Shown piece after piece: positions 1 to 64,000 of a DNA stretch of 64,000 nt (positions within the stretch are counted from its first letter, which is position 1; each line of letters begins with the position of its first letter). The position numbers were made by a program, and so were the translations under genes. The stretch spans positions 25,456,001 to 25,520,000 of the forward strand of contig NC_080574.1 in the NCBI RefSeq assembly GCF_029962835.1, given 5' to 3'. The DNA comes from Magnolia sinica (Eukaryota > Streptophyta > Magnoliopsida > Magnoliales > Magnoliaceae). The notes under the pieces were generated by a model that was given only the letters and a program-made list of their open reading frames with translations, made no database searches and had not been told where the DNA came from.

Positions 1-709
1 ATTTGGGACGTTCTTTCACTCAGTGGCCATACTATTGAGATGCCATGGTTTAAAGACAGGATTCAGTGGCCAATCATAACAGTTTTTTTTTTTTTTTTCC
101 TTTGATGATGGTCATAACAACCCAATTGGACGTCTTAAATGTGGAAGGCAGCTCAAAATTACACCATGGCCATCAATTCAACAGTTAAAGTCTAGTGAAG
201 CATGGCATCTCTTCGGTGGGACACTCCGGATTTTTTTTATTTTTATTTTTTAAATTTTGGTCAGCCACACCAATTGAATAGTCGTGATTGTTGTAGTGTT
301 ATACTGGAAGGCTCAATCATGGTCTAATTGATGTCTGATTGTATCATCCCACTCTAGGCGTAGTAATATTCACATTTTTAAACAAAATGAAGTCATCCCT
401 ATGCACACTGCGGGTCCCTTCCTCACTAATATTTTGAGAAATGGAATGATGTTCATCCAAAGATCAGTAATTGAACCAGAACTACATACAATGCAAACAA
501 ATTTGAAAATACCTGATTTCTTGGTGGGTTACAAAATATTTTCTTCTCAATACCATGGCGCTGTAGAGAGCTCAAGCTGTGGGGTTACCATCATCCCATT
601 AAGCAGGTCAGCCTTTGTTTTCACCGAAATGACCGTAGCGGGCACGGAGAATGAAACTCCACTAGGTTAATAGTTTGAAGGTTCTGTCCAACATTGCCTG
701 CACCATGCT
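1..709. other. 3' flank of the LysM gene, no gene seen
   Basis: No exon or recognisable repeat boundary was found here. The one longer reading frame (401-670, plus) resembles no family I know and lies antisense to the probable 3' untranslated region of the LysM gene. Confidence 0.4.
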
Positions 710-3700
710 TTATTCAAGGGAACCTCCACGCCAGTAACCCCATTTACTCATTCCACATTCCGATAAGAATTTAAGGTAAGCAGGTTCAAGCTTGGTATAG
801 GCACGAGAGATGTCTTCAAAAGGAACTTGTGATTGATCATCAGAAGGATTCTACAAAGTTCAAGAACACCCATAAAATCAGTTTTAGGTGTAAGACTTTT
901 TTAATTTTAATAATTGCATTAAGGAGTTGTCTAGATTTGGGCAAAGGTGCGTCTTGACAAACAGTTGGAACAACTCTACATGTCCATCGTGATCAACCCT
1001 CGTGTGCATTGGTACCAGTGTTCGACGTATCGGTATCGCTACAAGTTTCGCTGGCCAGGGATACAAAAACAATATCGATATCGCCAATAATATCGCTAAT
1101 CACCAAAAATGCAGGGAAACATCGGAAAAACGGTGGAATTTTCGGCGAAACTTCAGGAATATTAAAATGTACATATTTGCATATTTAGAAATTTTTAAAA
1201 AAAAATTGCAAAACGAATGCATATATAACAAGTTTCCATTTAGCAGGGCCTTAAAAGCATGTGTTGTTGTAAGAAATCAGACCAACCATCCCATCCACCC
1301 TATTTACCTATCCAACATTTCATCAAAACATCCATCAATATTGCAAAAAATCAACAACATATGATATTTCACCAAGAAATCATCGACAACTGGAAAGGAA
1401 CAAAAGATTGTAGTCTCAATATCGCGCATGTTGCGATATCGATAATATCGAGATATTATTAATATTATTGAAATTAAAATTTGAACACTACATACAACCA
1501 TGTGTCCATGAAAAAAAAAATTGAAATAAAAAATTATCCAATAAACAAAATTCTGATGATATCAATTACGTTGGTGATATTATTGAAATATCGTCGATAC
1601 ATTTATGATACAAGCATTACCTAGAATTTACATAGTCGAAAATATCGGCGATACATTGGTGATATTGATGCATTGGCAATACAAGTGACGCCTAGAATTT
1701 ACATAGTTGAAAATATTGATGATTACATTAGCGATAGTGATAAGTTGGCGATACTTAGCAATACATTGCTAATGCCTGGAATTTTTTATAGTACCAACAT
1801 TATCAGTATCACTACCAGTGTAATCGGTATCGTTGAGCTGGAGATAAAGATAATATAGGAGATATTTCGATAATATCGGAGATAATTCGAACACTGATGG
1901 GTACCAATGCAATTTTGGACTAGTAGCCATGGATAGATGATCATTAGACCATGAATTGGGTATTTTTGGTGGAGGGGTGGAACTATGTTCCAGAATCTTT
2001 CTTGTCCATGTTCTAGGGTGTTTGACGAAGGGAGGAACGACTAGTCACCAACAGCATGCCTCTGACCAGTTATCATGTGCCTGAATTCAAACAGACCCTA
2101 AGGAACATGAAAACAAGAAACAACAGGATGGCCCATAGGAAGATGGTCACATCAAAACTGTAGATAAATCATACAAAGGTCGAAGGCCAACCCAAGACCA
2201 GCAAAAGCTAGAAAGCTTAACATCATAAGCCCCAGTACAGAGGAAAAGGCAACAAAACTCCTAAACTTGTATATGTAAGCTCCGAAGGAGATCAACATGC
2301 TGCATTGCCGCCAGGCAAAGACAGCATAACCAAACCAGACCATACACCAACAAGAAAGATGCCCAAGCTGACTTACTTCCATAAAAAATGCTGAATGAGA
2401 AGAAAGAGCTTGAACTAGGTCAGGGAATGCAGAAAATGCAGCAAGACAAAAATGATATTGCATCAAAACCAAAAACCTCAGCAAAACAGGCCCAACACTT
2501 GTCAAATGGAATCTCACTCAACAAACCAAAAACAACCAATAAAAAGGAAGAACCCACTGCTGCTAAGATACCTCCAAAAAACCGACCATAACAGCAAAAA
2601 AATTCCCACAGCTTGGCTGAATAGAAGATCCAGCAGTAGGAACAAAATCTGAAATGAAGTTCTGGAGTGAGAGTTTGGACACGCAGGTTGGGCGGCCATT
2701 GAAAGGGACCATATGATGCATGTAATTTAATTCCATACAGTAAAAAACATTTTGTGCTCAACTTAAAGCCCTCTTAACACAGTCAATTCATTTTCTCAAG
2801 TACTGATATGTTGGACATGCATGCGTCGAAACAAGCTTTCTACCACATTTTTTTAGCTGCTTATGCAGCCTGCAAGAGTGGAGCCAGATGCTAAATACAA
2901 GATCTAGCACTAAGCAGAGGAAGTATATGATCCTCGACCTCAGCATTACAGTATCTTCTTTTCCTAATTTTGTAAATGTGGGGCCCTCTGTTTGGTGTTC
3001 CAAACGATTCCCAACAGTGCATCGACCAAGGGCAAACTATCTCCTAGATGGAACACTCATAACTCTTCCTTTGTGGCCTAAAAATAGGTGGTTAATAAAA
3101 GGAAGACAGAAATGATTCACATTCGGGCTGACAAAGGCCAAAGAATGGGGCGATTATAATCTTCCTGTCCGAGAAAATTTTGGGGCACAGCCTGTCCATG
3201 ACTTTGATCACTGCACCATAGGATTGACCACAAACGGAAAACCTGAGGCCACTATGCATATCCCTGGGTTGGGGATCATATAAAAAAAATTGCAAGAGGT
3301 AGCATCAGATACTTACAACAAGATCTTGCCTTGACTCAGCATCGGCAACATCTGATTCCCTTATGAGAACAGATTTCCAGCGCTCGCTTCTTGATCTTTG
3401 ATGATGACCCTTGGATTCGTTGACTGCTTGATGTTTCAATTGCTTGGGGAGTCTATGGTGAAAGGTACCAATTATGCATCTGATGCAAAATGCAATAAGA
3501 GGAACCAGAACTAGAAAATAACCAGTGGGTTTGGCCTGATAATGAAATGGATAAGCTTGTTGGGTTACTAATCTCAGTATACTTTGAAACCAAATGAAAG
3601 ACCAGCAATTGAAAGAGAGCTGAATTAGAAATAAATAGTATGAAAACTCCCACACTATAGATTGATATAAGTGCTTACAAGCTGTATGTGCTGAGAGGAT

Positions 3701-4779
3701 AACAAGGTGAAAATTCTTTGATTTTCATGTGCTCCTAAGATACTCGAGGAACTTTGGCATCTTTCATGGATATTGCAATGATCTAATTGATTTGTCGAGG
3801 CAGAATCCTGAGAATAAAATTAAAGGTTTGATGTATTAAAAGCCAGAAGTGGTCCAAGCTATTACGAAACAGGATTTGCACATTGTAGGTGTTCATAACA
3901 ACTTGATCATGAAAGACATCACACTGCATATATAACTACTTGAGATTATTCATTCTTCAGTTGTTTCGGCTGTAAATGAAGCTCTTTCACATTTTCAAAT
4001 TTACCAACTGAAGTAAATGTAGTCTCTACTGTAACAAAGCACATAGCACTAAAATCTTGACAGCAGTCACAGATTGCTGTCATTTCGAGTATAGAAAAAT
4101 GCGAGCCATTCATTGAAGAACTGTACTTTTTCCTTTGATGAAGACATTTCTTCTTTTATCAATTTGAAGAAGTGCACATTAGTCCTCCGAAAATCGTAAT
4201 TGCAGACTAAGTAATGAAGTTGAATAACTGCACTACCAGAGCATCCTCTCTAAACTATTAATAGATCTGTTGGTTAATGTAATGTTATAAAGAGTCTTTT
4301 AAAACCATGTGTACCTAAACCTGTATATCAATGAGAAGGATACTTTTCTTTTGCACTACCCACATAAGTCTACTGGGAGTTCAAATCATTACCTTTGCAG
4401 TAAGGTCTATTTTCCTCAGGATTGAGCTTTTGTGTAAACTAATAGTTCCTAAGTGGCAAGATCCAATATAAAGAACACAAAAGGTACATAATAGATGTAT
4501 TTCAAATTACCTACAGTTTTACAGATTTGAAATCCAAGAGGTGTTTAATTTGTGCTCAAATAAAAATGATGAAGGATAGCCGTCTACGTCATTAAATGGA
4601 TATGACCCAAGAAAATCCAGGAATAAGCATTGCTCCCATAGATTGAACAAAAAATATTCCTAGTTTTCCAATCGAATAAGTTTATTTTATTTTATTTTAT
4701 TTTATTTTTTTGAGAAATCACAATTTTATCAATAGGTAGAAGAGGATTCCTCACAAAGAATTACAAATAGGATCAAAAG

Positions 4780-4838
<59 letters not shown>

Positions 4839-7800
4839 CATCAATGGAGTCTAGAATTTTTTATTTTTTATTTTTTAAAGGAGAATAGATCTCTGGCAAT
4901 GGTTGAAATTTTCGTTTAACCCCCCAACCAGTGTTCCTAATGTGGTCTCGTTTGATTTGGCATCTTCCAAAGCGTGGGTGCCTGATGCAGGACAATTAAT
5001 CACTTGCTTTAAAAGCTCAAATTGTTAGAGCATGGTGAATTAATCCCTTTATCTCATAGCCCAGGCCCCACATCTCATGGGTTAGGAACTTGGCCGAACC
5101 CCCCTTGTGGGCCCCAAATCACATGGGTATCGCCTCACACAAGCCGCCCACCCCGAGTGTGCCCCTGCATCCCACAGGCAACCTCACTCGAACCTGGTAT
5201 GAAAATGCTCTTGCATTAATCACCCTCGGTGAGGAGTCTCGAACACAAGACCTCCCACTCTAATACCAATTTGATACAGGACAATTAATCACTTGCTCTA
5301 AAAGCTTAAACTGTTAGAGCATGGCGAATTAATCCCTTTATCTCATACCCTAGGCCCCACGTCTCATGGGTTAGGACCTCGGCCGAACCCCCCTCATGGG
5401 CCCCAAATCACATGGGTTTCACACGAGCCGCCCACTCTGAGTGTGCCCTCGCATCCCACAGGCAACCCTACTCGAGCCTGGTGTGAAAATGCCCCTGCAT
5501 TAGTGCCCCTATCTTTGCATTGGGAATTCTTTCCCCAAGAGATGGCATCTAATTTTGCTTTCTTGAAGACCTCATCATGAGATTTTTGGTGATTCAGAAG
5601 CATCTCTTGTGTCCAATAGAACAAGTTAAACATCAATTGAGACAAGTTATGTATGAATGCAATAAATAATGGCAGTTGAATAATTTAGAACAACATTGGG
5701 GCCTGACCATCTGAGCTTCTTTGGCACTAGGAGGAATATTGAGGCGTTGTCCTTCCAAAACCAGGTCAATATCAACTATGTCTGCATTCACCGCCACGAT
5801 AGCCTGCATGGACACCCCGTATTGCATTGAAATTGATGTCAAAGTTTCACCCCTAGCAGAGAAATATTCAAATTGTTAGTGGTCTGTTGGCCACATATCT
5901 GCATGCATATGTGCACGAGTCATAAAAAAGGGGACAAAAATAACTGGTACATGTTAACCTAATTGCAAAAAATGGTGAAGGGATATGAAAAGTCAACATA
6001 CTCTTTGACAACGTGAACCGAGAACCGCTTGGCAGGATTCTGACTCTTTGATAGCCCTTGAATTTGAATAAAATTCCACCTCTATAACAATCATAGAACA
6101 AATTGTTTGTTATAAAAATAAATAAATAAACCAAGTATAATGTGAATTTGTGCACACCAACAATACACTAATTTAAAATTTTATGCAAAAATAAATAAAA
6201 TTGTAATATTTCATAGCAACTGTATTTCTTCTATGGCCTCTCCTGTATTCAATTTAATATTGCATATATTTTCTTCCCTTTGGACATATTGCCTCCCCTC
6301 TTTGAGAAGATAAGCAAAGACATCCAATAAAACGTTGGAGAAACGTATTAGAGGTGGCAATGGACTGGGTCAGGGTTGGCCCTGGCCCTAATCAGGCAAA
6401 AAAGCCTAGGCCCTGCCCAGGTTGTATAAGGCTGGCCCTGTGAGGAAAATAATGACATGATCAAAAGTTTGAAATACTCAAAATCTATGTTATCTTTCGC
6501 AGTGTCCCCGCCATCCATGATGAGTCCTATCATATAAATGGTTTTGATGATAGAAACATAACCCCAAATCCAAAATGTGCCTTTAGACAACACATGAAAG
6601 TTAAATGGGACCCACAAAAGTGTCTTTAAATCATCCACCTCTTTGTATAATAAAGACCCACTTGAGTATTGGACCAGGCCAACAGGCCGGGGTGGGCAAT
6701 TCATCATTGGCCCCAGCCCAGCCAAACATGGACACCAGTCCTAGAATTGAAGCCCAAGCCTGGCCCTTGGGACAAGTTTAGGGGCCCAAACCCTGGCCCT
6801 ACAGGCTGGGCTGCCAACCCAGGCCAGGCACCCTGACCCATTGCCACCCCTAATTACAATGTAAAGGCCATTATATTCCTCACAAATGGCCTGTTATGAA
6901 TTTGTTCCATAACAGTTTACCACATGATATAATGTCGTGCATATAAAAAATGTACTACTTTCCAACATCTCTTGTTTTTTTGCTGTTGTTGCTAACATAG
7001 GGAAAGGGCGTCCTGGAACAGTCATTAGCTCTCTTTTCTGTCATTTTCATTCCCTTTTATGTTCAGTTTTCTAATGAGACCAATCACTCTAGCTGTGCTG
7101 GAAAGATAATGACCTACCTAATCTTTTCCACTACGAGCAGCTTTAATCGTGAGGCAAAAGTTAGATGGAGCAGTACCATTCACAAATACATTGATGCAGT
7201 TCACTTGGATGCTTTTAAAACATGTAACTGAAATCAGATTTTGAGAACATATATGACAAGAATGGCCATTCCTTTCTGTTTGTGTTGAAGACAGTATGAC
7301 TAGTTTAAATATAGAACAGAGAATTCGGTAAACATCTCTATGGTGATAGACATAACAACTATGACGGCCAGATTCCCAGATTCCAACACATTTACCCATG
7401 GGGTTCGAGTATCCAGAGTATGTGATATGGATATTGGAACATGATACTGGCAATGGCATGACTCAGCATGTATATGGATGTAACTGCATTCTACTATTTC
7501 CATAGTTACTCAATAAATACTTTGCGGTACAATATCTACTAAAACTTATATATTCTATTAAAAAGATTTGTTAGGTGGGCAACCAGTTGTCAAACTTCTG
7601 CCAAGCTACCATGACAACAAATTTGTTTAAGCTGACTACAAATAGCCGGGACAAGCCTATGATGATGATATGGATGCAATATCAAATGATAAAGAGATGA
7701 CTATCATCCCTTTTTCTTTTTTCTTTTTTATACAGTTTGGACTATTTTCAACTCTCGACAAATTCTTTTGCGATGATGATGATGATCATCATCTAAGCAT

Positions 7801-10800
7801 TATCCCAACTAATAGGGTTGGCTACATGGATCCTTTTCTGCCATTCCACTCTATCAAGGACCATAACTTCAGTTAGATCATTGGTAATCAACTCTTTTCT
7901 TACACTACCTCCACCCACATCCTTTTGGGACAAATTTTTAATGATCTCATCTTTAAAATATTATGAATAACAATAGAGTTCCGTACATTGAAAGGACACC
8001 CATTCCCATATCCATATCCAAGCACCTGGATCTGCCAAGTGGCATCAACGTTTCCTTATCCACGTCTGTAATTGTCTTTGCATCTGGGTATCATAGCATT
8101 ATGCCTATAGGATACTCTGGTACTTTGAAGGGCCTATGAGAAGGACCTACAACCCCATCACTGTTGACAAGGCCAGAACTATTTCACTCTAAATTGCAAA
8201 CGTAAGGTCTTCATCTTTCATATTCTCTGTGCGGTGCCTCTAATCATTTTGTGGGAAGGGGAGATTGTTGTCCTTTCAAATTGAAACAACCCCGTATAAG
8301 GAACTTCGGAAAAAGTCCTGTATTTAATGTTCCACTAAGATACAGGGCCACTCCTTCCATTACCACCTTGGTAAGATCCAAAAAGATGTTTCTTTGCAAG
8401 GGTATATTGTGCTTCCTGTAACTATAGATTAAAAAACTGGTTTCAATGCCCGACTTGACCCGCACCGACTCTGGGTCGTATCATTGAGAATGATACAAAT
8501 TGGATGATTTGCAATAGGTCAATCCAAAACTTCAAATATACATGCCCCGGTGTGATAGGGGTCTGAATGGGCCCAGTGGCCTGACCGTGTAGGGTCAGGG
8601 CTTGGGTCTCTAGACTTGGCCCAAGGGCCGAGCCGAGGCTTGAAATCAAGGCGCAATGTCCAGGCCAGGCTTGGGCCACTGATGTATGGACAGACCCAGC
8701 CTGTTGTCCTTGTCCAATCATACCAAAAGAATGGAGGTTGTGTGTGGTTCCAATTCACCATACATGTGTAGTTTAAAGGCACTTGTTGGGTTCAGTCAAG
8801 ATTCAATTATTCAAAACTGTTTATATCATGAGACTTGTCATAGATAGAGAGGGAAATAAGGGAAAAAAAAGAAAAAGAAAAGAAAAGTCTTAAATTGGAG
8901 TATTCCAAACCTTCGATCATTAAAAAAAAAATTTCTTACAAGGCCGGCCCTATAGGGCCGAGGCAAGGCTTAGGGTACTAAGGCCAGGCTAGGGCCAACC
9001 TGGACTAGCCCTAGCCCGGTCCATTGCCACACCTATTGCACAACTCAACCAATATGGACCAGTAGCGTGATGCAGATCACCAATAAGAATGAGTTGTGCT
9101 GATCCAACAAACAAGTCATGTTGTGGATATCACCAACATGTATGAGCCACTTGGGGCACATTGCCATTATGAATGAGTTTCACGGCCACGGTTTTGAGTA
9201 TCCATTATGTTACGGATGTATCGACCTTTATGCAATGGTATCGGTCACCCTTGTTACACGTTATGGGGGTAAACCGCTCTATTAAGAAGCAATTGAACCA
9301 TATTAGCCAATACAGGCCGATACACCCCATATTAATACCAATACAAGCCAACACAAGCTGATACGATCATAAAGTCCTTTGAAAAAAATTATTCTCAAAT
9401 TTTTTTATTCATTTTTTTCTCTCATTTTTCCCACTTCTTTCTTCATGTCAACCATGAAGGAAGTGTAGTAGCTAATTTTAGACTAGATTTAGGCCTATTT
9501 TGATTATCAAAACATAAGATTTAAGTGAGATTCAATGAATCAAAGTAGTCTTGACAATTTTGGGAAATATTAGAAGGGGTAAAACATCACTTTTTTAAAA
9601 AAATAATGCATCTTATTAAAGACCAAGCGGTTGAAAAAAAAAAAACAAAACAAAAACAAAAACAAAAAACAAAATAGAAGAAAGAAAAGAGAAACAAAAA
9701 ACACCCATAGCCACTCAGGGCACCTAATCCCTGATATATAAAATAGCCTAACTAGTAATCCAAACTATAGAGCCACTCTTGTTACAAAAACAAAGGTTAT
9801 TCCTTTTGCCCTAGACATACCACAAAATTGCGAGCAGAGCAACCCTCCACCTGAACCTGCCCTTCCTACTGGCCCCACTGGCATGCTGGGAAAGGAAAAG
9901 GCCCTTGATAGAACACGACATCACCTAGGAAATGTTGAAGGAGGACATAATGGCAAACTAGACTTCCATAACAAAGGCATAATGAATGAATGAGTGATCC
10001 ACTGACTCCGCATCTTTGAGGCAAAGAAGACAAATGTTCGTTAACACTATCTGCCCTTTTGCGAAGGTTTTCAATAGTGAGGATTTTATTCTTGCTAGCA
10101 AGCAAAGTGAAAGACACTACTTTAGAAAGAGCACCATAGGACCAAACAGGGCCAGTATGACAACAAGAGCCAAAATTCCCACGTTGCGAGATAAGCAAGT
10201 AGAAACACTTCACTAGAAAAAAAAATGCCTGATTTATTCTTAAGCCACACCAGCGAGTCTTTGACTCCTAAAGAAAGTTGAAATCCTTGCAAGAGAGAAG
10301 GAAGTTTTGCACCAAGTCATCAAACTCGAAATCAAACAAATTCCGACGGAGCAGAAGTGGGCCACAGAGGGAAAATCATCTCAAAGCCAATGACTCTCCA
10401 CACCAGACATCTTCCCAGAATCTAACCCTTGACTCGTCCCCTACTGCGAAGCCTGAGCCAAAAAACACTCAACTCACAATACGAGCAACGACTTTCCAAA
10501 GGAAAGACGCTCGATATAAAGACAATTCCTTTATCCACCAATCCATGGAAGATGAGCCATATTTTCTGACAATAATGGATCTCCACTAGCTACCCTCCTC
10601 GACTCCAAATCTCCAAACCCGTTTACCAAGAGCAGAATTCACATCATCAAGTTAATGAATTCTAGCAAGTCCTTTGACAAAAGGTCTACAGACCACCCTC
10701 CAACTTAGTAGGTAGAATTTACCCAACCGCACCCCTTTGCCATAAAAAGTACCTTCAGAGCTTATTAATCCTATCAAGGACAAACATCAGACACCAGAAC

Positions 10801-12134
10801 AGAGACATGAAATAGAGAGTTTACTTTTCCATAGTGAGGGCTTCCTCACATCCTCTCTTAGGGCTCAGAGACTATTGGGAATAGAAAGGAGATTCCCCAG
10901 TTGAAGATCCCTTGAGGCTCAAAAGAAGCTGAACGGAGAACCATTGACGAAGACAGAGAACCTTGTCGAAGAAATGCAAGCTTTGATCCAAAGTGCCCAA
11001 TTCGAGCCAACATATAATCAAGGAAAAAATCAATCAACATGATCATACGCCTTTTCCAGATCCGATGTACAAAGAACTATTTGCCTAACACCCTATGATA
11101 GGAATCCAAGCACTCGTGGGCAATAAGAGCACTGTCGAGAATTTGCATCCTAGCCATGAAAGCACTTTGAAATGAGGCCCTCAGCCTTTGGCTCAAAATC
11201 TTACCAACACTTTTATAAGCACTGCAAATAAGACTAATGGGCCTCAAGTCCTTCAGGCTTTCATTTCTTTCATCTTCTTTCTATTGTATTCATATGCAAT
11301 GGGACCTAATCCACCAAATCATGCTTAACTTATGTTCACTTAGGACCTATTTGGTTGAATTTCAGCAGGTGAAGCTAACAGACAACATTCTTATCAAAAT
11401 ACAGTCTGATTCACCACCAGATATATGTTTAAAACGCCCACACGCACATTTTTTAACAGAGATTATGATATCTTACATATTAGTCCCTATTTTCCTATTA
11501 TTTTTTCCTGCTAAAAAAGTCTTCAGCCAATACAGGTTCATATCATCCAATACGCCCTGTTTCATATCATTTTCAAAACCCACCAATACCATTATTCAAA
11601 TCCTTACTCACAGCCAATTCGTAACGGGCCTCCACCAACTCGTCTTGCCTACTCTGCCACTGAGTATAGTCATGCTTGCTTCAAAATGGTTTTGAAAACT
11701 CCATTCAAGTTGGATTTGAAAGGAACGTAACTACAATTCAATGCCTACTAACTATTAACGGATTATTGTAATTCATTTCAGCAGTGCATACAAACACACC
11801 CACGATAATGAACTCAATCGGAAGAAGGGTATTTCGGTCATAATTCTTCAAACTTGGGTTTTCATTTTTCAAATACGAAAGACGTAATAATGGGCAATAG
11901 TCAGGGGTGTTTTTGTCAAATAGAAGAAGAATGGCATTTGTTCGTAGATTCTGATGAAAAAGGAGGAAGGTTGGGTACCTGAGAAAGGGCTCGAAAGCGG
12001 TTCGTCAGTGATTTCTTGTTTTTCAAGGGATTGATGAAGAGAGTTGGAGAAGGGGTAATATTTGAGGCAGTGCCACGTCGAACCGTCGATCTCATCATTC
12101 CGATTTCTTTTATCTGATTCAGCTTCGGTTCCAT
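710..12134 (-). CDS. LysM-domain single-pass membrane protein (five proposed exons)
   Basis: Proposed exons in gene order: 12134-11979 (tentative), 6081-6002, 5852-5708, 3535-3317 and 850-710 (stop TAA). The last three introns have clean GT/AG borders and all phases agree, giving 741 bp and 246 residues. The LysM module covers about residues 72-119 (FSVHVV, then [16 protein letters not shown], ending EGQRLNIP). It is followed by a hydrophobic segment at about 132-150 and a basic tail with RWKSVL. The C-terminus carries [16 protein letters not shown] and GYWRGG, a motif I recall from plant LysM proteins of this type. LysM modules bind N-acetylglucosamine glycans, but ligand and location are unknown here. 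Exon 1 (basic, Ser/Thr-rich, possibly a transit peptide) joins in phase but across a 5.9-kb intron, so it is the weakest part and another first exon is possible. Introns hold hAT-like, LINE and TRIM insertions. The core is secure; the N-terminus is not. Confidence 0.8.
1016..1896. mobile_element. hAT-like non-autonomous element filled with ATATCGATA-type sequence
   Basis: The ends are CAGTGTTCGA and TCGAACACTG, a 10-bp terminal inverted repeat. The 8 bp on each side (attggtac and atgggtac) match at 7 of 8 positions, as expected for a hAT target duplication. The 881-bp interior is rich in short ATATCG/CGATAT motifs and has no coding capacity. It lies in the interval between exons 4 and 5 of the LysM gene. 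The same kind of sequence recurs as a satellite near 36.2-37.2 kb. Confidence 0.65.
4785..4835. repeat. (GA)n microsatellite
   Basis: About 25 uninterrupted GA units inside the LysM intron. Confidence 0.95.
4983..5502 (-). mobile_element. TRIM-like miniature LTR fossil
   Basis: Two direct repeats of about 230 bp (4983-5215 and 5272-5499) are separated by under 60 bp. On the minus strand the spacer holds TTGGTATTAGAG, which resembles the usual tRNA-Met primer-binding site of plant LTR elements. The same five bases, gtgcc, lie at 4978-4982 and 5503-5507 and look like the target duplication. No coding region is present, which is normal for TRIMs. The two terminal repeats differ at many positions, so the insertion is not recent. 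Confidence 0.6.
6349..6852. mobile_element. GC-rich hAT-like MITE (TAGAGGTGGCAATGG ends)
   Basis: The left end TAGAGGTGGCAATGG is mirrored by CCATTGCCACCCCTA at the right end, followed inward by long GC-rich 'ggcccTGGCCC' inverted arms. No convincing target duplication was seen. Terminal motifs of this kind are common among plant hAT-derived MITEs. It lies upstream of LysM exon 2, in the large first intron of the proposed model. Confidence 0.55.
7772..7945 (-). mobile_element. RTE-type LINE 3' fragment with (ATC)n tail
   Basis: On the minus strand the fragment reads [16 protein letters not shown], close to the C-terminus of plant RTE reverse transcriptases, and ends in an ATG/ATC trinucleotide tail, as RTE elements do. 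It is strongly 5' truncated. A second copy in the same orientation lies at 16,763-16,850. Confidence 0.6.
8443..9033. repeat. Degenerate GC-rich hAT-like fragment
   Basis: The right border 'ggtccattgccacacctatt' and the 'ggcccaggcc'-rich body match the family at 6349-6852. The left end is not recognisable. A further piece of the same family ends near 51,830. Confidence 0.45.
9187..11606. mobile_element. hAT-like element (CAcGGTTTT ends) split by an L1 LINE
   Basis: Its two halves (9187-9593 and about 11,256-11,606) align along their length with the uninterrupted copy at 17,982-18,596, including 'gtattcatatg(c/t)aatggg' and 'gacaacattct'. The flanks ttcacggc and ctcacagc match at 6 of 8 positions. 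The gap in the alignment is exactly where LINE sequence begins, so the LINE inserted into this older element. Confidence 0.6.
9594..11255 (-). mobile_element. 5'-truncated L1 LINE, decayed
   Basis: On the minus strand, from about 11,246 downward, reverse-transcriptase motifs appear as [31 protein letters not shown] and a frame-broken [11 protein letters not shown]-type block. About 1 kb further on is a zf-RVT domain with [17 protein letters not shown] (Cys-Cys-His-His pattern). This order is that of plant L1 ORF2. The frame is broken many times and the endonuclease half is missing. The plus-strand reading frames at 10,016-10,589 are antisense shadows. Confidence 0.7.
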
Positions 12135-12181
12135 TAATGCATGACAGAAACGAAGAAAAGGAAATGTTAAAAACAGATGCC

Positions 12182-12846
12182 AGGGGCTGTTTGGATGCGC
12201 GCAAATCGCGTAACTCGGTTTCACAAGGAGAACGAATAAAACTTGTAACCCAAGCCTTGTTTGGGAGCGTGGATTTGGTACCCCTGTATTCAGAACCACT
12301 GGATTTGAAACCCACCGGATTCGAAATCCCCGTGTTGTGTTTGGCACACTAGATTCAAAATCCTCTTTAATCCAAAAGTAGCTATGCATGGTATATTTAT
12401 AGGATTTGAATTTAATTACTTAATCAACTTTAATATCTCTAATTAATATAAATATGTAATGTTTGACACAATGGTTATAATAAGCCCGTTGATTTGTATA
12501 CTTTACCTAAAAATAATGAAGTTCCGAGTCTCAAATGGGCCATGCACACAAGATCACATCTGAGTGTCCAACTAACGAATTTTAACCATTAATTTACATG
12601 GACAATGTTTGGACAGTGCACATCATCCGATTGAAACAATTATAGTGATACAATTGACAATCTGATTGTTTTGGGATATCATCGGTGGGTCATGTGCTCA
12701 ATAAATTAATAGCCTAGTGACACATATGTTACACATGTAAGAAAGGATTTTAGATGTAATCCAAGGTCAAAACTTGGATTTCAAACTGTTGCCAAACATA
12801 CAAGGGATTTGAAATCCCCTCGAATCCATGGTGCCAAACGACCCCT
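12182..12846. repeat. MITE with AGGGG(C/T)-GTTTGG ends
   Basis: The left end AGGGGCTGTTTGG and right end CCAAACGACCCCT are inverted copies, and internal arms repeat 'ggatttgaaatccc' motifs in both directions. It begins 48 bp upstream of the proposed LysM start codon, so it may replace part of that promoter. A related fragment lies at about 38,220-38,400 inside the giant MULE. Confidence 0.5.
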
Positions 12847-15800
12847 AAGATATATGGGCCCACCATGATGTCTATGTTATATCCACTTCATCCACCCATT
12901 TGGCCCCATTTGGCCTGGTCATTTTAGTACCCGAGCCCACAAATAAATCAAATCCGAAACTCAAGTGGTCTAAAACCCAAGAAAGAATAGGGATTGAATG
13001 GCCACCATTGACATTCCGTAAGTTTTGGTTCAGGTCATCATCCAAGCTGATATAAGGCACATATCATGTTGACTTATAGAGATTAGGAGTAAAAGGGATT
13101 CCTATAATCATAAATCATAGGGACAAATTTCATTTGAAATTTGAGGTTTTCCTTAAGATATTATCAAGAAAATCTCATCCAATATAAATATATTTATTCT
13201 AAATTAATAGTTATGTTACAAAATTTTAAGTTTTCTACTAATTTAAAACTTATTTTGGCAATGATTTGGAACAATATAGCGCTAAAACTGTGATATTTTA
13301 AAATCTGCCTAGATTTGAAAATTTTGTAATGATACTGCAATATCTTAGTTTGAATTTCTCACAGAATTATTGTAAGATTTTCAAAAGGTTATATGGAATA
13401 TACATACTTAAAATTGTGTATGATATATGGAAGAACATGACGATTTTTTGTACATGCATCACATGTGATAAATATTTTTATACATAAGATCATTCATGTT
13501 TAAACACCTCACATATACCATATGTTAATTCATATGAACATATGCCATAGTGCTATGTGTCACCAATCATCTTAAGCTCCCAATATATATTCTAATACTT
13601 TTTATTATATGGTTCAAATAATCATACATCTCATGCAGGGCATGACATGAGCAAGATACATAGCATGTCTTTCCATGCATCCAAATAACCCTTCTAATGG
13701 ATAGACACAATGCCAATGGTGAGGTGGTTCCCAGCATAAAGAACCCAAGGTAAAAAGGTGGTCCAATGGACAACTGAACCATCATTCCCAATCAATGGAC
13801 ATGATTGATTAGTGTTCCAGGTTATCTTTATCATGGAGCCTACAATATTCACTGCTAGGATGTCCTACACACGTGCATGTGGCACATGATCCGCTGGTAT
13901 AGACGTTCGTTTCAGAACCATTGACCTATGACTGGATAGTATTGAGCAATAAACAATGTGGTGATGGGTCCCACTAGATGAATATCCTGTCTGGAAAAGC
14001 TCAGCTCTAATTTGTATTTACATGGTGCCACATTTATACGTTTTCATGTCTCTTTGGAAAGAGTCGAGGAGTGGCCACATCAAATTGAGCTTCTTGCGGT
14101 TGAGTAATCAGCGTCAAAGGATGTGGTCCTATAAGCACGTGAACAGCTACATCTGGCCATGCTCCGTGGCCAGAAATGATAAAAAGTAAGCTGGTTGAAC
14201 ACTAATAGTCTAATACAACGAGCGTTTGGACAGTTTTACCTTCACGCACTTCTTTTACATTGAAAATTTTAAGGACATTAAAGAGCTTTTAATTAAATTT
14301 AAGAGTATTTCATAAACTTAAAATTGTGGTTGGTGTCCCACGGACGGCCATATTCCCACAAAAGCCAATCAACACTCAACAGAGGAAGCGGATTGCGTAC
14401 GGAGTGACTCAATATGCTAGCGTACTGAGTAAATTCTGCGAGGCCTACCATGATGTATGTCTTATCCATGCCGTCCATTTATTTTACCAGTTCATTTTAG
14501 GGCATGAGCCCAAAATTGAAGCCTATCCAAAGCTCTAGTGGACTACACTATAGGAAACAGTGAGAATTAAGCACTTACCGTTGAAAACTTCTTGGGGGAC
14601 ATGAACTTTTCGATGAAGCTGATATTTGTATTTTTATCGTGGGCCCCAGGGCGGTTTCAAAGGTGGACGTCCTTGGGTGAATACGGCTGATGGACGGTCC
14701 GTAAAGCCATTTCCCCCATTTTAGTGAAAGAGCCGCCTTCCATGGGCCTTCGTGGGTAAATAGGCCCACTGGATTGGTATAAAATGCCTGTGGGAAATCC
14801 ATGCCCTAGAAATGAATACTGCGTGGGTAAGGTGGACTACCAAGAAGAATATCTTGATCATACACTATAAAGAGATGGTGATTCATGAGTCTCAATGTCC
14901 TCCCTGGAATGAAGGTTCCCTTGTCTAAATCATCTCCACTGTACATGTGGCCCTGCGTCCAGGAAAATTAGAACAGTTGCCACTTGACCCAGTGGGCCAC
15001 GACCTGGAAAGGCAATTAATTACCTAGAACATAATGGTGGTCCTATAATCCTTACTATCAGCCCATTGAGTGTGGACAGCTGCTGCTTCTCGTCCTCCAA
15101 GCATTTCATGAGTCTATTCCTGTAATGCTGATTAGGTGGGTTTGGTATTGGTACCCTTGACCATTGTCAAACCTCTAGACCATTTAAAAGGTGGCCAACT
15201 AGATCAACGGTTCTGATTGCCCTAGAAGTCGTACCATGTGTGTGTGTGTTTGAGATTTGGAGTCAGAGTGCCTCCATCTCGGAAACCTCAATCCTCAATC
15301 AACAAGAAATGTTCAGTACACGGAAAAGGAAAAGAGGTACCATACAATGCTTGGGCAGAGAACTTATAACAGTTCAGTGATAGGATCTGTTGATCTGATG
15401 AGCTGATGGCCCACGCATTAAAAATCCAGATGTGAAGACCCTACCTATAGAATATTTGGCCTTCTTTTTCTTTTTCCTTTTTAATTTTAAATTTTTTTTA
15501 AATTTTTTTTTTAATAACCAGCGCTGCTGCTGCATTTTCTTTCACAAACTGTTTGAAGGAGCCTGAAAAGATGATAAAATGAAGACGGACATGGATGGTG
15601 GTTCTCTGTCTGACCTTAAATGGCTAGGACAAAGCTGCCATGACAATGATGAAGAACCATTCAAATTGGGCTAGGATTCACTCAATAGCGCATAGGCCTT
15701 CCCTGGTGGGGCCCTTTGGATGGCTGAGCCATGGGCCACACTTGTACAAATAGAAAATCCCAATCTATCCATACAAACTCTTGGACCTTTATACCTCAAA

Positions 15801-16267
15801 ACAAAGGCTAACCAGACGATAACCAGATTCACCATGAAAATATACTCCTCCATTTTCACCAGTCATGATAAAATTTTCTCAATTCAATGTCTTTTTATTT
15901 ATAAATTGCTACTTGAAATTTTCAACAATGCTCTGAAAGAATGGCACAATAGTGCCTGACAAAGTAAAAAATGTTTGCACTAAGAAACAACTCAACAGTA
16001 GGGAAAAAAAAAAAAAAAACAAACAAACAAACAAAATAAGTTTAGAAAAACTACTGGTTCTGAGAATTTTCGAAAATTTGACTTTCATTGATCCATTTCT
16101 AAGAAAATGAAGCAAATACACTAACATCCAAAAAAAGAACGGTAAAATAAATACCTGTTGCAAGCACCGGCACAATGCTTAAACTGATCTCTCTGATGAC
16201 AAATAGATAACCACATTTCAAAGCTAAAACCTCAGGATTGGAACCCATATAGAACTACAGTGGCCTC
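12847..16267. other. Intergenic, between the LysM gene and the RABA2 3' end
   Basis: No gene was found. Pieces of the foldback family ('ggcccaccatgatgt', 'ccgtccat') occur near 12,855-12,905 and 14,440-14,800. The interval 13,100-14,300 is AT-rich with nothing recognised. On the minus strand the RABA2 3' untranslated region should start just below 16,268; an AATAAA lies near 15,895. Confidence 0.4.
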
Positions 16268-27234
<10,967 letters not shown>

Positions 27235-27265
27235 GCAATTCGCACGAGGTGAGGAGAGGAGAGGA

Positions 27266-27470
27266 GAGAAATTTAGGCCTGTGGACCCCGCCTTTTAGCC
27301 AGCTGGTTTTATGGTAGAAGACAAACCTTCTTTTGCAACTTAGACCTGCACGTGCGGATGACGAGTGTTGGGACGAAAATACCCCTCCTTTTTGCTGCTC
27401 TTTTCACTGGTGCTGCTTTTCAGCGTTTGCTTTCACTCCCCGACGAAAAAAACAGATGCCTCCCCTGCAC
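27266..27470 (+). repeat. Left terminal inverted repeat of the giant MULE
   Basis: Pairs with 45,980-46,176 in inverse orientation. The first 100 bp differ at roughly one base in eight; beyond that, short indels and T-rich sequence reduce the match. Confidence 0.8.
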
Positions 27471-27729
27471 TTCCAACAAAGAACAGAAGTACGAAGGGGT
27501 TTTTTTTTCTCATTTTCCTTACCCAAATTTCTGTGAAGCACCTAGATATCTATCTAGATATCATTATTCTACATTTTTCATATTTCATCTTGGCTAGGGT
27601 TACGTGAAATCCAACGAACTGGTTACATCTCCTTGAAAATTTTCAAAATATTCCCTCACTTGAAAACACCTCTTTACCGCAGCAATCGGAGGTATAGATC
27701 TTGAAAAAAAAAGCTACACTCGTACAATG

Positions 27730-29085
27730 GCATTGCATGCAAAGTTTAGTCAATTCCATATGTTAGGCTTAGTCGATTTCATGCGTTAGGCTTAGTTAAG
27801 TTTATGTGTTGATTGATTGAATCCATGTCAAACTCGCTCAATTCAATTTGAAGCTCACTCAATTCTATGTTAGGGCTCACTTGATCTGATGCTACGCTTG
27901 CTAAATTCCATGTTTACCCTGCTCAATTTCATGCTAGGATCGCTCAATTTAATGTTTGCCCAGCTTAATTTCATGGTAGATAAGGTCAATTCAATTTTTG
28001 TCTCATAAATATCATACTAGGATCGCTCAATTTAATGTTTGCCCAGCTTAATTTCATGGTATATAAGGTCAATTTAATGTTTGCCATGATAAATTTCATA
28101 CTAGGATCGCTCAATTTAATGTTTGCCTAGCTTAATTTCATGGTAGATAAGGTCAATTTAATGTTTGCCGCGATAAATTTCATGCTAGGATCGCTCAATT
28201 TAATGTTTGCCCAGCTTAATTTCATGGTAGATAAGGTCAATTTAATGTTTACCTCGATAAATATAATGCTAGGATTGCTCAATCTACTATTTGCCTAGCT
28301 CAATATTATCCTATGCTCGCTCAATTTACAGTTTGCCCATTCAAGATCCATGCAATGCTCGCTCAATTTAATGTTTGCCCTGCTCAATATCATGTTATGC
28401 TTGCTCGAATAAATGTTTGGCCAACTCAATATCACGCTATGCTCGCTCAAAATATTATTTGCCCACATCAATATCATGATATGCTCGCTCGATTTATCAT
28501 ATGCCCAGCTCAATATCATGCTATGCGCTCTCGATTTAATGCTTGGTTGCATAGCTGAATTTATAGTTTGTCCTGCTCAATTTTCAGTTTGCACCATTCG
28601 ATTTCATGCTTGCCACGCAAATGTGTCGGATTTTTCCGCTGAATTTTATGTTTGCCCCGCTTTTTTTCATGCTTGCCCCGCTCATTTCCTAGTTTACCCT
28701 GCTCAATTTCATGCTTGCCCCGCTCATTTGCTAGTTTGCCCTACTCAATTTCATGCTTGCCTCGCTCATTTCCTAGTTTGCCCCGCTCAATTTCATGCTT
28801 GCCCCGCTCATTTCCTAGTTTGCCCTGCTTAATTTCATGTTTGCCCTGCTCATTTCCTAGTTTGCCCCGCTCAATTTCATGCTTACCCTGCTCATTTCCT
28901 AGTTTGCCTCGCTCAATTTCATGTTTGCCCTGCTCGTTTCCTAGTTTGCCCCACTCATTTTCATGTTACTACCGCTGAATTTCTTATTTACCCCACTGAA
29001 TTTCTATTTTGACCCGCTTAATTTTCAGGTTGTCCTGCTGAATTTCATGTGTGCCCTGCTCAAACTGATAATGCTTCCCTCGCTC
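27730..29085 (+). repeat. Left subterminal tandem array of the MULE
   Basis: The first part (27,930-28,270) repeats a roughly 85-bp unit with 'ctaggatcgctcaatttaa'. The second (28,300-29,000) is built of roughly 21-bp motifs such as 'ctcaatttcatgcttgcccc' alternating with 'ctcatttcctagtttgcccc', a 42-bp double unit. Because 21 is a multiple of three, long meaningless cysteine-rich reading frames run through it. Confidence 0.85.
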
Positions 29086-29244
29086 AATGGCATGATAGAT
29101 AGTGTCACAAAAATAAACAAGCACCACTTGAAACTGTTCGTTAACAACGAAGGTCCTTTATTATTTAATCAAGTTTTGTCATATGGCATGGTTCCATTGA
29201 TTTTCGATTCACTGATAATGTGTCATTGTATTGGTTTTCAGATA

Positions 29245-31646
29245 ATGGCTGCAAGAATCATGTGCTCTTTTGGCGGGGAGTTAGAATTTGAAAACAAGCG
29301 ATACTCGTACACGGGTGGAACATTAAAACAAATGACGCTACGTCTCGAGACTACGTACGAGGAGCTTCGATCTAGAATTTACAAGATTATTAAGAGCAGA
29401 CCAGAAGATTGTGATATCAAGATGAAAGTATTAAATCCTTGCACTAACAAATCAATGCCTCCAATCGAAATTGAAGACAACGACGACGTCAAAGAGTTCT
29501 TGTCTTACCAGTTTGAGCATTCGGAAAAATTCATCCTGTTTGTCATCGAAACAATCCAACACATCAATACCACAACATATGTGGACAGTGTGGCTGAGGA
29601 GTATGGCGTGGAATTCAAATATAATCCTTCTCCATTACAAATGGTAGTAAGCAATGATCAATTACCCGAGCCGCCGCAAACAGTAAACTTCGTGACTAGG
29701 CAAGTCAGTGGTGCAGTTGACATTAATAGTAATTATGAATACAACACACTGCCATTAGCATCAATAGCAGATCTGCCATCATCATCTACCATCCCATCTG
29801 TGCGTGTAAGCGTCATTCCACTTCGAGACCTCCCCAAAACATCAAACCTCATGACTCGTCAAGTTCTCGCGCCATTTGATGATGATGCACTCGCCAATGC
29901 AAAAATGCAGGAATATACTAATTTGTTATGTGAACCGACCGATATAACTGACGGGCAAACGTTTAAGGACAAGAGTCGGTGCTAGTATGTTTTGAGTCAA
30001 TTTGCAATTCAGAATAATTTTCAGTATAGATTACTATACTCAAATTCGATAAGATTTATCGTGGTGTGCTTCGAAGATGCATGCGAATGGAGGGTTCATG
30101 CATCTTGGGTGAGTGACACAGGTATATTCAAAATACGGACTTATACATAAAAATACACGTGCGGCATGGCATGGAAGAAGAGCGATCACCAGCAAGCCAG
30201 CAATAAGCTAGCGTGTGATCTGGTTATTAGCCGCATTAAACAACGCCTAGGGTTGATGTCACGTGACATTATCTTTATCATGCAAGAGAAATATAATATT
30301 CGTATTAGTTATTGGAAGGCATGGAAAGCTAAGGAGCTTGCAATGAATCACATGATGGGGTCTTACGAAGACTCCTACAATAAACTCCCTTTGTATTTGC
30401 ATGAGTTGAGGAGGGCCAACCCAGGGACAATTACTGCCGTTTCTGTAAATCAACAGACTTGGAGGTTCGAGAGATGTTTTCTAGCTCTCGGATAATGCAT
30501 TCGAAGTTTTCAGAAATCATTACGGAGGGTATTGGCTATTGACGGGACACACTTAAAGGGTAAATACAAGGGTGTGCTATTCATCGCCACGGCCTTAGAT
30601 GGGGACAATCATATATTTCTACTTGCGTTTGGCATCGGGGAATCAGAGAACAACATCAGTTGGAATTGGTTCCTTACCCACCTTAACAATGTGTTAGGGT
30701 CTGTGGAGGGTCTTGTCATTATATCCGACCGACATAAAAGTCTAATGAAAGAGGTTCCCCAAGTCTTCCCGCCTGCAATCCATGGGTATTGTGTGTACCA
30801 CATCTATAGAAACTTGGTGAACACTTTTAAGGACAAGTCATTGGAGATGTATTACTGGATGGCTGTGAAGATTGCAGGAGGGCCGAATTTGAAAAAATAA
30901 TGCATCATATCGAAATCGCCAATCCCCCAGTACATGCATGGCTGGCAGAAATTGGGTATGAGAGATGGGCATCTTTGCACTTTCCAGGAAGAAGATTTAA
31001 CTTGGTCACGACAAACATTTCTGAGTGCGTTAATGCCCTTTTTAAAGAAGCACGCGAATATCCCGTTACGAAATTGATAAAGGCTGTAATATTGAAGATA
31101 CAAGAATTGTTTTACAAGAGACAAGAATCTACAGCATCATTTGTGGTCCATTGACATCATGGGTGGAGAAACAGTTAAAGGATATCGTGCAGAAGGCGTG
31201 AGATGTTCGTTGCCATGCTATTTCTCGAGATGAGTACTATGTCGTTGGAGATTATAACGATACGGTGAAGCTCAGTGAGTTTTCATGTACATGTCGTGAG
31301 TTTGGCGTGAAGGGGTACCCTTGCATGCATGTCCTGTCAGCCTGCATAAACTACAATTTGGATCACTACTTATACTGCTCCCCATTCTACACGGCGCATA
31401 ATTACCTGGCCACGTATAGTGAATCGGTGTATCCAGTACGCGACAATAGCGAGTGAAAAATTTCAGCGGGGATAAAGGAGTATTGTGCCCAGATTAAACC
31501 CCCCAAGATAGAGAAGGTCAGCTGGAAGATCCAAAAAGCTTAGAATTTCATCGCGTGGAGAGTAATTGAAAACAGTAAAGTGTGGGCGATGTAAACAAAC
31601 TGGGCATAATCGCCAGTCGTGCAAGTTTCCAATACCCGGTGTATAG
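29245..31646 (+). pseudogene. MULE transposase, decayed
   Basis: The ATG at 29,245 follows a TTTTCAG acceptor-like site. Residues 1 to about 105 resemble the PB1-like N-terminus of KI-type MULE transposases (CSFGGELEFENKRYSYTGG, then FILFVIETIQ). A MuDR-type region follows (FAIQNNFQYRLLYSNS), then the DDE core with VLAIDGTHLKGKYKG near 30,525 and VIISDRHKSL near 30,716, and CVYHIYRNL. Next come a SWIM finger at about 31,280-31,345 (FSCTCREFGVKGYPCMHVLS) and a C-terminal CCHC knuckle (CGRCKQTGHNRQSC) ending at TAG 31,644. In-frame stops occur near 29,983, 30,145, 30,493 and 30,898, and the frame shifts between 30,890 and 30,910 and again near 31,155-31,265. About 800 codons of intact length is normal for the family. 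Confidence 0.85.
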
Positions 31647-31672
31647 CATATCGTGTAATTTATGTAATTTAT

Positions 31673-31730
31673 ATACTTTGTATGATACATACAATTGAAA
31701 GTTATATATTGCTCCTAGTTGATCTTCATG
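31673..31730 (+). repeat. 58-bp direct repeat, copy 1
   Basis: Identical to 32,381-32,438 except at one base (ttatAtatt versus ttatGtatt). It begins 'atactttgtatgatacatac' and ends 'gatcttcatg'. The two copies bracket the helicase fragment. Confidence 0.95.
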
Positions 31731-31831
31731 TATAACATATCGTGTAAAAATGCACCAACTGTCAGCCCTATCTATACATGCATTCCAAAATGCCCCCTTA
31801 TATTGTAAAAAGAAATTATCCACTATATTAC

Positions 31832-32248
31832 CTGCATAATAAGGGTGACATCTGGATAATCAACGCCGTGTGCAGATACATCAGAAGTTACAAGAATAAG
31901 ACCTTTTGACTTCCGGAACTCATCTCCAACCCTGGTTCTATAGCTCTGCAGCTTTCTAGAATGGATCTCCCACACCTTCAGATTCAACTCGGAAAGAAGG
32001 TTAGCAACCAGTCTTGTGACCATCGCAGTAGCACAAAAGACAAGAACCTGCAATTAACTTCAACTGGTATAAACCAAAGGTTGCGGATCGAAGAATCTTG
32101 GCAAGAGGAGTAAATTTGATTTCGGTAATTATGACCAAGTAATGATGCATACCTTATAGTCAATATCCTCTGATATATGTTTTGTGAGAATGCTATATAG
32201 TATTGAAAAATGCGTGTCAAGAGGGGCAACTAAATGTGTCTGTCTGAC
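31832..32248 (-). pseudogene. Captured two-exon fragment of a DEAD-box RNA helicase gene
   Basis: Exon a is 32248-32153 (VRQTHLVAPLDTHFSILYSI, ending EDIDYK) and exon b is 32047-31832 (VLVFCATAMVTRLVANLL, EIHSRKLQSYRTRV, LVTSDVSAHGVDYPDV). Both are whole, in phase 0, with AG/GT borders and a 105-bp intron. They correspond to the start of the helicase C-terminal domain of the plant RH25/RH26/RH31 group. The usual SARGVD motif reads SAHGVD here. No upstream Q/Walker motifs and no downstream HRxGR exon were found nearby, so this is a genomic fragment of 104 codons carried by the MULE and not a working gene. Retention of the intron shows DNA-level capture. Confidence 0.8.
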
Positions 32249-32380
32249 CTAAGTCACAGTCCACATTGAAATATTTACGGAAAAAGTAACTGAATAGGTT
32301 GAGCCACCCATCTAAAAAAATTTGTCATCAGCAATGAAGAAGAAATCATGTATATGGTTTACCTGTGAGTGTGTCTCCTC

Positions 32381-32438
32381 ATACTTTGTATGATACATAC
32401 AATTGAAAGTTATGTATTGCTCCTAGTTGATCTTCATG
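32381..32438 (+). repeat. 58-bp direct repeat, copy 2
   Basis: Partner of 31,673-31,730. Together they mark off a segment of about 650 bp holding the helicase exons. Confidence 0.95.
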
Positions 32439-33368
32439 ATTCTCAAGTTAGAACATGTTGAAGGAATCTCACCACTTAACCCATTGCTATCAAAGACAGA
32501 TTCAAATTAGCTCACGAGTGCCCCATCAGCAAGGCATCCGACCAGATCAACGGTCCCAATCAGCACACACGTCAGCGATGGGTGTGGTGGTGGAGCAACA
32601 CCTAATAGAACTTCACGAAGCACAACATAATAGCATCTCTCTATGCCACATTGCATCATTCAGTACAGAATCTTTATGCATATTATTGGATGGGTAATTA
32701 GTGAAAATATGCCCACTGACTAATGGAGAATAAAATGCTATAATCGACATTCCTAAACCACGAAAGCAAGAAAACCTATAACTGATTCGTTAATAGGGTT
32801 CTTGGATGGGTAATTTGTCACTGTTGATAAGAGCTTGAGAGCACGAATAGGAGATATAGTATGTATCAAGTAATCTTATTGTGATAAGATTCAAATTTGA
32901 AATTTCTCTCTATACAATAAAAATATATAATATGTAAGGGAAACGAACAAGTTGAATCTTTACCAAATTCAGGGAAGAAGTCATATATGCACTTTATTAT
33001 GGATATTGATAACTATCTGAAACCTGACTGGAATCAATCAGAGCCAGAAGATAATAAGCATCCAAATGGCATCAAAGGCAGCAAGTTCACATATCATGAG
33101 AAAACATATAAAATTGCCATAGACAACAAATTCATTAGTTCACCAAATAAAGAATTTAGATGGCAAGCTGTAGTAAACTTACCTAACACTAAATACTATA
33201 ATCAAAATAAGTACCCCAAGTTTAGGCACCGAATTCATAGTCCCCTGCATCAGTTAAAGTAAAACTAGCGCCACTATTTAAAGAAACAGTTCGACAATAA
33301 TATCCGATAGGCTTGGCATCCCAAAAAGATACTTGATGCACAAGCCAACAGACATGAGTAAATACAGT
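32439..33368. other. MULE interior, unassigned
   Basis: A 91-codon plus-strand frame at 32,987-33,262 resembles no family I recognise. Nothing else can be supported here. Confidence 0.3.
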
Positions 33369-34686
33369 CTAGCTGGATGGACCGGCAACCCGTGGAGCGA
33401 CATCATCACGCCGGCAGGTGATCATGGCAATAAGGTTGTCAATTTTACGCTCGACCCGGTCGATACTATTCTGAATGGCCTCAGAAAACTGCTCTAGTCG
33501 TGTCATTCGTCTATCCTACTCATCCATGTGCCTAATAATATATGCCATGTGGTTGCGGTATGGCATCCTTCGACTGGTATGACCTTATGAGGGTCTTGGC
33601 ACCTCACACTGCTCTCCCTCCGTAGGATGGTCAGTGTCGGCTGCCTCTGTCTCAGCCGCGTCCGTCTCTGCAGCATCTGTCCCCACTGCCTCTGCTTCTG
33701 TCTCTCCTATAAAATCTTCATTGCGCCTTACTGATGTCAATGCCCCTTTCAACCCCAGTTTCATGCGCTTAATGTTGTTTTGTGTAAACATTTTCACGGG
33801 TCTGGGTCGGTCAATGGTGGGCATCAGGCCAACATGATGGGAGAGTAAGCATAATAGGTATGGGAATGGAATGGCATCCCTTCTGGTGGTCACTATGCTG
33901 TCGGCAATTATTTGAGTAATGATGGTGGGTAGACACAGAGGAATACCATGACAGATGCTGTATAGAATATCTAACATATACGAAGTAATGTCAGACTTGT
34001 TCGAGTCCCTCGGATATACATTCCAGGTGAAGATACTGTGTAGCACCTTGTACTTGTCTTCCAGGTGCGTCGCTCTCAGTGCATTACTCTTATGCCATGG
34101 AACATTCTGTCCATTACAAACATACTTCGTCATTTCTATCCGCACAGCTGGGTCATCAATGTTGTGATCCGTTAAGCCTCGACCTATGGCTAGAATCGCT
34201 AAAAGTTGTGCAACTACCCTAGTATTAATGGTGGTGGTGGTCTCTCCAATGGTCACCTGAAATGAAGCAGGATGTATTACTGGCGAGTGACAGTATGATA
34301 GAAATATGATCACTTGCTCATTTCTAACTGTCCCTCCAAAATCTAATAGTTTACTCCACCCAACTTTCTCCAAAATCTGTGGAATCCCAAATTGCTGGAT
34401 GCACGCTCGATCGACCTTCTTTTCATAAATGATTTTTTTCGGACGTGATATTTATCGTGCATATTCGCAGGGGGAGGAGGAACCTCTGGGATCAATTGTT
34501 CTGGTTGTATTAGTGAAGGGGGATCCTGAATTGGAGTACTCCTTTGAGTACGAGCTCGCCTAACCGGCGATTCGGACGGGGAAGTCCGTTCTCTGCCCAT
34601 TCCGATGTACGTCTTGTACGGAGTTTTGTACGATCTCCCCTGGATGACTCTCCAACCATAGCATTTTTTCCTTTATCCTTAGGCAT
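33369..34686 (-). pseudogene. Unknown MULE-resident ORF with basic N-terminus and C-terminal coiled coil
   Basis: The frame starts with MPKDKGKNAMVG and a basic, Ser/Pro-rich stretch. A globular region follows with YEKKVDRACIQQFGIP and EKVGWSKLLDF, then IFLSYCHSPVIHPASFQV and about 150 more residues. An acidic Glu/Ala/Thr run comes next, and the end is a predicted coiled coil (QNSIDRVERKIDNLIAMI). It is broken in a few places. The overall plan recalls the 'putative plant transposon protein' domain found in plant mobile elements, but I am not sure of the match. Whether it belongs to the MULE or is an older passenger cannot be told from this copy. Confidence 0.5.
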
Positions 34687-36179
34687 TATGAATGTTGCGA
34701 TGATAGTGCCTGTTGCAACCATTAAGAGATATGATAAAATAAGTCAATTAAGGTAATTAAGGTGATAAAACCATCTGAAGGAAATCTATTGATATTATGT
34801 GTGAGAATGTTCCCTTTGTTCAAAATTTACTCAAAATCAGTAAGTGGTTCATATGCATGAAATTTGGTCACAACTATACTCTTACAAAAGAAACATTAAA
34901 AGATTTTCTTTTCAATTGAGAAATTTCTCATTAAAGGAAGGAAAACACATCACAGTGGAAGGAAAGAATCCTCAATGACAAGGAAGGTATGGCTAATCCC
35001 TCGTCCACGAGATTGGCATATCTACAAAACACTTCCGTTATTGCTTCACATGGATCCTTGCAACAGTCAAGTGCTACTTTCCATCACACCCTTCAACTAA
35101 ATTAGTCCCTTCGAAAGCAACAAATCAACAACACTTGGTGAATTTTAAAACACAACAAAGCAATGATGGATCACCAGGAGTTAAAAATAAAAGCAGTGAT
35201 GTTTATGGGTCACCTGCTCCCATAGCCAGTGATCGACAGTACTAATGGGTCACTCACCACCCATATTACTTGAGACATGAAAAAGTAGAAACAATTCAAG
35301 TAAACAATATCATTCAATACATTCAAATTGTAATAAAAGAAGACAACGGTGGGAAAATAAAGGGAAAATGTTTTTATGTCAACATATGCATATAGATTGA
35401 CATAACATATACGAGAAAAACAGATTGTTAGAATAAAAGAATGGTACATATTCAACATTCACATCCTATCACCCCAATGAAGATCTGTGCCTCTACTGTT
35501 GTCAAACTGTTCATTTGCCGGCCAAGGCAATTAAGGTAATCCGGGGACACATAGTCAAGTCATTGCTCCCCAAATCGTATGATCAGTGTTTGCAATCTTG
35601 ATAGCGTCGGTATCACAGTTCACACAAATTTCAGATATTTGGTCTAACATAAAACACCCAACAACAGCAATGATTTTTTTCCCTTTATTTCAGGATTTTC
35701 TTCACATAACTTACAACGACAAACGCAGGTTAGACTACATTCCTCTGTTCTTAAACCAAAGACCATCATCATAGGCTCATAGATTTGTAACTGGGGCATC
35801 TCTATATAGGAATGATGAATAAGATAGACTCCAATGAAACTTCACCACCATTTCAAAAATGGTGGGGACATGACCATCATATATATTGTATAGCACGTTT
35901 CCCAAATTAGTAATGTTTAACAAGAAGATCAAGAACTTATCCACCATCAGTACTTCAAGAACCTATAAAACACTGACATAGCATTTCATATCGATTGTAA
36001 TGAAGACAAACATACCGAGATCGTCAAAAAAGAAATCCCTTGAAGAGCCCCGTTGCTAATGTGGAGAAATCCGGTTGATATGAAGTGGATCGAATGTTTT
36101 GGAAGAAGGATTCTAAAAAAGGAATTTGAGAGAAATAAATGATGGTTGGTGAAAGCAGTTAATGCTGTTTTTTTTTTTT
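34687..36179. other. MULE interior without recognised genes
   Basis: AT-rich sequence with no supported ORF, RNA gene or repeat border. A CAGTGTTTGC motif near 35,584 recalls a hAT end, but no partner was found. Confidence 0.3.
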
Positions 36180-37235
36180 TTAAATCGATCATTGTCGATT
36201 ATATCAACAAGTTGTCGATATATCGACAATATCGAAATTTCGACGGACAGACCACTGGAGAGTTCAGTTCTGTAATCGATATTATCAACCACTAGTCGAT
36301 ATATCGCCAATATGCTGTTGATATTATCTAGAACATGTCGATATATCGAGTTAAAATGGAATTCTTGGAGTTTTCTTACTGGATACATTCAGACGTAAGT
36401 CGATATATCGATAAGTGACGAAAAATCTATAATAGATATATCGACAACCTGTCGATATATCGACATATTATGAAAATGATCAAAAGTTCGCTGCAAATTT
36501 GCACTTCAGATTCGATATTATCGATACCTCGTCGATATTATTGACAACTTATGTCGATTATTTTTGTGATATGTCGATTATATCTACAACTTACGTAGAT
36601 CATATCCACGATATGTCAATAACATCGACCGTACATTTCTGGTTGGTAAATTCGTAGATATATCGACATATTGTTGATGTATCGTCACGTATGTCGATAT
36701 GATATATAAATTCTCGATATATCGATTAAATATGAAATTTTTGTGTTTGGTCGCTGGACAAATGAGGACATAATTCGATATTATCCACAAGATGTAGATA
36801 TGTCAACATGTCATCTGCCATCGATATATCGACATGTTGTCGATATATCGATTAAATATGAATTTTTTGGGTTTCGTCGCTGGACAAATGAGGACATAAT
36901 TCGATATTATCCACAAGATGTCGATATATCGACATGTCATCTGCTATCGATATATCGATAGGTGGTTGATATATCGATTAAATATAGAATTTTTGGGTTT
37001 GGTTGCTGGACAAATGAGGACATAATTTGATATTATCCACAATATGTCGATATATCAACATTTCATCTGCTATCGATATATCGACCACTTGTCGATATAT
37101 CGATATACACTGCAATTTCAGCAAAGCTTGCTGGACTGTTGTCATCCATATTCGATATTATCGACCATGTGTCGATATTATCTACGACTTATGTCGATAA
37201 AATCGATGATATGTAGATCATATCAACGTTTGCAA
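36180..37235. repeat. TATCGATA satellite with a 126-bp higher-order unit
   Basis: The stretch is full of 'tcgatatatcgacat' palindromic motifs. From about 36,738 to 37,115 three copies of a 126-bp unit are clear: 'gctggacaaatgaggacata' starts at 36,753, 36,879 and 37,005. Upstream the short motifs continue without the larger period. Confidence 0.85.
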
Positions 37236-37578
37236 ATTTTGCTATTTTTTTTGTCTATTTTTTTGGTGTATTTTTTTTTGAAATTTATTCATGTACCTTT
37301 TTGTTGGTGTTTTTTTTTTTTTTTTTTTTTTTAAATGTTTGGGTTAGTTTGTTTATGGAGGTGTCTTTAAAGAACATTTTGATGGATCTTCTGAGCAATG
37401 CTTTGAATGATGTTCGAAATGTTCGTTCCAATAAGCACATTGCATTGATAGGTATATTTTGTACTTAAGACCTATTAGATGTGTTGTTGAAAGTGATGGG
37501 GACATGTATTGGGTGTCAAGAAATCTAGAGGTTCGTATACAATTGACAAATTATAGGAATGCATGCTTGTGATTGTTT

Positions 37579-38125
37579 AAGAGGGCTGGTGAATTATCTG
37601 TGGTAGAACTAGAGAACCTCATGGTGATTGTTGCCAACCCCCACCAGTTCAAAATTCCAGACTGGTTTTTGAACAGGAAGAAGGATTACAAGGATGGGAG
37701 GTATTCTCAGGTTGTCTCAAATGCACTAGATAGGAAGTTGAGAGATGATTTGGAGCGATTGAAGAAGATCAGGAACCATCATGGTTTGAGGCACTACTGG
37801 GGTCTCCATGTTCGTGGTCAGCACACCAAAATAATAGGCCGCAGAGGAAAGATTGTTGGTGTCTCCAAGAAGCGTTGAGTGCTTTTTCTTCTCTTCTTTT
37901 TTCAGTTAACCATGTTAGATTGGCCTGGTGAGATGTATTTTGAGTTTTAGAATTGTTTAGTGGTTGTTCCTTCCTGTTTTTGTTTTACAATCCAGTCTGA
38001 GCTGGGTTCTAGTTTTTGCAATATTTGGATCTTTTGACTGAATTTATACTTCCCTATGGGCCCAAGTTATTAGCGGATTATGATGGGTGAAAATCTAAAG
38101 ATTAAAAAAAAAAAAAAAAGAGTAG
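37579..38125 (+). pseudogene. RPS18: 5'-truncated processed retrocopy of ribosomal protein S18 (uS13)
   Basis: From 37,579 the sequence reads [18 protein letters not shown] and on through [17 protein letters not shown] and [20 protein letters not shown] to VGVSKKR and TGA at 37,876. That is the C-terminal two-thirds of plant cytosolic S18, without introns or breaks. A plausible 3' untranslated region and a run of about 17 A (38,103-38,119) follow. gtgattgttt at 37,569-37,578 and gtgattagttt at 38,126-38,136 look like the target duplication, the pattern left by LINE-driven retroposition. Substitutions such as RHYWGLH for the usual WGLR and HTKII for HTKTT suggest no selection. It lacks its own start codon. 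Confidence 0.85.
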
Positions 38126-38219
38126 GTGATTAGTTTATTTTCACTCTTGCAATAGATAGTCAAATCGCTAAATAAGAATTGTTTTTTTTATACTTCTCCA
38201 ATGTCTCAAATATATATAA

Positions 38220-38400
38220 ATGCCATCAGGGGTTTTTTTTGCACCATGAATTTAGGGGGTTTTGAGGGGATTTCAAATCTCCTAATATGTTTCGCACCAT
38301 AAGGTAATTGGGGGCTTTCAAATCCAAGGGATTTGAAATCCAAGGTGAAAGCTTGGATTACATTTAAAATCATTTCAAATCTTGGGTGCATTAGAAGAAT
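38220..38400. repeat. Fragment of the 'ggatttgaaatccaagg' MITE family
   Basis: Inverted 'gatttcaaatc/gatttgaaatc' arms match the element at 12,182-12,846. Its borders are not resolved. Confidence 0.4.
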
Positions 38401-38708
38401 GAGCAAAATGATCATACAGGTTTCAATTTTAATATTTTCCACATAATACTCACCCAGTTTCCCCTGTTGCAGTTTGGCATGAACCCATAGTTTCCAAACA
38501 TGGCGTAGAGAAAACACAAACATCTCTAACCTCCTTTTAAAAATCACCCCATTGCAGTAAAAAAGAGTAGGAAGTGCCCTACAGTGGTTGCATCATTGAG
38601 GATATCGAGACAAACTGAAAATATTGCGAGACAGTATAAAGTTCATTTCATCATTTACTAAAATTACAGAGTATGCTATACATCGAAACTTGCACTTCCG
38701 GCAAGTAT

Positions 38709-38855
38709 GCAGAAAATTTCCAAGTATATGCATTTCAGTGCGAGTTCTTTCTCTAATCATGATAGACTTGAGAGGAATTCAGATCAACCCTCCCAAGGCT
38801 ATCGTGATTAGAGAAGGAACTCGCACTGAAATGCACATACTTGGAAATTTTCAGC
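38709..38855. other. Strong hairpin: 57-bp arms with 33-bp loop
   Basis: Arm 38,709-38,765 and arm 38,799-38,855 are inverted copies agreeing at 53 of 57 positions (shared core 'tgcatttcagtgcgagttc'). Three of the four differences would be G:U pairs in one transcript sense or the other. The hairpin sits about 70 bp beyond the stop of the minus-strand Ulp1 gene, so it could be transcribed in its 3' region. Size and shape resemble a young microRNA or siRNA foldback; nothing shows that it is processed. Confidence 0.75.
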
Positions 38856-40020
38856 ACTCCAAGATTACTGTAAACCTCCGAATAATACATTCTTACAAAA
38901 ATTTTCTCCCATGCACTGCACAAATATCACTTCCTGACTACAGACAAGCAATCATATGTTATTGACTTCCTCCAATCGGAGGTGAATTTTTGCATGTCTA
39001 TTCCCTCCAAGGTGAGACCGCTACCTAAAATGTCAATGAATTTCATCACGAATATACTGCAGTCATAACCATTATTCTGCTTTGGCGCGGATTCATCGAA
39101 TCTGATGGTCTACTTCTTCCCTTCAAGCGCAGTACTGTCTCCAGTGGCATGGAAGAGAACGGGGAGTGCATCGGTCATATTCTTCATCTTATGCTTGAAC
39201 TTCGGCGTTAGCTATGTGTATAAGTTATCCACAATAACGATTTCACTTTCTCTAGGATAGATGACAAGCAAAAACCAATGTGAATTGTCATGATTTATTG
39301 GCACATAAACCTGTCCATGATTCACAAAATAATACATTTGTTAAAACATGATAGAACATATAACAGTAAGAGATGATATTCTGTGACGAGTGCATTACCT
39401 GTTCATAACACCAAATCACTCTAGCATATGGTTTATCTCGCTGTCTGGAAATTGCATAGGCCGTGTTTAGCTGGCCTATTAGCGACAACCGTTCTGACGC
39501 CGAATTAGAGGCCCGGTATGCGATCAAAACCGACAAACACTCCTCGAGGCTTTGCTGTTACAAACATGATCAAAGTTCCATACATATAATAAAATAAAAT
39601 TTTCAAACAGATTAAGGATTGTCGTAATAAACAATTACCATAAAATACGTAGGACAGAACTTGCAATTATGATGATATGCTATTGAGAGGGCGTTATGTC
39701 TTTTCTCAAGGAAGTCGATGTATGTGTCGATAGCCTAATCAATAGGATAATACGATTTTGTCATAGATTCCTATAACAATTAATTACATGGCAATCGATG
39801 CATATAGAGAATAAATTAGTAATGCTTACCTCGCTATCAACCTAGGCATCCTTTATCCATATCGTTCTTAACCATTTCCTATCTGACGTGTCCTTTTTTG
39901 CTTTATATCAGTCCTCTGCCTCTTTCACCTCCTGTGCGGATAGTATCCTGAAAGGGCCCATCTGTACAGGAAATGGTATCGGAGAAGTAACAAAAGTTGT
40001 TACTTGCTCGGATTCACGAA

Positions 40021-40620
40021 CTGCCCCAGGGGTTGTATCGAATGCAGACAGGGACAAGTATGGAGAAACCTTGTAATATGACGGCTTCGGTATCCTTTTG
40101 GTTCTCCTTTCATAAACGGGAGGAGAAGTGGATGTGTGTTCAAGTTCTTTATATTCAGTATCATTTAATTACTTCTACTCTATTCCTCAACTCCTCACCC
40201 TCCTCCTCCATCACAAAATGCCCCCTCTGTTTAGGACTACCTTCCTTCTCCTTATTAAACTCATCCCTCTCATTCGCTAACTTTTCCTTATCCTTGAAGA
40301 ACGATTCCTTATCCGCCCCAGGGGTTGTATCGAATGCAGACAAGGACAAGTATGGAGAAATCTTGTAATATGACGGCTTCGGTATCCTTTTGGCTCTCCT
40401 TTCATAAATAGTATGAGAAGTGGATTCATTCCATACATTACCTTTGACCTTACTATACGATTGTACATCAAGATTCACATGTCCAAGTTCTTTATCTTCA
40501 ATATTATTTACTTCCACGCTCTTCCTCAACTCCTCACCCTCCTCCTCCATCACATTACGTTCCCTCTATGTACGACTACCTTCCTTCTCCTTATTAAACT
40601 CCTCCATCTCATTCGCTAAC
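40021..40620. repeat. Tandem duplication inside the coiled-coil linker
   Basis: 'ccccaggggttgtatcgaat' and about 270 following bases recur 292 bp further on (40,021 and 40,313). The trailing part recurs at a spacing of 339 bp, so one copy has gained about 47 bp. Both copies keep the charged KDKEKLANE.(D/E)EFNKEKEG coding frame. Confidence 0.75.
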
Positions 40621-41187
40621 TTTTCTTTGTCCTTGAAGAACCATTCCTTGTATACAAAGAACAACTCCTTCTCCCTCCTCAGTAACATTTCCCTGTCATC
40701 AAACAGTGCTTCTTTCCTTCTCATCTCTGCCCTCTCTTTTCTTAATCTGTCCCTCTCATTTTTCAATTCCTCTCTCTCCTTCTTCAACTCTTCCCTCTCA
40801 AAATTAAATTCCTCCATAAGAACAACATTCGGTACACCACCCCTCTGTCCCTCTCCCTCTACGCCTTTCTCATCGCTATCATCTGACTCGTCACCCTCCT
40901 CGTAATCAATCTCATTACCCTCCCCATCATCTTCTTGGGTCTCAATAAGCTACAAAAATATATAAATGGATATGTAAGAGTAAGGATAATTTACAATGGC
41001 AGAAATGAAATTACACCTCGTTTTCCATAACATCTCACCTGAAAACTGTCACGCAAAGAGTGAACGACATCCGTTTCCCATTCTCATAGCGTTAGTTCTA
41101 ATTTCATTACTACTGTGTCTGCAAAGGAACAACGAGTAATGTTAAAAAAAAAAGCATATACGTCAAGTTAAGTGAAGTAAATGATGT

Positions 41188-41189
<2 letters not shown>

Positions 41190-41258
<69 letters not shown>
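41190..41258. repeat. (TA)n microsatellite
   Basis: About 34 TA units between the DUF1985-like part and the coiled-coil part of the Ulp1 gene. Confidence 0.95.
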
Positions 41259-41262
<4 letters not shown>

Positions 41263-42289
41263 TACAGCTTTACCCTCGAAAATAGGATGTATTCTGTTAT
41301 ACCTCCAACCCTTCCAGCCTCGATATTGAATGAAGTGTAGAATTTGATGCAGAATGTATGAAGCAACACAGTCTTGTAGGGCCGGTAATATCTCTACTGC
41401 CCATACCTGTTAGAATGAAATTGCACCAGGTTAAAAATCCATAATTGACTATAGAGGGAAAACATACACAAAGTAAAAGGTGTTCTTACTTGTAGAGGAA
41501 GGATGCAACCACATATAGTGTATCGAGGGGAACTTGATGCAGCAACAGCAGATTCGATTCCTTACGATATTGTATAGTATCCCAAACTACCCCAGGGATA
41601 CCTATAGAAATCATCTAGCAAGTCAACTTGGTAAATATAATCCATGTTGCACATGGTTTTCGGTTCGGTTCCCCTAAGAAAGTGCTCCACAACTAGAAGT
41701 AGGGAAACCTTCACGACGTCCTCATGCTCATTGGTGTAAACTAATCTCTCAAACACCTCCATTAGTTGCTTCTTTAATACTGGATATTTTTTGAAGTATT
41801 TGTCTCTTAATGTACTCGTAGTGTAATGATTTTTCGGTACAATTAGATCTCCAATCTTAAGACCGGTAATGAGGGCGAAGTCCATCTCGGTAAAGTGCAA
41901 TCGCCTCCCCTTAATCTCAAATAGTAGATCACTTTTATATCTTACAAAAAGAAGGTGAAATAGAGCCCCTAAAAATCTAAAGAATGTAACATGCAATAGA
42001 AACGAGAAAGGAGATTGCCTAAACAAATTTAGGCGACTATCGTACTTCTCCACTCCACCCTTCACCTTGTCAAACCACCATGTGAGTGTACACCTACATG
42101 TTGGGTTGGGGATTACAGCAGAATATTCGTCGTCTGCAAAGATGGATTAAAAAACATATCAAACATAAAATTCACAAGATAAACGTTGTGGACAAAATCA
42201 GACTATGTTGAAAAGAATGCAGCATTTCATTAATTTGAGCAAGCTTCATATGAAATGGAGATAGAACTAGAACGGGAAATACTGAAAAT

Positions 42290-44970
42290 TGTGCAAGCCA
42301 AACTACCAACGTAAGCAAGACAAACTATAATTTGATCGGGACAAACATGAAATTGAGTGGGGCAAACTACATAATGAGCAGGGCAAGCTAGATATTCAAT
42401 AGGGCAAACTATAAAAAATTCAATGCATAATCTCCTGATCAATGTGTATTCCTGATTAATCTCATTTTTCAATTATTCAACTATATCATTTTACCATGTT
42501 CAGCGTTAGCTAGATTAGTGAACACATATATGTTTTGATGCAACAAGAAGATGTTATTTGTAATTGGTTTTGTTGGTTGGTTAATTGGTCACAATTTCTT
42601 CATGAAATGGGTTGGATTCGTATTAGATCGAATAAGTACATGTAATCAACTAGGGCAAACATGAAATTGAGCGGGGCAAATTAAAAATTCAGCGGGGCAA
42701 ACTAGAAACTCAGCAGGGCGAACATGAAATTGTGTAGGGGAAACTAGAAAATCAGCGAGGCAAACATGAAATTCAGTGGAGCAAACTATGAATTCAGCGG
42801 GGCAACCTGGAAAATCAGCTGGACAAACATGAAATTGAATGGGGGGAAACATGAAATTGGGCGGGGCAAACTAGAAAATGAGCGGGGGAAACATGAAATT
42901 GAACGGGGGAAACATGAAATCAGTAGGGTAAACTAGAAAATTAGCGGGGCAAACATGAAATTGAGCAAGGCAAACTATAAAACTAAGATAATAATGGTGA
43001 TGATGATGCATTTGTAAATTTATACACATATACAAACATACATACTTATAGAGATATATAGATATGCATATGCACATATAGATACAAATACAAGCATGTG
43101 GTTTTGATTGTATATGGCGATCACACAATGCAATTATTGAGATTCCGGAAAAGTCTATCTTTTTCATAGCCAACCATCAATACCACCTAAGACCTATCAC
43201 TTGCCATGAAAGAGAAAAAACCAATAGCATGTGAATCTGTTGCAGACCTAGGCCAGAGAAAAAACCAACAGCAAGACAAGCCTAGAAGCTCGACTGTCCA
43301 CTACCATCTCATGAGATCCCTATGTCATCCCTTCTTTTAGTGAAGTAAATTGTACAAATCTTGTGGGATGGCTATCAAACAAAGATCAAACTTAAGCATA
43401 TCAAAATAAAAAACGTACCTAAATAAGACAAAGATCAAACTGAAGCAGATCAAATCTTGTGGGATGCCATCCCTTCAATTTCCATGATAAATGAATTAGA
43501 TTATGGAACCAGCTAAGGAAAACGTGCCTAAATAAGACTTTTATTTCACTACTAAACTATGGAAGTGTCCCAGAAGAATATTTTATGGTTTTGAGAATAG
43601 GTTAAGGTTTATGTTTAGGAAATCGGTTACAGGTTAATGGCAGACATGAAATTGAGCGGGGCAAACACGGAAATGAGCGGGGCAAGCATGGAATTGAGCG
43701 GGACAAACTGAAAAATCAACGGGGCAAACTATAAAATCAGCGGGGCAAGCATGAAATTGAGCAGGGGAAACATGAAATCAGCGGGGCAAACTAGAAAATC
43801 ATTATGCCCACTGTTTCCTATGGTATGATTCACTTGATATTTTGATATGCTTCAATTTGGGTTACATTTAGGTTACAGGTTTAGGTTTAGGTTATAGGGA
43901 TTTGAGAATACATTTAGGTTACAGGTTTAGGTTTAGGTTATAAGTATCGGTTATAGGTTTAGGTTTAAGTTAGGTTATAGGTTAAGGTTTAGGTTTAGGA
44001 AATCGGGTTCGGGACCGGGTTTAGGTTTGGGTTTTCAAGTTTAGGTTTAAGTTAAGGAGTTGAGATTAGGATTAGGTGTAGGTTTATGTTTAGGGATTTG
44101 TGAATACATTTAGGTTACAGGTTTAGGTTTAGGTTATAAGTGTCGGTTATAAGTTTAGGTTTAAGTTAGGTTATAGGTTAAGGTTTAGGGAACTGATAAT
44201 AGGTTAAGGTTTAGGTTTAGGAAATCGGGTTCGGGACCAAGTTTAGGTTAAGGAGTTGAGATTAGGATTAGGTGTAGGTTTAGGTTTAGGAATTTGAGAA
44301 TATATTTAGGTTATAGGTTTAGGTTTAGATTATAAGTGTCGGTTATAGGTTTAGGTTTAAGTTATGTTATAGGTTAAGGGTTAGGGAATTGAGAATAGGT
44401 TAAGGTTTAGGAAATCGGGTTCGGGACCGGGTTTAGGTTTGGGTTTTCAAGTTTAGGTTTAGGTTAGGGAGTTGAGAGTATAATTAGGTGTAGGTTTAGG
44501 TTTAGGGATTTGAGAATACATTTAGGTTTTAGGTTATAAGTGTAGGTTATATGTTTAGTTTTAAGTTAAGTTATAGGTTAAAGTTTAGGGAATTGAGAAT
44601 AGTTTAAGGTTTAGGTTTAGGGATTTGAGAATACATTTAGGTTTTAGGTTACAAGTGTACAATATAAGTTTATGTTTAAGTTAGATTATAGGTTAAGGTT
44701 TAGGGAATTGAGAATAAGTTAAGGTTTATGTTTAGGGATTTGAGAATACATTTAGGTTTTAGGTTTAGGTTTAAGTTTTGAGTAGGGGCAAACATGAAAT
44801 TGAGTGGGGGAAACATGAAATTGAGTGGGGCAAATTAGAAATTGAGTAGGGCAGGCATGAAATTGAGTGGGGCAAACTGGAAAATCAGCGGGACAAACAT
44901 GAAATTGAGTGGGGGAAACATGAAATCAGCGGGGCAAGCTATAAAATCAGCGGGACAAACTAGAAAATCA
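42290..44970 (-). repeat. Right subterminal tandem arrays of the MULE
   Basis: Three blocks (about 42,290-42,980, 43,640-43,800 and 44,780-44,970) consist of 'ggggcaaacatgaaattgag' and 'gggcaaactagaaaatgagc' motifs. These are the reverse complement of the 21-bp motifs of the left array. The interval 42,980-43,640 between blocks has no recognised feature. Confidence 0.85.
43850..44775 (+). repeat. Telomere-like TTTAGGT array with higher-order period
   Basis: Degenerate 'aggtttaggtttaggttata' units fill the interval. A landmark 'aaatcgggttcgggacc' recurs at about 44,010, 44,221 and 44,409, giving a higher-order period of roughly 190-210 bp. The motif differs from the plant telomere repeat TTTAGGG. 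Confidence 0.8.
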
Positions 44971-45082
44971 TTATGTCTACTGTTTCCCGTGGTATGATTC
45001 ACTTGATATTTTGATATGCTTCAATTTGGGGCTCAACCTCTTAAATTAGATGGAAAAATGGATGGACGACATGGATATACTA

Positions 45083-45815
45083 CAGGAAACAGATTGGCTA
45101 CTCCCCCTGCCACCAGCCAATGGCTAGTGTTCGGTGCTCTGTGGGCCCCATCATGATGTATGTGTTTCATCCATGTCGTCCATCTATTTTTATAGATTAT
45201 TTTATGATATTATACAAAAATTGAGGTATATCCTGATCTCAATTGAACCACATTATAGGAAATAGTGTTTAATGAACATCGACCATTAAAAACTTTTTCT
45301 GGGCCATAAAAGTATTGGGTCAAGATGATCTTTGTTTTTAGCCTTCATCTGGGTCTTTATCACCTAAAAAACAGATTGGATTTCAGACAAACAGTACAGT
45401 GGGCCTCAAGAGGATTTAAATGATGGATATCCAATCACCATTGTTTTCCTCTAGCAGGCCACCAGCCAAATTTCCATCTAATTTGGGGCTCAACCCCTTA
45501 AATTAAATGGAAATTGAGAGGACAAAATGGATGAACGGAATGGATGAAACACATACACCATGGTGGGGCCCACAGAGCACCGACCACTAGCCACGTACAC
45601 CATAGTGGGACCCACAGAGCAACGACCACCAGTCATGTACACCATGGTGGGGCCAAAGAGCACCGACCACCGGCCACGTACACCATGGTGGGGCCAAAGA
45701 GCACCAACCAGCAGCCACGTACACCATAGTGGGGCCCACAGAGCATCGACCGCCAGCCACGTAGATCATGGTGGGGCCCACAGAGCACCGGAGGAGTAGC
45801 CAATCCATTTCCTAT
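45083..45815. mobile_element. Foldback MITE with a six-fold amplified end
   Basis: The ends 'taggaaa(c/t)(a/g)gattggctactcc' are inverted. Inside are 'ggtgctctgtgggcccc' on the left and six consecutive copies of 'ggggcccacagagcaccgac' on the right (45,553-45,800), at a spacing of about 41-45 bp. The family is the dispersed 'gggcccaccatgatgtatgt' foldback type. It is inserted near the right end of the giant MULE. Confidence 0.7.
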
Positions 45816-45979
45816 ACCCAAACATTCAATGTGGGCCCAACTGAGTTTAAAATATACCCGTGCTGCGTGCTTTCTTCGCTGGACCGACCATTTTTAGAAG
45901 AAGTCAAATGTTGATAGGGGGGCCCACAAAAAGGAGTTTTTTGTCTTTCTAACCGGGCGAAGAAAAGGGGTGAAAGCAA

Positions 45980-46176
45980 CGGTAGTAAAGTAGCAGTGGA
46001 AAGGGAAAGGAAAAGGAAACAGTGGAAATGGAGAAGAAAAACAGCAGTGAAAAGGAGGGGTATTTTCGTCCTGAAATTCGTAATCCGCACGTGCAGGTCT
46101 AAGTTGCAAAACGAAGTTTGTATTCCTCCATAAAATCAGCTGGCTAAAAGGTGGGGTCCACAGTCCTAAATTTCTC
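45980..46176 (-). repeat. Right terminal inverted repeat of the giant MULE
   Basis: Partner of 27,266-27,470. The outer end is 'cctaaatttctc'. A foldback MITE starts only 30 bp outside it. Confidence 0.8.
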
Positions 46177-46206
46177 AAGAAGAGAATCGAGTGGGCAGTT
46201 ATTTTG

Positions 46207-46731
46207 GACGCGGATTGCGTCCTACCCCCGCCCGTCTACAGCTGGGAACGGGCAGCAGCTTCGAGTGCCCACTGTGATGTATGGGTATTATCCACACCGT
46301 CCATTCATTTTTTCGTATCATTTTAATATATGAAAACAAAAACGAGGAAGATCAAAGGCTCAAGTGGGCCGCAACATAGGAAGCAAGGGTGATAATGATT
46401 CTCACCGTTGAAACACTTCTAGGGCACACTGTGATGTTTATTTTCCATCCAACCTATTCATAAAGTTAAATAGACGGATGAAGAGAAAACAAAAATATTA
46501 GCTCCATCCAAAACTTCTGTGGCCCCAAGAAGTTTTCAACGGTAAGAGTTTAATCCCCATTGTGTAGTCCACTTGAGCCTTGGATCTGCCTCATTTTTAA
46601 CATTATACCTAAAATGATAGGAAAAAATGTATGGACGGTGTGGATAAAACCCATACATCACAGTTGCAACTTAAAGAAGCTGCTGCCCGTTCCCAGCTGG
46701 AGACGGGCGGGTATAGGACGCAATCCGTGTC
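46207..46731. mobile_element. Foldback MITE, GACGCGGATTGCGTCC family
   Basis: The outer about 53 bp of each side are inverted copies (GACGCGGATTGCGTCCTA; then CCCGCCCGTCT and CAGCTGGGAACGGGCAGCAG) with about five differences. Inner arms carry 'gatgtatgggt(a/t)ttatcca' and 'ccgtccat'. Total 525 bp, non-coding. A nested pair of the same family lies at 53,983-54,766. Confidence 0.75.
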
Positions 46732-47082
46732 TTTTTTTTATGGGATGGACTCCGGTTGAGTCTTGCCTCATTTTGAAAATGGTGGTGACTCTTCAAACTT
46801 AGACGTGGAAAACATGTGCGGAACTCCTGACCGAATAAATTTCCGATCCAGCGTCCTCACGACCGCTGCTACAAGAGAAGGGAGCTTAACCATCACAAAG
46901 TAAGTGTTTCGATTATAATATTTATATTTTATGTTTTCTATAAATATCTTAAACGTGATAAATATCTATTCTTCTACCTAATTTTAAATTTTTTTTATTT
47001 ATTAAATGTCTAGGTCGAGTTAAGTTTTTGAGCCAACCTAACTGAGCTGGTCGAGTCATTTTTCCAACAATGGTTTTTCATG

Positions 47083-47262
47083 ACACCCGGATCCATAGCT
47101 CAAGCGGGTAGAGTGAGTGAAAGATACTTCGCTTCAACACCGTGGTCTTGGTATCGATTCCCAGTGGGGGTGGCTAGCAGTGAAGTGTGAACTTACGGTG
47201 GGTCTACTAACAAGCTAACAAAAAAAAAAAAAAAGAAACAAAAATAGAAAAGAAAAAAGAAT
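47083..47262 (+). mobile_element. tRNA-derived SINE with target duplication
   Basis: An A-box-like 'tagctcaagcgggtagagtg' at about 47,095 and a B-box-like 'ggtatcgattccc' at about 47,150 are followed by an A-rich tail from 47,220. 'aatggtttttcatg' at 47,069-47,082 and 'aatggttttcatg' at 47,263-47,275 are the target duplication, with one base lost. The RNA polymerase III boxes are close to consensus and the duplication is nearly intact, so the insertion is fairly young. Confidence 0.75.
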
Positions 47263-47275
47263 AATGGTTTTCATG

Positions 47276-48418
47276 GGTTTTCACCCCTATTTCATCTCAG
47301 ATGATGATCTAAACCCTCAGCATTTTGAATTATCTACTGCAAGGGCATAAGATTTGTTGAAGGAATGATTAGCATGAAGATGACTTTGAAACATTGAAAA
47401 ATAATATTTGAATGGCATGTATTTAAATTTGAAAGTTATGCCCTTTTTTTTATATACCAATTACCACATGTGAAATGATTATAATTATTTGTCGTACGCT
47501 AATTTCAATGTTTAGTTTATCAACAATAAATTTATAATAATAATTTATTTTACATTAATATTAAATTATCACCAAACTATATTAATGTTATTGTTTCATT
47601 TGGATTCAAGAGTTTTTTTTTTCTCTCAAAGTTAGTAAAGTATAATAATTACATATCCTTTAACTTTTGTCCTAAATAGATTTGTGTTCAATTGACAACT
47701 CTTAAATTATTGTTGACGTCATAAATCTATAAACAAAAGGTGTCGATGCCATTGACAGATGGTCAATGTCATCGAAAAAATCCATGTGTTTATCACTAGA
47801 ACATTTAGGTGTTTTACTCGATACCATTAATAGATCGTCAATGCCATCGAAGTCTCATCAAAGGTGTTATTGAGCGCGCGCACGCAGAATCCAGTAAATA
47901 TGATATTTGTTTCATAATTTGATTGTGATACTATATGGAGCTATATATCGAGACCTGAGAGTATAGAGATGTGTTTAAAGTTTTCTAAATTCGCTCATAA
48001 GGGTTTTAAGGGCATAGCTTAGGCTCGAGGAGTAGATTCGAGACTTGTTCAAAACGGTAATCGTTATCTCTTGTAATTTTCTGTTTTCATAGTGTATTAT
48101 TGTTGCTTTATATTATGGTTTTTCTTGCAAAAGTTTTTCCACATAAAATTCAGTTTGTTTGTGTTTGAATTTGGTTATGCAATTAGAGTATTTTGCTTGA
48201 TTCATATCCATGTGCTTCCGCGATTCCCCAACATAATTTTGGTTTGCAATGGTGAAATTACAATGTTGGCACATTTATTTTATGTTATTTGGATAATTGG
48301 CAAGACAAACTAATCTTAAAAGTCAAGATTGTCAATGAATCATAATTATAAGATCATAGCTTTGCTATTCCTATCATCATCTCATATGCAATTCAAGGGT
48401 GAAAAGAAAGTGGATTGA
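47276..48418. other. AT-rich intergenic sequence
   Basis: No gene, border or repeat could be supported. The 73-codon frame at 48,092-48,313 has no recognisable domain. Confidence 0.3.
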
Positions 48419-48960
48419 GTGGACCTGCTTAGTTCCTAGGGCACCACTATGATGTATATGTTATATCCACACCATCTACCAATTTTGTGAGATCATTTTA
48501 GGACATGAGCCTTAAAATGAGGTAGTTCCAAAGCGCAAGTGGACCACACCATAGAAAGCAGTGCAGACCATGTTTCCCACCATTGAATCCTTCATAGGGC
48601 CCACCATGATGTTTATTTTCCATCCAACCTATTCATAAGGTCACACGAAATTAGATGAAGGTAAAAAAACAACTATCAAGTTGATCCATGAGAAGTTTTC
48701 AAATGTGGAGGTTTAATTCCCACTACTTTTTGTAGGGAGAAGTTTTCAATGATAGAAGTTCAATCCCCACTGCTTTTCTGTGATGTGGTCCACTTTGGTC
48801 TGCTTGAGCTTTGGATCCATTTCAATTTTGGGCTCAAGCCCTAAAACAATCTCACTAAATGGACAAATAATTTGGATATAACACATACATTATAGTGGGA
48901 CCCACAGAACCTGCACCTCCGAGGTCCACAAAATCTGCTACTGGGTGATAACCACCCCTG
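48419..48960. repeat. Degenerate foldback MITE
   Basis: 'accactatgatgtatatgtt' near 48,450 is mirrored by 'aacacatacattatagtggg' near 48,885, with 'gtggacctgc' and 'gaggtccac' at the outer ends. Internally it has the family's paired 'aagttttcaa' segments. Confidence 0.5.
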
Positions 48961-50178
48961 TAGGGTTCTATGGTTCGCGGGAATAGATGCCACTTGAGTT
49001 ATTTGGGTCTAGTTGAGCGTTAATCAGAGCCCAACCCTAACCTGATCACCCGAACTCCACACTCCATCCAATTTGACCCAACCGATTCAAACCCAACCCA
49101 ACTACATGTGATTATTTCCAACTAAACCGAAATTTGCTCAATCCGAACTCAACTTAAATCCAAACAGTTGAGTTGATGTTTTCTAACCCGAACCTAGACC
49201 AAGAACCTCGACAACCTGAGCCAAACTCAGGTGGGGTCAATCAGGTTTGGCACCAAACGAACCCAAGTTGCAGCCCTAGGTATGTGGCATGATATCCTAG
49301 GTAGGACCGGTTGGCTGGCTAGTCCAGCACATCTTTGGACTGGTCTTGGACTATTAGACTGGCCTGTGGCTGGACTTGAGCCTAGTACGACTGATCAAAA
49401 TTCAGGCCATATATACTCCAGCTCGAGTCATTTTAGCCCAACTTGGTCTGATTTCACGTGTGCATATGCTGTTCCAATCCTCCATTAACACATCATGGTT
49501 AAAGCACTTTGGCCTTGGGCAGATTCGTTCCGTCTTGAGTCGAGTCAAATGGGAAAAAGTCAAGCCCAGTCGCTCCTCTCTATCACTATAGAGCTCACCA
49601 TGTTATCTATGAGACACCCACTCCATCCATCATGAGCCTTCCTCAGTTGTAGGCACTGCGCTAGAAATCGTGCAAGATAGACAACTTCGGTAGGTTATGC
49701 CAACGTAGTTTCGCATGTGGGACTCCTACCGGAGTGTATATTTCATCAAACCTGGCCATCAGGTGTGGCTCACATGGATGAAAGTAAGATAAAAAAAAAT
49801 AAATCAGTCTGCAGGACTTACGCAAGGTGTTTGTGAATCAGAGGTTTTAGGGACAATTTTACACTGTTCTCACCAACGTGGCCATCCGAGTTTTTATTGA
49901 GTTGATCTTTTCTTCTTCTTCTTCTTCTTGTAAATTTATTATTATTATTATTATTATTATTTTTTAATAGTTGGTACAAGGGATTCTACATGATGGACAA
50001 TGGAAGTCATGTGAACAACATGGTTGGCTCCACAAAGTTTGGGCCTAATCCTTGTAACTAATATAAATGAATACCTTCCTCTTCTCTCCATTAAAGCTTA
50101 GAGAAGAGAGATCTAATACAACATTAAGCCCTAAAGGGCACCTCATGGAAGTAGATCGCTCAGTGACCGAAGCATCAG
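48961..50178. other. Intergenic, nothing firm
   Basis: Between 48,990 and 49,250 the sequence is rich in 'aacccaaccc' motifs of the kind seen in plant hAT-derived repeats, but no ends were found. A CTT run and an ATT run lie at 49,910-49,965. No gene. Confidence 0.3.
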
Positions 50179-50719
50179 GGATGAGAATTAGCTGCTGACA
50201 GGTAGTAGCTAGACTCACTACTGAAGTGACGTCGCCAAATTTTGTGGGGCTCATTATGATATGTGTATTGTATCCACGCCGTCCTTACAATTGAAGAGAT
50301 CATTTTAAAGCATGATCCAAAGAATGAGTCAGATCCCACCACAGAAAAAAGTGGGGAGAGTGACACCCACCATTGAAACCTTCCTAGGGTCTCCCATTAT
50401 GTTTATTTGAGATCCAACCTTTTTATAAGTTAACAAAGACATGAAATAAGGGAAAACACAAATATCAGTTTGATTGAAAACTTCTGTAGCCCTTAGGAAG
50501 GTTTCAACAGTAGGCGTCAGTCTCCCCACTTTTTTCTGTGGTGGGATCCACCAGAGCTTTGGATCTGACTCATTCTTTGGATCATGCTTTAAAATGATCT
50601 GTTTAATTGTATGGATGGCGTGGATACAGTATATATATCATAATGAGCACTACAGAATTTGGCGACATCACTTAGTAGCTACTCTTGCTGCCCAACCTGC
50701 CAGTAGCTAATCCGCATCC
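50179..50719. mobile_element. Foldback MITE with long arms
   Basis: The left end GGATGAGAATTAGCTGCTG pairs with the right end CAGTAGCTAATCCGCATCC. The arms continue with 'gacgtcgccaaattttgtgg' against 'agaatttggcgacatcactt', and with 'catgatcc' against 'ggatcatg'. No coding sequence and no clear target duplication. Confidence 0.6.
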
Positions 50720-51995
50720 ATAAAATTCTTCAAAATAATAGATAATATTTGAAAAAAGAAAATTAAATAATAAAATAAAGTTAAAAATAATAATAGCTTA
50801 TTTGTTTGAGGTGAGGCGTGCGAATTCACACAACTCGACTTGGCATGTGCTATAAAGAGATGATCCAACCCAAATGGCTATTTCTTGTTAGCAACTTAAG
50901 CTTTATACAAACCACATCTCTTATATACATGAGATTTCTTTGATTATTTTTTTACGTGGAAAAAGATAGTTACATTAAAAAAGAAACATGAAAGGAAAGT
51001 TTTAATTTTTGAAACAAATTATTTTAAAATCCCTTATAAAATACAACATAGATCTACACAAAACATGTTTAAAAGTTATCTTGACCCGTACATATATACT
51101 AAACTAAGCCCTAGCAATGTGCATTGTGTGATTCCACTATGTTTTTTGCATGTCAATTGCATGAATAGTTGAGTGGAAGATCACTATTATTTGCCCGGCC
51201 TACGGTCAGATGGCGTGCTTATCTTGTTTGACAATACATCTGTGCTAAAACCTTTTCTCGGGATATCTTTTATATTGTTGGGGTCTTTACTCCCGATGTC
51301 ATCCCCCAATATGAAATAGGTGCGGTTCCACTCCTAAAAAAAAAAAAACTCCATGATTCAATGAGAAGCATTAATCAAGCACGTGTAATTAAACAATGCT
51401 ACGTATCTTTACAGACCAGATAGTCCTGATTGGAGAAGACGCATGAAGACTAATAACACGTGAGGAGAGTTGTGTCGAACCGATTCGGGTCCTTACTCCT
51501 TCCAAGTTTACAAGTTCCAGTCGAGCCATACCAAACTCGAATGAGTCTTAAAACCATGCAACACATTGCAAGATTGAAGACCTTCCGTTTCATTTACTGG
51601 TGGGTGTTCAATCACCACTTTTGACTATAGGGTGGCCCACCTGAGATTTACATCTACTTCAGTTTTGGGCTGATGACCTAAAATGAGCTGGAAAAACAGA
51701 CGGACAGCAGGGATATATCACACATACCTCAAGATGGACCCACGATTGGACCCACGATCAGGGCCGCACTAATCCGCTCCCCAGGCCAACTAGCCCTGCC
51801 TACCCTAGCTCGGGCCATTGCCACCCCTACTCACGAGACCCCACGTCTCATCACCGCAACTCACCTCCTCATTAAAGATTCCGTGCATTGAAAACAAAGG
51901 CAGACATGACCCATGCACATTCAAACACTCCATAACTCTTTCACGAGTCATTTGCCACCAAACCGCCTCCTCATGAAATCTGAGCCTTTTCAGCC

Positions 51996-52003
51996 TATAA
52001 ATT
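51996..52003 (+). promoter_or_regulatory. TATA box of the plus-strand GDSL gene
   Basis: TATAAATT lies 62 bp upstream of the proposed ATG at 52,058, a fitting distance for a short leader. Confidence 0.5.
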
Positions 52004-52057
52004 GTGGCATTTCAACCCCATTTCCCTTCACCAACAACCCTAGGATTTAGGTAAAAC

Positions 52058-53665
52058 ATGTGTGGTCACATGAAAATGAGGGCCCACCGGGACTTGATCA
52101 TCTTTGCCATTCTAGTATTATTTTGTATGGTTAGGGTTAGGTCAAGGCCTCAAGTACCATGTCTCTTTATTTTTGGGGATTCTTTGGTGGACAATGGCAA
52201 CAACAATGGGTTACTGACACTTTCCAGGGCCAACTACTCGCCATATGGCATCGACTTCCCGAGCGGCATCACTGGGAGATTTACCAATGGACTAACCACC
52301 GTCGACATCTTAGGTTGGTAAACGCATGTATGCATGCATGCTACATATGTTATTTATTTATGAATATGGATTTTCTATTTGCAACAAATAGAAAAAATAG
52401 AAAAACATATTTGTTGCCATGTGGTTGGGTCACATCATCATATATTGCATTTAATGTAGCAATGCAGACAATGTCCATTGTGATGTGGACAAAAAAACAT
52501 ATTTGTTGCAATGTGTTTGGGTCACATCATCATATATTGCATTTAATGTAGCAATGCAGACAATGTCTATTGTGATGTGGACCACCCGTAATACAAGAAA
52601 AATAAGAAAAACGTGTTTGTGGCAAGCAGAGGATCCGGATTCTTTATTTATTTATGGTTGTGTATGTATTTGATACGGAGATAATTTACCTCCACCGTGA
52701 TATGGGTCGGACATCGTAGAAGGATAGCTCAAAATTGGGCCATGCATTTTAAAACTAATGAAGATGGCCACACCATGCGATTTAGTGGTTTTATGCATGA
52801 TTTTACATTGTTTGTGATTGTATGCCTTACCTGAATTTTAGACCAGCCTGATTTTTGGGCCATCCTATTTTTGGGATAAGATACCTTTGATGCACAATTT
52901 GAGTATCCAACACACGTCATTGCGGGTCCTGACAAACACTTATGTGTACCGTGTTCTCACACTATAGGATTATATAATTAATCAACATCATATGTTGTAA
53001 TTAGATATCTTTTAACTGATTTTATTCTTGTATTATTTTCATAACAACTATTTGACTAACGTTTTCATCGATCTTTGATCGCAGCGAAGCTTTTGGGTTT
53101 TTCAGATTTTATTCCACCATATGCAAGTACTCAAGGCCGAGCCATTTTAAGAGGCCTGAATTATGCATCAGGAGCGTCTGGCATAAGGGATGAGACCGGC
53201 AACAACCTGGTAATTTAAATGGTTTACCTTGTTACTAAAGATAAAATGGTCGGGTGCTTACATCGGACAGTCCAATCAGTTGATCCGGACTGTCCATTAA
53301 GTCCAGAACACATTTCATGATGGGCTACAATATGAAAATCGCACTGATCGAATGATCCAATCTATCTTTAATTTGGCCTTAGGTGTGATGAGGTGTTATA
53401 TATGGGTTGCAGGGTGACCATTTATCAATGGACCAGCAAGTAGAAAACTTCAGAAAGACACTGCAACAGATGAGGGGATTTTTCAGAGGGAGAACAAATA
53501 GAGTGAATGCATACCTAAGTCAATGCATTTTTTCAGTTGGAATGGGAAGTAATGATTATCTCAATAACTATTTCATGCCTAATCTATATACAACAAGCTT
53601 AGAATACAGCCCCAGCACCTATGCTACTCTCCTCCTTGATGACTACTCGCGCCAATTAACGGTCA

Positions 53666-53708
<43 letters not shown>

Positions 53709-56540
53709 GGGCCAGAAGGCCTGCCTGGCCCACTGAGTCCAGCCTAGCTTGGACGGGCTTGGCTGCATGATGATGATTACCTGGTGCAAAAATTAGCACC
53801 GTTTACTTATCAGGTGGGCCACACCATAGAAAATAATATCTAACCATTGATAAATAAAAAATACAAGTATGCTTAATGAGTGGATGTGGATGATTTTTGG
53901 CTAAGGCAATCCTCATGGTGGGACTGGATCAGGTCGACTGAGTCTGATACGGCTGGACTTGGACGAGTCGCACCAGACTCATGACGCGTACTGCGTCCTA
54001 CGTCGCCCGTCTCTTGCCTCGAACCGGCAGTTCAGTTGGCGGGCCCACCATGTTGTATCTGTTTATTCATGCCGTCCATCCCTTTTCTCAGATAATTTTA
54101 AAGCATGAACACAAAAATGAGGCAGATCTAACGCTCAAATAAACCACACCATATAAGGATGTGGATTGCGTCCTTCCCGCCCATCTCTAGCCCCGAATGG
54201 GCAGTTCTGTGTGAGGACCCACCGTGATGTATCTGTACATCCAAGCCGTCCATCCTTTTTCTCGTATCATTTTAAGCTATTAAAAAATGAAGCAGATCCA
54301 ACGCTCAAATGGGCCACACCACAGGTGACTCTTGCATTTCATGCCGCTGGCATTTGCTTTGCGCATTTAATGCAACGAAGCTTATTATTTGGTATGGTCC
54401 ACTTGAGCATTGTATTGCCTTATTTTGGTATCCATGACTTAAAATGATTTGAGAAAAGGGCTTGATGGCTTGGATGTACAGATACGTCACGGTGGGCCTG
54501 CCACCGCAGGACGCAGTCCGTCTCCCACCATATATAACTCTTGCATTTACTGCGACTGTCATTGCGTTGTGCATTCAATGCAACCAAGCTTATTATTTTG
54601 TGTGGTACAATTGAGAGTTGGATCCGCCTCATGTTTTGCATTCATGCCTTAAAATGATTTGAGAAAAGGATGGACGGCATGGATAAACAGATACATCATG
54701 GTGGGCCCGACCACAGAACTTACCGTTCGGGTCTAGAGACGGACAGAGTAGGACCCAATCGGCGTCCACCAGACTCATCCCAGTCTTAAAACCATACGTG
54801 CCCGCTCGACCAATGAGAGCTGAGTCTTGTGGTCCAGAGACTGCTAGTCAAATGAGCCCCTGCCGGACTTTGCGGACACATGCCAACATGTATATATAAA
54901 CACGTGATCTGTACGATGCACATGTGAAATCTGATCCATCCATCAGGCTGCCCCTTCCATTTGTAAATGAACTGGCCAAAAAACATGCTGTTCAATTCAT
55001 CAGGTCAGCCACACGTGTACAATGAAACTTCGACCATCGCCAAATTTTTTCAAGCCGCACATTTGTATTCATACACGTGTGGCCTAGCTAATGAGTAGAT
55101 CAGCCATTTTCCTTTTGACCAGTTGGGCCCACCTTCTGAAAATAACCCTGACGCCATCAATTTTCTCCCACGTCAGAAATTATACGATCTGGGTGCACGT
55201 AAGGTGGCCGTATCGGCCGTGGGTCGGATTGGATGCATACCGTACGAGATCGCACGACTTAACGGCAGTGATAACAGTAACCGTAACGGCAGCCGGTGCA
55301 ATGAAAGAATCAACAAAGCCATCTACAAGTTCAACAAAGGCCTCCGAAAGATGTTGGACCGTTTCAATAACGGTCAGCTGCCCGGGGCCAAGTTCGTCTT
55401 CGTCAACACCTACCATACTTCCAAAATCATGATTGACCATGCTGCCTCCTACGGTAATCCTTTCCACCCTGTACCTGCCCGCGGGCAGCTCTATTTCTCT
55501 CTTTTATTATCTTGTCCGGGAAATGTCCTATGAGACTCATACATGGGCTTATGCGCTGTTTCATGTATGTCCGTGTGTACGTAGAATTGTAAATATATAG
55601 GCTTGCAATGCATGTGTGATGTGTGTACTATGAATACATATTTGCATGCATGTAACCATGCTTGTTGGTTTTATGCATTTTTCAAACATATGCGTTGAGC
55701 GGTACACGAATCGAATTAGGCACAACTTGGCTTAGCTCCGCCAGTAGCTAACCCTAGCTTGTACTCGGCCCGGCTCGGTCCTCGAGCCTCGCTGGCCAGC
55801 TCAGTTTCTCACATAATACAAAGCAGGTATTTCATCAAACACTGATCCCACGAAGAATGTATGCACCCAAAACAATACTTCGTTAAGTCATTTCATCAAA
55901 CACTTAACGAATAACATCAATATCAAAATAACGAAGTCATCGAGCTGATTCGATCTGATTCGAGTCAAGCTCGGGCAGGCTTGAACTCAGCACGAAAGTT
56001 TTTCGATGTCCAACATCTAGCTCGACTCGGTCCGAATCCAAGCCAAGGTGTGTCGAGCTTTTCCGAGTTGAATCAAGCAAGCTGATCACCAAGCTAACTC
56101 GACTCATGTACAGCTCTATTCATGTAGAAATAAGTATTAAATCTATAAATATTGTATCAGGCTGTATGATCTTTGACTATGATCGTTTATTATTATTTTT
56201 AGTTGGTGAATTCTCTTGTATAAATTCTCCTAAGTATTAAATCTATAAATATTGAAGGTAATCAGTTGGGTGTTTATGCATATATAATAGATTGAAATTG
56301 TTGTGCATGGAAGCAGGGTTTAAGGTGATCGACAAGGGGTGTTGTGGGGTGGGGAGGAACAACGGCCAGATAACTTGTCTTCCTCTGCAAGAGCCTTGCC
56401 AAGATCGGAGTAAGTATGTGTTTTGGGATGCATTTCATCCAACGGAGGCCTCGAACATCATCCTTGCTAATAAATCATACAGCTCCATGTCGTGGTCCGA
56501 TGTCTTCCCAATGAATATACGTCAGCTCGCGATGGCCTGA
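52058..56540 (+). CDS. GDSL esterase/lipase, complete, five exons
   Basis: Exons: 52058-52313, 53085-53209, 53413-53661, 55177-55453 and 56317-56540. All borders are GT/AG and the phases agree, giving 376 residues, normal for plant secreted GDSL esterases. Residues 14-27 are a hydrophobic signal segment. Block I FIFGDSLVDNGNNN holds the nucleophile Ser42. The block II glycine is in NYASGASGI (about 115). Block III VGMGSNDYLNN has Asn174. Block V WDAFHPTE gives Asp340 and His343. All catalytic and oxyanion residues are present, so the enzyme should be active on ester substrates in the secretory pathway or cell wall; the natural substrate is unknown. Introns 3 and 4 carry foldback and hAT-like insertions. 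The first ATG was chosen; two more in-frame ATGs follow within seven codons. The closest relative in the window is the minus-strand gene at 62,755. Confidence 0.95.
52401..52582 (+). repeat. 92-bp tandem duplication in GDSL intron 1
   Basis: 'aaaaacatatttgttgccat' starts at 52,401 and again at 52,493. The copies run to 52,490 and 52,582 with only three or four differences. Confidence 0.9.
53983..54766. mobile_element. Foldback MITE with a second copy nested inside, 12-bp target duplication
   Basis: The outer ends GACGCGTACTGCGTCC and GGACCCAATCGGCGTC are inverted and belong to the family at 46,207-46,731. The 12 bp caccagactcat occur directly before (53,971-53,982) and after (54,767-54,778). 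Inside, a second copy of the same family runs from about 54,158 (GATGTGGATTGCGTCC) to about 54,525 (GGACGCAGTCCGTC), between near-identical 'cacaccatata' and 'cccaccatata' flanks. It lies in intron 3 of the GDSL gene. Confidence 0.75.
55690..56128. repeat. Degenerate hAT-like fragment, GAGCTGTACACGAGTCGAG family
   Basis: It begins 'tgagcggtacacgaatcg' and ends 'catgtacagctcta', with a body of 'ctcgactcgg' motifs. It sits in the last intron of the GDSL gene. A further degenerate copy spans about 57,040-57,455. Confidence 0.45.
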
Positions 56541-58216
56541 GAGCCGTCCTTGCAAGCAACGCCATCACATTTTGTTAATCAAGTGGACCATTTTTTTTTT
56601 CCTTCCAGAGCTACCAATTTATGTATGATGTATAAGCTATAAGCATGTCATAATTACCATTTTCTCAAATAAGCTTAGCATGTTGTAGTCACCATTTTCT
56701 TCAATAATAACTTTAGCGATGGTCCAATTTAAGCATGAAGAGTCTACATTCACCGTTTAATGGTCTTGATTGTATTGATGGAGTTGGCTATTTTCTTCTT
56801 CTTTTATAAAAATAAAATAAAATTGTGTGCATATGTGTGTATTATAAACTCATATTTGAGAAATGGTCACGAATTTTCCATGTATATATATTAACTTCAC
56901 GTACCAGCTGTCATATGTCTAAGACATTTAACGTGCAAAAAGGTGGGCCTCACAAGAAAATCAAGCTTGCCCACTAGTTAGGCAGGGAAAGAAAGTTGTT
57001 GCCGACGTACGTGTTCTTTGTTTCCGCACAGTGCGGCACATATCTTAGTCAAGCTGGTCTAGCACGGCTTGGCCAGTACCCCAGCTCGAACTCGGCTCAC
57101 GGTTTTTTAACTTGACTAGCTAGCTTGGCCAGATCGGACAAGTTCAAGCCGAGTTCAAGTTCGATCTATCGAGCCAAATTTCAGTTCCACGAGCTGAGTT
57201 TGAGTTTAGGTTATAGGATTTTAAATGTATATAATATATATAATATATAATTTATTTAAATATATAAATATTTATATTAAATGAATTCAATCTGAGTTAA
57301 ATTAATTCAAACCGATTTTGAGTTGGCTTAAAAAATTTTCGAGCTCAAAAAATTAGCTCAACTTGGCTCGAACCCAGTTTCAAGTTGAGCTTTTCCGAGT
57401 CAAATCGAGCGAGTTAACCGAGCTATCTCAGTTCGCGTACAGCTCTATCTCAAGCGATTCCGGATTCATCTTAAGTGGAGTGTTCAATTGCCATGCCATT
57501 TGCATAGAGGGACAGGCCTCTTGCATGGTTCAGATGTGCAACACAGGTGAAAGGTTGGCACGTGTGATGGGCCTATATGTGAAGTTCGCATAGGTGGGCT
57601 GAACCTAATCATTTCTCCAGCGTGCGAGGAAGCTTGTACCGGATGGTAAGCTTCCATCCATCCTGTGCACACAGCTCAACGTTGTTGGCATGCCTTCCTT
57701 CTGCTTTGGATAGAATACAGTGGAAAAGGGCCACACTATAATGCGAGGCTTCTCACCGTCCGATCACATCCAAGGTGGACATAATATTGAGAGAGATGAG
57801 TCAATCTTGGATTCTATGATTATTAGGAGTCGTTTGGCAACATAAAAATAGTGGTAATTAATGATAATAAGTAATAAAAACAAGAAATAAGGTCATTTAC
57901 CACGTGTTACTACTGATTACGTCAGGACCATATAGTCATATTTCGTTAATCCAAACCTTTGATCTGAAAAGGTACACAACTATAATGGATGTATGAAAAA
58001 CCATTTGATCGGACGGTGCTAAAAGTGTTGAAATAGTACTCTTTCATGATGTGCCCACCTAAGCCAGAGAGTAGCATCAATAGCATGCATGGACAGTTAC
58101 AATTGTCAAATCATTTCGGCAGGTGTGTAATCCACCTCATGTCCATCTTAGATGCGATCCAAGATGGGGCATATCACTGATCTAGGCCATTGTTTAGGTA
58201 AAGGGCGCATGGTGAT
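56541..58216. other. Intergenic, downstream of the first GDSL gene
   Basis: No gene was found. It includes a degenerate copy of the 'gagctcgaactcgg' hAT-like family at about 57,040-57,455; the remainder is AT-rich and unassigned. Confidence 0.4.
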
Positions 58217-59116
58217 TAGAGGTGTACACGAGTCGAGGTTGGCACGGCTCGACTCGGCTCAGTCCTCGAGCCTGACTGGCTAGCTCGACTCGGTTCAGTC
58301 AGCAGCTTGGGCCAGTTCGAGCAAGATCCAGCGTTTGCGGCATTTTCTCAAACACATAGAATGCACCTTCAATTTCTTATGGAATGTAAAACAGCAGCAT
58401 CAGTTTACAAGTATTCATCAAACACTTAGTAGGCAACATAAAAATCAAGATACAAGGGTATTTGTTTCATATTCATACCTTCCTTGCCACCAGTCGACAT
58501 TTCATATAGTCATTTCATCAAACACTTGCCAAGCAATATCAATATCAAAAGAACTGAGTAACCGAATTGGTTTGATCCGAGTTCGATTCAAGTTGGGGTT
58601 CGATCTGAGTCGAGTTAAGCTTGGGCAAGCTCGAACTCGGCTCGAAATTTTTTCAAGTTCAAAAAATTAGCTTGACTTGGCTCGAACTCAGTTTCGAACC
58701 TTGCCATGGGTAATAATTAGTTTTTTGAATCCCATCTCACCTAATCCCTTCTAATCCCACCGCCCAAACAGGCCCTTAGGGCCCGTTTGGCCGGTCGGAT
58801 TGGAAGGGAGTGGATGGTATTGGAAGGGATTGGAGGTCAAATCCCGGGATTGGCCTGGCGTGCCAAACAGACGCAGGATTCACCCAATCCCATGTATCTC
58901 AAGACAATCCACCGACATCACCATCATTACATTTAAATCCCATCTGATCTGAGTCGAGTTAAGCTTAGGCAAGCTCGAACTCGGCTCGAAATTTTTTTCA
59001 AGTTCAAAAAATTAGCTCGACTCGGCTCGAACTCAGTTTCAAACCGAGTCGAATCGAGCTTTTTTGAGTCGAGTTGACCAAGCTAACCAGGCTAACTCGG
59101 TTCTTGTACAGCTCTA
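58217..59116. mobile_element. hAT-like non-autonomous element, 900 bp
   Basis: The ends TAGAGGTGTACACGAG and CTTGTACAGCTCTA are inverted. The flanking 8 bp atggtgat and atggtgaa match at 7 of 8. The body is the 'ctcggctcgaa' type. The interval around 58,720-58,930 ('agggcccgtttggccgg') is a fragment of another MITE inserted in it. Confidence 0.7.
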
Positions 59117-60228
59117 ATGGTGAATGTTTCAGCGCTCAAAGTGATTAAATTGGGAAGCCTAAGATCATTTTGTCAAAAGCTATTGTTGAATAACCATTGA
59201 TGCCATGATTAGGACCCACATAAGAATACATAGCATCCATTTTGTAACCATTTTTATTAGTAATAGCGACCCCCTTATAACAAGTTCAAACCCTTAGGTT
59301 GGGTAAATAAGTAATGACTTGTTATATATTTTAATAAAATGCTATGAGACACAAATTTTAAAAAGAGAGTCACATAAACTCTATGTTCTCCATGATGTAT
59401 GTATTTCTTCCACAATGTCCATTCATTTTGTCATTTATTTTTTCAAATTATTTTAGGGGATGAACCAAAAAATGAGGTAGATCCAAAACTCCTATAGCCC
59501 TAAATACTTTCCCATGATAGATCATCAATCCCCACAGTTTTCTGTGGTGTGGTCCACTGGGGCTTTAGATCTGCTTTATCCTTCAGGTCATGCCCTAAAA
59601 TGATAAAAATAAAAATAAAAAATAAAATGAATATACGCTATGGATATAGCACACATATCATGGTGGGGCTCACCTATTAGGAGGTTGAGTTTTGTCCGAT
59701 TTCAAGATGAAATTCCCATTTTAAAGCAAAAAAGCAAGCATTTGCCCTAATTAGGCTTATCACTAGCCATGCATTTACAACTAACAAACAGTCCATAAAA
59801 TAAAACGAGACCCTGTTGAGATGTTGCCTTCCTTTATAAGTCTAGTAGTGGGTATGGCACGTGCAACAATGCATGTAAAGAGTAGGAGAGAGGAAAACGT
59901 CCATTGCCATTGTGCCCATAACAAAATAGGCCCATCTATCTTTGAGGGTGTTTTTGGTCTTCCAATTACAATGTTAAATGACTGAAAAGGATAACGATTG
60001 ACTCTTGATTTCAAAGCTGCAATTTTTATTTAAACAAATATTTTGAGGATTTGTTTGGATTAGGGACTACCACAGCAATGTGGTGTAAAACTAGTATCAT
60101 TATATCTTACATTTGATTGGATATTGCCATCTATCTAATCATAGTAATCATTTGGAATCATTGTAGAACATGGATTGTTGGAGGTGTGTTAACGTGGTAT
60201 AGTTTTGTGGTCCTTATCATGATGTATG

Positions 60229-60527
60229 TCAAACAACCATTTACTCTAAAAGCTTAAGCTAACAGAGTGTGGTGTATCAATGTATATTGAGGGATTAGGG
60301 ACACTCACACCATAAATAGGCAGCTTGATTTCCTGGTCGCTAGGCCAGATCTGATTTTTTCCTGACCCCTGCGGGAGAATAATATATTAGCGAGGCATAT
60401 TTGCTGCTCTCGAGATTCAAACATGGGACCCTCCGCTTTAATACTATGTCAAACAACCATTTAATCCAAAAGCCTAAGCTGTCAGAGTGTGGTGTATTAA
60501 TGTATATTGAGGGGCTTTATCACTTAA
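60229..60527 (-). mobile_element. TRIM-like miniature LTR fossil inside a foldback MITE
   Basis: Direct repeats of about 70 bp ('caaacaaccatttaatccaaaag' type) start at about 60,229 and 60,449. The minus strand has a primer-site-like AGTATTAAAGC beside the right repeat. Removing 60,229-60,527 together with one copy of the flanking gtatg restores the uninterrupted MITE phrase 'atgatgtatgtgttatatc' seen elsewhere in the window, which fixes the insertion borders. No coding region. Confidence 0.6.
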
Positions 60528-61440
60528 GTATGTGTTATATCTTCACTGTCTGTCCATCTTACATGATTATTTTATGGAATGAGACAAAAAATTGATGTTG
60601 ATCCACAGCAGAAATGGATTGAATGGTTGTCATTAAAAACTTTTTGGGGTCCACAAAAGTACTAGATCAAGCTAATATTCGTATTTTCCCTTCATAGAGG
60701 TTTGTTTGGCCTTATGAACAAGTTGGATGTGGCAAATAAACATCCCGGTGGGCCCTAAAAAGGTTTCAATAGTGGGCATTCATGTCCCCTAATGCTTTTT
60801 GTGGTGTGGTTTACTTGAGCTTTGGATCTTCTTCATCTCTTTAGGACGTCCTGAAATGATATTGCAAAATGGATAGATAGTGGGAATATAACTTATATTG
60901 ACAAAATTACATTGAATTATATCTAAATTACATTCAAGTATATCTAATTAGGGAAAATACTTTACATAAACGGAAGTAGAGTTATGAAAAGTGTATTGCA
61001 GCCATTATCTTGCTTTATTTTCAACTACCATAGTAATAATAATCATTACTCATTTACCACACCTCAGGACACATTACTCTTGTACTTGGTAATCCAAATA
61101 CGTCTTGAAATGATAATGATAACTCATTTTCTTGCATTAAACCAAAAATTGATAAACAAAACACACCCTAAGTATGTAATTGTGTCAATCTTGGATGCCT
61201 CCATTTATAGAAGCTGGAATCATAGTCATTTTTGGATTCTATATCTGTTATGTCAGAAAAACCATTCATTTGCTTTCGTTACAGGAGGAGAGCCGGGAGT
61301 TTCGAATGTGGAATGGGGCTATACGTTCCAAACAGAAAACCCTTCCCATATTCTTAAAAAAGGCAGAGTTTCCGGCGTCTCAAAAGTTAACAGTAGGAAA
61401 CACTGTTAGTCGTGAGTGTCTATGTAAATGTATATATGGG

Positions 61441-62064
61441 AAATGGTTCTATGCGGTCGACCTCATGGGAACTTCCCATGACGTCAGGCTGTGTGGACCC
61501 CACCATGATGTGTGTCGAACATCAACACCGTGCATTGGATGGGGGACGGTTCTATGCGGTCAACCTCATGGGAACTTCCCATGAGGTCCAGCTGTGTGGG
61601 CCCCACCATGATGTGTGTCGAACATCAACCCTTTAAATGATTGGATATCCCAAAAATCATCCGTATAGGGAACTCAGGTGGGCCATACCATCTAAAATCA
61701 TGTGAAGACATGCCTAAAACATAAAAAAGCACTTGGTGGAGCCCACCTGAAACTTGGATGCGTCTGAAACTGGGTCTGACCCCTCATCCAATTGGGACAC
61801 ACATAATGGATGGTCTGGATTTGTGAACCACATCTCGGAGGACCCAATAGGTGATTATGAATGTTTTAATGGGAGGGTAACCCCTCTCAACTTTTGTATG
61901 TGGTGTGGCAGACCTAAGTCATGGATTGACTTGATTTTTAAGCCCAAGGCCCACCATGGTATAATGCATTTGACTGATGGGGGTAGATGTTTGAAAAACA
62001 TCATGGTGGGGTCCACGCAGCTCAACTTCATGAGAAGTCCCCATGAGGTCGACCACGTAGAACC

Positions 62065-62066
<2 letters not shown>
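61441..62066. mobile_element. Foldback MITE with a duplicated left end
   Basis: 'aatggttctatgcggtcgac' at the left is mirrored by 'gtcgaccacgtagaaccatt' at the right. The left-end segment (ggttctatgcggtc, ctcatgggaacttcccatga, ccaccatgatgtgtgtcgaa) occurs twice in a row, at 61,445 and 61,548. A (TA)n run starts immediately at the right end. Confidence 0.65.
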
Positions 62067-62136
<70 letters not shown>

Positions 62137-62149
62137 CACACACACACAC
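62067..62149. repeat. (TA)n then (CA)n microsatellite
   Basis: About 29 TA units, then GACACACA repeats. A shorter (TA)n lies at 62,498-62,526. Confidence 0.95.
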
Positions 62150-62494
62150 GGAAATGCTCACATGCGAACACGTACTAAGTACCAACTTTTTTAGAACCCA
62201 TCTTACGTGATGTGGATCCAAAATCTGAACCGTTCATGTGAAGCAGCACCTCGTGAAACTCCCTGGGCCCAAGTTTTACTTTGATCTAAAACTTTGATGG
62301 CCCATGAAAAATGAAAACATTTTCCTCCCTTGATTTGCATTTCTCTTTGCTATGGCACAACAGAATTTTATATCAGAGTGAAAATTTGTCACATAGGGTT
62401 TCATGGAATTCCGCATCACATGGACTGTTCAGATTAGACACCCATGACACGTGTGCAAAGGTACGCATGTGCATAGGTGCGCAGGGGAGCATGA

Positions 62495-62532
<38 letters not shown>

Positions 62533-62754
62533 TTAAAGAAATTGAAGAGAATCACAATCCTATTTCATAAAACAAACCAAACACAAACATATCAAATGTA
62601 GGAACAAAACTCAACTCACAAACATCCCTATTTAATTTGTTCTTGTTTGTCACTCTTCTTTCTCTCTCTCTCTCTCAATCAAATAAGTATCTCCTTCGTT
62701 TATGTTTTTTTTTTTTGTTTGTTTGTTTTCACTCAAAGAGCAGCTGATATCCTA

Positions 62755-63920
62755 CTACTCGTTAGGCTCAATATCAAGATTTGCAAGCTGTTGAATATTC
62801 ATAGGGTGTACCACACTTGCGTCCCCACTGAAAGCCCTTCTTCCCATTATCAGATTCACAGCTTCTGTTGGGTGAAATGCATCCCAGAACACGTACTCAT
62901 TTCTGTTCGCGCATGGTGTCTGGAATGGAAGGCACGTTATCTGCCCTCCGTTACGTCCGATGCCGCAACACCCGCGATCCACCACATTGAATCCTTTTAA
63001 AAAAAAGAAAAGTGAGAAAATAAGAAAAATGGGTTATACCAGACAACAGCCAGGCGCATCTGGTAAATTGCTCGCGCCCATGCTTCATTGATCCTGTCTG
63101 TTGAAAGTGATGGGCCCCACTATGGATGGTGGATGTTCCAAAAGCTTCCCAGAATCCGACCAGTCTAACGTGGGCCAATCAAATACCGATGCTATAGCCT
63201 CAAACAAAAAGGACTAAAATACCCTTGAAATAAGGTCACGTACCATATTGTCTAGGGTTGTGGAGAATGTCCATGAACATCTGGAAAATGTCCACGTGTA
63301 TGAATTTCGCACCAGGAAGATTAGCATTGAGGCCGTTGATCATTGATTTGACGTTGTTGTTGAAGGGAAGTACGACGTTATCAACGGCATCCGAGCAACG
63401 GCTGTTAGTGTTTTGTGAAAGGACGCTTGGTATACATCCCAACGATCCAACTCCGGAAATTACAAATTTCCGAGCTCCCAGATTGTATAGGCTCTGCAAG
63501 AAGCAAGGGTTTAATGTGGAAATTAGGAAGAAGCTTAATGATGGGATCAGAACCGTTTGTAGAGTGGGCCTTGTTTTAGGAGGGTCCATAGCTTTAAAAA
63601 TTGAAATTACACTTGTTGGACAACCTAGAAATCAATTTCAGATCATCAGATACATGGACACGTGTACGATGGAGACTTACGGTGAGTTGGCGAGTGTATT
63701 GCTGAATCAAGAGAGTAGCATATTGCTGTGGGTTGTATTGATTGCGAGTATTGTAGATGGACATCATGTAATTGTTGAGGTAGTCATTGCTTCCCATTCC
63801 CACGAAGAATATGCATTTAGCGATGGACTGGGCCACGTCGTCCGCCCCCAGCCGGTCTGTGATCTGATCGAGGGTGGTTTGGAAGTTTTGAATCTGTTGG
63901 TTGAAGGGAATGCGGCTCGC
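62755..63920 (-). CDS. Second GDSL esterase/lipase, last three exons (gene runs off the right edge)
   Basis: Exons in gene order: 63920-63681 (80 codons), 63493-63244 and 62993-62755 (stop TAG), with GT/AG borders and phases 0, 1 and 2 as in the plus-strand gene. Block III VGMGSNDYLNN and block V WDAFHPTE, with the catalytic Asp and His, are intact; block I with the catalytic Ser must lie beyond 64,000. Intron positions are the same as in the gene at 52,058, so the two are paralogues facing each other tail-to-tail about 6.2 kb apart. The C-terminus ends NLDIEPNE, longer than in the first gene. No break was seen. Confidence 0.93.
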
Positions 63921-64000
63921 CTGTACATTCAAAGAGAGAGAAACACCATTTACGTAGGGGTCAGCTCAACCCAGATTATCTATGGTGATTTTTGACACAA

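What the first reader, a model, noticed from the sequence alone, without database searches (positions are those of the whole stretch)
27266..46176. An 18.9-kb Kaonashi-like MULE with two coding modules, captured host DNA and satellite arrays
Matching inverted ends, a MULE transposase on one strand and a DUF1985/Ulp1 gene on the other tie nearly 19 kb into a single element. That is very long for a MULE, and it carries an unusual cargo: helicase exons, a third ORF, several satellite arrays and a hairpin. The ends and contents are seen in the sequence, the KI-type naming follows known plant MULEs, and the unity of the element is inferred.
Basis: partly seen in the sequence, partly recalled or inferred. 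Interest (0 to 1): 0.85.

Follow-up and report, generated by a model that had tools for sequence, protein, structure and literature searches.

The report
Giant three-gene jumping gene with satellites
This stretch is a dead copy of a very large plant jumping gene whose repeat arrays sit at its gene promoters and switch sequence between related families, as expected if they are landing sites for a protein that helps the element escape the plant's silencing.

Summary
The window carries an 18,911-bp Mutator-like element (MULE), 27266-46176, with 139-nt, 88% terminal inverted repeats. Its own 9-bp flanks have decayed (5/9). Unity is shown by other copies: of 17 end pairs (window included), 11 have perfect 9-bp duplications, 3 have 8/9 and 1 has 7/9, spanning 15.7-49.7 kb. 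Gene order is shared in the copies read. The satellites and 'third ORF' are standing parts, not cargo: a transposase; an antisense DUF1985-Ulp1 gene of VANC/KIU type; an antisense PF20167-like ORF3; inverted 21-bp arrays upstream of both outer genes; a TCGATATATCGA array 5' of ORF3. Captured host DNA is a helicase exon and a ribosomal-protein retrocopy. A second, 25,034-bp family (TSD ATTAGAAGC) has the same genes but an unrelated array motif: 190 GACCGyGA and 1 GGCAAAC, against 0 and 31 in the window. This matches the pattern reported for Arabidopsis VANC anti-silencing proteins and their tandem-repeat targets (PMC5735166, passages). I propose the arrays are such targets; binding was not tested. 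It is a new variant of a known kind.

The parts
27257..27265 (.). 5' flank where the 9-bp target duplication would be (AGGAGAGGA); only 5/9 like its partner at 46177-46185
27266..27404 (+). 5' terminal inverted repeat (start GAGAAATTTAGG); family copies match to about 27470
27910..29062 (-). 5' array of the 21-bp unit (read GGGGCAAACATGAAATTGAGC on -), upstream of the transposase gene; 53 units over 27701-29100 at >=13/21 matches
29245..31640 (+). Transposase gene (MuDR type), broken by in-frame stops and frame changes; MULE domain at 30496-30897; a C-terminal CCHC-like knuckle is visible (motif from recall)
31850..32050 (-). Captured helicase exon (Helicase_C; 'DEAD-box' is from recall); found in 5 of 6 other element regions read (not at C6:15.5, which also lacks the genes)
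33372..34672 (-). ORF3, conserved third gene (PF20167-like); longest open frame 33588-34451
36180..37230 (.). Array rich in the palindrome TCGATATATCGA (partly 126-bp period), 5' of ORF3; missing in C3_87, which lacks ORF3
37573..38117 (+). Retrocopy of a ribosomal protein (S13/S18 family), 5'-truncated, with a poly(A) stretch; longer in the sibling at C2:39.35-39.39 Mb
38981..39340 (-). Ulp1 (Peptidase_C48) domain, broken by two in-frame stops in this copy
40164..40949 (-). Charged, coiled-coil-like middle part of the DUF1985-Ulp1 gene (judged by eye)
41484..42146 (-). DUF1985 exon of the VANC/KIU-type gene (194-aa open frame 41565-42146)
42300..42980 (+). 3' array of the same 21-bp unit, inverted to the 5' array, upstream of the DUF1985 gene; 37 units over 42291-44980 counting all three blocks
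43639..43801 (+). Second block of the 21-bp array
43870..44770 (+). TTTAGG-rich degenerate repeat (about 196-bp higher-order period) between 21-bp blocks; also in C14, C3_87, C3_93 and P1
44778..44970 (+). Third block of the 21-bp array
45550..45790 (+). 42-bp satellite (about 5.8 copies) next to the 3' end; also in the four typed 3' ends read (C14, C3_87, C3_93, P1)
46038..46176 (-). 3' terminal inverted repeat; 3'-type end extends to about 45830
46177..46185 (.). 3' flank (AAGAAGAGA), partner of 27257-27265

Best explanation
The interval is one decayed copy of a large TIR-type MULE family. Shown: paired ends with 9-bp duplications at many loci, shared gene order, three genes, and arrays at fixed places. 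Inferred: the element moved by its own transposase. Its DUF1985-Ulp1 protein acted like Arabidopsis VANC/KIU proteins, binding the 21-bp-spaced motifs upstream of the transposase gene and of its own gene and clearing silent chromatin there, so that both outer promoters worked. A related family kept the genes but has a wholly different array motif, so each family would rescue only itself. ORF3 would be the VANB-position gene; the TCGATATATCGA array before it would be its own control region. Non-autonomous derivatives (one read in full) keep TIRs plus arrays and would ride on proteins of full copies.
For: One unit: 11 of 17 end pairs have 9/9 duplications, 3 have 8/9, 1 has 7/9. Colinear copies. 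ORF3 antisense in 16 of 17 pairs; DUF1985 antisense in 12 of 17 among the 150 of 1,424 candidates scored, and a 13th. Arrays upstream of both outer genes, inverted to each other. Second family: TIR 122 bp 93%, 25,034 bp, TSD ATTAGAAGC 9/9, same three genes in the same order, commonest motif spacing 21 bp. Motif exclusivity: 9 A-type loci have 18-74 GGCAAAC and 0-1 GACCGyGA each; 2 B-type loci have 1 and 190, 1 and 81; first-order Markov expectation at most 3.2 and 1.1. 4,077-bp derivative with TIRs, arrays and TSD TTCCCAAAT. [quoted passage not shown]
Against: No binding, methylation or expression data. The A unit has no sharply bounded invariant core: per-position conservation in the window's 5' array ranges 0.47-1.00. 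dN/dS for DUF1985 is low only against subfamily L057 (0.31-0.39); among close copies (0.65-0.73) it is no lower than in control frames. The transposase N-terminal part also diverged strongly between families (47%), so a transposase reading the arrays is not excluded. The DUF1985 model was worthless (mean pLDDT 34.6), so no DNA-binding fold is shown. Only two motif classes were compared. Tandem arrays can turn over without any binding protein. The window copy's TSD is 5/9.
Confidence: 0.62

Rival explanations
1. One element, but the 21-bp arrays are subterminal transposase-binding repeats, as in CACTA or Ac-type elements (recalled), not targets of the DUF1985 protein.
For: Arrays lie near both ends, inverted to each other, and are kept in a non-autonomous derivative together with the TIRs. 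The transposase N-terminal part is only 47% identical between families A and B, so it could have changed its site together with the arrays.
Against: Arrays start about 0.6 kb from the 5' end and 1.2 kb from the 3' end of the window element. Family B has further blocks of the same motif between Ulp1 and ORF3 and between ORF3 and the transposase. The middle of the transposase stays 74-79% identical.
Confidence: 0.17
2. One element, but the arrays are neutral minisatellites that grow by slippage in non-coding DNA and have no bound protein.
For: Copy number and block number vary freely between copies, and several unrelated repeats (TTTAGG, 42-bp, 126-bp) coexist.
Against: Same position relative to the outer genes in the regions read (7 of 7 each), the same 21-bp step in two families with unrelated sequence, mutual exclusion of motifs, and retention in a TSD-flanked derivative.
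Confidence: 0.18
3. The interval is a chance assembly of two or more nested elements whose ends happen to match.
For: Window flanks match at only 5 of 9 places; interruptions do occur in sibling copies (about 24 kb in P1, 13.4 kb in P2); one copy (C3:87.12 Mb) lacks the ORF3 module and the C6:15.5 region lacks most of the genes.
Against: 15 of 17 end pairs, typed 5' and 3', have 7-9 of 9 matching flanks, and the 23,265-bp copy on C14 is colinear with the window from end to end.
Confidence: 0.03

Closest known systems
VANDAL21/VANDAL6 MULEs of Arabidopsis with VANA, VANB, VANC (PMC5735166, PMC10398659: passages read)
   Same: MuDR-type transposase, a DUF1985 protein gene, a third gene, short motifs in tandem repeats in non-coding parts that differ between related families; 9-bp TSD and 46-174-bp TIRs are listed for the VANDAL group in PMC6446971 (passages).
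   Different: Here 13 of 17 end pairs span 15.7-29.7 kb, arrays reach kilobases, the DUF1985 gene has a Ulp1 domain, the motif is different, and the third gene is PF20167-like with its own palindromic array. Anti-silencing is untested.
Kaonashi (KI) MULEs / KIU genes (PMC2528002, PMC13317346: passages read; the original papers were not read)
   Same: Ulp1-bearing gene in reverse orientation to the transposase; three genes; VANC-type gene with Ulp1.
   Different: KI elements are described as non-TIR; this has 139-nt TIRs. Satellites of this size are not mentioned in the passages seen.
Ulp1-carrying TIR-MULEs of grapevine and melon (PMC2528002, passages)
   Same: TIRs together with a Ulp1 stretch (either orientation in grapevine).
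   Different: No three-gene plan with family-specific arrays is described in the passages seen.

Membership tests
MULE (Mutator superfamily) | MULE/MuDR transposase domains | tested here: met
   PF10551 1.3e-20 in the window; PF03108 4.2e-14 and PF10551 5.3e-18 in sibling P2
MULE (Mutator superfamily) | 8-11-bp target duplication (range from PMC6446971, passages) | tested here: met
   9/9 in 11 of 17 pairs, 8/9 in 3, 7/9 in 1; the window itself 5/9 and P9 2/9
VANDAL / VANC-bearing MULE | DUF1985 protein gene | tested here: met
   PF09331 1.2e-15; family B 6.8e-14
[quoted passage not shown]
   (two motif classes compared)
VANDAL / VANC-bearing MULE | Protein binds the motif and removes DNA methylation | not testable with these tools
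   needs protein and methylome data
VANDAL / VANC-bearing MULE | Transposase falls in the VANDAL clade | not tested
   no tree with named reference transposases was built
Kaonashi (KI) MULE | Ulp1-bearing gene opposite to the transposase | tested here: met
Kaonashi (KI) MULE | No terminal inverted repeats (non-TIR) | tested here: not met
   139-nt TIR at 88%; 122 bp at 93% in family B

The most novel reading that the evidence does not exclude
The element carries two separate sequence codes: a fast-switching 21-bp 'password' array read by the DUF1985-Ulp1 protein at the promoters of the two outer genes, and a slower, conserved TCGATATATCGA operator array at the third gene, possibly read by ORF3 itself. 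Families split by replacing the whole password in all their arrays while keeping genes and operator. That would make this plant genome a natural library of paired anti-silencing proteins and targets.
Probability: 0.3. Interest if true: 0.78.

Novelty: new variant of a known kind. Interest (0 to 1): 0.62.

Why it matters
VANC anti-silencing with tandem-repeat targets is described from Arabidopsis in the papers seen. Here the same logic appears in another plant (probably a magnoliid; inferred only) on a larger scale, with two families in one genome that share genes but use mutually exclusive motifs. That makes co-evolution of an anti-silencing protein with its DNA targets directly testable, and offers a possible reason why these MULEs are so long. 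If the host is a magnoliid, the DUF1985-Ulp1 fusion also bears on the dating of that capture, which the review PMC13317346 (passages) places at the split of monocots and eudicots.

Tried and rejected
Rejected: the arrays as captured satellite cargo (they recur at fixed places); 46.9- and 43.3-kb spans as true element size (interruptions of about 24 kb and 13.4 kb; P8 and P10 were not read inside); ORF3 as a nested stray element (antisense in 16 of 17 pairs, and in the same place in family B; but C3:87.12 Mb lacks it, and very many other ORF3-like loci exist, 23,525 first-look candidates of which 135 were scored).

Led nowhere: an empty site for the window copy (its own two flanks, plus 38 weaker hits to the left flank, nearly all ending at about 27234); AlphaFold of ORF3 (pLDDT 50.7) and of DUF1985 (34.6), so no fold search was run; profile comparison of ORF3 with DUF1985 (probability 0.1%), tried because both models showed a hairpin followed by helices; a third family at L066 (ORF3 about 40% identical, 8 TATCGA/TCGATA in one kilobase before it, but no TCGATATATCGA, no tandem array, and no DUF1985 or Ulp1 match in 9 kb). 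dN/dS gives only modest support.

Rows left out of the TSD count: alternative or fragmentary end pairings at C6:15.5 Mb (3/9 and 4/9), an inner 3' end in C3:93.0 (2/9), and a second 5' end at C10:27.73 (2/9). L057, the DUF1985-only sister locus, shows TIR-like ends but no TSD. Of three loci chosen by array alone, L060 is a complete element, L061 shows one end and L059 none. C3_87 was dropped from the DUF1985 dN/dS because of a frame change.

Paper searches behind any 'not described' wording; two searches asked for any one or two of several terms, returned thousands of papers with 8 and 12 listed, and show no absence. The key paper on KIU co-evolution in eudicots (PMC9016345) is not held; I used a review's passages on it.

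Full report
WHAT WAS CHECKED. The window lies at C2:25456001-25520000 of a plant genome of 1,838,573,281 bases in 127 contigs. The species is not given. The size, and hits at tens of megabases on contigs numbered up to C19, resemble Magnolia sinica (1.84 Gb, 19 chromosomes: PMC10999834, passages), but that is inference only.

ENDS AND UNITY. The inverted ends are real: 27266-27404 against 46038-46176, 139 nt, 88%. The window's own 9-bp flanks match at 5 of 9 places. I searched the genome with the 5' end (40 scored of 828 candidates) and with the 3' end (40 scored of 2,433), and by eye paired same-orientation ends up to 50 kb apart. With the window this gave 17 pairs. Flanking 9-mers agree at 9/9 in 11, 8/9 in 3, 7/9 in 1, 5/9 in the window and 2/9 in one pair (P9) whose terminus was not found. 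Spans run from 15,699 to 49,699 bp; 13 of 17 lie between 15.7 and 29.7 kb. In two of the four longest (46.9 and 43.3 kb), which were partly read, the excess is an interruption of about 24 kb and 13.4 kb; the 36.3- and 49.7-kb pairs were not read inside. The C14 copy (23,265 bp, TTTTAGGGC duplication) is colinear with the window from end to end, at 86-92% in the long blocks. One mobile unit is therefore shown for the family and very probable for this copy.

GENES. On +: a MuDR-type transposase (29245-31640) with a MULE domain (1.3e-20); sibling P2 shows DBD_Tnp_Mut, MULE and a weak SWIM match (0.062). On -: a gene with DUF1985 (1.2e-15), a charged coiled-coil-like part and a Ulp1 domain. The Ulp1 domain matches Peptidase_C48 at 2.1e-22 in copy C3_87 and carries two stops in the window. 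Also on -: ORF3, related to PF20167 'putative plant transposon protein' (7e-10, under Pfam's cut-off). ORF3 lies antisense within 16 of 17 end pairs; the exception, at C3:87.12 Mb, lacks the ORF3 module. DUF1985 lies antisense within 12 of 17 pairs among the 150 of 1,424 candidates scored, and a 13th was seen; the other four cannot be called absent. In the window the transposase and Ulp1 stretches carry stops or frame changes, so this copy is dead.

CAPTURED HOST DNA. A helicase exon at 31850-32050 (PF00271 2.6e-08) is present in 5 of 6 other element regions read; the sixth (C6:15.5 Mb) lacks the genes as well. A retrocopy of a ribosomal protein (37573-38117, PF00416 2.4e-32; S18 by recall) is shared with the closest sibling (C2:39347279-39394213), where it starts at the methionine. 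It is missing at the same place in C14 and C3_93. Since the two carriers sit at different loci, the retrocopy has most likely been carried by transposition.

ARRAYS. The 21-bp unit GGGGCAAACATGAAATTGAGC forms 53 units upstream of the transposase and 37, inverted, upstream of the DUF1985 gene (at least 13 of 21 matches). In the genome a 30-mer spanning about one and a half units has 9,602 matches with up to 2 mismatches, against 0 for the reversed control. A second array, rich in TCGATATATCGA, lies 5' of ORF3 (42 TATCGA/TCGATA in one kilobase, at most 4 in any other bin). The 21-bp arrays lie upstream of the transposase in 7 of 7 regions that hold a transposase start, and upstream of DUF1985 in 7 of 7 regions where that side was read; the TATCGA array is absent from C3_87, which has no ORF3. 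A related subfamily (L057) has shifted its unit to GGGGCAAACTAGAAGATCAAC. A 4,077-bp derivative (L060), both of whose ends are nearer the 3' type, has inverted arrays and a perfect duplication, TTCCCAAAT.

A SECOND FAMILY. Following a 47%-identical ORF3 led to C12:13579281-13604314. It is 25,034 bp, with TIR 122 bp at 93%, terminus GAGTAATTTACGACTGT and duplication ATTAGAAGC 9/9. It has the same gene order: DUF1985 (55% aa identity to the window) and Ulp1 on one strand, ORF3 (443 aa open) after them, and a convergent transposase (two long open frames parted by one stop). The transposase is 74-79% identical to the window's in the middle and 47% in the N-terminal part. Its arrays consist of an unrelated motif, GACCGyGA, spaced most often by 21 bp and also by 31, 42, 63 and 84. 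They lie before DUF1985, between Ulp1 and ORF3, and between ORF3 and the transposase, with a short matching stretch upstream of the transposase. Counts in the window and the 25-kb element are 31 and 1 for GGCAAAC, and 0 and 190 for GACCGyGA. Across nine A-type loci the B motif occurs 0 or 1 times; in two B-type loci the A motif occurs once each. TCGATATATCGA occurs 11 times in each of the two elements, in blocks that include one before ORF3. Thus the genes and the ORF3 array are kept while the 21-bp motif is replaced. A further B-type locus (L067) repeats the order DUF1985 end, coiled coil, Ulp1, 136-bp array, TATCGA, ORF3.

HOW IT PROBABLY WORKS. In Arabidopsis, VANC proteins (with DUF1985) bind motifs of 8-9 bases in tandem repeats of non-coding regions, including upstream of VANA, and cause loss of DNA methylation; targets differ between related VANDAL families (PMC5735166 and PMC10398659, passages). 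KIU genes are described as VANC genes with a Ulp1 domain (PMC13317346, passages). The present element has the protein, the arrays in the expected places, and the expected family-wise motif replacement. The binding step is inferred. Selection evidence is modest: DUF1985 dN/dS is 0.31-0.39 against sister L057; for the same pairs four of five control frames gave 0.49-1.75, and the fifth, which by my reckoning shares the wobble position, gave 0.39-0.52; close copies show no constraint. Structure models were too poor to use.

COMPARISON AND VERDICT. Works like: VANC/KIU-bearing MULEs. Membership: MULE, met; VANDAL clade, not tested; Kaonashi, not met on the non-TIR criterion. What is new here, as far as the searched library shows, is the combination of long TIRs, mostly 16-30-kb spans, three genes, large promoter-side arrays, and two families in one genome with exclusive motifs.

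Noticed in passing
window 46205-46725: Inverted-repeat element of about 530 bp just outside the 3' end (arms GGACGCGGATTGCGTCCTA... at both sides), MITE-like, read by eye.
   Followed up: no
window 27120-27234: Left flank is the end of another dispersed repeat: the weaker genome hits (75-94%) nearly all stop at about the same base, some 30 bp before the TIR.
   Followed up: partly
L057 (C13:30723500-30733499), 410-8331: Sister locus with TIR-like ends and an open 243-aa DUF1985 frame but no match to the window's transposase, Ulp1 or ORF3; no TSD. About 17 of the 150 DUF1985 rows show a 241-aa open frame without stops, suggesting a recently amplified DUF1985-only derivative.
   Followed up: partly
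window 43870-44770: Telomere-like TTTAGG-rich degenerate repeat embedded between 21-bp blocks; in two to four blocks in C14, C3_87 and C3_93.
   Followed up: partly
window 38709-38857: Imperfect hairpin near the Ulp1 end; its inverted copy also shows in three siblings.
   Followed up: no
about C2:39351010-39375154 in sibling P1: About 24 kb interrupts the 3' array region of the closest sibling, presumably nested elements; read only in part and not identified.
   Followed up: no
family B, C12:13579281-13604314: Motif spacings 21, 31, 42, 52, 63, 73, 84, 105, 115, 136 are all near multiples of 10.5 bp, as if sites kept one face of the helix; they are combinations of only two steps (21 and 31), so the evidence is weak.
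   Followed up: partly
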